64,000 bases of DNA from Rhizophagus irregularis (taxonomy: Eukaryota; Glomeromycota; Glomeromycetes; Glomerales; Glomeraceae). The DNA lies in NCBI RefSeq assembly GCF_026210795.1, contig NC_089457.1, positions 310,001 through 374,000 on the forward strand, in the 5' to 3' direction. Made by a program: the position numbers and the translations under genes. Numbering within the stretch: the stretch's first letter is position 1; each line of letters opens with the position of its first letter. This document shows, piece by piece, positions 1 to 64,000 of the stretch. The notes beneath the pieces were generated by a model. That model saw only the letters and a list, made by a program, of their open reading frames with translations, had not been told where the DNA came from and did not search any database.

Positions 1-3000
1 GATGATCGAACAATATTACAGAAATAAGAAAAGAACTAATAAAAAATAAAAAGAGTAGCTTCACGACTTATACAAGTAAAGAAATCTAAACTAAAATAAA
101 ATTAAAGCAAAGAAAACCGAACTATTACAGAATCGCATACCCCAACTTTACCCGAAGGCCAGTGTGAGTCAACTATCCAACATCCAAAAATCCAGTCCGT
201 TACCAGAAAGAGATCCTAAGAGGTTGAACTGTTAAGCGGCGCAGAAAATCCAAGTGCGAGATCCAAGATCCACCCCGAATTATAGAAGAGGATATCCAAG
301 AAATCCAGGAATCCTGAGAGACTGACGCCAAAGAAGAGTTGTGGTGTTGTGGAGAAATAGTAGTAGGAGAAGAATTTGTAGATGGGCCACGTAATTTAGA
401 AGCAGCCGAGATACCCTGCGACTCTTCCCAAGCGTGAAAAAGAACATTTCGACACAGCCAAATTTCACCATATAATTCGACTTGGAAGTCATTAAGAAGG
501 GGAGAAATAATCTTGTAAATAACAGAGAGAGGAAAGTGTTGATTCAAAAATGCCGTTAAATGCGCAGGCAACAATCCTCGAGTAAGCCAAAGACAGGATG
601 GAGAAGGAGTTTCATAATTCCAGCAATCCAAAGCAAAGAATTCGGTATGAAAGGAATTATCCAAAGATTTCAAGGACAGGAAAGAAGATAAACAAGAATC
701 TCTAAATTTAATGACTTCAGATCGGTGTGTTAGACAGGGATTTAAATCCGGTAAAATATAAGGACAAGTCCAAAGATGATTCAAATCTTCAGGAGCAGAA
801 TTACACTGCGGACAGAGCCAGTCAGGAGAATATAAGTAAGGTTTACGTTGTTGGAGAGTAGTCAAGGTAGGCAACATATCCAAAAGAAGTTTAATGCGGA
901 AGATCCAAAATTCAGGACGACCATTCCTATGTGAAACGAAACCTTTAATTTGTGAAAGGCAAAAATATATACCAGCCCAATCAAAAAGTGAAGGAGAACC
1001 AAGAGCAGTAAAACGCGCTAGTGAACAAAAAGATAAAAGAGCACGAGCATCTGCAATAGAGCGGAGAAAATGTCGAATATTCACGTCAATAGGCAAGGAG
1101 TTAAAAGTCAACAAGCATGGAGCATAACAAAATGTTGAAAGTAGAGTAGTGGGTTGTAAAGACGAATGAGCATCTTTTGCCAAAGAATCCGCTTGTATAT
1201 TGTAGATATCGTCGCAATGAGCAGGGACTTTAATCAATTCGACATTAAGATTACGATCCATGATAAGTTGTTGAATAGAAAGCCAAAGAAGATGATTAGG
1301 TTCTCGGAGCAACTTCGGTGAGAAAGGAGCATCAACAAACCGTGTCCATAGTGAAATTAACTGACTACAGTCAGTATGAATAGAGATTGACGAATCACGG
1401 GAGAGGGCGTTCAATCCTAATAGAACAGCAGAAATTTCGGAACGCAAAGCGGAAGGAAAGTAAGAAGGGAGATGCATGGAAGAAGATTCCAGAACAAGTC
1501 CAACATCATCAAGAGCAATCCAAGCAGAAGTCATGGAAGAAGGCAAAGAATCATTGGCAGGATGGAACGAACCATCTGTGTACAAAGATTGCACAGAAAG
1601 TGGTAAGATAGTGTCTTCAATTCTATCGATTCTATCCTTAAAGAGAGGAGAAAGAGCAGGAGACGTGTTTGAAAAATGAACAAGAGCCAAGGAAGTCGCA
1701 TAACTCCATGAAGTAGATAGAGTAATGGGAAGGTAAGCCGCGAAAACTTTGGCATTTCTGGTAGGATAGCCCATAGTATCCGATAGGATTACATTGAAAA
1801 AACACTTCTCGCTATTACAGCGTTGTTTAATGGCAGATTTCTTGGATAGTGCTGGAATATTAAGAGCACAACCGGGACAAGGGTCATAGGATCGTTCATC
1901 AGCCGAGGTAGATACAGGAAGCCAATGAGACATAATAGCCGAGTTTTGTTTCTTATAAGTGATACACACACGACCAACAGATAAAGTTTGAGTAGCAGAG
2001 TCAAGAGTAATAGCCCATTGAGGATAAAAGGAATAATCTTTAACAGTATGATCTAATAAACAAGGAGAAGCTAAAGTAAAAGAAGAATTAATAAAATATG
2101 AAGATAAAAGTAAAGTAGAAGAAGAAGAAGAAAGAAAATTATTATTGATAAAAATAAACCAATTAGGGATCCGTCCTTTACGACCAACGATGCCAAGATA
2201 ACGAAGGTCAGGCCAATTCATAAGATAACGTCCACAAGGAGAAACCAACTGAGCAAGCACAAATATATTCAAGTTTTTCCAAAGTTTCCAACTCGATTGA
2301 AAAATGGAATGAGGTAGAATAGATCGGAGTGGCAGAGCAGGTTGTAGATCATGCCTCGGAGGCCGGAAAGAAAGAGACCACGTGATGTTCAAACGCGAAG
2401 AAAACAATAATGAATTAAACAAAGTGTGCGTTCGCAAAGAAACGATCTGTGACCATGGTTCTAAGTTAATAGTAGTCGGGCAACTTTCAGTACCCAAATA
2501 TCCTTGAAGATAGGAGATAGCATAAAGGGCAAAATCTTTGAAATCAGGATGAGTGAAAATTTTTTGCCAAGATGCAATATGGGAAGAAAGAAAGCGATAA
2601 AAAGCATTTTGAATCAAAAAGGGAAGTTTGAGAAATAACAAGGGCAACGGAGTAGTCATAGCAAGACCAGCTTTTCTTCGAAGTACTGAAAACAAAGGCT
2701 TGACAATTGATTGAATAGTACTTTCAGAGAAAAGGGTAGTTTGAAGACGAAATTCCAATCGCGGAAGAAGGACAGCATTATAGAGATAGGCCACATGTTG
2801 TGCTAATAATTTCTTCGGTCCCAGGAGAGCTGCCATATCTTTAACCATGGAGCGTGCTTGTTTGAGAACAAAATCAGAAGAGGCGGATAAAGAAAACCAA
2901 ATGCCTAAAAAGCGAAAGGAAGCATGCAAAGATAAAGAGGAAAGGGAAAGAGACAAATCAGAGACTAAAAAAGAAGGTGTAAGATCAAAAATAATCTTTG

Positions 3001-5571
3001 AGGAAGGGGAAGAAGATGAAAGAAGAACGTATTTAGCTGAATTAGCTTGAACATTATTTAAAGTATAAAATTCAGCAGTAATAGAAAGACGGTCTTCTAT
3101 TCCAGATTTTGAAGAAGCAATAAGTGTAGAATCATCCATAAACGTTAAATGTGAAACTGGTAAAGAATGTTGTTCAAATTCAAGTGGAGAATAATTTAAA
3201 AGAGCTGAAGATTTTAAAATAAAGGGATCTCGTGCTTCTTGATTCAAAACAGTGAGTAAGGGATCCAAATAAATAACCCAAAGAAGAGGGGAAATAATTT
3301 CTCCTTGATCGATACCAACACGTACTCTATAAGCAGCTGTATCGCCATGACAAGTAATTATCTTATTATTTCGTCGTGTAAAAAGATTTAAAATAAATCG
3401 CACTAAAAGTGCAGGCATATGTAACCTATCTAAAGCTAATTTAAGCATATTTAAATCCATAGAATCAAAAGCTTTAGAGATATCTTGAGAAATGATCCAT
3501 AGTTCCTGATCATCAGTAGAGTCATGTTTATGTTGATGGATAAGCGCATCAAGCATTTTGATAGGGACATCAGTAGAACCACCAGGTAAGCCAGCAAAGT
3601 TACCACCTTGGAGAACTTTATTATCAGCAAGAATGTTGGAGAGACGATTCGTGATGACCTTAACAACACATTTTCGAACTGTTTCCAGAAGAGTAATAGG
3701 TCGAGTGTTCTTGAGTTGAGCATCAAATTCATGAGGTTTAGGAATAGGATAAACCACAGCTTCACGCCAGTCAGCAGGAATATCACCGCGGGAAAGGCAG
3801 GTATTGGCCAGTAAAAGAGAGAAATCCAAGGCTTCACCGGACAGATGTTTAATCATCTCATAAGAAATTTTTGAAGGGCCGGAAGCTTTGTTATTTGGCA
3901 TGGAGGAAATCACAGCAGACCATTCTTGTAGGGAAATAGGCGCCAAAACAGGATCATATAATGAAGCAGACACATTTGTAAGAGGAGTGTAAGCTTGTTG
4001 CCATCGGGCGGGAAATGAAGTGATGGAAGAATAGCGGACCAACGGAGGAGAAACAATCGATTGAAAATGAGAAATAGCAGCTTGTTTAATGTCCGAAGGA
4101 TCCGTTAGTAAAGTAGGAGTAGAGTCCAGTACGACCAGGACACGATCAAGAACAATCGAGCGTTTTTCTACTGATAAGGCAGAATCTATAAAGGTGCCAA
4201 GCGAGTTCGAAAAGTGTTCGTCACGTAGTGCAGTATAATATTCCACTGAGTCCGTGAGGTGTTGGGCGAATTTAGTAGATAAAAAGGCAGAAACTAAATT
4301 CTTTTGTGATCGTAAAAACGATTTAAGTACAGATGCAGGGGTTGTAGAATAAGTAGGAACTGAATAATCAGGGAGTAAGGATGCAAGATTTTCAAGATGG
4401 GAAGGCAAAGCGGCAGTCATTTGCGCAACCTGAGTAGGCCGATTAGAACGACGAGTAGTAAGCCGATATAAAAATCGATCTAAAAACTTGTTAATAGCAA
4501 TAAGTTTAGTTAATTCAGGAGAGTACGAGTGTCGGTGCGTATTGGAGACTTTTTGAAAGGGTAAAGTTTCAATTGCAGTACTAATAATGGCAGCTTTCAA
4601 TGCATGCCACATACGATCAAGAGAAAGAGAGGAGAAATCAAAGTTAGGGTGGTATTGTCTATCTAAATAAACTCCAAGAGAATCATCTACTTCAGTGGTA
4701 AAATTATTCCATTGTTCAACTGAAGTGGAAGCGTAAGAGAAAATAGTACACATTTCTTTTTTTTGTTTAAGACGAGATTTAGCTAAAATAGCCAGGCAAG
4801 AACTGAAGTCAAAAACAGTTGTAAGAACTTTGTGATCGGTAAAAGGACGATCGAGAAGACTCGGGCAAGTAATCACTTGTGAAAAAAGACCAGGAGCAGG
4901 AAAACCAGGTGAAGACCAGATATAATCCAGTCTCGAAGATCCATTATCATGAAAGAACGTGGGATCAGGACCATTTGTAGAGGAGTGAGCTTGATGATCG
5001 GTAAAAAACCGAGAAGAAAGCAAGCGAAGAAGCTTAAAATGATTAGGTGAATAATTAGAATGAGCAATTACATCAGCATTAAAATCGCCAAGAATAACTA
5101 CAAAATAATTATTAGCTCGGGCATAATCGAGCCAAGAAAGAAGTTTGGCAATAAGATCATTGCAAATAGATTGATGAACAGAACCAGAAGGGGGATAATA
5201 TATGGAAATAATAGAAATTTTTGTTTGATGAAAAAACAAATCTAATTTAAGAAGTCGACCATTCCAAGGATCAACTGTTTGAACATGTTTATGAAGGGGA
5301 TTACGTAACAAAATACCAACACCATCATGAGGGCGAGAAGAAGAAGATGAACAAGCCCAATAGGACTTGAAGTGATGTTGGGAGTGTTCATTTTTAAAAA
5401 TAAATTTAGCATTTGAAGGGGAAAGACGCGTATCATTAATAGATAAAGCACCAAAGGAGGAGTGGAGAAAAAAATTAAGCAAATGTTGTTGTCGAACTGG
5501 GGAACATAAACCATTAACATTTAATTGACCAAATTTGATAAGGGGAGAGGGGTGAGGGGAAAAATTATGTA
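1..5571 (-). mobile_element. LINE copy L1, 5'-truncated; 3' end outside window
   Basis: This is a non-LTR retrotransposon read from 5571 down to 1. The coding part is nearly identical by eye to the full-length copy L3 (33359-41190). It begins just upstream of the ORF2 start region, so ORF1 and the 5' UTR are missing, as expected for 5' truncation in target-primed reverse transcription. Its 5' edge abuts the 15-bp repeat GTTTTATCCTTTTCC (5572-5586) that also borders the SINE next door. Bases 1-199 are 3' UTR, matching L3 after its stop; the end of the 3' UTR and the distal target-site duplication lie beyond the window. Confidence 0.9.
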
Positions 5572-5764
5572 GTTTTATCCTTTTCCTTTGCAAGTGTTTA
5601 CGGCCAGACCACCCATTGCCTCTTATGAGACTAATCTCGGGTCTGTGTCCTATCATCTTCAATGGGCAACCATTAAACCGAGTACTTAATTCCTCAGGTA
5701 ACAGCACCACTATAGAAGACATCCCCCATCGGGCCATTTTAGGCTGATCTGAAGCTAGGTACAC
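200..5764 (-). CDS. LINE ORF2 polyprotein (endonuclease, reverse transcriptase, RNase H), fused in frame to SINE sequence
   Basis: The uninterrupted frame has 1854 residues. The first ~60 are encoded by the adjoining SINE tail (5587-5764); LINE-derived residues start near residue 65, where L3 would start with MMDINKHNF. Domains in order: APE-like endonuclease (about 70-330, with QLNVNGL, GDFNAD, SRLDYIW and FTDH motifs); reverse transcriptase (about 650-920, with RPITLLE, DISKAFDS, DQGEIISPLLW and catalytic box FMDD near 873, where YADD is usual); RNase H (about 1390-1530, with YTDGS, SE, TDCSQ and QADSLAKDA, so all four acidic positions look present); C-terminal zinc motif CX2CX8HX3C near 1649 (CPQC...HLWTC). 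The protein would nick target DNA and copy LINE RNA in the nucleus. No stop or frameshift is visible, so the copy is young. It lacks ORF1 and the native promoter; expression from the SINE part is only a possibility. Confidence 0.88.
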   Translation of the reverse strand: MYLASDQPKMARWGMSSIVVLLPEELSTRFNGCPLKMIGHRPEISLIRGNGWSGRKHLQRKRIKLHNFSPHPSPLIKFGQLNVNGLCSPVRQQHLLNFFLHSSFGALSINDTRLSPSNAKFIFKNEHSQHHFKSYWACSSSSSRPHDGVGILLRNPLHKHVQTVDPWNGRLLKLDLFFHQTKISIISIYYPPSGSVHQSICNDLIAKLLSWLDYARANNYFVVILGDFNADVIAHSNYSPNHFKLLRLLSSRFFTDHQAHSSTNGPDPTFFHDNGSSRLDYIWSSPGFPAPGLFSQVITCPSLLDRPFTDHKVLTTVFDFSSCLAILAKSRLKQKKEMCTIFSYASTSVEQWNNFTTEVDDSLGVYLDRQYHPNFDFSSLSLDRMWHALKAAIISTAIETLPFQKVSNTHRHSYSPELTKLIAINKFLDRFLYRLTTRRSNRPTQVAQMTAALPSHLENLASLLPDYSVPTYSTTPASVLKSFLRSQKNLVSAFLSTKFAQHLTDSVEYYTALRDEHFSNSLGTFIDSALSVEKRSIVLDRVLVVLDSTPTLLTDPSDIKQAAISHFQSIVSPPLVRYSSITSFPARWQQAYTPLTNVSASLYDPVLAPISLQEWSAVISSMPNNKASGPSKISYEMIKHLSGEALDFSLLLANTCLSRGDIPADWREAVVYPIPKPHEFDAQLKNTRPITLLETVRKCVVKVITNRLSNILADNKVLQGGNFAGLPGGSTDVPIKMLDALIHQHKHDSTDDQELWIISQDISKAFDSMDLNMLKLALDRLHMPALLVRFILNLFTRRNNKIITCHGDTAAYRVRVGIDQGEIISPLLWVIYLDPLLTVLNQEARDPFILKSSALLNYSPLEFEQHSLPVSHLTFMDDSTLIASSKSGIEDRLSITAEFYTLNNVQANSAKYVLLSSSSPSSKIIFDLTPSFLVSDLSLSLSSLSLHASFRFLGIWFSLSASSDFVLKQARSMVKDMAALLGPKKLLAQHVAYLYNAVLLPRLEFRLQTTLFSESTIQSIVKPLFSVLRRKAGLAMTTPLPLLFLKLPFLIQNAFYRFLSSHIASWQKIFTHPDFKDFALYAISYLQGYLGTESCPTTINLEPWSQIVSLRTHTLFNSLLFSSRLNITWSLSFRPPRHDLQPALPLRSILPHSIFQSSWKLWKNLNIFVLAQLVSPCGRYLMNWPDLRYLGIVGRKGRIPNWFIFINNNFLSSSSSTLLLSSYFINSSFTLASPCLLDHTVKDYSFYPQWAITLDSATQTLSVGRVCITYKKQNSAIMSHWLPVSTSADERSYDPCPGCALNIPALSKKSAIKQRCNSEKCFFNVILSDTMGYPTRNAKVFAAYLPITLSTSWSYATSLALVHFSNTSPALSPLFKDRIDRIEDTILPLSVQSLYTDGSFHPANDSLPSSMTSAWIALDDVGLVLESSSMHLPSYFPSALRSEISAVLLGLNALSRDSSISIHTDCSQLISLWTRFVDAPFSPKLLREPNHLLWLSIQQLIMDRNLNVELIKVPAHCDDIYNIQADSLAKDAHSSLQPTTLLSTFCYAPCLLTFNSLPIDVNIRHFLRSIADARALLSFCSLARFTALGSPSLFDWAGIYFCLSQIKGFVSHRNGRPEFWIFRIKLLLDMLPTLTTLQQRKPYLYSPDWLCPQCNSAPEDLNHLWTCPYILPDLNPCLTHRSEVIKFRDSCLSSFLSLKSLDNSFHTEFFALDCWNYETPSPSCLWLTRGLLPAHLTAFLNQHFPLSVIYKIISPLLNDFQVELYGEIWLCRNVLFHAWEESQGISAASKLRGPSTNSSPTTISPQHHNSSLASVSQDSWISWISSSIIRGGSWISHLDFLRRLTVQPLRISFW
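5572..5586. repeat. Target-site duplication of SINE-a, LINE side
   Basis: GTTTTATCCTTTTCC. The same 15 bases recur at 6566-6580 on the other side of SINE-a and at the SINE/LINE junctions of M2. L1 begins directly after this copy. Confidence 0.8.
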
Positions 5765-6565
5765 GCCGCCTACTCATCCTATACCCATTGCATGATACTA
5801 ATACTCAATTTATTTTATGACCTTTAGAGAGCATCTACTTTCATGGAGGACTTTTGACAGGTAACATCAACCATCTAGTACCCTTCCATACCACCATTTT
5901 AGGTACTAAGTCTCACTCAAAGGCCACTACAGCCCGCGATTACCTAGTACCGATAGTACAGTTGTTTACCCCAAGTGGTATACTTTGTAGTGACCACTCA
6001 GACAGGAAGTAGCAGGCATCTGTCCAGGATCACCCCTTATGGTGGGTATCAACCACCAGGGATCACCAACCAGGACCCAAGGAGTAGGGAATCGAACCCT
6101 ATAGCCATGCTACCTGTTCTGTGCACGAACACTTTGGTTGGTCTAAGACCTAACAGAAGGTCAAACTACCACTAAGACATTGCACCCTCAGCTTTACCAT
6201 CTAGGACGACCATCTAGCCATTACTGACCCCAAGTGGTATCGTAGAGTGACCACCTGGACAGGAAGTCCCCCCAAGGTATAGTAGTGACCTTAAGGACAG
6301 GACTGCGCACATACCAATGGCCTCATAGGGAACGTTAGAAGGACACCATGACCCTTAGTTGAAATGTGCGGCCTAACCGTACACACTAATTCACCATGAT
6401 GCAGTCCAACTACACTAATCCCTGTACCTTCACGCTATTGGTTGTAGCGTCCGCAGTAAAATTCTTTTTATTTCCGTGGTCATGGGAATTGAACCTGCGA
6501 CCTCACCATACTCAGGCTTAATGAGGGTCTCAGTGACTAACCACCGAGATAGGGTGACCAACCCT
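5587..6565 (-). mobile_element. SINE-a: dimeric tRNA-derived SINE, 979 bp
   Basis: Reading the minus strand from 6565, the element starts with a tRNA-like head. Its A box (TATCTCGGTGGTTAG) has the form of TAGCTCAGTGGTTAG, and its B box is GGTTCAATTCC; the ends TGGTCA/TGACCA can pair as an acceptor stem. A second tRNA-like unit follows from about 6185, with A-box-like TGTCTTAGTGGTAG and a B box GGTTCGATTCC. Both units carry a related segment around CCCCAAGTGGTAT, which suggests head-to-tail dimerisation. The 3' end is a short A-rich tail before the 15-bp target-site duplication. Transcription by RNA polymerase III is inferred from the boxes. Two further copies lie at 28617-29597 and 32237-33220. 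Confidence 0.8.
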
Positions 6566-7210
6566 GTTTTATCCTTTTCCGATCACTGGCTGACGAGTTA
6601 TTCAACAAAATGTTAAACATCGGCATTATAATATTTCTTGATTTATGTTTTATACTGCGCCATTTAACATTTTGCTAGATTTCTCGGTACCTAGTGATTG
6701 TAAAAAGCCGATTTATAGCTCGTTGGAATCGCCTCATCGAGACGAATCGAATGGTAGTAAGCTCATCTCTCTGTGATCAATATTGATGGAGTTATTACTT
6801 AAAAGCCATTTAATATTTTTTAATTTTGGAAATTGATCTAGTGATTGGATTTCGATGTATCTTATACCATTAGATTCGTCTCATCAAGACTAATCGAATG
6901 GTAGTAAGATCGTCTTTCTAGGATCAATATTGACAGAGTTATTACACAAAAACCATTAATATTTTTTTAATTTCGGAAATTAATCTAGTGATTGGATTTC
7001 GACGTATTTTATACCATTAGAACCGTCTCATCAAGACGAATCGAATGGCGGTAAGATCATCTCTCTACGATTAATATTGGCGAAGTTACGATACAATAAA
7101 GTTTTAAGTATAATTCTGGCTAAAATTATATTAATTTTTGGCTGGAATTATGATATACAAATATAAGAAATTTTTATATAGTCACATCTTTTTATAATCA
7201 CCAAATATGG
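6566..7210 (+). mobile_element. MITE M1, central to right part (pogo/Tigger-like)
   Basis: This is the same sequence as M2 and, inverted, M3. It contains three diverged sub-repeats of about 140 bp, each with a GAATCGAATGG motif (about 6720-7080). M1 is split: its left part is outside the window or displaced by L1/SINE-a, and its right end resumes at 25158-25211 after L4. It starts with the 15-bp target duplication 6566-6580. No coding capacity. Confidence 0.85.
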
Positions 7211-9124
7211 AGGATCATCACAACTCTTTCCTGAATTTTTGAAAATACTAATAAAAATTTATTTTTGAAATTTTCGTTCGAAAATTTCTAAGTGCTCGTT
7301 CAAAATACTAATATTTCCACAGTTACTTTCCTTTTTACTGAGCTTTACACTATGACTACACCTCCAGCTCCTTCTGTTATTAACCCAGATATTCTGCTGC
7401 CACCGCGTCCTGTTATCTCTGCTCCCTCTGGAGACCGACCTTTGTCTCCTACTAATACCGTTGGCGTACCAAACAAACGTTCGCGTACTGTCTCTGAAGA
7501 CGCTATGAATGTTGATATAACTTCGCCCTCTGCTTTTGCTCCCAACCTTATTTCTACCATTCCTTCTGGTCTTCCTGTCAACAAAGTTCACGTGATTACA
7601 TCTCCTCAAAATATTACCACTCCTGTTGAAACTGTTGACGCTTCTATCCATGCTCCCTCTAACGCCAGTGGTAAAGGTAAAGCTGTCGCCTTTGATATCC
7701 CAGAACGATGACCATCTCCTGATGGGAATGCTGCTGCTATCAAATCCGCACCCTCTCGTTATCATGTTGCGACCTATCTACGTGATGCGCCTGATGCGTT
7801 CAAAACTAAATTCACCACCAATCGTTCCATGTGTGATGAAGTGGATTGTTCACTCTCCCGTTATTCTTCTTATGGTGCTCGCGCACGATGTGAAGGATCA
7901 GGCGATAACAAGAAAATCCTTGTCTTCTTCAATAATCATGATGATTATACCAATTGTATCACCTCCTCACGTGCCGATCTTCTCGATTTGGCCTTCAGTC
8001 ATTATTCCCCTGCAGACGCCAAGCTCAGTGATGAAATGAAGTCTTTGTTCGTCACTGATATCCCACTTTTCCTAACCGAGACTCAAGTCCGTCAGGCATT
8101 TTCCCGATATGGCACTGTAATCAAGTGCAAATTTACTCCTAGGAAACATTACTATAATGGACATATCCAGTTTTTCTCCGCGAATGCAGTTACCCAATTT
8201 AATGATATTTGGGCGATCATTTGCCTTGGTAATTCTTTACGTGTCTGCCTGGCATCTTTTTCGAAATCCCAACGCGATAGCTGCAGAGAACATGTTGCTA
8301 TCCTCGCCGGCATCCCAAAGAATATTAAAGAAGCTGACTTGTTGGAAATTGCTACTCAAGTTAACGCTAAGGCCCTTAACGTTCCTCTATCTATCAGTTC
8401 CTACAAGCCTAAACCCTATGTATATTTGAATTTCTCCTCATTTGAATCTCTTGAAGCTGCCAAAGAAATGACCGTGGCTTTCTGCGGCAAAGGATTAACA
8501 TGGTACCCTCCCAATGAAGCACAAACTTTATGCCACGTTTGTGGGCGTCCTGGTTGTTTTCCCTCTGTATGTAATCCTCGTATTACACAGAAAGTGGATG
8601 ATCGCCTTAATAAACTTTATTCTCGCTTCAATGCTGGCCCTAGACGTGGTCATCAGGATTCACGCCAAACACGTAAAAATTCCAATTCCCATTCAAGATC
8701 GTGATCCAATTCTAGATCCCGCAATAATAATTCATCATCTTCCCGTTCCGATAACAGCAACAATAATACTAACACTTCTCGTCCTAATACTTCTCAAAGT
8801 AACAACCAGACCAACAATAATACTAATAATCACAGGAACAATAAAAATTCTTCCAGTTCTACTCAACCTCTACTCATCAGGAAGTCACGGGAAAAATATT
8901 CATCACATGTATATTTTTGCAAATCATTTACATCATAATTTTTATTATTTTAAATGTACATGTAATATTTAATATTAATAAACATCACCAATGAGATTTT
9001 TATCATGATGTGCATTATTTAATAATGAAAATTCAATGTTTATCAAATATGATGTTTTCAAAAATAAATTTTTATGATATCAGCCCCTATTTATTATCAT
9101 GTCACGTGAAATAATCTTAGCAAC

Positions 9125-9514
9125 ATGATAAACGAAACTTCCTCTTCTTTATCCTTTTATTTTCCCCTTTCCCGCCCTTTCTCTTCCCCACATTTCCCTT
9201 CTCTTACTACTAGTTGAAAAAGGAATAGTATTCGGCCTTAGTAAAATTCGGCCTATATTTGACTAGTACTTAAAATTAAAAAATTTGACCATGATCTACG
9301 ATTAGATATTGGTCGAATAATGCACTAATTAAACATCACGTCATCACACGTTACGCATATCAAAAGTTTAAAAAAGGATCATCTTTTTTAAACTTTTTCC
9401 TTTCCCTTCCTTTTTCCTCCTTTACTCCTTCCCCTATCGTCCTTCCCTTCCCTTTCATTCTCCCCTTTTTCTCACACCCTTTTTCTCACACCTTTTTTCT
9501 CACACTTTTCTTCT
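9125..9514 (+). promoter_or_regulatory. Pyrimidine-rich leader before module array A (possible promoter/5' region)
   Basis: There are long C/T tracts on the plus strand (about 9130-9210 and 9395-9515), ending with three repeats of TTTCTCACACC just before the first GTAAGT at 9515. Similar TTCTCACACTTT repeats precede the small zinc-knuckle gene at 54854. The position upstream of the array makes a promoter or 5' leader possible; nothing in the sequence proves it. Confidence 0.3.
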
Positions 9515-10960
9515 GTAAGTTTCATTTCGAAACTTACATAATTTTTTTTTAAATTTTTTTTTTTTAATTTAAGAAACCACTTAACGTTTCTTATTTTATT
9601 TTTTTTGTAGGACGCGTACTAGGAGGACGCCGGCTTGAATACGACGAAACTGGACTTTAAGGTAGTGAGAAATGGGGAAGGGAGGGTTTGTTATTTTTAA
9701 TTAAAAAAATGAACTAACGTTTCTTTTCATTATTTTTTTTTTTGTAGAACGTCTACTAGGAGGACGCCGGCTTGAATACGACGAAACCGGACTTTAAGGT
9801 AGTGAGAAATGGGGAAGGGGGTTTGTTATTTTTAATTAAAGAAACGAACTTTTTTTTTGTAGAACTCCTACTAGGAGAACGCCAGCTTGAATACGGAACC
9901 GGACTTTAAGGTAGTGATGGAAAAGGGTTGGGATTTTGTTATTTTTAATTTAAGAAACGATCTAATGTTTCTTTTCGTATTTTTTTGTAGAGTTCCGGTT
10001 TCTTCGGCTTTGGGACTTGGGTCTGGTAAGTTTCGATTCGAAACTTATATTTTTTTAATTTATTTTTTTTTTAATTTTCTTGTTTTTTTTTGTAGGTATG
10101 ATTCTTTCGGCTTTGGAACTTGAATATATGGTAAATTTCGATTTGAAATTCGAAACACAACTTTTTTTTTCTAATTTATTTTTTTTTAAATTTTATATTA
10201 TTTTTTTTGTAGGTATCGGTTCGTTTATTTTTCGATTAAATAATATAATTTTTTGATACCTTCTTCGATATCTAACTCATTAGATGAAACCAATAAACTA
10301 AGAATATCTTTACATGATGGCTTCTTGAACTTCTTCGGTTGGATTTTTTGACGTTGGATGGCTGGCTTCAGTGGTTTCTTTTTTGTAGAATGGTACCTTG
10401 CTGTAGATTAACGTCTTGGAATGAATTGTTAAGTTTTGAAGCAAATCTTTGCTTCAGAACTTTTTTAAAATTTATTTATTTTTTTTTGATTTTTTTTTGC
10501 AGGTACCGGTAGATTGAGTTCCCGGATCTTAGACGATATGATTTGTAAGTTTCGAAAGTAAAGTTTACTTTTGAACTTTTTAATTTATTAATTTTTTTTT
10601 CTTTTTTTTTGCAGGTACCGGTAGATTGAGCTTCCGGATCTTAGATGATATAATTGGTAAGTTTTGAAAGTTTAGTTTACTTTCGAAACTTTTTTCTTTA
10701 AATTTTTTTTTGGTATGTTTTGAAGAAACTAACCATTTCTTCTTTTGTCTATTTTGTAGGAATCATTTTCGAGATTTGGATCGGCTTCTCAGGCAAGTTT
10801 CGAAGTTTCTCTTTGAAACTTTTTCTTTTAAATTATTTTTTTTTTATTAATATTTTTTTTTATCTTTTTATTGTAAGTTGTACTTCCTGGATAAAATCAG
10901 TTCAAAGAATAACTTCGAAACTTTTTTTTGTGAGTCCTCCGGAGTATTCAGTTGAATTAA
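9515..10960 (+). other. Module array A: micro-exon/intron-like units in tandem
   Basis: Exon-like blocks come in similar pairs or triplets: 9611-9661, 9748-9798 and 9863-9910 (51, 51, 48 nt, containing CTAGGAGGACGCCGGCTTGA or close); 9991-10025 and 10096-10130 (35 nt each); 10503-10544 and 10615-10656 (42 nt each); 10760-10792 (33 nt). They are separated by intron-like blocks of 64-103 nt that start GTAAGT, GTAGTG, GTAAAT or GCAAGT and end in a T run plus GTAG or GCAG, for example 9515-9610, 10026-10095, 10545-10614 and 10657-10759. The donor often lies in a hairpin, for example GTAAGTTTC pairing with GAAACTTAC at 9515. Stops occur in all frames of the blocks I checked, so a protein is unlikely. 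An unusual spliced non-coding RNA is possible; function is unknown. Confidence 0.6.
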
Positions 10961-13900
10961 TTTAAAAGTGGTAAGTTTCGTTGCGAAGCTTACCATCTTT
11001 TTTTTCATTTTCTTTAACAGAAATACTAAATTTTCTTTTTCTTTATTTTTTTTTTTGTAGGTTTCAAGGGATTCAATTAGAAATGTTAGAATTTGAAAAT
11101 GGTGAATTTCTTTGTGAAGCTTTGCCATTTTTTTTCTTTTTTATAGAAACGTTGTTATTTTTAATAGGATTAATTAGATTAATATAGCTTTAGTATAGAT
11201 TGTTATAATGTAATTTAATAAAATAATTTGTTATTCAATAACATTTAACATTGACATATTAACATAAATAATAAAAGATTGATATGATGTAAAATAATGT
11301 ACATCGTAATGTATGGGCAATGAACATCTTGATTTGGTGATGAACATCAAATGTTGCATCGGTAGTACATTGCAGGGTCCGATGTTCAGCATTTCTTTAT
11401 GATGTACATCAAGTGACTGATGTACATTTGATGAACATTTTTCCCGTGACTTCCTGATGCTAAACCTTATTCTGTCATTTCTATACCACCTACTTCCCCA
11501 TCTGACAATCCTGCCCATACACTTCCTCAACATATTATTGATGATTTAAAGGCACAGATCAAAGAGATCGCTAACACCCTACGTACTCTAGAGGAAATGA
11601 AACTGTCTCTTGGATGAATGATACTATCACGTCCCATGAGTATAGGCTAACTGAGCTTGAATCAATGATGAATTATGACAACCCTGGTGACTCTGATTTG
11701 TATCCGCCTCGTGATGATCATGAAAATCAAAATCATTCTTATGATAATGGATGGGATGATGCCCCAACCCAAGACATGAATTCTGGATTCAATCTTCCTC
11801 CTCATACTTCACCTTCTCTCATGGACACTTCTCCTGATGCTTCTTTCTCAGCTCTGAATCCTAACTCCGTCTTATCAAGAAGACATGTCCCGTTACCTAA
11901 CTCCCAACCTACTATTATTGCTCCCGATGCTAATACTTCCCATTTGCAATTGGAGATTTCTAATGTCACCAATACACAAAAGAATCTTTCTGCCCAACTT
12001 GGTTCGATTATGGAAAAATTGGACTCCTTCTCTCCCTCAAAACCCTCCCCTTCCAATGATTGAACACCAATTTATATCGGGTGCTTCACAGGGATCTCAC
12101 CCCCCTGACAGTGCGCTACTTAATATTAATAGTCCTAATAACTCTCCTTCTTTGTTTTCCCCTCTTATTAATTTTGGACAAATCAATGTTAATGGTTTGT
12201 GCTCCCCTGTTCGTCAGTTGCATTTGTTAAATTATTTCTCCATTCTTCTTTTGGCGTTTTATCTTTAAATAATACTCGTCTTACTTCTTCTAGTGCTAAA
12301 TTTATTTATCAAATTGAACATTCCCAACATAATTTTAAGTTCTATTGGGCTCCTTTCCCTTCTAATTCACAACCTCATGATGGTGTTGGTCTTTTACTTC
12401 GCCATCTTTTACATAAACATGTTCAGAAAATTGATCCTTGGAAAGGTCGCCTTTTAAAATTAGATCTTTTTTTCCATCAAACAAAAATTTCTATCATTTC
12501 TGTTTATATTCCTCCCTATTATTCTGTTCACTATAAAGAACGTGATGCTGTTTTTGTCCAACTTAATTTATGGTTTGATAAAGCCCGCTCTAATAACTAT
12601 CACGTAGTCATCCTTACTGATTTTAATGCAGATGAAATTTCACATTCACATCTTCCTCAACATCATTTGAAAATTTTACGATCACTTTTTTCTCGATATT
12701 TTACGGATCATCAATCCCATATTTCTTCAATTTCAGGTCCTAGTCCTACTTTTTATCATCAGAATGGTTCTTCAAGACTTGATTATATTTGGTCATCCCC
12801 TGGATTTCCTGCTCCCGGTCTTTTCTCTTATGTTGAATCTTGTCCTATGCTAAACGATAATCAATTTACTGATCATCGTGTGCTCTTTACGGCCTTTGAC
12901 TTTAGCTCATGTTTCGCTACTTTATCCAAAGCTAGATTAAAACAAAAAAGCGAACAACACACCATTTTTCTTTACAAGAATTTAAAAGAAGATACTTGGG
13001 ACACCTTTTCTAATGAAGTAAACTCACGTCTCGAGTTGTATTTGGCCACACACCATCCTTCCGTATCTTCACTTTCAGCTCTTTCCTTGGACAAACTTTG
13101 GCACGCTCTTAAACGCTCTATTCTTGGTGGTGCCATTGATTCTCTACCATTTCAACATGTATCCAATACTCATCACCATAAATATTCTCCAGAACTTATG
13201 AAGCTTATTGCTATCAACAAATTCTTGGATAGATTATTGTTTAAATTGACCACATCTCGGACTAATCATCCCGCTCAAATTTCACAAATGATTAATTCTT
13301 TACCTACACAATTGATTCTTTTGAAATCTCTTTTAACAGATTATACTATACCTATTTATAGTACAACACCACTTCCTGCTTTTGTTAAATTTTTGCGTTC
13401 CCAAAAAGCTTTGGTCTCTGCTTATCTTTCCACGCAATTTCATCAGCATCGTGTGAATTCCATTGAATATTATACTGCTCTTAGAGATGAACATTTCTCT
13501 TCATCGCCAGGTTCCTTTATTTCTTCAGCCCTGTCAGTGGAACATCGCTCTATCGTTCTTAATAGAGTTTTAGTTGTAATTGACTCCAAACCCACTTTAC
13601 TTACCGAACCTTCAGATATCAAACAAGCTGCCATCAAACATTTCCAATCAGTTGTTACTCCTCCTTTGATCCAATATTCTTCTATTGACGAATTTCCTCC
13701 ACGTTGGCAAAGAGCATATACTCCTCTTTCTGACATTAACTCATCTTTATATAACTCGGTCATGTCTCCTATCCTGGACGTTGAATGGAAGAACATTATC
13801 AACTCTATGCCTAATAACAAAGCCTCTGATCCTTCTATGATCTCGTATAAGATGCTCAAACATTTAACTGGAGAAGCTTTCAATTTGTCCCTTGTATTAG

Positions 13901-16900
13901 CCAATGCCTGCCTCATTCATGGAGATATTCCTGCTGATTGGCGTGAAGCGCTTGTTTATCCCATTCCGAAGCCTCATAAATTTGACGCTCAATTAAAGAA
14001 TACCCGACCTATCACTTTATTAGAAACCGTTCGGAAATGTGTGGTCAAGGTTGTTACAACTCGTCTTTCAATAATCCTCGCTGACAACCAAATACTTCAG
14101 GGTGGTAATTTTGCTGGATTACCAGGTGGATCCACTGACATTCCTATCAAAATGCTTGATGCAATTATTCATCAACGCCGCTTTGATAAAACTGATGACC
14201 AAGAGTTATGGATTGTTTCCCAAGACATTTCTAAGGCCTTTGACTCGATTGATCTAAATATGCTCAAATTGGCTTTAATCCGTTTACATATCCCGCCTTT
14301 GTTGATAAAATTTATTATCAATCTTTTTACAAGACGCAATAACAAAATTATTACTCATTATGGTGATACTTCCGGATATAGAGTTAGAATCGATATTGAC
14401 CAGGGTGAAATTATTTCCCCGTTATTATGGGTGATTTATTTGGATCCTTTGCTTACAACACTTAATCGAGAAGCTTGTGATCCCTTCCTTTTGAAATTTT
14501 CTGCATTATTGGATTATTCCCCGATTGAATATGAACAACATAACTTTCCTGTTTCGCATATTACTTTTATGGATGACTCTACTTTGATTGCTTCGTCTAA
14601 ACGCGGAATTGAAGATCACCTTTCTATTACAGCTGAATTTTATACTTTAAATAATACTCAAGCTAATTCAGCTAAATATATCCTTCTTTCTTCTGAACAA
14701 TTTTCTCAAACTATAGTGTTTGATCTCTTCCCATCTCCTTTAATCCAAACTTGTACCCTTACTTTAAAAGCTTTAGCTTTATCCAAGTCTTTTCGCTTTT
14801 TAGGTGTCTGGTTTTGCCTTTCAGCTTCTTCTCGCTTTGTTCATGATCAAAGTACTTCCATGGTCAAAGACATGGCTGCTTTACTCAGTCCAAAAAACTT
14901 TTGGCACAACATGTGGCTTATCTTTATAACATTGTCTTACTTCCAAGGCTAGAATTTCGCCTACAATCCACATTATTTGCTGAATCCACCATTAATCGCA
15001 TGGTTTCTCCAATGCTTTCTCTTATTCGACAAAAGGCTGGTTTAGCCTCAGTCACTCCTCTTTCCGCGCTTTTCACATTGTTACCGTTCTCTATTCAACA
15101 AGCATTTGGTCGATTTCTATCATCTCATGTGGCTTCATGGCAAAAAATTTTTTCTCACCCTTTACATAAAACCTTTGCCAATTATATAATTACTTATCTC
15201 CAAAGCTTCCTAGATTGTGATGCCTGTCCTTCTACTATTGACTTGGAACCATAGTCCCATACATTTTCCTTGCGAACACATTCTTTGTTTAATTCTTTAT
15301 TATTCTCTTCTCGATTGAATATCACGTGGTCTTTATTGTTTTGACCTCCGAGAAAAGATTTATGTCTGGCAATTCCACTCTGGTCGATTTTACCGAAAGA
15401 CTTATTCACTTCCATGAAAAATGTTCGAAAAAATTTTTGTACTCGTTTCCTTGCCCAATTGGTTACTCCATGTGACTCTCGGCTTCTTCCATGGAAAGAT
15501 TTACGCTTTCTTAAACGAATTTCAAACAAAGGATCTGTACCTGCTTGGTTTACTTATTTATTTAATTTAGTTGTTATTTCTAATTCTTCTTCTTTTTTTC
15601 TTTTACCGCAATTTAGAATACCTCATTCCTATACTGTTGCTTCTATCTGTTCTATAGATATTAGTCGAAATTATTTGTTTAATCCACAATGGGCTATTTC
15701 TTTTAATCGCGATACTAACTCTTTCCTTGTTGGCCGTGTGATCATTACCTATTCTGCTCTGCGAAATGAAGCTCTTATTTCACATTGGATTGCGTCATCT
15801 GTCGATGACTTATTATCAGAATTCACTGCATGCCAAGGTTGTGCCTCTGCTATTCTGCGATCCTCTACTTCCAAAACATTGCTTAAACGATGTCCCTCTG
15901 AAAAACGCTTCTCTTATGTGCCTTTATCAAGTCTTATCCGTTACCCTACGAAGCCTCATACTTATATACATGCGGATACTCGTTCGGTCTCACTTTCCGC
16001 TTCATTAGGCTATGCCAAATGTCTTTTACTATTTTATCTTTTTGCTCCAGTTCGGCTACCTCCTATGCTTAACCAAGTGTCTAGGATTTCTGATATCCTA
16101 CTTCCTTCTTCGGTGTCTACACTGTATATTGATGGATCCTTCCTTCCTCCTTCTAGTCATCTGACACCTTCGATGGCTTATGCATGGACTGCTATCGATT
16201 CTGATAGTTTTATTCTTGAATCTCATTATAACACCATTCCTTCCCTCTTTCCCTCTGCATTGCGTCCCAAAATTTTTGCCTTATTGCATGGATTGGACTC
16301 TCTCCCTCGGTATTCCAAGATTACTGTCACTACTGATTGTGCTCAATTAATTTCCTTATGGTCTACATATGTGGATGCTCCGTTCAATCCTAAAATGCTC
16401 AAAGAATTCAACCACTTTCTATGGTCTTGGACACGAGCTATTATCTCACAAAAGAATCTAAAAGTTACTTTAAACAAGGTTCCTGCTCACGCTGACGATT
16501 CTTTGAATAACCATGTTGATGACTTAGCGAAAGCTGCTCATACAGACTCATGTCTTTCCTCTATTTCACCTGTAATTTTGGCTCCTTACTTTTTACAATT
16601 TAATTCTTTTCCTGTGGATATGAATATCCGGAAATTCATTGGAGATATTTTTGACGCCAAGAGTCTTTTGACTCTTGCTTTATTACCAAGATTCAATCTT
16701 AATTCCTCTATTTCAGATATTGATTGGGCTTGTATTAAATTTTGTTTTAATAATAAACAATTACAATCCTCCCATCGAAATGGTCGGTCTGAATTTTGTG
16801 CTTTCCGTATCAAGATTTTATTGGATATGCTTCTGACACTCACAACTCTTCAAAGACGAAAGCCTTATATCTATGATCCGAGTTGACTCTGTCCTCAGTG

Positions 16901-17612
16901 CAACTCCTCTCCCGAGACTTTAGACCACTTATGGACTTGTCCTTATATTTTACCTGAATTTAGTCCTTTTAATACTTTTAAAACACTTCTGCTGGACCTT
17001 AGAACTGTTTGTCTTGGAAAATTTCTCTCCGCGACTCCTTTAAAATCTTTACCGGACTTCTTTGCTGTGGAATTTATGGCTATGGATTGTTGGGAATGTG
17101 ACCCTCCTTCAAATACTTGTCTGCGACTTGCACGTGAACTTATACCAATGTCTCTTACTAGTTTTCACTGGTCGAAATCATTTCTTTCGGCATTAATACC
17201 TTTCGTCAAAAGTTCGTCATCATCGTCACGTGATTCGTCACACATTCGGCTAATTACAAAATTCAGAAAAATTTTGGCATAAATCAACTGGTCGATTTTT
17301 GATCGATTTTTGGTTGAGCTGTAACATAAAAAAAAACCATAAATCGACCAATACTTCTTTTTTATCGATTTTTATTAATAACAACGATCGACTTAAAACT
17401 TTTTTGACGATTTTTAACTGATTTTTTAATTAATTTTAATTAATATCAATAAATAATAATGACATATAAGTAAAATAAGAAAACACTGAAGTTAAAGATT
17501 CGTCAAATTTTATTGTAAATCAATTTATTCGTATTATTTATTATTAAATAACCAATTCCATAAAATTCATTAAACAATTATTGTAAAGAAAAATTCTGTA
17601 GCTTTTAGTAAA

Positions 17613-18496
17613 TTACCGAATGTGAAACTTGCGATTTAATGGATTTATCGCTAAATATTCAGTTGCGTTGCGGTTAGAAGAAATTTTATATTTAGCGGGC
17701 ACAAATCGGCAAAGAATGTTGTGTACTGGAATAATACAATCCCTACTTTCAGGAAAAAAATCTGTTTTCCATAATTCAACATTGCATGTTTCCATTTCTT
17801 CAGTATCATCAATACTAAAATGATACCGAATATTTGCTGTGTTTGCTGGTCAGTACCACCTAATAAAAGCCAAATAATGCTCAGTAGGTCCATTTGGCAA
17901 GTCAATTTCATGCTTGAAATAATACTGGACTTGTCCAGGATTACGATCGACTTCTCCATCAGTCGTTATGAATTTGGCTAATACATATGAACTTTTTATG
18001 TGTCGAAATGACAACGCGGAGCCAAACACCTCAGATCCAATACGACATCTCCCAAATTTATCCATTTTTACACGAATAGTTATCGCATCTTGCTCTATAG
18101 CATCAGATGGTTTTCGGAAATTATACATTTCATATGTAGCAATATAATAATCGATCATTAAATCGAGCATCGATTGTGATAATACTACATTTTCAGAAGT
18201 AGGTCTTAACATTTCACCAGGAAACGCTTCGCATCCAGTAACAGTAGATTCCTGGATATTTTTTGAATTTAGCCAAAACCTTTCCATTTCATCTGAAGCG
18301 AATTGGTCATTTTCTGATAGTAATCCAACGGTAGGATGATTTTCGAGTAATTCAAGACTTTTCATCTGAGCGCTAGAAGTAATGATATCTCTGATTCGGT
18401 TATCATTCATTAATCGATGCATTAGTTCTGGTTCAATTTTTCTGTTACTGTTCGGTAATGATCCTAAGGGTTGTATTTAAAAGAAAATTTAAAACC

Positions 18497-18547
<51 letters not shown>

Positions 18548-20843
18548 GGCCAGTGTATCTTACCGAGTATTCCATTCATGCGTTCGAATGAAAAACACCA
18601 GAACGCATACAATGGGCTGAAATCATGACAACATTCAGACAAATGAAGCGAGAGATGTAGATTCGGCGTAATTTTATTCCTGCCGTATTGTACCTCAATG
18701 AGCTTTATTATTTTAACAAGTCGTCTATGGGCTTCCTGCAACATGTCAGATTCTATAATCTGACTTACCAATATCGAACAAATTCTGACAAAATGAGTCA
18801 GAATTTTTCTATCTTCAGCTGAGAGATGGTCCCAAAGCGATACTGTGGCATAAATTGTGAAAAAATTTCGCCACTGGTCAGCAGTGAAGTTAGAAAATCC
18901 TTCCCCGCAGTCGATTTTGCCAGGAATTCGACCCAAATCGACCGGAACTTGAAATCGATTCATTTGTTTTTGAACTTCATTGAGCATGCTTGAAGTTAAG
19001 ATTCCCTGATCGACCCAAATTCGCTTCACAATCCATTTTGCAATGTCTAAAAATAGACAATGCATTAGATCAATGATAGTGAAATGAATTGGATCGAAAT
19101 AAGGCAAGCGAAGTAGTTCTGACCATCTTACTCCAGTCTGTTTAACGAATCTCTTTCTTGATGCGTCTGAATTACACCATCGCCAGCTAAGTGCGTTTTG
19201 GAGATGTTCGTTTGAATCCCTGGCAACAAACCAATCCTCCATATCTCCCATTCCAGCAAAATTATGCTGATGATTTTCATAATTTGCCTTTTTCTGGCAT
19301 CGGTGGCAAGAAACCAATGCAGAAACGTGCCCACAAATTTTTCTCGCAGCGGGTATATCGCACGATACCATTATCAACGCTGCACGAATTTTTTTTCCTA
19401 ACTGATGCTCATATGTTCGATTTAGAATAATCCCTTCCCAGAGGGATGTCAGCTCATTAACAATTGGTGCAAGGTAATGATTAATTTATGTAGACTCACT
19501 TCGTTCAGACCCAGTAGCATTCCAAGGAGCAGCAAGTTTTCTCGCTTAAATCGTATGTTATGCGGCAAATTACAGATAACTGTATAAATGGCTCCGGTAC
19601 TATGATTAGTTCCATCGAATGGCTGAAACCAGTCAACATTCAACATGAGGCCAAGATGCGAGTCGGCAACCTCATTTCGGAAAAAATTTAACGAATCATC
19701 GTTGTTTGTATCTTTGAATTCTTTCCATATTCGTCCATCATAAATATCGGATAAAATATTATCTGAATTTGATCGATTTGCCCAATGTTGGAGGGATTTC
19801 TCGAATTCAGGTCGACAAAACATATCAGAAAGTTGTTGTCGAAATCCAGCAAATGGGTATATTGATTCGGCTTGAACTCTTGAAACATCGATTTGTCGTG
19901 ATAAAGGTGTGTCGCAAGTGCGTGTACCTCGGTGAGACGAGTTTGGGAACTCGATATGGTGGCATTTCATAACCAATAAACTCTTGTTTTGACGAAAGTT
20001 TTCTACATCCTGTTTATTATAGAGTTTGTGGCATTTTGTACATGGAACAAATCTCTGAAATCGGTCTTTTAGGCCAAGTACTTTTTTCGCTAGGTAAAGA
20101 GAATCTGGAAAAGTTCTAAAATTTTCACCACCGATTTCGTTTAGAACTATTTTTATGAACTTTATTAAAGATTCGGTTGCCGTTTCTGGGATATTATATG
20201 TTATACGGTAGTTCATTATCCACAATAAAATCCATGAAAATTTATCATCGATCGGATTTTCTTCGGCATCCATGTTGGCTTGATACGGAGGAGGTGAATA
20301 ATCTTCAAAAATTTCGTTGTAAGATTCATTATTTGATTCGCTACCCAAAGACATTTCAGTGTTTTGTTCGCTAGTATTATATACGTCCGATTCGATATTC
20401 AAACTTGTTGATTGAGGCATAGGATGGCTTGTATATCTTACACGCCTCCGAGGTAAAAAAGAACAATTAACATCTATGTCCCCGGGTATTTGTAACCTTT
20501 GACTTTCGGTGTATCCCCCGAAATCCGACCCTGATGTCGAAGTCTGATGAACGTCAACATTTACTTGAGGTAATTCAATATTTTCGGTAATGTCTTGTTC
20601 ACTAGTTTCTTGAATTATCGAAAGAGCTTCGTCCTCACTTGATTCGTCTTAATTCAAATCATTCGTTTCGCCTCCTGTCTCGTGTAGAAGCTTTGTTCGT
20701 TCCAATACCAATTTTCCATTACAATTATTGCAATAACAAGGAACTTTCTTCCTTTTGCGAGGTTTTTGGAATGAACGTCTACGTTCATTTTTTTTTTGAT
20801 TGCCAAGAATGCTTGAAACCGATCTCCTTCTTGTCATTTTCAA
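17613..20843 (-). pseudogene. CACTA1 transposase (Tnp2/Transposase_21-like), nearly intact
   Basis: The protein starts at about 20843-20837 (MKMTRRRS) with a Lys/Arg-rich N-terminus and a CYCNNCNGK zinc-binding-like motif, also found in the CACTA2 protein (CNCKKCNGK). Core motifs are LPYFDPIHFTIIDLMHCLFL and GFSNFTADQWRNF, then LHLSLHLSECCHDF...FSFERMNGILG, as in fungal CACTA transposases. A 100-bp intron (18464-18563) follows GILG. The C-terminus has a cysteine-poor beta-rich tail with IIPVHNI. Damage: TAA near 20650, a one-base frameshift near 19490 (LHK/INHYLAPI), and TGA near 17849 after FIRWY, where CACTA2 has WYLPAED. Such transposases cut at CACTA ends; this copy is probably inactive. 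It is divergently oriented to the gene at 21806. Confidence 0.87.
18464..18563 (-). other. Intron in CACTA1 transposase with (ATT)n microsatellite
   Basis: On the minus strand the donor is CTCG/GTAAGATAC and the acceptor is CCCTTAG/GAT. Splicing joins GILG to SLPNSNRKIEPELMHRL in frame. The intron contains about 18 ATT/AAT repeats (18500-18546). CACTA2 has an intron at the same place (after GILG, near 56600-56670). Confidence 0.8.
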
Positions 20844-20884
20844 TTGACGAGTTTTGAAGTTAATCGCTTCAATAAATCAAATAA

Positions 20885-21500
20885 TCGTTTAAAACTTTAC
20901 TACAATTTGTAAAAATTTAACGTCAATTCGATTAATTAATTAATTTAACTGCGGTCGTACTAAATCGAATATTTTGATATCAATTTGATAAATTAAATCG
21001 GTTAAAATTTGCAAAAGTATATTGTACTCGATAAATCATTTTTAATTAATTAATTGATTTAACTGCAGTCGTACTAAATCGAATATTTTGATATCAATTC
21101 GATAAATTAAATCGACTAAAATTTGCAAAAGTATATTGTACTCGATAAATCATTTTTAATTAATTAATTAATTTAACTGCGGTCGTACTAAATTGAATAT
21201 TTTGATATCAATTCGATAAATTAAATCAACTAAAATTTGCAAAAGTATATTGTACTTGATAAAACATTTTTAATTAATTAATTGATTTAACTGCGGTCGT
21301 ACTAAATCGAATATTTTGATATCAATTCGATAAATTAAATTGACTAAAATTTGCAAAAGTATATTGTACTCGATAAATCATTTTTAATTAATTAATTGAT
21401 TTAACTGCTATCATACTAAATCGAATATTTTGATATCAATTCGATAAATTAAATCGGTTAAAATTTGCAAAGTATATTGTACTTGATAAATCATTTTTGT
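20885..21500. repeat. 114-bp tandem repeat, about five copies, in the bidirectional spacer of CACTA1
   Basis: The marker AACTGC[GA]GTCGTACTAAAT occurs at 20947, 21061, 21175 and 21289, with a variant at 21403, so the period is exactly 114 bp. Each unit also contains AATATTTTGATATCAATT and TTGTACTCGATAAATCA. It lies between the two divergently transcribed CACTA1 genes. It may hold promoter elements or transposase-binding sites; this is inference. Confidence 0.92.
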
Positions 21501-21805
21501 TGAAAAATTAAAATTGATGATCATTTCAGTTCGGAAGACACGATAAATAAACTTTTATTTATCAAATCAGCTTGTGAAAGTTTGTCAAAAGCTTAATAAT
21601 AAACTTATAAATTCTATAAAAACTTGTCTGATCATTAACTCGTACGTTCTCTTTCTCTTTTCTTCTCATCTCATTGAAATTTAAGATAATTTTATTTCAT
21701 TTTCATAATAACTGGTAATTTGTAACTTTCGACCATATGATATATAATTACTTTTGATTTGCAATTTCCTATTTTAACCGTAAGAAAATTTATTGATATA
21801 TAGAA

Positions 21806-24081
21806 ATGAGCCGAAACAAGAAAAAATCGTCAAATAAAAGAAAACTTCACAAAGCATCTAAGAAAGTGAACCGGGACCGAACTTCAACTACTCCTAGTAC
21901 CGGACAAACTTCAACTACTCCTAATACCGGACAAACTTCAACTACTCCTAATACCGGACAAACTTCAACTACTCCTAATACCGGACAAACTTCTACCCCA
22001 AAAAAAGTTGATATATTGATTGTTTTACGTTATTCCGTTCCGTTATTCAAAGGTGTATCATTTATACTTACTATACCAAAAAAATTAATTAATACAGAAA
22101 TAAATCAATACGAAAAATCCGCAGCAAAAAATAAAACACCTGATGAAGAAATCGTCGAAGTGGATTGTGGACAAGCTTCAACTACTCCTAATACTGGACA
22201 AACTTCTACCCCCAAAAAAAGTCGATATATTGATTGTTTTGCGTTATTCCGTTCCGTTATTCAAAGGTGTACTTACTATATCAAAAAAATTTATTAATAC
22301 AGAAACGAATCAATACGAAAAATCCGCAGCAAATAGAGACGAACTGTCCGATGAAGTAGAAATCGTCGAAGTGGCTCGTGGACAAACGTCAACTACTCCT
22401 GCTACCAGCCAAGTTTACCAAAAAAATTATCGAGATCCATTTGTCCTTGATATAAGTCAAGTTCTAATGGAATCTCGTCAAAAGTCAAAAACAAGTCGAG
22501 ATCTGGAAGAATCCCATACCGATAAAGAAATGGCCAGTGCGCATTTTCCGAAAAGTTCTTTTGAACATACCAGAACTATTAAACTACGAGAATTGTCTTT
22601 ATCTCGAATGCCGCATAGGGATTCCTTATCACGAGAGTTTTTACCATATGATTTTTCTTCGAGTTCCGTTGAACCATCAGAATCATTGGCGTATAGATAC
22701 AATAATAGTGATTATGAAAAGTTGAAGAGAGGTAATGAACTGTGACACATTTTAATGTATTTAACGAATTTTTATCAAATATTTTACGTTATTTAGAACA
22801 TAGTCAGCTCCGTGACGAGCATGCTTATTTACAAGGCAGAATGTGCGAGGTCTATAGAGAGTTAAAAGAAATTAAAGGCGAATTAAATGAACTTCAGCAA
22901 GATTATATCAAATTACATTCCCATAATAAGTATATCAATCACGAAAATGAAGTTCTTCGAGCCGAGATTAATAATCTCAAATCACAAATATCGAGCCAAG
23001 ATGATGCCGATGTCGAATCGTCGGAAAGTGAAAGTAACGACAATGATAATAGACCTGGCAAAAAAAGAAAAGTCGCGAGACGTCAAATTGATCAATCAGA
23101 CGACGATTCTGAAACTGACGAAGAAAATGCTAGAGTTCGTTAGAGATTGACAGATTTTGCATTTTACACGATTTGAATATCCTTCTTACGAATCTTTTAT
23201 AAATTATTATAGACTGAAATGAAGGTAATATTAAAAACGATGCCTCCTGAATTAACGTTAAGATACGATGAAAAATTTACAAATGAGACGAACGCGGACA
23301 TTTTACGACAATTAATACCACGATTGATTGCTTCCATGAAGCCTCGATTTAGTCCTTTGTATAAGCAGATAAACGATTGGTTAGCTGCCTTACACAAGCA
23401 TCGTAGAGCACGACTTTTATATGTTGAGCGAGGTGTAATTGATAAAGATAACAGAAGACTGCATAAAAACAACAGATTGAGCGAGGTAGAATCTGTCTTT
23501 TTACTGTCATTTCGAAATTGATACTAAACATTCGTTATATTTCAGAAAAAATCGCGTAGAGTCAAGGATGCTATTTCCCTTTTTAAACGTAATGATGATC
23601 GAGTAAAGGATTATGATAAGACAGAGGTCCTAAACATTCTGAAAGATACTCGCTACCATTCACCTGAAGACTTAGAAACGGATAAAGAACAACCGGATGG
23701 TAAAAGAAAAATTATCGTTTATAACCTTAGTTGGCGTTCCGATGAGGTATAATAATCTTTTTTTATCGTATTTTATTAAAAACATCAACTAATTTTATTT
23801 GTTTTAATGACTTTATGACTTTACAGCTTATCAATTTTCTCCGAAACGTCTTGGATACTCACGTATTTTCTCTACAGACGGTGCAATTAACGAGGGGGAG
23901 AAACTATGATGACGAAAGCTATTGTATCACCTCACGACACCCTAAAAATGCTCCAGAATGGGCATACAAAACTCAAAATACGCCCGTCAATACGGATTTT
24001 TCTGGTCCTGATACTCCGGCTAAAAATCGTGAATCGCAGTCACAAACTGATAATAATATTCAAACCAAACATAATGATTGA
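21806..24081 (+). CDS. CACTA1 second gene: Lys-rich, coiled-coil protein of unknown function, multi-exon
   Basis: This starts MSRNKKKSSNKRKLHK, basic and NLS-like, followed by 9-residue repeats of TSTTPNTGQ. Likely introns are GT-AG: about 22732-22803 (joining EKLKS to QLRDEHAY), about 23487-23545 (NRLSE to KKSRRVKD), and about 23749-23825 (SWRSDE to LINFLRN). The exon at 22804-23143 is a heptad-rich coiled coil ending in an acidic tail and a KKRK cluster. The joint between it and 23219 is not resolved. The block RYHSPEDLETDKEQP...KRKI...WRS, followed by NAPEW, recurs in CACTA2 at 60210-60530, so the protein is conserved between diverged elements. A DNA-binding partner of the transposase, like TnpA of plant En/Spm, is an analogy only. 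A duplicated segment in the first exon region carries a frameshift, so this copy may be damaged. Confidence 0.6.
21882..21994 (+). repeat. 27-bp minisatellite encoding TSTTPNTGQ repeats
   Basis: There are four consecutive copies of a 27-bp unit (ACTTCAACTACTCCTAATAC plus CGGACAA), in frame with the CACTA1 second gene. A further diverged unit begins at about 22170. Confidence 0.9.
21983..22390 (+). repeat. Direct duplication of ~190 bp inside the CACTA1 second gene
   Basis: Two copies start with ACTTCTACCCC (21989 and 22201) and end with ATCGTCGAAGTGG (about 22163 and 22375). They share GATATATTGATTGTTTT and TTCCGTTCCGTTATTCAAAG. The second has lost codon phase relative to the first by a short indel. 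Confidence 0.85.
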
Positions 24082-25157
24082 TTAATTTTATCATTTTATG
24101 ATAGATTTATTTCGAAATATTAATTTCTTATTATTGACTGCTTTTTGGTAATAAATTTAATAAATTTTATTAAAATAAATATATAATTAATTGTTTTGAT
24201 TTATTATTGAATAAAATCGGTTATTATTATTATGAATAAACTAAATCCGGCATTTCAAAAGAAATAAATTGGTAATCTTTCGTAAATGTGTTTCGAGATC
24301 GATTTGTGTACATTTTATAACTAAAAGTTTGACGAATAGTTTTGTTTCCGAATTTTGCTGATAATAACGAATTTTTGCCGATTTGTGATTGCCAAGTGGC
24401 AGGCGAACTGTGCAAATCGTCCATAATAATTTTGACGATTTTTTTGGCAACGATCGGCCAAAGTTAGATCAACTTTCGTCCAACATTCATCAATTTGAAA
24501 TCTGGACGAAATGGACTATTCTGACCAGTGTTTCTTAGAGCATATTTTTCATCATCCACTATTTGTTCTATTTTCGATATACCTTTACATGATTTTCATT
24601 TTGATCTCTACGTACAAATCTGGTTGTGCCGTTCCATTTTCTTTCATCATTGGAAATCAGCTCAAGGCATTACTAATAAAATGAAATCGTCCGCTATTGG
24701 ATCTTCTCCTACTTCTCATCCTTTCTCGCAAATTTCTCCTGCAATTTCGACACCTTCCTTGGCGACAGCTTCCTTGGATTCCTGGGTTTTTGGGTTTCCT
24801 CTTATATAATCCATAGGGGATCATGGATTTCGCATTTGAATTTTTGGCGCCGCTTAACAGTTCAGCCTCTACTTAGGATTTCTTTTTGGTAACGGATTGG
24901 ATTTTAGGACATGCTGGATAGTTGACTCACACTGGCCTTCGGGTAAAGTTGGAGTATGCGTTTCTGTAATAGTTTAGTTTTTCTTTACTTAATTTTATTT
25001 TGTTTAGATTTCTTTACTTGTATGAATCGTGAAGCTAGTTCTTTTTATTTTTTATGTTTAATTTTCTATATACTATTTGTAATATTGTTCGATTTGAGTT
25101 TTGTACTTTTCGTTTAAAAATTTATAATAAAAGATAAAGTCATAAGACTGTTTGCTC

Positions 25158-25211
25158 ATAATCACCAAATATAGACTGTCCCAAATGTATGACTATAAAG
25201 AGAGTTGACTG
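25158..25211 (+). mobile_element. MITE M1, right end
   Basis: This continues the MITE after L4 and ends AGAGAGTTGACTG followed by TA (25212-25213), matching the right ends of M2 and M3. The first 17 bases are the L4 target-site duplication. Confidence 0.88.
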
Positions 25212-25213
25212 TA

Positions 25214-26112
25214 TTGGCGAAAAAGTTTTATTTGTAAAAAATAAATTTTTACAAGTCACGTGATTGAACACAGCTTTAGACGACCCCTAAAAAGGAAATA
25301 ATATTGTGTTAAATTTCTTTTTGGGCGATATTCGTTTTACAAAAAAATATTTTATGATTTTTGCAAATTCAAAAATTTCCTTTTTTGGAATCTGTATAAC
25401 CACATGACTCATAATTCTGGCCGGCACTATAAGTCAGCCCAAATTACTATGTTTGACTGCGTCTGATTGCATTTAATTGTATCTAAAAAAATTTTTAAAA
25501 TAACAGAGAAGAGGTCAATAATATAGAAAATAGCTGTAATTATAAGATTTTGAATTTTAATAATTAGATTTAGTGATTTACCATAATTTCAGCAGAATTC
25601 TAAAAGGATTCTTGCAATATAATTTGTTTTTTATTTTTATTTGAAGACTATTTCTATTTGTACACTACGTGTGTGAACACAGGTCACGTGATTATTATCA
25701 TTTTCAGTGATCTGCATAAAAAATTTCCTATTTTGGAAATTTGTGTAATGAACTTTTATTTTTTACAGAGAAACAAAATTGCCTTTTTTGGGTTATGTAA
25801 CGTTATTCTAATTTCCAAAATTGGAAATTATGGTAATTTTTGGCTGGAATTATAAAATTTGGCTGAAATTAGTAGACGTGACATATAATATGTGACAAAT
25901 AAAGTTTTTCCTACTAAAAAAATTCTCTGTCCCTAAAATAAATAGTAAAAATGGAAAACTATAGGGGTGTGACATGGGTGACAAATTATAGTCACGTGAT
26001 CCGTATTTCGCACACTAGTGTATATTAAGAAATTATTTTATTTGAATTATCATTTTCATCTATTAATAATCTATGTTTGGATCTCACATGACTTGACATG
26101 CCACTAGTTAAG
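25214..26112. other. Unassigned AT-rich DNA
   Basis: No gene or element border is recognised. Two stretches with CACGTGATT next to GTGAACACAG (about 25256-25280 and 25670-25692, the second with the order reversed) hint at relics of another repeat. Short open frames here have no recognisable features. Confidence 0.5.
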
Positions 26113-26349
26113 ATTGCTTGCCGAAACCTAGGGGTTTAGGCAAGATGGTGTTTTGCCGAAAAGCAAAATTCTTCTGAAACTATATTAAAGTTATATTAAA
26201 AAACTGGCGAAACTTTAGAGAAAGGCGAAACTGCTGAAACTTATTATATATAAATGCTGAAACTGCTGAAACTCTGCTAAAACTATAATAAATCTATAGT
26301 AAAATTTTGACGAAACTAATCGTAGGATTTTGAAGAGGTTTAGACAAGC
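26113..26349. mobile_element. Small TIR element (~235 bp)
   Basis: TTGCTTGCCGAAACC at the left and GGTTTAGACAAGCAA at the right form imperfect terminal inverted repeats. The interior is a run of GCTGAAACT/GGCGAAACT repeats. No clear target-site duplication is seen. Confidence 0.5.
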
Positions 26350-26409
26350 AACCTTACCATTAGTACTACCCTTATTATTAGAAATGAAAGTTTTACAATT
26401 AATGTTCTG

Positions 26410-26600
26410 AAAAAAATCTGATCTGATCTGTATCTGCAGATCTGATTTGAGACAGATCAGATCGAATCATAGATTTTATCATCCGTGATCTGATTCAAAT
26501 CAAAAAAATTTGATCTGATTTGAATCAAATCGAATCGGATCAGATCAGATTAGATTTGAACAGATCCAGATCAGATCCAGATCAGATCAGATCTAAAAGG
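26410..26600. repeat. Left (GATCTGAT)-rich subterminal cluster
   Basis: Dense direct and inverted GATCTGAT/ATCAGATC and GAATCAAATC words. It mirrors the cluster at 50590-50805. Confidence 0.85.
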
Positions 26601-26604
26601 CCTT

Positions 26605-28320
26605 TTTTCATAAAATAAGATGAAAAAATGCTCTGTTATTAAGTTGAAAATGTTGTGAATTGTTAAGTTAATTGTTAAAAAACATTTCGCAACGTTTTTT
26701 TATTAAAATGATTAAAACTGTTGCGAAATGGTTTTTTTTTCATTAAATTAAAATAAAAAAACGTTTTGCAAACGTTTTTTTATTAAAATATTAAAAAACC
26801 GTTGCGAAATGGTTTTTTTTCATTAAATTGAAATAAAAAATGTTTCACAACATTTTTTTATTAAAATGATTAAAAACCATTGTAAAACAGTTTTTTTTTC
26901 ATTAAATTGAAATAAAAAAATGTTTCGCAACATTTTTTTATTAAAATGATTAAAAACTGTTGTATAACATATTTTTTTATTAAATTGAAATAAAAAAATG
27001 TTTCACAACGTTTTTTTATTAAAATGATTAAAAAACTGTTGCGAAATGGTTTTTTTTCATTAAATTGAAATAAAAAAAATGTTTCACGTTTTTTTATTAA
27101 AATGATTAAAACCCGTTGCGAAATGGTTTTTTTTCATTAAATTGAAATAAAAAAACGTTTTGCAACATTTTTTTATTAAAATGATTAAAAACCATTGCGA
27201 AATGGTTTTTTTTCATTAAATTGAAATAAAAAAAAATGTTTTGCAACGTTTTTTATTAAAATAATTAAAAAACTGTTGCAAAATAGTTTTTTTTCATTAA
27301 ATAGAATAAAAAAATATTTCACAAACGTTTTTTTATTAAAATATTAAAAACTGTTGTGAAACGATTTTTTCATTAAATTGAAATAAAAAACGTTTCGTGA
27401 ACATTTTTTTATTAAAATATTAAAAAACCGTTGTGAAACAGGTTTTTTTTTATTAAAAATTGAAATAAAAAATGTTTTGCAATGTTTTTTATTAAAATAA
27501 TTAAAAACCCGTTGCAAAATGGTTTTTTTGTTAAAAATTGAAATAAAAAATGTTTCGCAACATTTTTTATTAAAATAATTAAAAAACCGTTGTGAAACAG
27601 TTTTTTTTCATTAAATTGAATAAAAAACGGTTCACAAACATTTTTTATTAAAATATTAAAACCCATTGCAAAACAGTTTTTTTTATTCGTTAAATTGGAA
27701 TAAAAAACGGTTTGCAACATTTTTTATTAAAATAATTAAAAAACTGTTGCGAAACGGTTTTTTTTGATTAACTTAAAATAAAAAACGTTTTGCAACTAAA
27801 AACCGTTGCAAAATGGTTTTTCTTCATTAAATTGAAATAAAAAAATATTTCGCAACATTTTTTTATTAAAATGATTAAAAACCGTTGCGAAACAGTTTTT
27901 TTTCATTAAATTGAAATAAAAAAACGTTTTGCAACATTTTTTATTAAAATAATTAAAAAACCGTTGCAAAATAGTTTTTTTTTCATTAAATTAGAATAAA
28001 AAAACATTTCGCAAACATTTTTTTATTAAAATATTAAAAAACCGTTGCAAAATGTATTTTTTTTATTAAAAATTGAAATAAAAAACGTTTCGCAACATTT
28101 TTTATTAAAATAATTAAAAAACTGTTGCGAAATGGTTTTTTTTCATTAAATTGAAATAAAAAAAATGTTTCGCAATGTTTTTTTATTAAAATATTAAAAC
28201 CCGTTGCAAAATGGGTTTTTTTCGTTAAAAATTGAAATAAAAAATGTTTTGCAACGTTTTTTATTAAAATGATTAAAAATTGAATAAAAAACATTTCGCG
28301 AACGTTTTTTTATTAAAATA
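26605..28320. repeat. Hairpin array D1 (~80-bp unit, two hairpins each), left of M2
   Basis: Roughly twenty units of about 80 bp. Each unit has two A-run/stem-loop/T-run hairpins, of the forms AAAAACGTT-TTGC-AACGTTTTT and AAACCGTT-GCGA-AACGGTTTT, joined by ATTAAAATGATTAAAA and TTCATTAAATTGAAATAA. Stems vary by C/T and G/A changes. The array resumes after M2 at 41770; the join TTATTAAAATATTAAAACCC is exact apart from the TA duplication. Open frames here are translation artefacts of the repeat. Confidence 0.92.
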
Positions 28321-28616
28321 CAGTCAACTCCCTCTATAGTCACTCCCGTTATAGTCACATTCTACTATATAGTCACACCAGTTAAATGTTCAAAATACTT
28401 TATTATTAAAATCTATCCTATATAGTCACAATCTATCTATAGTCACTATCACACCTATCTTCAAAAATCTTATATTAAAAAGAACTGTTTATAATCACAG
28501 TTATATAAAGAATATATTAAATAACTTGGCATCTAATAATTGTACAAAGATGTATCATAGTTTGTTAGAATCGTCTTACTGAGGCGAATCGAATGGTGGT
28601 AGTTTTATCCTTTTCC
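28321..28616 (+). mobile_element. MITE M2, left part
   Basis: This begins CAGTCAACTCCCTCTATAGT directly after TA (28319-28320) in array D. It ends with the 15-bp duplication GTTTTATCCTTTTCC (28602-28616) at the SINE/LINE insertion. The left terminal repeat is inverted relative to the right end at 41769. Confidence 0.92.
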
Positions 28617-29597
28617 TTTTGCTAGTGTTTAAGGCCAGACCACCTATTGCCTCTTATAAGACTAATCTCGGGTCTGTGTTCTATCATCTTCACTGGGCAA
28701 CCATTATACCGAGTACTTAATTCCTCAAGTAACAGCACCACTATAGAAGACATCCCCCATCGGGCCATTTTAGGCTGATCTGAAGCTAGGTACACGCCGC
28801 CTACTCATCCTATACCCATTGCATAATACTGATACTCAATTTATTTAACGACCTTTAGAGAGCATCTACTTTCATGGAAGACTTTCGACAGGTAACATCA
28901 ACCATCTAGTACCCTTCCATACCACTATGTTAGGTACTAAGTCTCACTCAAAGGCCACTACAGCCCGCGATTACCTAGCACCGATAGTACAGTTGTTTAC
29001 CCAAGTGGTATACTTTGTAGTGACCACTCAGACAGAAAGTAGCAGGCAACTGTCCAGGATCACCCCTTACGGTGGGTATCAACCACCAGGGATTACCAAC
29101 CAGGACCCAAGGAGTAGGGAATCGAACTCTATAGCCATGCTACCTGTTCTGTGCACGAACACCTTGGTTGGTCTAAGACCTAACAGAAGGTCTAACTACT
29201 ACTAAGACATTGCACCGTCAGCTTTTACCATCTAAGACGACCATCTAGCCATTACTGACCCCAAGTGGTATCGTGAAGTGACCACCAGGACAGGAAGTCC
29301 CCCCAAAGGTATAGTAGTGACCTCAAGGACAGGACTGTGTACATGCCAATGGCCTCATAGGGAACGTTAAAAGGACACCATGACCCTTAGTTGAAATGTG
29401 CGGCCTAACTGTACACACTAATTCACTATGATGCAGTCCAACTACACTAATCCCTGTACCTTCACGCTATTGGTTGTAGCGTCTGCAGTAAAATTCTTTT
29501 TATTTCTGTGGTCATGAGAATCGAACCTGCGACCTCACCATACTCAGGCTTAATGAGGATCTCAGTGACTAACCACCGAGATAGGGTGACCAACCCT
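28617..29597 (-). mobile_element. SINE-b: dimeric tRNA-derived SINE
   Basis: This is the same element as SINE-a, with both B boxes (GGTTCGATTCTC and GGTTCGATTCC-type on minus). It is flanked by GTTTTATCCTTTTCC at 28602-28616 and by GTTTTATTTTTTTCC at 29600-29614, a version with CC changed to TT. Confidence 0.8.
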
Positions 29598-29599
29598 AA

Positions 29600-29614
29600 G
29601 TTTTATTTTTTTCC
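29600..29614. repeat. Altered 15-bp target duplication between SINE-b and L2
   Basis: GTTTTATTTTTTTCC against GTTTTATCCTTTTCC elsewhere: the central CC is TT. It directly abuts the 3' end of L2. Confidence 0.7.
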
Positions 29615-32221
29615 TATGCAAACAGTCTTATGACTTTATCTTTTATTTATATTTTAACTTCGAAAGTACAATCGAACAATATTACAAAATAATAAGAAAA
29701 TAAACTAAAAAATAAAAAGAGTAGCTTCACGACTCATACAAGTAAAGAAATCTAAACTAAAATAAATTAAAGCAAAGAAAAACTAAACTATTACAGAATC
29801 GCATACCCTAACTTTACCCGAAGGCCAGTGTGAGTCAACTATCCAACATCCAAAAATCCAGTCCGTACCAGAAAGAAATCCTAAGAGGTTGAACTGTTAA
29901 GCGGCGCAAAAAATCCAAGTGCGAGATCCATGATCCATCCCGAATTATAGAAGAGGATATCCAAGAAATCCAGGAATCTTGAGAAATTGTCGCCAGAAAA
30001 GAGTTATAAAATTGTGAAGAAATAGTAGTAGAAGGAAATTTTGAGGATGGGCCATGTAATTTAAAAGCAGCCGAGATACCCTGTGACTCTTCCCAAGCAT
30101 GGAAAAGAACATTCTGACATAGCCAAATTTCACCATATAGTTCGACCTGGAAGTCATTAAGAAATGGAGAAATAGTCTTGTATATAACAGAGAGAGGGAA
30201 GTATTGTTGAAGAAACGTCATCAAATGCGCAGGTAATAATCCTCTAGTAAGCCAAAGATAAGATGGAGAAGGAGATTCATAGTTCTAACAATCTAGAGCA
30301 GAGAATCCAGTTTGAAAAGTAGAATCCAAAAGTTTCAAAGATAAGAATGAGGATAAACAAGAATCTCTGAATTTAGCAACTTCAGAATGATGTGTTAAAC
30401 ATGGATTGAGATCCGGAAGGATATAAGGACAAGTCCAAAGATGGTTCAAATCTTCAGGAACAGAGTTGCATTGTGGACAAAGCCAATTCAGAGAATATAA
30501 ATAGGGTTTACGTTGTTGAAGAGTAGTTAAGGTAGGCAGCATATCCAAAAGAAGTTTGATATGGAAGATCCAAAATTCAGGACGACCATTCTTATGCGAA
30601 GCAAAATCTTTAATTTGTGAAAGGCAAAAATGTATACCAGTCCAGTCAAAAAGCGAAGGGGAGCCAAGAGCAGTGAATCGTGCCAATGAACAGAAGGATA
30701 AAAGAGCGCGAGCATCCGCTATAGAGCGGAGGAAGTGACGAATATTCATGTCAATAGGCAAAGAATTAAAAGTTAATAAGCAGGGAGCATAACAAAATGC
30801 CAAAGGTGAGACGGTAGGTTGTAAAGACGAATGAGCATCTTTGGCCAAGGAATCCGCTTGTATATTGTAGAAGTCATCGCTATGAGCAGGGACTTTAATC
30901 AAATCGACTTTAAGGTTACGATCCTTGACAAGTTGTCAAATAGAAAGCCAAAGAAGATGATTGTGTTCACGAAGCAACTTCGGTGAGAAGGGAACATCAA
31001 CAAAGCGTTTCCATAATGAAATTAACTGACTACAATCTGTATGAATAGAGATTGAAGAGCTATGGGAAAGAGCATTTAATCCTAATACAACAGCAAAGAT
31101 CTCAGAGCGTAAGGCTGAAGGAAAACATGAAGGAATTTGTAAAGATGAGGATTCAAGGATAAGTCCATCATCATCAAGAGCAAGCCAGGCAGAAGTCATG
31201 GAAGGAGGTGAAGAGTCCTTAGCAACATGAAAAAAACCATCGGTATACAAAGATTGCACAGAAAGTGGTAAAACATCATCTTCTATCCTATCCTTAAAGG
31301 AAGGAGAAAAGGCGGAAGAAGTAGGTAAAGACGGGTTTGCCAAATGGACAAGGGCCAGAGAAGTAGCATAACTCCATGAAGTAGATAAAGTTATGGGAAG
31401 GTAAGCCGCAAATACTTTGGCGTTTCTGGTAGGATAGCCTACAGTTTCTGATAAGATCACATTGAAAAAGCATTTCTCACTATTACAGCGTTGTTTGATT
31501 GCAGATTTTTTGGATAAAGCGGGAATATTAAAGGAACAACCAGGACAAGGATTGTAAGTTCGTTCATCAGCAGAAGAAGATACAGGGAGCCAATGAGACA
31601 TGATAGCAAAGTTTTGTTTCTTGTAGGTGATACAAACATGACCTACGGATAAAGTGTGGGTAGCAGAATCAAAATTGATAGCCCATTGAGGATAAAAGTG
31701 ATAATCTTTAACAGTATGATCTAATAAACAAGGTGAAGCTAAAGTAAAAGAAAAATTAATAAAATACAAAGGCAACAATAAAGAAGAAGAAGAAGAAGAA
31801 AGAAAATTATTTTTAATAAAATTAAACCAAGTAGGGATCCGTCCTTTACGACCAGCAATACCAAGGTACCAAAGATCAGACTAATTCATAAGATAACGTT
31901 CACAAGGGGAAACCAACTGAGCAAGCACAAAAATATTCAAATGTTTCCAGAGTTTCCAAGCAGTCTGAAAAATCGAATGCGGTAAGATGGATTGAAGCGA
32001 CAATGCTGGTTGTAGATCCTGCCTCAGAGGTCGGAAAGGGAGGGACCATGTGATATTTAAACGTGAAGAAAACAACAATGAATTAAACAAAGTATGTGTC
32101 CGCAAAGAAACAACTTGTGACCATGGTTCCAGGTTAATAACTGTCGGCAGCTTTCAGCACCCAAATATCCTTGAAGATAGGAGATAGCATAAAGGGCAAA
32201 ACCTTTGAAATCAGGATAAGA
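29615..32221 (-). mobile_element. LINE copy L2, 5'-truncated
   Basis: The minus-strand 3' end is GTCATAAGACTGTTTGCATA at 29615, as in L3. The 5' edge is at 32221, in the part of ORF2 that follows the RT, so L2 is truncated further than L1. It lies between SINE-b and SINE-c, with the 15-bp motif at both borders. 29615-29834 is 3' UTR. Confidence 0.88.
29835..32219 (-). pseudogene. LINE L2 ORF2 C-terminal half (RNase H and zinc motif), with stops
   Basis: One frame runs from 32105 to 29835 and matches L1/L3 closely, with three in-frame stops: TAG near 31880 (Trp in L1), TGA near 30934 (Gln in L1) and TAG near 30283 (Trp in L1). RNase H motifs remain (YTDGF with the usual Ser changed to Phe, SE, TDCSQ, QADSLAKDA), as does the CPQC...HLWTC zinc motif. 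The normal TAA stop is lost by a one-base deletion near 29860, so the frame runs a few codons into the 3' UTR. The 5' edge also fuses out of frame to the SINE-c tail. Not functional. Confidence 0.88.
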
Positions 32222-32236
32222 GTTTTATCCTTTTCC
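32222..32236. repeat. 15-bp target duplication between L2 and SINE-c
   Basis: GTTTTATCCTTTTCC, identical to 28602-28616 and 33221-33235. Confidence 0.8.
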
Positions 32237-33220
32237 TTTTGCAAGTGTTTACGGCCAGACCACCCATTGCCTCTTATGAGACTAATCTCGGGTCTGTGTC
32301 CTATCATTTTCAATGGGCAACCATTATACCGAGTACTTAATTCCTCAGGTAACAGCACCACTATAGAAGACATCCCCCATCGGGCCATTTTAGGCTGATC
32401 TGAAGCTAGGTACACGCCGCCTGCTCATCCTATACCCATTGCATGATACTGATACTCAGTTTTATTTAATGACCTTTAGAGAGCATCTACTTTCATGGAG
32501 GACTTTCGACAGGTAACATCAACCATCTAGTATCCTTCTATACCACCATTTTAGGTACTAAGTCTCACTCAAAGGCCACTACAACCTGCGATTACCTAGC
32601 ACCGATAGTACAGTTGTTTACCCCAAGTGGTATACTTTGTAGTGACCACTCGGACAGGAAGTAGCAGGCATCTGTCCAGGATCACCCCTTATGGTGGGTA
32701 TCAACCACCAGGGATCACCAACCAGGACTCAAGGAATAGGGAATCGAACCCCATAGCCATGCTACCTGTTCTGTGCACGAACACCTTGATTGGTCTAAGA
32801 CCTAACAGAAGGTCTAACTACTACTAAGACATTGCACCCTCAGCTTTACCATCTAGGACGACCATCTAGCCATTACTGACCCCAAGTGGTATCGTGGAGT
32901 GACCACCTGAACAGGAAGTCCCCCCAAGATATAGTAGTGACCTCAAGGACAGGACTGCGCACATACCAATGGCCTCATAGGGAACGTTAGAAGGACACCA
33001 TGACCCTTAGTTGAAATGTGCGGCCTAACCGTACACACTAATTCACCATGATGCAGTCCAACTACACTAATCCCTGTACCTTCACGCTATTGGTTGTAGC
33101 GTCCGCAGTAAAATTCTTTTTATTTCCGTGGTCATGGGAATTGAACCTGCGACCTCACCATACTCAGGCTTAATGAGGGTCTCAGTGACTAACCACCAAG
33201 ATAGGGTGACCAACCTTTCC
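32237..33220 (-). mobile_element. SINE-c: dimeric tRNA-derived SINE
   Basis: This is near-identical to SINE-a. The minus-strand head shows TATCTTGGTGGTTAG and GGTTCAATTCC; the second unit shows TGTCTTAGTAGTAG and GGTTCGATTCC. The right-hand 15-bp duplication at 33221-33235 borders MITE M2. Confidence 0.8.
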
Positions 33221-33235
33221 GTTTTATCCTTTTCC

Positions 33236-33358
33236 GATCACAGGCTGACGAGTTATTCAACAAAATGTTAAACATCGGCATTATAATATTGTTTACTGCG
33301 CCATTTAACATTTTGCTAGATTTCTCAGTACCTAGTGATTGTAAAAAGACGATTTATA
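33236..33358 (+). mobile_element. MITE M2, middle part
   Basis: This matches 6581-6720 of M1. The last 18 bases, GTAAAAAGACGATTTATA (33341-33358), are the target-site duplication of L3. Confidence 0.9.
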
Positions 33359-33479
33359 ACTCTCTCCCGTTCTGCTCACTTGACAATATTTACGAAAAAA
33401 TAAAAAATTTTTTCAGAGTTTTTTATTACTTTTTCTTTATAATTTCTTTATTTTAGATAACTACTACGACACTTTACAA

Positions 33480-35501
33480 ATGGGTAAAGATAACAAAAAG
33501 AAAAATAACCAGTCTAACAAAGATACTACATCTAAACGTCCTGCCTCTAGCTCTCCAACTGGCAACGTTTCTGGTCAAGGTTCCTCTATGTCTGGCCCTT
33601 CGAACACTCCACCTTCGACCACCTCTACTAATAAACGTACCAGAGTCAGTGCTGACGACTCTGTCATGGATGTTGATAAACCTCTCACACCTCCTGGCCC
33701 TGTTGAGACAACTTCCGCTGAGACACCTTCTCAACCTGATACCTCCTCTCTCGATGCTTCGCAACACGCCCCTGCTAACAACAACGATAAAGGCAAAAGC
33801 CCTGAAATTACTCCTGCAGTCTCTTTCCCTGAACGTGCTGCCTCTCCGGACGCGTCCCAAGCTGCAGTACAATCTCAACCTACACTTTTCTACGCCTCGG
33901 CCGCTCCTAATGACGTCGATGGCTTTTGGAATCACTTCGCTTCAAACCGCGACGCGTGCGACGCGGTTGATCGACAACTTTCCTTGTTCTCCTCTTATGG
34001 TAGTCGTGCCACGTGTAGTGGATCCAACGATTTGAAGAGGATCATCGTCCACTTCCGAAAAAAGGAAGATCTTGTCAAAGCCGTAGCTTCCCCTATGGAT
34101 TCTTTGTTTGGCTTGCATTTCCATGCATATGACCCCCAGGCTATTAAGGCTGATGAACACGCGCGTACCCTGGTGGTTACCGATATCCCCCTTTTTCTAA
34201 CTGACGCTCTTTTGCGTGGTACCTTTTCTCGTTACGGCAATATTACTCGTTGCCATACCCGTTTATCTAAACTTTATCGTACTGCATACATTACCTTTGA
34301 ATCTACTGGTGCTTTACAGAACCTCGACTCTACCTGGGGCGTCCTTTGTGGAGGACATTGTTTGCGTATCTGCCCCGCTACTTTCTCACCTGAACAACGC
34401 GCTGAAAGACGCGCTTATGTTGCTTTACTTGCCGGTCTCCCGCGTGGCACTATAGCGGTCGATCTTGCTGAAATTGCCGATGAAATATCCGCTAAATCTA
34501 TCAATGTTCCCTTCTCTATGAATTCTTACAATCCCAAACCTTACGCCTATTGCCATTTTGCCTCTGAAACGGCTATGGAAAATGCTAAATCTATCTCATG
34601 TGCCCTCAAGAAAGTTGGCCTTACCTGGCATTCTCCGGATGAAGTCACTTCTCTTTGTCATCGATGTGGTCGCCCCAATTGTAACCCTGATCGATGTGGT
34701 TCTTCATCTAGACCTAATCGCCCTTCTCGCCCTTGGCAATCTAATGATAAATTGCGTGCTTTATATAATAAGCATCTACCTCCTTCTCATCCTGCTAAAC
34801 GACATAACCGTTTTGCCCGCCCTGATAACAATAATGATGGACAAAGCCGTACCAATGCTTCTCGCCATCGTTCTAAATCCAGACCTAATAACCGACAACA
34901 ATCTCGTTCTCGTTCTCAACATCGACCATGGAATCGCGACAATGTTAATAACAACAATAATAATCAACGTCGTCGTATTCCTGATGCAAATGAACTTGAT
35001 CACTATGCTGATGGCATGGATGTTACATACCCTGCTCCTCCTACCGTGCTTACTGATTGGAAATCTATTGGTGCTGCTCTTGAAAAAGTAGTTGAAGAAT
35101 TAGCCCTTCTTACCACACAATTTGCTTCTATGAACAGCCGCATCACTAATTTGGAATCTGCTATGGCTGCTCGTACTCCTATTCCTGGACCTTTTGTCAC
35201 TAAACCTCCTTCCTACATCCCTTCCTCTATGCAAGGATGGGATGATACAGTGAATAGAACTGATAATAATATCCTCGTTGATGTTAATTCTCCCCCTTTG
35301 CAATCAACAAGTGGTTTTTCCCCGATTCCTCATTTTGCTCCCATTCCACTTTCCAACGTCGCTCCTTCCTCCCCTATTGATATGGAACAGCGTCTCTCCT
35401 CTCTTTCCGATACTGTTGCCTCTTTGGCTGGCTCGATTAAAGAAGGAATCCAACAAAACAACCTCATCTTAGCTCGGCAACAAGGCCAAGCTAATCAATA
35501 A
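33480..35501 (+). CDS. LINE L3 ORF1: RRM and zinc-knuckle RNA-binding protein
   Basis: The product has 673 residues. The start is MGKDNKKKNNQSNKD, basic, then a Pro/Ser/Thr-rich region (about 20-135). An RRM-like domain covers about 228-300 (TLVVTDIPLFL and TFSRYGNI as the two characteristic strands). A zinc knuckle CX2CX4CX4C (CHRCGRPNCNPDRC) is at about 392-405, with Cys where the usual CCHC knuckle has His; L4 has the same change. An Arg/Ser/Asn-rich tract follows (about 430-495), then two short coiled coils (about 525-560 and 635-665). ORF1 proteins coat the LINE RNA and form the particle that goes back to DNA. The frame is complete. ORF2 follows 49 bp later in another frame, so ORF2 translation needs reinitiation or a similar mechanism. 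Confidence 0.88.
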   Translation: MGKDNKKKNNQSNKDTTSKRPASSSPTGNVSGQGSSMSGPSNTPPSTTSTNKRTRVSADDSVMDVDKPLTPPGPVETTSAETPSQPDTSSLDASQHAPANNNDKGKSPEITPAVSFPERAASPDASQAAVQSQPTLFYASAAPNDVDGFWNHFASNRDACDAVDRQLSLFSSYGSRATCSGSNDLKRIIVHFRKKEDLVKAVASPMDSLFGLHFHAYDPQAIKADEHARTLVVTDIPLFLTDALLRGTFSRYGNITRCHTRLSKLYRTAYITFESTGALQNLDSTWGVLCGGHCLRICPATFSPEQRAERRAYVALLAGLPRGTIAVDLAEIADEISAKSINVPFSMNSYNPKPYAYCHFASETAMENAKSISCALKKVGLTWHSPDEVTSLCHRCGRPNCNPDRCGSSSRPNRPSRPWQSNDKLRALYNKHLPPSHPAKRHNRFARPDNNNDGQSRTNASRHRSKSRPNNRQQSRSRSQHRPWNRDNVNNNNNNQRRRIPDANELDHYADGMDVTYPAPPTVLTDWKSIGAALEKVVEELALLTTQFASMNSRITNLESAMAARTPIPGPFVTKPPSYIPSSMQGWDDTVNRTDNNILVDVNSPPLQSTSGFSPIPHFAPIPLSNVAPSSPIDMEQRLSSLSDTVASLAGSIKEGIQQNNLILARQQGQANQ

Positions 35502-35550
35502 TTGTTCTCTTTTTCCCCCTTCTTTATTACCGATTTATCAGTGTGTAATA

Positions 35551-38500
35551 ATGATGGACATCAATAAACATAATTTTTCCCCTCACCCCTCTCCCCTTAT
35601 TAAATTTGGTCAATTAAATGTTAATGGTTTATGTTCCCCAGTTCGACAACAACATTTGCTTAATTTTTTTCTCCACTCCTCTTTTGGTGCTTTATCTATT
35701 AATGATACGTGTCTTTCCCCTTCAAATGCTAAATTTATTTTTAAAAATGAACACTCCCAACATCACTTTAAGTCCTATTGGGCTTGTTCATCTTCTTCTT
35801 CTCGCCCTCATGATGGTGTTGGTATTTTGTTACGTAATCCCCTTCATAAACATGTTCAAACAATTGATCCTTGGAACGGTCGACTTCTTAAATTAGACTT
35901 GTTCTTTCATCAAACGAAAATTTCTATTATTTCTATATATTATCCCCCTTCTGGTTCTGTTCATCAATCTATTTGCAATGATCTTATTGCCAAACTTCTT
36001 TCTTGGCTTGATTATGCCCGAGCTAATAATTATTTTGTAGTTATTCTTGGCGACTTCAATGCTGATGTAATCGCTCATTCTAATTATTCACCTAATCATT
36101 TTAAGCTTCTTCGCTTGCTTTCTTCTCGGTTTTTTACCGATCATCAAGCTCACTCCTCTACAAATGGTCCTGATCCCACTTTCTTTCATGATAATGGATC
36201 TTCTAGACTGGATTATATTTGGTCTTCACCTGGTTTTCCTGCCCCTGGTCTTTTTTCGCAAGTGGTTACTTGCCCGGATCTCCTTGATCGTCCTTTTACC
36301 GATCACAAAGTTCTTACAACTGTTTTTGACTTCAGCTCTTGCCTGGCTATCTTGGCTAAATCTCGTCTTAAACAAAAGAAAGAAATGTGTACTATTTTCT
36401 CTTACGCTTCCACTTCAGTTGAACAATGGAATAATTTTACCACTGAAGTAGATGATTCTCTTGGAGTTTATTTAGATAGACAATATCACCCCAATTTTGA
36501 TTTCTCCTCTCTTTCTCTTGATCGTATGTGGCATGCATTGAAAGCTGCCATAATTAGTGCTGCTATTGAAACTTTACCCTTTCAAAAAGTCTCCAACACA
36601 CACCGACATTCGTACTCTCCTGAATTAACTAAACTTATTGCTATTAACAAGTTTTTAGATCGATTTTTATATCGCCTTACTACTCGTCGTTCTAATCGGC
36701 TTACTCAGATTGCGCAAATGACTGCCGCTTTGCCCTCCCATCTTGAAAATCTTGCATCCTTACTCCCTGATTACTCAGTTCCTACCTATTCTACAACCCC
36801 TGTATCTGTATTTAAATCATTTTTACGATCACAGAAACATTTAGTTTCGGCCTTTTTATCTACTAAATTCGCCCAACACCTTACGGACTCAGTGGAATAT
36901 TATACTGCACTACGTGATGAACACTTTTCGAACTCGCTCGGCACCTTTATCGATTCTGCTTTATCAGTAGAAAAACGTTCAATTGTTCTTGACCGTGTTC
37001 TGGTCGTTTTGGACTCAACTCCTACTTTATTAACGGATCCTTCGGATATTAAACATGCGGCTGTTTCTCATTTTCAATCAATTGTTTCTCCTCCGTTGGT
37101 CCACTATTCTTCCATCACTTCATTTCCCGCCCGATGGCAACAAGCTTACACTCCTCTTGCAAATGTGTCTGCTTCATTATATGATCCTGTTTTGGCGCCT
37201 ATTTCCCTACAAGAATGGTCTGCTGTGATTTCCTCCATGCCAAATAACAAAGCTTCCGGCCCTTCAAAAATTTCTTATGAGATGATTAAACACTTGTCCG
37301 GTGAAGCCTTGGATTTTTCTCTTTTACTTGCCAATACTTGCCTTTCTCGTGGTGATATTCCTGCTGACTGGCGTGAAGCCGTGGTTTATCCTATTCCTAA
37401 ACCTCATGACTTTGATGCTCAACTTAAGAACACTCGACCTATTACCCTTCTGGAAACAGTTCGAAAATGTGTAGTTAAGGTCATCACGAATCGTCTTTCC
37501 AACATCCTTGCTGATAATAAAATTCTTCAAGGTGGTAATTTTGCTGGTTTACCTGGTGGTTCTACTGATGTCCCTATCAAAATGCTGGATGCAATTATTC
37601 ATCAACATAAACATGACTCTACTGATGATCAGGAACTATGGATCGTTTCTCAAGATATCTCTAAAGCTTTTGATTCTATGGATCTAAATATGCTTAAATT
37701 AGCTTTAGATAGGTTACATATCCCTGCACTTTTAGTGCGATTTATTTTAAATCTTTTTACACGACGAAATAATAAGATAATTACATGTCATGGCGATACA
37801 GCTGCTTATAGAGTACGTGTTGGTATCGATCAAGGAGAAATTATTTCCCCTCTTCTTTGGGTTATTTATTTGGATCCCTTACTCACTGTTTTGAATCAAG
37901 AAGCACGAGATCCTTTTATTTTAAAATCTTCAGCTCTTTTAAATTACTCTCCACTTGAATTTGAACAACATTCTTTACCAATTTCACATTTAACGTTTAT
38001 GGATGATTCTACACTTATTGCTTCTTCAAAATCTGGAATAGAAGACCGTCTTTCTATTACTGCTGAATTTTATACTTTAAATAATGTTCAAGCTAATTCA
38101 GCTAAATATGTTCTTCTTTCATCTTCTTCCCCTTCTTCAAAGATTATTTTTGATCTTACACCTTCCTTTTTAGTCTCTGATTTGTCTCTTTCCCTTTCCT
38201 CTTTATCTTTGCATGCTTCCTTTTGCTTTTTAGGCGTTTGGTTTCTTTATCCGCCTCTTCTGATTTTGTTCTCAAACAAGCGCGTTCCATGGTTAAAGAT
38301 ATGGCAGCTCTCCTGGGACCGAAGAAATTATTAGCACAACATGTGGCCTATCTCTATAATGCTGTCCTTCTTCCGCGATTGGAATTTCGTCTTCAAACTA
38401 CCCTTTTCTCTGAAAGTACTATTCAATCAATTGTCAAGCCCCTGTTTTCAGTACTTCGAAGAAAAGCTGGTCTTGCTACGACTACTCCGTTGCCCTTGTT

Positions 38501-40937
38501 ATTTCTCAAACTTCCCTTTTCGATTCAAAATGCTTTCTATCGCTTTCTTTCTTCCCATATGGCATCTTGGCAAAAAATTTTCACTCATCCTGATTTCAAA
38601 GATTTTGCTCTTTATGCTATTTCCTATCTTCAAGGATATTTGGGTGCTGAAAGTTGCCCGACTACTATTAACTTAGAACCATGGTCGCAGATCGTTTCTT
38701 TGCGAACGCACACTTTGTTTAATTCGTTATTGTTTTCTTCGCGTTTGAACATCACGTGGTCTCTTTCCTTCCGGCCTCTGAGGCATGATCTACAACCTGC
38801 TCTGCCACTCCGATCTATTCTACCTCATTCCATTTTTCAATCAAGTTGGAAACTTTGGAAAAACTTGAATATATTTGTGCTTGCTCAATTGGTTTCTCCT
38901 TGTGGACGTTATCTTATGAATTGGCCTGACCTTCGTTATCTTGGCATCGTTGGTCGTAAAGGACGGATTCCTAATTGGTTTACTTTTATCAATAATAATT
39001 TTCTCTCTTCTTCTTCTTCTACTCTACTTTTATCTTCATATTTTATTAATTCTTCTTTTACTTTAGCTTCTCCTTGTTTATTAGATCATACTGTTAAAGA
39101 TTATTCCTTTTATCCTCAATGGGCTATTAATTTTGACTCTGCTACTCAAACTTTATCTGTTGGTCGTGTGTGTATCACTTATAAGAAACAAAACTCGGCT
39201 ATTATGTCTCATTGGCTTCCTGTATCTACCTCAGCTGATGAACGATCCTATGACCCTTGTCCCGGTTGTGCTCTTAACATTCCTGCCTTATCCATGAAAT
39301 CTGCCATTAGACAACGCTGTAATAGCGAGAAATGCTTTTTTAACGTAACTCTATCGGATACGGTGGGCTATCCTACTAGAAATGCCAAAGTTTTCGCGGC
39401 TTACCTTCCTATTACTCTATCTACTTCGTGGAGTTATGCGACTTCCTTGGCTCTTGTTCATTTTTCGAACGCGTCTCCCGCTCTTCCTCCTCTCTTTAAG
39501 GATAGAATTGATAGTATTGAAGACAATATCTTACCACTTTCTGTGCAATCTTTGTACACAGATGGTTCGTTCCATCCTGCCAATGAATCTTTGCCTTCTT
39601 CCATGACTTCTGCTTGGATTGCTCTTGATGATGTTGGACTTGTTCTGGAATCTTCTTCCATGCATCTCCCTTCTTACTTTCCTTCCGCTTTGCGTTCCGA
39701 AATTTCTGCTGTTCTATTGGGATTGAACGCCCTTTCCCGTGATTCGTCAATCTCTATTCATACTGATTGTAGTCAGTTAATTTCCCTATGGACACGGTTT
39801 GTTGATGCTCCCTTTTCACCAAAGTTGCTCCGAGAACCTAATTATCTTCTTTGGCTTTCTATTCGACAACTTATCATGGATCGTAATCTTAATGTCGAAT
39901 TGATTAAAGTCCCTGCTCATGGCGATGATATCTACAATATACAAGCGGATTCTTTGGCAAAAGATGCTCATTCGTCTTCACAACCCACTACTCTACTTTC
40001 AACATTTTGTTATGCTCCATGCTTGTTGACTTTTAACTCCTTGCCTATTGACGTGAATATTCGACATTTCCTCCGCTCTATTGCAGATGCCCGTGCTCTT
40101 TTATCTTTCTGTTCACTAGCGCGTTTTACCGCTCTTGGTTCTCCTTCACTTTTTGATTGGGCTGGTATATATTTTTGCCTTTCACAAATTAAAGGTGTTG
40201 CTTCACATAGGAATGGTCGTCCTGAATTTTGGATCTTCCGCATTAAACTTCTTTTGGATATGTTGCCTACCTTAACTACTCTTCAACAGCGTAAACCTTA
40301 CTTATATTCTCCTGACTGGCTCTGTCCGCAGTGTAATTCTGCTCCTGAAGATTTGAATCATCTTTGGACTTGTCCTTATATTTTACCGGATTTAAATCCC
40401 TGTTTAACACACCGATCTGAAGTCATCAAATTTAGAGATTCTTGTTTATCTTCTTTCCTATCCTTGAAATCTTTGGATAATTCCTTTCATACCGACTTCT
40501 TTGCTTTGGATTGCTGGAACTATGAAGCTCCTTCTTCATCCTGTCTTTGGCTTACTCGAGGATTGTTGCCTGCGCATTTAACGGCATTTTTGAATCAATA
40601 CTTTCCTCTCTCTGTTATATACAAGATTATTTCTCCCCTTCTTAATGACTTCCAAGTCGAATTATATGGTGAAATTTGGCTGTGTCGGAATGTTCTTTTC
40701 CATGCTTGGGAGGAGTCGCAGGGTATCTCGGCTGCTTCCAAATTACGTGGCCCATCTACAAATTCTTTCCCTAATACTACTTCTCCACAACAACACAACT
40801 CTTCTTTGGCGTCAGTTTCTCAGGATTCCTGGATTTCTTGGATATCCTCTTCTATAATTCGGGGTGGATCTTGGATCTCGCACTTGGATTTTCTGCGCCG
40901 CTTAACAGTTCAACCTCTTAGGATTTCTTTCTGGTAA
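35551..40937 (+). pseudogene. LINE L3 ORF2 (endonuclease-RT-RNase H), single frameshift
   Basis: The start MMDINKHNFSPHPSP is preceded by the ORF1 stop and a pyrimidine-rich spacer. Domains: endonuclease (about 10-270; GDFNAD, LDYIW, FTDH), RT (about 600-850; RPITLLE, DISKAFDS, DQGEIISPLLW, FMDD near 815), RNase H (about 1330-1475; YTDGS, SE, TDCSQ, QADSLAKDA), zinc motif CX2CX8HX3C near 1590. The only visible defect is the loss of one T in a T run near 38241 (GGTTTC against GGTTTTC in L1). It shifts FCFLGVWF out of the frame that continues to 40937. The deletion is in a homopolymer, so a sequencing error is possible and the gene could be intact. Expected protein about 1795 residues. Confidence 0.9.
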
Positions 40938-41190
40938 CGGACTGGATTTTTGGATGTTGGATAGTTGACTCACACTGGCCTTCGGGTAAAGTTGGGGTAT
41001 GCGATTCTGTCATAGTTCAGTTTTTCTTTGCTTTAATTTTATTTTAGTTTAGATTTCTTTACTTGTATGAGTCGTGAAGCTACTCTTTTTATTTTTTATT
41101 AGTTTATTTTCTTATTTTTGTAATATTGTTCGATTACTTTTCGAAGTCCAAAGTATAAATAAAAGATAAAGTCATAAGACTGTTTGCACA

Positions 41191-41769
41191 GTAAAAAGAT
41201 GATTTATAGTTCGTTGGAATCGCCTCATCGAGACGAATCGAATGGTGGTAAGCTCATCTTTCTGTGATCAATATTGACGGAGTTATTACTTAAAAACCAT
41301 TTAATATTTTTTAATTTCGGAAATTGATCTAGTGATTGGATTTCGATGTATCTTATACCATTAGATTCGTCTCATCAAGACGAATCGAATGGTAGTAAGA
41401 TCGTCTTTCTAGGATCAATATTGGCAGAGTTATTACACAAAAACCATTAATATTTTTTTAATTTCGGAAATTAATCTAGTGATTGGATTTCAACGTATTT
41501 TATACCATTAGAACCGTCTCATCAACACGAATCGAATGGCGGTAAGATCATCTCTCTACGATTAATATTGGCGAAGTTACGATACAATAAAGTTTTAAGT
41601 ATAATTCTGGCTAAAATTATATTAATTTTAAGATCATTTGTTGTTGCGTCAAGAATTTTTGGCCAGAATTATGATATACAAATATAAGAAATTTTATATA
41701 TAGTCACATCTCTTTATAATCACCAAGTATGGACTGTCCCAAATGTGTGACTATAAAGAGAGTTGACTG
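41191..41769 (+). mobile_element. MITE M2, right part
   Basis: This resumes at the L3 target-site duplication (41191-41208), contains the GAATCGAATGG sub-repeats and ends AGAGAGTTGACTG at 41769, followed by TA (41770-41771) and array D. Confidence 0.92.
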
Positions 41770-43370
41770 TATTAAAACCCATTGCGAAACGGTTTTTTTT
41801 ATTCGTTAAATTGGAATAAAAAACGTTTCACAACATTTTTTATTAAAATAATTAAAAAACCGTTGCGAAACAGTTTTTTTTCATTAACTTGAAATAAAAA
41901 ACGTTTTGCAACATTTTTTATTATAATAATTTATAATAATTAAAAAACTGTTGCGAAATGGTTTTTTTCGTTAAAAATTGAAATAAAAAACGTTTCACAA
42001 TGTTTTTTATTAAAATAATTAAAAAATCGTTGTGAAACAGTTTTTTTCATTAAATTGAATAAAAAACATTTCGCGAACATTTTTTTATTAAAATATTAAA
42101 ACCCATTGCTAAACGGTTTTTTTTATTCGTTAAATTGGAATAAAAAACATTCTACAACGTTTTTTATTAAAATAATTAAAAAACTGTTGCGAAACAGTTT
42201 TTTTCATTAACTTAAAATAAAAAACATTTCACAACGTTTTTTTATTAAAATGATTAAAAACTGATGCGAAACGTTTTTTTTCATTAAATTGAAATAAAAA
42301 AATGGTTCGCAACGTTTTTTTATTAAAATGATTAAAAACTGTTGTGAAATGGTTTTTTTCATTAAATTGAAATAAAAAAAATGTTTTGCAACATTTTTTA
42401 TTAAAATAATTAAAAAACCATTGCGAAATAGTTTTTTTTTCATTAAATAGAATAAAAAAATATTTCGCAAATGTTTTTATTAAAATATTAAAAAACCATT
42501 GCGAAATGCTTTTTTTTTCATTAAATTGAAATAAAAAACGTTTCACGAACATTTTTTTATTAAAATATTAAAAAACCGTTGTGAAATGGGTTTTTTTTAT
42601 TAAAAATTGAAATAAAAAACGTTTCACAACATTCTTTATTAAAATAATTAAAAAACCGTTGCAAAACAGTTTTTTTTCATTAAATTGAAATAAAAAAATG
42701 TTTTGCAACGTTTTTTTATTAAATAATTAAAAACTGTTGTGAACCGGTTTTTTTTCGTTAAAAATTGAAATAAAAAACGTTTTGCAACATTTTTTATTAA
42801 AATGATTAAAAAACCGTTGCGAAACGGTTTTTTTTCATTAAAAATTGAAATAAAAAATGTTTTACAACATTTTTTATTAAAATAATTAAAAAACCATTGT
42901 GAAACAGTTTTTTTTCATTAAATTGAATAAAAAACATTTCGCAAATATTTTTTTATTAAAATATTAAAACCCGTTACAAAATGGTTTTTTTTATTCGTTA
43001 AATTGGAATAAAAAACATTTCACAACATTTTTTATTAAAATAATTAAAAAACTGTTGCGAAATAGTTTTTTTTATTAACTTGATATAAAAAATGTTTCGC
43101 AACATTTTTTATTATAATAATTTATAATAATTAAAAAACTGTTGCGAAACGGTTTTTTTTATTGAATTGGAATAAAAAACGTTTTACAACATTTTTTATT
43201 AAAATGATTAAAAAACTGTTGCGAAATGGTTTTTTCTTCATTAAATTGAAATAAAAAATGTTTTGCAACATTTTTTATTAAAATAATTAAAAAACCGTTG
43301 TGAAATGGTTTTTTATTCGTTAAATTGAAATAAAAAACGTTATGTAACATTTTTTAAATAATGGATTCGA
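41770..43370. repeat. Hairpin array D2 (~80-bp unit), right of M2
   Basis: This continues array D1 with roughly twenty units of the same two-hairpin structure. Variants include units with TTATTATAATAATTTATAATA inserts (about 41920 and 43110). It ends near 43360. Confidence 0.92.
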
Positions 43371-43414
43371 GTCAAAATCAGATTCATCCGATTTGATCCA
43401 TTTGGAACACTAAG
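43371..43414. repeat. GATC/GATTC-type terminus next to the hAT gene
   Basis: The minus strand reads TTAGTGTTCCAAATGGATCA followed by AATC-GGATG words. It resembles the outer ends near 26404 and 50810 (TTAGTATTCTGAACGGATCA on minus). It could be the true end of a shorter hAT element, or of a non-autonomous element spanning 26404-43414. Confidence 0.45.
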
Positions 43415-43901
43415 TTGATAATCATGATGATCAACTAACATATGTAGCACCAAAAAAAAAATTTTTAAATTTTCAGTTTTTTTTTTTGTAAACTAACTAT
43501 GGACGCAGAAGACAATAATGAAAGAAGTTGTCATAATTCTGAGGATGAAATTGATGTGTTCCTACTGGCAACACCAGCAAGAAGATTAAGTAATTTAGAA
43601 TCATTAGAAAATGCTCAAAATAATCAAGGCAGTTTTGTATAGAGCCATTTCGAAAAAGATGATATAATAAAAGAGCTACCTGTACTTATTGCAATAAAAC
43701 TTATATATGTTCTGGGGGTAGTACTACAAATATAACAAAACATTTAAAAAATGTTCATTCTATACAGCAAGAAACTCAGTCAACTGGAATAAATGTTTTA
43801 AAAATGTTAAAAGCATCAAAGGTAAAAATAACTTCTTATTTTATTTTTATTTTATAATATTTTATTTATTAATAGATAATTGTATTATTATTTAGTGGTT
43901 A

Positions 43902-44862
43902 CAGTCAACTCTCTTTATAGTCACACATTTGGGACAGTCCATATTTGGTGATTATAAAGAGATGTGACTATATAAAAAATTTCTTATATTAGTATATCAT
44001 AATTCCGGCCAAAAATTAACATAATTTTGGCTAAAATTATACTCAAAACTTTATTGTATCGTAACTCCGTCAATATTAATCGTAGAGAGATGATCTTACC
44101 ACCATTCGATTCGTCTTGATGAGACGGTTCTAATGGTATAAAATACATCGAAATCCAATCACTAGATTAATTTCCGAAATTAAAAAAATATTAATGGTTT
44201 TTGTGTAATAACTCTGCCAATATTGATCCTAGAGAGACGATCTTACTACCATTCGATTCGCCTTAATGCGACGAATCTAATGGTATAAAATACATCGAAA
44301 TCCAATCATTAGATCAATTTCCGAAATTAAAAAATATTAAATAGTTTTTAAGTAGTAACTCCGTCAATATTGATCACAGAGAGATGAGCTTACCACCATT
44401 CGATTCGTCTTGATGAGGCGATTCCAACGAGCTATTAATCGTCTTTTTACAATCACTAGGTACCGAGAAATTTGGCAAAATGTTAAATGGCGCAGTAAAC
44501 GTAAATCAAGAAATATAATAATGCCGATGCTTACCATTTTGTTGAATAACTCATCAGCCAGTGATCGTAAAAGGATAAAAATACCACCATTCGATTCGTC
44601 TCAGTGAGACGATTCTAACAAGCTATGGTACATCTTTGTACGATTATTAGATGCCAAGTTATTTAATATATTCTTTATAATACTGTGATTATAAACGGTT
44701 CTTTTTAATATAAGATTTTTGAGGATAGGTGTGATAGTGACTATAGATAGGTTGTAACTATATAGGATAGATTTTAATAATAAAGTGTTTTGAACATTCA
44801 ACTGGTGTGACTATATAGTAGAATGTGACTATAACGGGAGTGACTATAGAGGGAGTTGACTG
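43902..44862 (-). mobile_element. MITE M3, complete (961 bp), pogo/Tigger-like
   Basis: It has terminal inverted repeats CAGTCAACTCTCTTTATAGT and its near complement (ending AGAGGGAGTTGACTG), with TA on both sides (43900-43901 and 44863-44864). TA target and CAGT ends fit the Tc1/mariner superfamily, pogo branch. It has no transposase. The uninterrupted interior shows what the LINE and SINE insertion sites in M1 and M2 looked like before insertion. Confidence 0.92.
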
Positions 44863-45539
44863 TATATGATCATAATGAAATGATAAATAATCTGGTAAAA
44901 TGGATTGTTATTAAACAACATGCATTTACAATTGCTGAGGAGCCAGATTTTATCAATTTTATACATTCATTACACCCTACTGCGAAAATTCCCAGTGCTG
45001 ACACAATTAAATCTCATATTTCAAATTTTTATAGAACTGACAAAGAAAAAGTTCAAAATATTTTGTTAAATATTTCAGGAAAAATTTCATTTACAATTGA
45101 CTGCTGGACCAGTCCTTCAGTCAAATCATTTTTATCAATAACTGCACATTTTATTGATAAGGACTGGAAATTACAACATATACTGTTAGATTTTCTTGAA
45201 ATGTTTGATTCACATACTGGGCAAAATTTAAAAGAAACATTTGTGACAGGTTTGGAATATTTTTCAATGGAAAAAAAAGTATTTTTATTTTTTATTAGTT
45301 TATTCTGATTTTAATTTAATTAATTATCAAATTTACCAATATTTAATATTTATAGTTAATGGGCATTACATTAGATAATGCATCAAATAATGCAGTATTC
45401 ATTTGTTTATTAACTAATTGGGCAATAGAAAAAAGAATTTCTTTTGATAAAAATGATAATCATTTTAGGTATTTTGCCCATGTCATTAATTTAAGTGTTC
45501 AAGCAGGATCCCGAACAATATATATAAAGGTAGGTTTTA

Positions 45540-47003
45540 AGTTTGCTTAACCAACATATAAAAATTTTTCCTATGTGAGATTTATTATTGCTTATTTGAT
45601 AACATAATTTTTAAATAGTCAGATATAATTATGCGTAGCAGAGTATTAAATTATTAATAGTCAGATATTATATTTGCGTAGCAGGATAGATTTTTTTAAT
45701 ATATATATATAATATAATATATATTTACATTTTTCACATTAAAAAAATCTAATAAAATATGTAAATAAAGTTATAAACATGTTTATGTAAAAAAAATTTA
45801 CTATTTTTAATACAAAGAATAAGTTAATTATATACGTAATACAGGAATCATTTTTAGACGTGATCGTGTAATATGTTTTTGATAAAATAAATACGCGTCC
45901 ACGTAACATTAAAACTATAAATCATATATGCATCTGTGTAATACTTTACAGAAACTTACCATTTTTAATCAATATAGAATCGATATCATTAAGTTTATCT
46001 TAACGGTATCATTTCGATATCATTTCAATATCATTTCAATATCGATTTAATATCAATACGATATTGAAATAAAGTATTATCACTTCGATATCATTTCGAT
46101 ATTAAATCGATATTGAAATGATATCGAAATAATAATTAAAATGATATCAAAATGATATCTTTAAATTAAACTTAAAGATGTTGTTTCGATATCATTTCTA
46201 TTATCATTTCGATATCATTTCAATATCGATTTAATATCGAAATGATATCGAAGTGATAATACTTTATTTCAATATCGTATTGATATTAAATCGATATTGA
46301 AATGATATTGAAATGATATTGAAATGATATCACTTGAAAACTTAAAGTTTCTGTAAAGTAGTAAAAAAATATATATTGAAAATAAGAGCAACGGGTGGGT
46401 GGGAAGGGAAAATAAGTGTTTTTCTGTTTTTTTATAATTTTACACTATAATTTTTGTAATAATCAATAAAAGTTATTTCATTTTTACTTAGAAAAGTTTT
46501 TAAAAATATTTTTTTTGACAAATTTTACAGTAAATTTTAAAAATAAAAATTCCGCGTATTGGTGGCGTTACAAAAAACATGAATAAATCCATAAATATCT
46601 ATTCAATCATGATAAAAATTTATATGTTAGTAGATTTGAACCTGCTAAACAACTTTACTTGGATATTTCCTTTGACTAAAGTGCTTAAATTACACTCTAG
46701 AGTTACAGAACAGATATACGAAATATTAATAAGAAACATTTATAAGTTGTAATATTACAAAAAAATAATAATAGCTTTATCCATATATTATTTCAAAAAT
46801 TTTTGTTTTTTTAGTTTTTTTTATATACATATTTTATAAAAAAAATTATATATAAATATATATATGTCATAAAATAAATTGCTTAGTAGTGTAAAAAATT
46901 TATGGGTTAGATAAAAGTTTGCTTAGCAGACATGAAAAATATTTGCTTATTGACCTTAGTAAATTTTGAATTTTTTATCTGACCTATATATATATTGTTC
47001 AGG
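45540..47003 (+). other. Long AT-rich intron-like region of the hAT gene
   Basis: It starts at AAG/GTAGGTTTTAAG and ends at TTGTTCAG/GGTCCTGTTCAAGC, between the coding segments for HVINLSVQAG and the LTQLESEI stretch. It is much longer than the other introns here (70-100 bp) and contains the foldback 45943-46359. The remainder (46380-47000) shows no recognisable gene. Confidence 0.5.
45943..46359. repeat. 417-bp foldback (long inverted repeat)
   Basis: Left ACTTTACAGAAACTT and right AAGTTTCTGTAAAGT are perfect inverted ends. The arms consist of ATCATTTCGATATCATTTC-type words and pair over most of their length, with a short centre near 46140-46190. It probably came in as a small foldback transposon. 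Confidence 0.85.
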
Positions 47004-48540
47004 GTCCTGTTCAAGCAGTATTAACCCAATTGGAAAGTGAAATTTCTAAGGTAAAATTATTATTTAACTTATTTATTATTTTATAAATTCTTTTTTTAAT
47101 ACTAATAAAATCATTATATCTTACAGCTTAGAGATCTTGTTAATAGAATTCGAGCATCTTCTTTGCGTCGTGAAAAATTAAAAATGGCATGTAAAAATAA
47201 TTAATTAAAGGATTTAACACTTATACCTGACGTACTCACGAGATGGAATTCCACTTACGAAATGATTTCAAGATCATTACAATTAAAAATTGTAAGTTGA
47301 TTTTTGTAAATATTAAGTTTTTAATAATTTCAATAATTCAATTATTTATTAATTTTAATTATATAATTAAGCCATTGATTCTGTTACACTTAATGATCAT
47401 GATCTTAAAAAATATTTACTTACAGAGAATCAATAGACTGAACTTGAAAAAATTAAGGATTTTTTATTTTTATTTAAAGAAGTAACAACTATAATGTCTG
47501 AATTTACTTATCCAACACTTTCTGCTACTATTCCTTTATATAATATTCTTATTGATCATGTTGAAAATGTTATTGGAGATGAAAATGAGAAAGTTATTGA
47601 AGATGTAGATAATGATGAATCTGAAGCTAATAGTGGCAACAACAATGAGAATGAATGGAGTCAAATTATAAAAAATGCTGCGAAAATATGCAGATTAAAA
47701 TTGTTGGAGTATTACAACAAGACAAATTATTCATATTTAATTTCTACTATTTTGGATCTAAGATTGAAATTACAATATTACAAGGATAATGAATGGGGAG
47801 ATGAATTAATAAATGATATTCAATAAAAATTAGTATTTTACTAATTATTTATATTATTTACAATGATTATATATACTAATTTTATAATTTTATTAAATTT
47901 TTAGGTTTTTAAGTATATATAATAAATCATATGCTGTTTCTATTCAATCTGATCAAACTGAAACTCCTAATAAAGAAAAGTCAGTAATGTCCCGTGTATT
48001 TAAACATCATTGTGTGGAAAGTTCTGCTGATGAATACCAAATATATCTTTCTTTACCCCAGCTTGATGGAAATGAAGATCCATTTGAATGGTGGAAAAAT
48101 AATGAGCAACAATTTCCAAGCCTTCGCTAAAATGGCACGTGATTTTTTATCAATCCCATACGTAAAGTAATACTTCGAACAAGTTTTTTCATCAGAAAAA
48201 AATTTGATTACTGATAAAAGAAACTGGTTGGTTGGAAAAACTATAAGAATGTGTTTATGTTTAAGGTCGTGGTGGTTATTATCATTGTTTAACAGTAGTT
48301 AGTTTAATAATTTTAATATTTCTTATTTTATCTTTGATAATATCTCTATTATTATAAATAGGTTTAATTTATTTGTAAATAGATTTAATTATAAATAAAG
48401 TTTAAATGAAACATAATGTGTAAAGTCAAGCAGAGATAACAATTTTTTATATTATTAAATATGTATAGTAAATGAATTCGATTTTAACTTGACTTGTTAA
48501 TTGACCATTAATTAAATTAAAAGATTAAATTAGAATTTTA

Positions 48541-50190
48541 TGAAAAAACGCTGATTCAGTACTTTTTTGATAAAAAAAATGAAAAAGACGCCAAAAAATG
48601 GCATATTTTTTTATAAAATGATATGAAAAGATGCCGAAATAGCATCTTTTTTGATAAAAAAAATGAAAAAGATGCGAAACAGCATCTTTTTTCATGAAAT
48701 AATACGAAAAGATGCTGAAATAGCATCTTTTTTAATAAAAAAAATGAAAAGATGTGAAACGGCATCTTTTTTCATAAAATAATACGAAAAGATGCCGAAA
48801 CAGCATCTTTTTTAATAAAAAATGAAAAGATGCAAAACAGCATCTTTTTTCATAAAATAATATGAAAAGATGCTGTTTCGGCATCTTTTTTGATAAAAAA
48901 TGAAAGAGATGCCATTTCGGTATTTTTTTTCGTAAAATAATATGAAAAGATGCCGAAACAGCATTTCTTTTCATGAAATAATACGAAATGATGCCGTTTC
49001 AGCATCTTTTTCATAAAATAATATGAAAAGATGCCAAAGCGGCATCTCTTTTCATGAAATAATACGAAAAGATGCCATTTCAGCATCTATTTTCATAAAA
49101 TAATACGAAAAGATGCCGAAACAGCATCTTTTTTAATAAAAAAATGAAAAGATGCAAAACGCATCTTTTTTCATAAAATAATATGAAAAGATGCTGAAAC
49201 AGCATTTCTTTTCATGAAATAATACGAAATGATGCCGTTTCAAGCATCTTTTTTCGCTAAAATAATATGAAAAGATGCCGAACGGCATCTCTTTCATGAA
49301 ATAATACGAAAAGATGCCATTTCAGCATCTATTTTCATAAAATAATACGAAAAGATGCGAAACAGCATCTTTTTTAATAAAAATGAAAAGATCTGCAAAA
49401 CGCATCTTTTTTCATAAAATAATATGAAAAGATCTTTGAAAGCAGCATTTCTTTTCGTGAAATAATACGAAATGATGCCGTTTCAGCATCTTTTTCATAA
49501 AATAATATGAAAAGATGCCGAACGGCATCTCTTTTCATGAAATAATACGAAAAGATGCCATTTCAGCATCTATTTTCATAAAATAATACGAAAAAATGTT
49601 GTTTTGCATCATTTTCATAAAATAATACGAAAAGATGCTGTTTCGCATTTTTTAGAAAAAATGCTGTTTTGGCATTTTTTCATAAAATAATCACGAAAAG
49701 ATGCCGAAGACAGCTCTTTTACTAAATGAAATATCGAAAGATGCCATTTTGGCATCTTTTTTGATAAAAAAATGAAAGAGATGCTGTTTTGGCATTTTTT
49801 TCATAAAATAATACAAAAAGATGCCATTTCGACATCTATTTTTATAAAATAATACAAAAAGATGCTATTTCGGCATCTATTTTTATAAAATAATACAAAA
49901 AGATGCTATTTTGGCATCTATTTTTATAAAATAATATAAAAAAGATGCCGAAATAGCATCTCTTTTCATGAAATAATACGAAAAGATGCCATTTCAGCAT
50001 CTTTTTCATAAGATAATATAAAAAGATGCCGAACGGCATCTCTTTTCATGAAACAATATGAAAAGATGCTGTTTTGGCATCTTTTTTGATAAAAAAAAAA
50101 TGAAAAAGATGCTGTTTCAACATTTTTTTGTATAAAATAATATGAAAAGATGCCAAAATATCATTTTTTTCATAATATAACACCGTTTAA
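48541..50190. repeat. Hairpin array E (GATGCC stems, ~40-bp spacing)
   Basis: About forty hairpins with stem GATGCC/GGCATC or GATGCT/AGCATC around AAA, GAAA or TTT-type loops, flanked by A and T runs. Spacers alternate between ATAAAATAATACGAAA and ATAAAAAAATGAAA types. Spacing is about 40 bp, the same as in array D, although the stems differ. Frames through it are artefacts. Confidence 0.92.
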
Positions 50191-50194
50191 CATT

Positions 50195-50580
50195 TTTATT
50201 TGTACATTAACAAAAAAACGCTTTTCCCAATAGTTTTTAACCGTGTTAGTAAAAAAAGTAGCGAAAAGATTTTTATTTAATAAAAAAACGTCTTTCGCAA
50301 CATTTTTTAACTGTATTAATGAGAAACGTTGCAAAACGTTTTTATTTTATAATTTAATGAAAAAAAACATTTTTTGCAGCAATTTTAACTATATTAATAA
50401 AAACATTGCGAAAACGTTTTTTATTTGATAATTTACTGATAAAAAATCATTTTCGCAATAGTTTTTAACTGTATTAATAAAAAAGTTGTGAAAAACATTT
50501 TTTATTTGATAATTTGCCAATAAAAAGTCATTTTGCAACGTCTTATAACTATATTAAAAAAAACGTTATAAAAGACTTTT
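50195..50580. repeat. Hairpin array D3 (CGTTGCGAAA type)
   Basis: Four or five units related to arrays D1/D2 (AAACGTTGCAAAACGTTTTT, AAACATTGCGAAAACGTTTT), with ATTAATAAAA and TTTGATAATTTA spacers. It mirrors the left array inside the right terminus. Confidence 0.8.
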
Positions 50581-50589
50581 TTATTTGAT

Positions 50590-50805
50590 TTATTTATGAA
50601 AACTGATCTGGATCCGGATCAGATCTGAATCAGATCAGATCAAATCAGTTAGGATTCGAATTGGATTGAATCAAATCTAATTTGGATTCGAATTGGATCA
50701 GATCGAATCTGATTCAGATCTGAATCAGATCAGATTGAATCTGATTTTATTTGATTCGAATTCAGATCAGATCAGATTTGACTAAAATCTGGTCTGATCT
50801 GATCC
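50590..50805. repeat. Right (GATCAGATC)-rich subterminal cluster
   Basis: Dense GATCAGATC, GAATCAGATC and GGATTCGAATTGG words, ending GGTCTGATCTGATCCGTTCA just before module array B. Confidence 0.85.
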
Positions 50806-50819
50806 GTTCAGAATACTAA

Positions 50820-51370
50820 GCGTGGATACCGAATCCCAAAGATAAGTTTTGAAAAAAGAATTTCAAAACTTTCTTTAATAAAAACGTTTTTATACTAAAA
50901 AGCGTTTTTTTTTTATTATTTTTATATAGAAATATCAGTTCCAGCGTGGATACCGAATCCCAAAGTTAAGTTTTAAAAATTTTTGAAACTTTAATATAAA
51001 AACGTTAATTTTTAACATTTTTTTAATTTTTTGTAAGGATATCGGTTCCAGCGTGGATACCGAATCCCAAAGTTAAGTTTTAAAAAAAAAATTTGAAACT
51101 TTATAAAAAAAACGTTTATAACATTTTTTTGTTTTTTTATATAAGAATTTGGCTCCAACGTAAATGCTGATATTTTAGGTAAGTTTTGAAACAAATGTTT
51201 CAAAACTTTTTTAAAAACGTTTTTTAATAAAAAAAAATGTTTTTTTTTTATATTTTTTATAATAGGAAATCAGTTTCAGCGTGGATACTAATATTCCAGG
51301 TAAGTTTTGAAACAAATGTTTCGAAACTTTTTTTAAAATATTTTTTAATAAAAAAACATTTTTTTTTTAT
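50820..51370 (+). other. Module array B: micro-exon/intron-like units, left of CACTA2
   Basis: Exon-like blocks of 33-36 nt (50931-50965, 51038-51072, 51146-51178 and 51266-51299, approximate) read like AGTTCCAGCGTGGATACCGA plus ATCCCAAAG, or end in GATATTCCAG. Intron-like blocks start GTAAGTTTTG (or decayed ATAAGT/TTAAGT) and end TATATAG, TGTAAG or TAATAG. The last intron (from 51300) is cut by CACTA2 at 51373 and ends at 61124. Arms of the donor hairpin include GTTTTGAAAC/GTTTCAAAAC at 51183-51206. No coherent protein. Confidence 0.6.
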
Positions 51371-51715
51371 ACTCACAGGTCAAAATATAATAAATCGGCC
51401 ACCAATCGGTCATATAACTGATTGGTAACTGATTAGTTACTGATTCTTTTAATCAGTTACCAATCAGTCATCAATCAGGTGTTAATTCCAATCGGTTACC
51501 AATCAGTTATATGACGATTAGTAGCTGACTGATGACTAATTGTCAATCATTAACCAATCAGGCATCATTGGGTCATCACCTACAGGTCGAATTTATTAGG
51601 CCTGTTCAATTCCATTCAGTTGGATTTTTCTTTAATTTTTTTTCGAACTACGTAATTTTACATATAAAGCACCGGAACCATCAGTTTTCAGCGATTTTAC
51701 ATATAAAAACACCGG

Positions 51716-51778
51716 AACTATTAGTTTTGGCATTTTTTTTTGTAATTTTACATTTAAAAAATGCCAAAACTAATAGTT
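51716..51778. repeat. Perfect 23-bp inverted repeat
   Basis: Arms 51716-51738 and 51756-51778, starting AACTATTAGTTTTGGCA, with a 17-nt centre. The same words occur singly just upstream (CACCGGAACYATYAG). Confidence 0.9.
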
Positions 51779-52249
51779 TCGGCATATTTATTTAACCAAA
51801 TGACCGATTAATGACTGTTTTGTCAATCAGTCGTCAGCCAGTATGTGACCGATTGATGGCGGGGATATAAAAATGTCATCGATCGGCGTTCGTTTTAATA
51901 CATTATAAAATTAAGGTCAATCACCACCTATCGCATATGCCGGTTGGTGACTAATTGGTAGCCGGAAGAATAGAATACTAAAAGCCGTGGTCTGTTGCCT
52001 CTTGTTATCTGAAATTATTCTCAGGGACAATTTTTTTTCTTAATGTGCCGGTTTGTGTATAGTCGATCAACTTTACTTGTACAACTGAATAGGTTTGGCT
52101 GAATTATATAAATTATTATAAATTTCACTACCGATTGAAATTTTTTTTTTTGTAAACGTATTTTATTAATTTTATTAAATCTCTCCATACCAAAACTTTA
52201 AAACTCAATTTAAAGTAATCACGTAAAATTCTTCTAAATCTATTTTTAT

Positions 52250-53930
52250 TAAATCTTTGATTTTTTTATTATTTTTTTTTGTTTTCTAATTTTTCTAATT
52301 CTACCTCGCTTGTGTTTGTCCCATTTTTAGATCTTTTCTTTTTCCTTTTCAAATCCTTGAAGATTCCCATTTGTTTTTCCAATTCAATCGTCTCATTACA
52401 TCTTTCAGTCCATATTTGTTTTTGTAATCTTATCAAATATTCATCACAAATTTCTCGCATTAATATTATTAGCACAACAATTCATCCACTTCTCATTTAT
52501 AAGTCCTCTAGTCAATTCTCTAATAACACCTTCCGTAACTATAATATTTGACCTCGTCGATGCCACTTCTAAAATTTTGTCAATGAAACCACTCCTAATC
52601 TTATCTTTGTTAATACTTCACTGGTACTTTCTTTTAATAAATAAAATTCTGTATTAGTATCATTTTTGGAACACGACCAAACATGATCCCACGTTTCTTT
52701 TTCGATCTTGCATCTTGGACACTTCATGTTTAGAATTCCCCATACTTCTCTTTCCAAAGTGTTTCATACGTCGGTAATATTTTTAGAAAATTTTTAATGC
52801 GCCAGCATCTAATTGACACGTCTTTCTATTCATTGTATTTTTGACGTCATGATTTCATTATTTATCAATTTAAAAGTTTCTTTCCAATCGATGAAAATGT
52901 TCGCTCCATTTACTTCAATAAAACAATCTTTGACATAGTCTAATAATATTACATTTATTTTTGTTATATTATTACTAAGCTCTTTAAACCAGTATCTATA
53001 CCCTCCTTCGATCGGTATATGATTCCAACGTAGACTATATTCATCAATTATCAAATTGTTCAAATTTATTTTCACTTCAGGTATAACTTCTTTACACTTA
53101 ATTAATTCCTTTTTCAAGGCTGGTAATTTCAAGTCTTGCATCGTCAAATCCATATTTTTGAGCTCCAATATTGTGTTAACAAAATTTAAATAGCCCGTCA
53201 TCTAATTTTCTTCTCATACTACCTGTTTCACTATATTTATATAACCACTCTACTATCCTAATATCCGTTCTTAAATCTAATATAATATTACATGGTAACA
53301 TTATTAATGCAACTATTCTCATTTTTAATGATTTAATTTTTCCTTCAAAATTAAAATTTATTGACTTCATTATTCTTTGGAATCACTTCTATTCCAAAAA
53401 ACCCGTTTAGACACAGATCAGATCCTTTCTGAATTATACCTTCAACCTGTAAAATCACCTCTTTGTCTCATTTTCCCTGTTACAAATTCTTTAATTTTCA
53501 CAGAACCTTCTATTTCTTCTTCGACCCATATTTTATTAACACATTCTTCTATATTACTATAAACTTTCATATTATTGTAATTTTTTTCTTGTAAATTCAC
53601 CAATATTTTCTTTAACTACCATTTCATTTTTCTCATATATATTTTCCCTCGTCATGTATGGTTTCATTAATGTTATATCATTCTTATCTTTCACTACCCT
53701 CCCCTTAATCAATAAAGCTGTTTCTTTCTCAATATAAATCATACATTTTTCTTTATTTGTCTTCCTTCTAATATTGAACGCACATCCTTTACAATCAATT
53801 AAATAAGGTGAATTATAATCATTATTACTATCTTGTAGTTCTTTATTCGATCAAATGTTTTCCAATTTCATCGTATTTCCTATGACGTGACTTTTTACTT
53901 CTAATACTATATATGATCTCGTTATCTTTG
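52250..53930 (-). pseudogene. Relic of a second LINE family (RNase H and C-terminal part)
   Basis: Minus-strand fragments in several frames: an RNase H-like segment near 53250-53370 (IILDLRTD), a central region (52830-53201) and a zinc motif CPRCKIEKETWDHVWSC near 52690-52740, with the same CX2CX8HX3C spacing as L1. The last fragment (52269-52475) is Lys/Glu-rich. Many stops and shifts. The sequence is unlike L1-L4, so this is a different LINE family that inserted into CACTA2. I recall related LINEs in Rhizophagus; this is not checked. Confidence 0.6.
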
Positions 53931-54853
53931 TTCCTTACCGATTGAAATCTATGCGCAAGAATTCCTCTTATATGATATGCTGTCTACATTACAGACTAAT
54001 TACGATTATAAATTTTGATTTGATCGGTTGCAGCAATATTTTATCAGTTTTCTTTTTCGATTAGATATAGCTTTTTTCTTCTGATTACCGATTTTTGTCA
54101 TTATTTTCTGGCTTTTTTGTAGTAGTAAACTTGGTAGTAAACAAGTAATTTTTTAAATAATTTTCACTTGATACAAAATATATTTAGCGATTATCACTTT
54201 TATGTTAAGAAAATAATTAATTATATGTGTTAAATATATAAAATAAGTTATTTGCATAATTGAAATAAAGTTTAAAGACCGATTAATAAATTGAATCAGG
54301 ATTGTTAAGAAAAATTCGCGAGAATTTTCCTTGAACTGCTTAAAAAACACGTTTATTGATTTAATTTTAATAGAATAATAAATATTTATTTAGCTCAAGG
54401 TTTACGTCTTTTATGAATTTCGATACACAAATTACCAATTTAAAAAATTTCATTATAATTGAATCTATTTTTGAGCAAATAGCACATTTTGGTGGCGAAA
54501 TGAGATCTGTTTCACAAATTCCTATTAGATTCTGATATAACCAATAATTTGAAAGTACATCTTGTGACCAATATGACCGATATAGGCTTATCTACTGGCT
54601 TATCTATCATGTTATTGTACCATATCCAGCATATTAGCAAAAATGTATACTTCTATACTGGGTAGCATTGCATCATATATATAAGATGTAAGAAATTTCT
54701 CACACTTTTTTTTTTTTTGATAAAATTTCTCACACTTTTTTTTTTTTTTTGATACACTTTATTTCTCACACTTTATTTCACACTTCATTTTATATATAAA
54801 GGATGTAAGGATGTAATAAATGTCTCACACTTTATTTCTCATTTTTAATAACA
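53931..54853. other. AT-rich interval with TTTCTCACACTTT repeats upstream of the zinc-knuckle gene
   Basis: 54100-54680 shows no gene. At 54695-54840 TTTCTCACACTTT occurs five times, partly separated by T runs ending in GATA. The repeats end directly before the ATG at 54854, so they form its 5' region. Confidence 0.5.
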
Positions 54854-55306
54854 ATGAATGACGGTAATAATGAAAATACCACGGAAGAGATTGAAATTAT
54901 AAACGTTGGTAAAGAAGGAATATCTTACGGCGAACTAAAAAGCGTCCATAGCACGTCCATGTTGACATTAAGCAACATGTCGAAAGTTATATCGTCTCTT
55001 CCATCAACGTCAATGTCAACATCATCATCACCAACAAACCCAATAACATTATACTCTTCAAAAAATGTTAAAATTTCAAAAACAAACAATAATTGGTTGA
55101 TTCCGTATTATCCTTTCAAAGAAGGCTGCCGGGTGTGTCATTATTATGGACATTCTTTGAAAAATTGCCCTAATCTTAAACCTGAATTTCGAGGAGTAGA
55201 TCGTTGTATACATTGTTGGGAACCAGGGCACTTAAGTGGTAATTGTAGTAGGGATTCAAAGGTACCACCGTATAATGAAGATTTTTTATCCCCGAAGAAA
55301 TCATAA
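54854..55306 (+). CDS. Small protein with two CCHC zinc knuckles
   Basis: The product has 150 residues. The N-terminal half is Ser/Thr-rich and probably disordered. Two zinc knuckles follow: CRVCHYYGHSLKNC (about 96-109) and CIHCWEPGHLSGNC (about 120-133), both exactly CX2CX4HX4C. Such knuckles bind single-stranded nucleic acid, as in Gag proteins or RNA-processing factors. The frame is open with a plausible ATG and a basic C-terminus. It lies inside CACTA2 between the LINE relic and the transposase, on plus, facing the end of the transposase. It may be a captured host gene, a third CACTA gene or a gag-like remnant; CACTA1 has no counterpart. Confidence 0.65.
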   Translation: MNDGNNENTTEEIEIINVGKEGISYGELKSVHSTSMLTLSNMSKVISSLPSTSMSTSSSPTNPITLYSSKNVKISKTNNNWLIPYYPFKEGCRVCHYYGHSLKNCPNLKPEFRGVDRCIHCWEPGHLSGNCSRDSKVPPYNEDFLSPKKS

Positions 55307-55727
55307 ACAATTTATTTTATAAATAATTTTTTTCTTTTATAATTTTTTAAATAATTTTTTTTCTTTTATAATTTTTTAAATCTTTTTTTTTTTTTTAAAA
55401 ATTTATCATGTGGTTGCCGGTGGCAGTGATAAATTTGGAAAAAGTTCACCTGGACACCGGGTGATGTGGTGACTTTTCTTTTTATATACTGTATATAATG
55501 TAATAAAATAATAAATATACCGTAATAATATAAAATTATAAGTTCTTAAATTTAATTTGCTAAAATATAAATTAGATTAATTCCTGCATTTATTAAAAAT
55601 TAATAAAATTGACAATATAAAATCAATCGGATTGCATTGCATTTAATAAAATTTTATTAAATTCTACTTTATTATTAGTTTTATTGTAATGTTATATGAC
55701 AAAAGTGTTTTCTTTTTGTAGTAGCAA
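55307..55727. other. Convergent 3' region between zinc-knuckle gene and transposase
   Basis: No gene. A hairpin with arms AAATTTATCA/TGATAAATTT spans about 55398-55437, with a GC-rich centre unusual for this DNA, followed by CACCTGGACACCGGGTGATG. It may act in 3' end formation; unproven. Confidence 0.4.
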
Positions 55728-58700
55728 TTAAATATGAAAGTGTCTGTTTACTGGAATAACCGCCATATATTTAATAGGGTTCCTTTTACCTATTGTAAAA
55801 TCACTAGTTATAAATTGGGCATAAATGTTATGAACTGGTATAATACTGTCTCTACCTATATTGTAAAAATCATATTTCCATATCTCAATATTACAACTAT
55901 TATTGTCATTATTGACCCGACATTGAAATCTTTTTTGTTGATCTTCTGCCGGTAAATACCACTTAACGAATGCTAACTGATGCGTATGGTAGCCATCTGG
56001 AAGTTCAACTGTATGCTCAAAGAAGAACTGAACTTGACCAGGGAACGCTTCAACTATTTCATTTTCTTGTATAAAATTAGCTAATATATATGAATTCTTT
56101 TTATATTGAGGTGAAATTACTGATCCGAAAATTTCAGAACCAATTCAGACACGACCAAACTGATTAGCTCAAGAATGAACAATAATCTGCTGGTTTGAAT
56201 TTCTCAGCTTTATTTGTCTGCTTGAGACATATTTGTTAAATGATATAAAATCCAAATTATACGCATCTTTGTAATATTGTACTGCAGTGATCGCAAATTT
56301 CTTCAGGAAGATTAACCTTTAATCTTGTCGGTTTCATCATTTTGCCGGGGAATGGTTCCTTGCCAGTAATTGTTTCATCAACATCAAGACGAAAGCTTCT
56401 CATGAATCGGTGCATTTCATCAAAATTAAATTCATCGTATGCAGATAAGCTGCCGACAGATCAACGGGCGTAACAACTTTAATCCTTCTTGAGTCTCAGA
56501 TTATCCGATTGATCAGATAATAAATTATCAAGTTTCTGATTTTGCATTATGATACGTAGGAGCTCGACTCAATTTGACGATGTAATAAGAATACGAACCT
56601 AAATACCAAACATTATCATTTAATAATATGGTCGTAAAAAAAAATTTATCAGCCTCAAAAACTCACCTAAAATACCGTTCATTCTTTCGAATGAAAAACA
56701 CCAGAACGAATACAAGGGACCATAATCATGGCAGCATTCAGTAAGATGAAGGGAAAGGTAAATGTTCGGAGTGATGTATTCTGATCCGTAATGTTCTTCG
56801 ATTAATTTAGCAACAGTTAACAACCGGCTATGTGCTTCATTTAATGAATTTCTATCAATAATGCGTGATACTAATAAGAAGCACGCTTTAACGAAATTTG
56901 CTAAAATTTTCCTATCAGATTCATCTAAAAGATCCCAAAGAATTGGTGTAGCATAAATCATGATGAAGGATCTCCATTGATCGGCTGTAAATGTGGAAAA
57001 TCCATCTCCAGTTGCTATATTATCAGGAACTCTCCCTAAATCGGCGGGTATTTTGATTCTTTTTGCCCGTTTTTCGATTAATTCGAGGTCAGATTTTGTT
57101 AATTTTCCATTTTCAATCCATAGTCGCTTCACAATCCAACGAGTAATCCCAAGAAAAAGACAGTACATCGGATCCACAATTAGGTGCTTAATCGGATTGA
57201 AATAAGGAAGCCTCAACATTTCTGACCAGCGTACATGTGTATCAGAAACATGTTGTTTTCTTTCTTCATTGGATATGCAGCTCAGCCAACCTTCAGCATT
57301 ACGTTGATGTTCATCTACACTTCGCTCTCTAAACCATTCTCCTATATTATCAAATCCCCCGAAGTTTGACCTTTTGTTATCACCATTTCTTTCAGCGCGT
57401 TTATAGCATCTATGGCAGCCAACTAATGCCGATATGTGGCCACACAATTTTCACGCTGCGGGGATATCGTTTGAACAGCAAATGATGGCTAATCTGATTT
57501 TCTTTCCTGTTGGATGTTTTGATGACACTGGTAAGTCAAAACCATGCCAAAATTCTAGCAATACATCAACTATCGGGGCAAGGTAATGGTTTATATGGTG
57601 TAATTTAACTTCTGTGGGTCCCAGTAGTAGACCAAGTGTAAGCATGTATTCCTTCTTGAATCTAATATCACGAGGAAGATTACAGATGACGCCATAAATC
57701 ACACACACATAGAATTCTTCGAATCAAATGGCTGGAACCGAATCCAGGTTTAACATTATTCCCAGATGAGTATCTGCTGTTTCTGGGGCAAAAAATGGCG
57801 AAGGATCTGGGATATCATGTTGTGAGGAAAAGTTTTCCAAATATCGCCGTCATAAATATCAAACATTAACGCCATTGAATTCACTCCGATTTGTCCATTT
57901 TCGTAAAAAGCTCTTCAAAACCTGCTCGTTGATACAATGCAACTAGCTGTGTCTTTAAGCATGGTAGAGGGTAAATCATTATCGGCCGCCAAATATATCC
58001 TTTAGATATTGGTACCTTTTTTAATAAGACTGTATTGCAAAATTTTTGTTGAATCTTTATCGGATGATTTAAGGGAGCTCGACATTGTTGCATTTTGTGC
58101 TGGAGTCGGCTGAGCTTTTGGAAATGACTTCTGTTGGATTGAATAATTTATTACATTGGGGACATACTGCATAAGTATTTGATTTTTTAATAAATCCCAT
58201 TAGTTTTTTTGCCATATAGGCAGATGAAGGAAAATTTTCAAATCTATTCTTATCGATTTCCAATAAAACCAACTTGAAAAATTTAATTAACGCGTCGATT
58301 GCTGAATCGGATAGCTGGAATCTTGTTTGATACTTAAAAATCCAAAGTAAAATCCATGTATCACTAAAGTTCACGCGTGTATTAGAAGTTTCAATAGTAT
58401 CATCAAAATCGGGAGCAGAAAATTGCTTCATAGTTAATGCTTCATCATCATCTGATAGCGTTTCATCATCAATTGGCAGAAAATCTTCATCACTATATTG
58501 TTGGCAAGCTTCTGCCGGGTTAATAAATTGAAGCCTGGCATGCCTGCCATCACGATTTTTAATAGTTGCAGGATTCAATCCTGAAACTTTCCTTTTCTTT
58601 TTATCAGGTTCTTCCATTGCCAGCCGCAACTTTTCCTCCTTTGCATAGTGTTTTTCTCTCGTTCTCGACTCAGTCCACTTACCATTGCATTTTTTGCAAT

Positions 58701-58797
58701 TGCATGGCACTTGTGGTCTTACTTTCGTAGTTTTTGAAGCTACCGGTATAAAGAATTGGTTTTTTTTAGATTGACCAACTGTTGTTTGTTCTCGCAT
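55728..58797 (-). pseudogene. CACTA2 transposase (Tnp2/Transposase_21-like), multiply broken
   Basis: The N-terminus MREQTTVGQSKKNQ is followed by CNCKKCNGKW and a Lys-rich and then acidic region. Conserved motifs match CACTA1: CGHISALVGCHRCYK, LPYFNPIKHLIVDPMYCLFL, GFSTFTADQWRSF, LHLTECCHDYGPLY and FSFERMNGIL, and a C-terminal IIPVHNI block ending in NRHFHI at 55728. An intron is likely after GILG (about 56600-56670). Frameshifts or stops separate 58069, 57881, 57708, 57451 and 56560, and the region 55960-56560 contains more. It is clearly more decayed than CACTA1. Divergently oriented to the gene at 59453. Confidence 0.85.
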
Positions 58798-58799
58798 CT

Positions 58800-59452
58800 T
58801 TAAATATAATGTGACTGAAAAATTAAAAATGCGCGTTTACCCAATATGATGGTATACGCGGCATAACCTATTTAGGATAAATTAAATGATGTCACATACT
58901 CTCTCCCTACCGATAAATATAAACACGTAAATAAAAAGAAATTTTTTTCACTTTAGCTGGTCTCCACTTCTACGCTCCACCTTTTGAAGTCTTTTTCGCC
59001 GAAATGGGCGACAAGGTTAGGAAAGACCACAACAAAAAAGAAAGAGCTATGATAACTCAGGGACGTCATCCATGTGCAGACAAAAACCGCCAACCAAAGT
59101 CCAAAAAATATAGCACGGAAGAATCATAATATTAATAATATATTCTTAATTATTGTTTTGCGAATATTTCATTATTTCGTTCGAATATTTATTTGAATAT
59201 TTATTTGAATATTTATTTGAATACAAATTTATTAATAAAAAGAAGACGCGCACACGAGAGACGTAAAAACGAATATTATCACCCATCTTCTTGTCCGTCG
59301 GACTCAGAAGAACAATTATCAATACGTAGAAGAGAGAACCGACAAGCAGGTTAATGTTTAATTAGAAGTCTTTTGACCTTTTTACTTTGTATCACTTTAC
59401 ACTACTTTACAATCCTAACTCGTATACATGTAATACGTTGATGCTGACTTAA
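58800..59452. promoter_or_regulatory. Bidirectional spacer of CACTA2
   Basis: It lies between the divergent transposase and second gene. It contains GAATATTTATTT three times (about 59178-59222). The 114-bp repeat of CACTA1 is not present here. Promoter role inferred from position only. Confidence 0.4.
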
Positions 59453-60629
59453 TTGGAAAATTACGAACATGAAGTTGTGGAAACTTCTTACCATGTAACA
59501 AGTGATTCGGAATCAGCTTCCGGTGACAAATCTGGTAATTCTGAGACCTCTGATGACGAATCTGGTAATGCTGATAGCGAATCGACTTCTGACGATCCCG
59601 ATTTGATCTCTGACAATAGTGATTCTGATTCCAATTTTATTCCAAAATATTATTTTTCAAAAGACAAAATGCCACACGATCTTCAGGCGGCCTTGAGAGT
59701 AAGTGAAAGTTTAATTTATTATTGAAATTGTTAATTAATGTTGTTATTCGCAATTTAGCTGGAAGTGAAATGGCTATTAAGCCAGTTCCCAGATGAAGAT
59801 AAGCTTAACCTTAATGAAACGTTTGAACAACAATCGGACTACGTGAATGAAATTATTGTACTGGCAATTATGGAATCATTAAATAAAACGATATTTCCAG
59901 TCGCCAATAAAGTTGTATACAGCATGATACATTCATTACACCGACACTGACGAGAAGAATACAAACTTAAAAAAAGATCACCAGAATTCATAGACAAGCA
60001 AAATCGAAGACGACACTCCAATAGCCGAAGAAATTCAGTAAATATTATTAATTTCTGTCTTATTCTGTAGTAATTTAGTTTGTTTTATATACACTTTTTT
60101 TTTACAGAAACAAAAAAATAGGGCAAAAATGATTAATCACTTATGAAGGGTAGGCGATCCACTAATTCGGAAATTCAATAACGAACACCTGCAGCCAGTC
60201 ATTAATCATAGTGCATATCACTCCCCCGAAATTTCCGAAACGGATGAAGAGAATCCATCCAGAAAAAGAAAAATAGTGATAAGAGATTTCAAATGGCGGT
60301 CGTCAACTGTAAGTAATGTCTTGAAATTAATAACAATTAGCATAAATACTAACCATTTTTTTTCTTCTTATGCTAAGTGTCGTATGTTTTTACGAAATTA
60401 CATAGATCGGAAGATTTCTGAAAAGTCGAAGGTTCCTAAGAAGAGAAAATATGTTTATGATAACGAAAATTTTTATGACAAAGAAGAAGAGAAACCCTGC
60501 AATGCTCCTAAATGGACTTGTACCAAATATAAAGGTATATTAAAAACACACATTAACGATGCCTGCGGCCATCAGTTTGGCAACGAATTACCATTAAGAC
60601 CGAACGAATTAAATGACAATGAAATTTAA
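59453..60629 (+). pseudogene. CACTA2 second gene (homologue of the CACTA1 gene at 21806)
   Basis: The first readable exon (59453-59700) is strongly acidic (repeats of SGDKSGN/DDESGN). It follows an in-frame stop without ATG, so its true start is lost or lies in another exon. The next exon (about 59760-60040) has LEVKWLLSQFPDEDK and a stop after HSLHRH. The third (about 60108-60305) has a TGA/TAA lesion near 60145 and then AYHSPEISETDEENP...RKRKIVIRDFKWRSS, matching the CACTA1 block. The fourth (about 60378-60629) has FLRNYIDRK and NAPKWTCTKYKG. Introns are GT-AG and short (for example 59700-59758). Function unknown; the conserved block shows that it is a regular CACTA component. Confidence 0.6.
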
Positions 60630-60839
60630 TTTCTTAATGTGATTTGTTAAATTAGAAAAGTTAGATTTTAGCTCATATTGATTGTTAAAATTAAAATAAA
60701 TAAAAATCGGTATCATTTAGATTAATTAAATATCAATTCATATATCAATGTATTAATAATAACCGATTTATGCTGTTGATTATTGAGTTCTGTTTATTTC
60801 CTATTTTCAATTAAATTGCTCGAATATTGACTAAATTGT

Positions 60840-60955
60840 GCCAGTTAAAAAAGTGCCTGATTAATGACGAAATCTTGCCGGTTAAAAAAAAGTGCCCGAT
60901 TAATGATGAAATCTTGCCAGTTAAAAAGTGTCCAATTAATGACAAAATTGTGCCG
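60840..60955 (+). repeat. Three ~38-bp tandem repeats near the CACTA2 right end
   Basis: Units GCC[AG]GTTAAAAAAGTGCC plus [TC]GATTAATGA[CT]GAAATCTT at about 60840, 60878 and 60917. The spurious frame across them has no meaning. They are candidate subterminal transposase-binding repeats. Confidence 0.85.
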
Positions 60956-61115
60956 ATTTCCACCATAAATTTACAGCAATCAGTAATCACGTCAATTCAA
61001 AGTAATTTGAATAATCAGCATTAATCGGTAAATGATCAGCATTAATCGGATAGTCCGATTATTAACTGATTGATATCTGATCACATGCCGATTTTTAATC
61101 ATTTGACCTGTGACT

Positions 61116-62160
61116 TTAATATAGAAAATCAGTTCCAACATGGATGCCGATATTCCAGGTAAGTTTTGAAACTAAAAGTTTCGAAACTTTTTTAAAAAAA
61201 CATTTCTACCGTTTTTTTTCATTTTTGTATAGGAAATCAGCTCCAACGTGAACGCTGATATTCCAGGTAAGTTTCAAAACTAAAGTTTTGAAACTTCTTT
61301 AAAAAAAAATGTTTATTTTAACATTTTTTTTATATTTAATTATAGGAATATCAGTTCTGGCGTGAATACCGAATCCCAAAGATAAGTTTTGAAAAAAATT
61401 TTCAAATTTTTCTTTAATAAAACGTTTTTATATTAAAAACATTTTTTTTATTATTTTTATATAGGAATTCAGTTCCGGCGTGGATACCGAATCCCAAAGG
61501 CAAGTTTTGAATAATTTCGAAATTTTAATAAAAAAACGTTAATTTTAACGTTTTTTTTTATTTTTTTGTAGGGATATCGGTTCTGGTATAGATACAGAAT
61601 CCCATTGGTTAGTTTTGAAAAAGAATTAAAAACTATTTAGAAAAAAACATTTATTAACATTTTTTTTATTATTTTATTGTAGGAAAACGGTTCCAACTTG
61701 GATACTGAATCCTATTGGTTAGTTTTGAAAAAAAATTCAAACCTATTAAAAAAACGTTATATTACCATTTTTTTTATTTTCTTTTGTAGGAAATCAGTTT
61801 TTTTATTTCTCTAGGTAATGTTTTGATAGATTTTCGAAACTTACTTAAAAAAACGTTTTTAGCTAAAAAATGATTTTTTTATATTTTTTTTTATAGAAAA
61901 TTGGTTCTAGTGTGGATACCGATATTCCAGGTAAAGTTTTGAAAAATTTTCAAAATTTCATTTTTTTATTAAAAGAAATGGTTAACCAACCATTTCTTTA
62001 CTTTTTTTGTAGGTTTCCCCTTCGAATTTTATCAGATCAGGTAAATTTCTTTCAAACCCAATTTTTTTATTTAAAAAATGAGTTATTGGCCGTTTCCTCC
62101 TTTTTTTGGTAGTTTTCTTCGGACTTTTATCAGGTTAGGTGAGGATTATGGGTGGATGAT
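61116..62160 (+). other. Module array C: micro-exon/intron-like units, right of CACTA2
   Basis: This continues array B. Exon-like blocks: 61125-61158, 61233-61266, 61346-61381, 61465-61499, 61572-61607, 61683-61717, 61790-61814, 61897-61930, 62013-62040 and about 62113-62138 (25-36 nt; consensus GAAATCAGTTCCAACGTGGA then TACCGATATTCCAG or TACCGAATCCCAAAG). Intron-like blocks are 70-85 nt, begin GTAAGT, GTTAGT, GTAATG, GTAAAT, GCAAGT or decayed ATAAGT, and end in a T run plus TATAG or TGTAG. Each holds a donor hairpin and a second A-run/ACGTT hairpin. Block lengths are not kept in multiples of three. Confidence 0.62.
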
Positions 62161-62519
62161 GGATGGTGGATGATAAATGGTGTATATAAATGATAGATAG
62201 ATAATAATTTAATATGCAATTTTTAATAAAACGAATTAATAAAATTTAATCAATAAATTGTTATTATAAAAATTAAAATCAGCTAAATGTACAAAAATCG
62301 GTAATAATTATTAGGTTTATTAACAATCGTCAATTTGATTTTACCAATTTGTTGCCAATTTTACTGATCGATTTGTTGACAAGTGGCAGGCATTACAGTG
62401 TAAATCGTTTATAAAATTAGTTGCTGATTTTTTTGGTACTGATCGGCTAAGGTCAGACCAAATTTCGTCCAACATTCAGCAATTTAAAATTTTGCCAAAA
62501 TGGACTATTTCGACCAGTG
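62160..62519. mobile_element. Right end of a third CACTA element
   Basis: It ends ATTTCGACCAGTG at 62519 (inverse CACTGGTCGAAAT, identical to the left end of CACTA1). The 190 bp before it parallel 24340-24530 (TGCCAATTT..., AAGTGGCAGGC, GATCGGC, TTTCGTCCAACATTCA). The matching left end is not found in the window, so arrays B/C may be its interior. Confidence 0.7.
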
Positions 62520-62669
62520 GCTTGAATAAAATGGAGACATGTAAGATAAAATTTAGTGACGCGTTTAGCTTTTTAAGCCTTTTTACTTCTTTTTTTTATT
62601 TTTTTACAATGCTACCAACTCATCAGAAAATAAATGATCCTCATACATATTGCTCATTTTTGATCTTTG

Positions 62670-64000
62670 GAAAATTTTGATAAAATTATCAATGAAAAAA
62701 CTGTTTGTTGTAAATGTGGAGTTATAATTCGGCTAGATCGTCCATTTAGAACAACAAATTTTGAATGACACATTAAGAGTTAAAACTGTATTCTTGGTAC
62801 TGACAAACAATAAAGCTTATATCTTTTCTTTGATTAAAATCAAAATACAGAAGAAAAAACTGAGTCACATGAATGTTTGCCTTGTATTGGTTTATTTGGT
62901 GATTCGTACACAAATTATGCTACTAGTACTCCATCTGATTATAGTGGTAAAGAAAGGCCTGAAGTGGTTGGAAAGAGACTTTTTCCCGTAAAGTTTTCCC
63001 ATGATGCTCTTTTTTTCCATAAGAAACTTAATAAAGAACAAATTCAAGAATTTAATACTACATTACAAGTAATATCTCTCTGGAAAATAGATCAATTTGA
63101 AGGAGTAATACGAAGTGTGAAGTGTACAGTTATGACAACAAATTTATCGGATTTATGTGGTGAATGTATTGATTTGAAAAATAATACTAGATTAAAAGAT
63201 GCAATAAAATCTATAAGTTTACCAAGTTTTATTTGTTGGTTAATAATTGAAACTTATTTCTTTTTTTGTATAAAGAGACGGGCAATACCATTGACATTCA
63301 AATTTATACCAAAATTTTATTTCAATACCCGTTTGATTGATCTTATAAAAAATCAAAATCTTAGAAGTCTTTGGACTTGTATAATTACCAATAACAATGA
63401 TTCTGCAATGTGGGCTTCTTTAGCTCAAATGGGAATGAATGGTTCTTTTAGTGGCGAAAAAACATTTACAGAGTTGGCTTCTCTAATGTTACAAATTAAG
63501 ATAAAAGAGGAAGCGGGTATAAGCATGAAAGGCTTGCAATATTCTGAACACTTTACACATTTCTTTAGTTTGTTATCTGAAAGTAGTCGTGAATATGAAG
63601 TATTTCGTAAAGCATTAGATGGAATGTCTATTCAAAGAATTCAGTGATTTATGTATATATTTATTATCTCTTTATTATCTCTTTATTATTTGATTTATGA
63701 TTATTACAATTATTTATATATTTAATTTATAAAAATTTGTTTAGTCAAATACATGCCTCAAATACAGAGTTAATTACGGATCCTAATTTAGTCCTAGATA
63801 ATGTGACAAAATTTGCTTGCATAACAAAAGAATTAAAGTGGGAAGGGCCAATTTTATTAATGACTGATTATACAAAGATCTGTTCTAAATTAGTTTATTC
63901 TCAAAAACTTGGTTATATTACGGGATCTACTTTACCTTCAAGTGAAGTATCAGTTTCTGATATTAATGATATACATGAAAAAATTTGTAATATTTATGAA
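62670..64000 (+). pseudogene. 5' part of a member of a large uncharacterised multigene family, window-truncated
   Basis: An upstream exon (about 62670-62790) encodes a C2HC-type finger (CCKC...H...NC) but contains TGA and TAA within it. A donor at about 62791 and acceptor TACAG at about 62851 lead to KKKTESHECLPCIGLFGDSYTNYATSTPSDY (split motif; open frame 62877-63647). A further small intron is possible at about 63227-63277. The next intron is 63644-63744, joining RIH to QIHASNTELITDPNLVLDN; the frame is still open at 64000 (LLMTDYTKICSKL, SQKLGYITGST). From memory these words match a highly expanded Rhizophagus protein family. Function is unknown to me; a P-element-like or other transposase origin is a guess. 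The two upstream stops suggest decay. Confidence 0.55.

Follow-up and report, generated by a model that had tools for sequence, protein, structure and literature searches.

What kind of element holds the ladder of very short exon-like blocks at 50820-62160 of the window (the whole 64,000-nt stretch of Rhizophagus irregularis DNA analysed here), and what could such a ladder produce? The first-pass annotation had described this region, array B, as about thirteen micro-exon blocks separated by introns. The blocks themselves were confirmed and their number was corrected: 14 were counted, including a partial first block, one of 25 nt and one of 28 nt with divergent sequence, together with a terminal exon (Table 1). 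The unit of about 105-125 nt consists of one micro-exon and one short intron-like block. The lengths of 34, 34, 36, 35, 36 and 35 nt given earlier were reproduced for the six blocks between 61125 and 61717. The same holds for the junctions named earlier, with GT at 61159, 61267, 61608 and 61931 and AG ending at 61232, 61345, 61682 and 62012. The intron-like blocks are laid out as spliceosomal introns are, with a donor beside or inside a hairpin, a T-tract and an AG acceptor. All 13 acceptors preceding blocks and the terminal acceptor end in AG, and the donor is GT or GC in 12 of the 14 blocks when GTTAAG is taken as GT; AAAGTTAAGT has a GT one base earlier, so only the donors at 50842 and 61382 are without GT or GC. 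No Rfam family matched at gathering scores within the window.

Table 1. Positions of the two arrays and of the parts of array B in the window
Feature	Position	Strand	Remark
Array A	8878-11456	+	Different terminal-repeat transposon (CAGGAAGTCACGGGAAAAAT); micro-exon/intron ladder
Partial micro-exon	50820-50841	+	5' part lost; donor-like ATAAGT at 50842
Micro-exon	50930-50964	+	Donor GTTAAG at 50965
Micro-exon	51038-51071	+	Acceptor AAG ending 51037; donor GTTAAG at 51072
Micro-exon	51146-51178	+	Acceptor AAG ending 51145; donor GTAAGT at 51179
Micro-exon	51266-51299	+	Donor GTAAGT at 51300
Inserted CACTA-type transposon	51374-61112	-	Broken tnp2-like ORFs at 55728-58836 (-)
Micro-exon	61125-61158	+	Donor GTAAGT
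Micro-exon	61233-61266	+	Donor GTAAGT
Micro-exon	61346-61381	+	Donor-like ATAAGT at 61382 (no GT)
Micro-exon	61465-61499	+	Donor GCAAGT
Micro-exon	61572-61607	+	Donor GTTAGT
Micro-exon	61683-61717	+	Donor GTTAGT
Short micro-exon (25 nt)	61790-61814	+	Donor GTAATG
Micro-exon	61897-61930	+	Donor GTAAAG
Last internal exon (28 nt, divergent sequence)	62013-62040	+	Donor GTAAAT
Terminal exon and 3' tail of element	62113-62506	+	AATAAA at 62225-62230
3' terminal inverted repeat ATTTCGACCAGTG	62507-62519	+	End of window copy

On sequence grounds, array B is the interior of a non-autonomous DNA transposon of the CACTA/CMC type. The 13-bp terminal repeat CACTGGTCGAAAT gave 247 exact genome matches (124 + 123), against 3 (0 + 3) for the reversed control. 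Relatives of the element have CACTG/CACTA terminal inverted repeats at both ends, of which the window copy retains the 3' end only. Target duplications of 3 bp were found in five of the six two-ended relatives (AAA in L011 and L020, GCA in L042, CTA in L044 and ACA in L049), L014 being the one without, and in seven of nine other elements sharing these termini. The array element itself has no transposase and is non-autonomous. A longer element with the termini of array B, L031, carries a 796-aa ORF matching tnp2 (PF02992, E 2.5e-11, above the cut-off). The domain scan covered L031 among L031-L033; by eye, L032 and L033 have ORFs resembling its tnp2 ORF. A search for the unit family, in which 40 of 232 candidates were scored, gave at least 157 matches at E ≤ 0.001. 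Plavaka elements of the CACTA/CMC/EnSpm superfamily are described in parts of PMC11075540 as particularly prevalent in several R. irregularis strains, and the array element resembles the CACTA/CMC group (En/Spm, Plavaka) of this fungus in its CACTG terminal repeats, 3-bp duplications and tnp2 partner.

The region had been taken as one unbroken array, but 51374-61112 holds no block and is a second transposon of 9,739 bp, with ends CACAGGTCAAA...TTTGACCTGTG, sitting within one intron-like block. The duplication ACT flanks it at 51371-51373 and 61113-61115. In the relative L010 the corresponding intron has no insertion (...TTTTTTTATACTTTAATATAG), and in L014 the aligned unit is TTTATAATTTAATATAG and the adjacent unit TTTATACTTTAATATAG. 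The window copy of the array element is dead: its 5' part is gone, it is split by another transposon and two of its donors are without GT or GC.

Array A shares the layout of array B with unrelated block sequences, as had been proposed. It lies in an inverted-repeat transposon, and its donors and branch sites are often within hairpins. Arrays A and B are both carried inside transposons, and the terminal repeats of these two differ. One branch hairpin had 193 matches in the genome. Ten of these loci, nine of them single matches among the 100 matches listed and one a cluster, were examined by eye; eight were ladders and two isolated fragments.

The micro-exon/intron anatomy read from the letters was upheld, and it was strengthened by a branch motif in the related arrays and by hairpins at the donor and the branch site. 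With duplicates and introns longer than 110 nt excluded, CTAAC at -55 to -12 was present in 20 of 59 introns of family A and in 24 of 76 introns of the CACTA elements L034-L039, against a mean of 1.2 each over 100 shuffles (maxima 4 and 5, respectively). The distance between the branch A and the acceptor end is 21-30 nt. In array B the strict motif was weak (2 of 29 introns; shuffle mean 0.5, maximum 3), and a wider branch motif was found in 13 of 29 (mean 6.1, maximum 13). Median intron lengths were 77-84 nt across the array families, and host chaperonin introns were 57-113 nt (8 of 15 gaps delimited). CTAAC was absent from all eight delimited host introns, so the strict form may not be the usual branch motif of the host. 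Introns were folded for family A (59), L034-L039 (60 of 76) and array B (29). Perfect 8-bp stems abutted GTAAG at 33 of 93 positions, against 48 of 2600 random positions. In family A, 30 of 60 CTAAC motifs were inside perfect hairpins of at least 8 bp (against 5.6%), as were 7 of 24 in L034/L036/L039 (against 2.8%). In the array B type, a stem of at least 7/8 began in the donor in 17 of 26 cases (against 13.4%); the units are tandem copies, and these motif and stem counts are therefore not independent. Strict stem criteria were used throughout, as a looser stem test was uninformative (431 of 780 random positions passed). Donor and acceptor were criteria of the intron caller, some of whose calls were visibly wrong. 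Two junction patterns, each allowed as many as 3 mismatches, found no intronless junctions, and a joined-exon query found no intronless copies, its 61 matches looking like single blocks. A few of these matches extend 7-8 bases beyond the junction, where the acceptor end of the intron resembles the exon end.

A few donors had been read as decayed to ATAAGT or TTAAGT. Such donors are not private to the window copy, as the units of L014 show ATAAGT in 4 of 24 and TTAAGT in 3 of 24. When 11 elements were aligned globally, the result was reliable for L014, L020, L042 and L044 only, and therefore exon lengths and decay were counted in 12 separate alignments: three from the global alignment, seven stretches of at least 86% identity and, from L011 and L050, their 5' stretches. 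The remaining stretches were dropped from these counts. A/G differences at splice-site Gs were found in 13 of 93 (donor) and 14 of 114 (acceptor) compared cells, which is about the flank rate. Random GT and AG changes in copies elsewhere had been named as evidence against the splicing reading, and they do occur in part. No selection after insertion was seen, and purifying selection on splice sites in the dispersed copies was unsupported when measured against the flanks. Splice-site Gs differ about half as often as the exon Gs of the array, a difference for which exchange between units can account. The decay means that dispersed copies decay freely; it does not say that the architecture never worked.

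We consider it about two-thirds probable, from the sequence features above, that the array makes up the body of a CACTA/CMC transposon that would be transcribed and spliced to a noncoding RNA, possibly evading silencing. Transcription of the element would run from a CT-rich leader that has no ATG, and the spliceosome would remove the introns. The product would be a noncoding RNA of concatenated exons of about 34 nt with an AATAAA tail at its end. The number of units may shift through unequal exchange or slippage. As a conjecture about the benefit, dense spliceable introns could disguise the transposon RNA as host mRNA, which might weaken small-RNA or chromatin silencing, or limit damage within transcribed regions. 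A bolder version is doubtful, and we hold it only tentatively: two unrelated transposon families would each have arrived, independently or by exchange, at a "splicing ladder" in which tens of noncoding micro-exons alternate with compact introns that present the donor and the branch site within hairpins. The purpose of such a ladder would be splicing itself, marking the RNA as self and escaping silencing.

The hairpins invite another explanation, which we regard as unlikely though the weightiest of the rivals. Here the palindromes themselves would matter, for transposase binding, replication or dsRNA/siRNA, and the splice signals would survive from an exon and intron that were captured together and then passively amplified. 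Subterminal repeats are a well-known trait of CACTA elements, and the window holds other tandem palindrome arrays without exon-like blocks (26676-28319, 41774-43356 and 48562-50589). The flank-rate decay of the splice-site Gs and the weak branch motif of array B point the same way. Against this, the subterminal repeats of L039 (about 174 bp and 22 bp) are distinct from its ladder, which lies mid-element, and donor, CTAAC, T-tract and acceptor occur together in three unrelated unit types (two of family A, one of L034/L036/L039). That an AT-rich satellite resembles introns by chance is the least credible reading. T-tracts and TAG are common in AT-rich DNA, but the excess and narrow spacing of the branch motif in the related arrays, and the recurrence of the architecture in unrelated arrays, oppose it. 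On the branch-motif excess, chance was rejected as the source of the architecture; array B alone would not suffice for this.

A protein-coding micro-exon repeat gene, effector-like or MEG-like, captured by a transposon is likewise improbable. Schistosome micro-exon genes have many very short, frame-preserving exons encoding secreted proteins. Array B likewise has many very short exons, but the frame is not kept, as had been claimed: 8 of the 24 exon lengths in L014 are divisible by 3. No phase rule was seen in L014 (25-36 nt) or in L039 (30-46 nt after the first exon), and homologous blocks differ in length by one to three bases. The joined exons of L014, the best copy, have stops in every frame, and the 51-nt block of family A, inspected by eye, has TAG, TGA or TAA in each. 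On the other side, the first exon begins MEPPKKK in L034, L036 and L039; in L039 the frame from its ATG stays open for 89 codons, running on into the array, and partial coding is therefore possible in some relatives. In addition, several of the block types akin to those of array B have no stop in any of the three frames. For array B, frame-ignoring lengths and stops in every frame make a spliced noncoding RNA the likeliest product, and judged from its sequence it probably yields no protein.

Several known systems share single features with the arrays, as far as the parts of the cited papers considered here describe them. SP7-like effectors of R. irregularis have imperfect repeats, as array B has, but they are secreted proteins whose genes share a conserved intron ahead of the first repeat (PMC11333574). 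In array B every repeat is followed by an intron-like block, and L014 retains no ORF. With the frameless lengths and the stops, this comparison ruled out a protein-coding repeat or SP7-like gene for array B. In the soybean CACTA element Tgm-Express, cargo exons are joined in new combinations by splicing, a likeness to the array B element; its cargo consists of host gene fragments (PMC1947982), whereas that of array B is a tandem ladder of probably noncoding micro-exons. Fungal introner-like elements (PMC4457414) and symmetrical stwintrons (PMC8469720) are multiplying introns, as in the arrays, and the terminal inverted repeats of stwintrons may pair into double-stranded RNA (PMC8469720). They are, however, single introns in host genes (PMC4457414, PMC8469720), and the arrays multiply introns tandemly inside transposons. 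The passages of PMC11075540 considered contain no micro-exon arrays, unlike the array B element; its library retained DNA elements of 1-17 kb by criteria including a transposon-domain match. A search mostly outside subscription papers and preprints found no published description of such arrays.

Judged by layout, this unusual architecture recurs in a second, unrelated kind of transposon in the same fungus. If the ladders are spliced, they would be a natural experiment on the roles of introns where no protein depends on them, and silencing escape, RNA export, control of RNA:DNA hybrids and intron birth would be candidate roles. The ladders could also supply a natural series of introns that differ in stem, donor and branch site independently of one another. 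R. irregularis has many unclassified repeats according to parts of PMC11075540, and ladder elements could explain part of this large unclassified fraction of its genome.

The array under study consists of 14 short blocks and a terminal exon, with intron-like blocks between them. Eleven of the short blocks are 33-36 nt long, and the other three measure 22 (a cut piece), 25 and 28 nt. Block lengths of 34/34/36/35/36/35 had been read in the first-pass annotation together with four junction pairs (61159/61232, 61267/61345, 61608/61682 and 61931/62012), and both were found to be exact when the sequence was read again. In the alignment with L014, a relative elsewhere in the genome, the first half of the window copy corresponded to 1627-2180 and the second half to 2291-3701 of that locus. 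The array is split by an inserted element (see the table). Two minus-strand ORFs of this insertion are related to the tnp2 transposase of L031, a longer tnp2-bearing element, with identities of 55% over 264 residues and 24% over 283 residues. No Pfam match was obtained with either ORF alone. The corresponding intron of another locus, L010, is without the insertion.

Positions of the features in the window
Feature	Position	Size or period	Remarks
Array under study	50820-62160		5' end missing, start within a block at about 50820; 3' end of the copy at 62519
Inserted element	51374-61112	9,739 bp	Between the fifth and sixth block; inverted ends CACAGGTCAAA/TTTGACCTGTG; ACT flanking both sides
CACTA element, tnp2-like	17640-20648 (-)		69% identity to L031 across 2.7 kb; two ORFs with PF02992 matches, both below the cut-off
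Array A	8878-11456		Inverted ends of 40 nt, 93% complementary
Long tandem arrays of short palindromes	26676-28319, 41774-43356, 48562-50589	~40 or 80 nt	Without exon-like blocks; possibly related satellites or element interiors
Similar tandem repeat, three sites	6726-7088, 41217-41579, 44061-44424	147 bp	

The array is carried by a transposon. The genome (146.7 Mb, 32 contigs, with the window at C29:310001-374000) was searched with a 218-nt query of two array units, and at least 157 matches were obtained at E<=0.001, the best 40 of 232 candidates being scored. The 3' tail downstream of the array had at least 40 genome matches (best 40 of 128 candidates scored). Homology to L014 started at one shared position, CACTGGTC, on the 5' side of eight loci (L012, L013, L017, L020, L021, L024, L026 and L029) and ended at CAGTG or a variant on the 3' side (the window copy, L019, L020 and L022); that of L011 extended slightly beyond both points. 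The exact 13-mer CACTGGTCGAAAT occurred 124 times forward and 123 times in reverse; its reversed control occurred 0 and 3 times, respectively. Identical 3-bp flanks were found in five of the six relatives having both ends, the exception being L014. Nine facing pairs of CACTGGTCGAAAT termini, 2.8-9.3 kb apart, were picked from 100 listed places, and seven of them had identical 3-bp flanks, L037 and L038 being the exceptions. Transposase-like ORFs and few GTAAGT were present in L031-L033 (8.3-9.3 kb), and PF02992 scored above the cut-off in L031. L034-L039 are without an ORF of at least 130 codons, save repeat read-through in L037 and L039. Because L031 and L014 shared no blastn match apart from their ends, we infer from the termini that an L031-like transposase may mobilise the array family.

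Donors were mostly GTAAGT, GTAAAG, GTAGTG, GTACCT, GTTAGT or GC forms, and the acceptors of called introns were TAG, CAG or AAG. These forms were criteria for intron calling and hence provide no independent evidence. The branch motif CTAAC was not such a criterion. In family A, which comprises array A and its related loci, 20 of the 59 unique introns had it at -55 to -12 (shuffle mean 1.2, maximum 4), as did 24 of the 76 from L034-L039 (shuffle mean 1.2, maximum 5), with a spacing of 21-30 nt to the acceptor end in both groups. The signal was weak in L014 and the window array (2/29 introns; shuffle mean 0.5, maximum 3). CTAAC is not established as the usual branch motif of this host, because it was absent from all eight delimited host chaperonin introns. 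Median intron lengths of 77-84 nt are similar to those host introns (57-113 nt, from the 8 of 15 gaps whose limits could be set). The introns folded more strongly than shuffles, with median z of -1.9, -3.1 and -2.3 in three intron sets. A perfect 8-bp stem adjoined GTAAG at 33 of 93 family A sites; among 2600 positions drawn at random, 48 had such a stem. In the same family, CTAAC lay inside a perfect hairpin of at least 8 bp at 30 of 60 sites versus 5.6% of random positions. In many family A units, one hairpin arm is the exon end and the loop holds GTAAGT; variant arms covary (CCAAGATTC...GAATCTTGG, CTAAGATTC...GAATCTTAG and CTAAGGTTC...GAACCTTAG).

Eight of the 24 exon lengths of L014 are divisible by three, its joined exons contain stops in every frame, and 148 nt precede the first ATG. 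In L039, a MEPPKKK start is followed by 89 open codons up to a stop, and the same start is present in L034 and L036. We regard the ladder as noncoding, but with caution where this last subfamily is concerned.

L039 (6.1 kb, duplication ACT) contains three arrays in succession, with blocks of 42-45, 31 and 37 nt. A 34-nt block in L037 and L038 matches the window block at 61233 except at three bases; therefore, block types are common to otherwise different elements. Array A is a different element. Its end core had 33+34 genome matches at no more than one mismatch (control 0), and it is flanked by ORFs that, judged by eye, resemble parts of one LINE. Between 11 and 14 introns were called in each of four related loci. 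The family A branch hairpin AACGGTTNACTAACCGTT had 193 exact genome matches (control 0), and ten loci inspected by eye comprised eight ladders and two isolated fragments. Insertions were also observed in related elements. That at L039:2685-2963 (~280 bp, palindromic, ends GGTAAAAAAATG/CATTTTTTTTACC) is a small nested inverted-repeat element not present in L034, and one ladder intron of L010 holds another at ~700-1060, with ends resembling GGACCCTGGACAT...ATGTCCGGGGTCC.

Most differences between copies were transitions; in the 3' flank, C/T or A/G accounted for 163 of 170. In L014 and its relatives, flank divergence is almost only by transitions, outside CpG too, as if such copies decay by cytosine deamination. 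A/G differences outside CpG affected 13/93 donor and 14/114 acceptor Gs, compared with 30/235 and 38/427 in the flanks and 177/639 in exons. Against the flank values, no protection of the splice sites was seen in the dispersed copies. The smaller change at splice-site Gs than at exon Gs may be a result of exchange between units, and selection, if any, must be confined to the few active copies.

The preferred conjecture is that the intron ladder serves as an anti-silencing device; its main rival is that a captured exon-intron pair was passively amplified. Transcription would start in a predicted CT-rich leader, whose sequence is present in L014, L010, L059 and L062. The host spliceosome would then remove the ladder introns, and the product would be a noncoding RNA of joined micro-exons with an AATAAA tail. 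In Cryptococcus, stalled splicing reportedly feeds siRNA production. Intronic barriers to nuclear RNAi are mentioned in a C. elegans paper (PMC5554785), and 40 AGO-like genes are reported for R. irregularis (PMC11075540).
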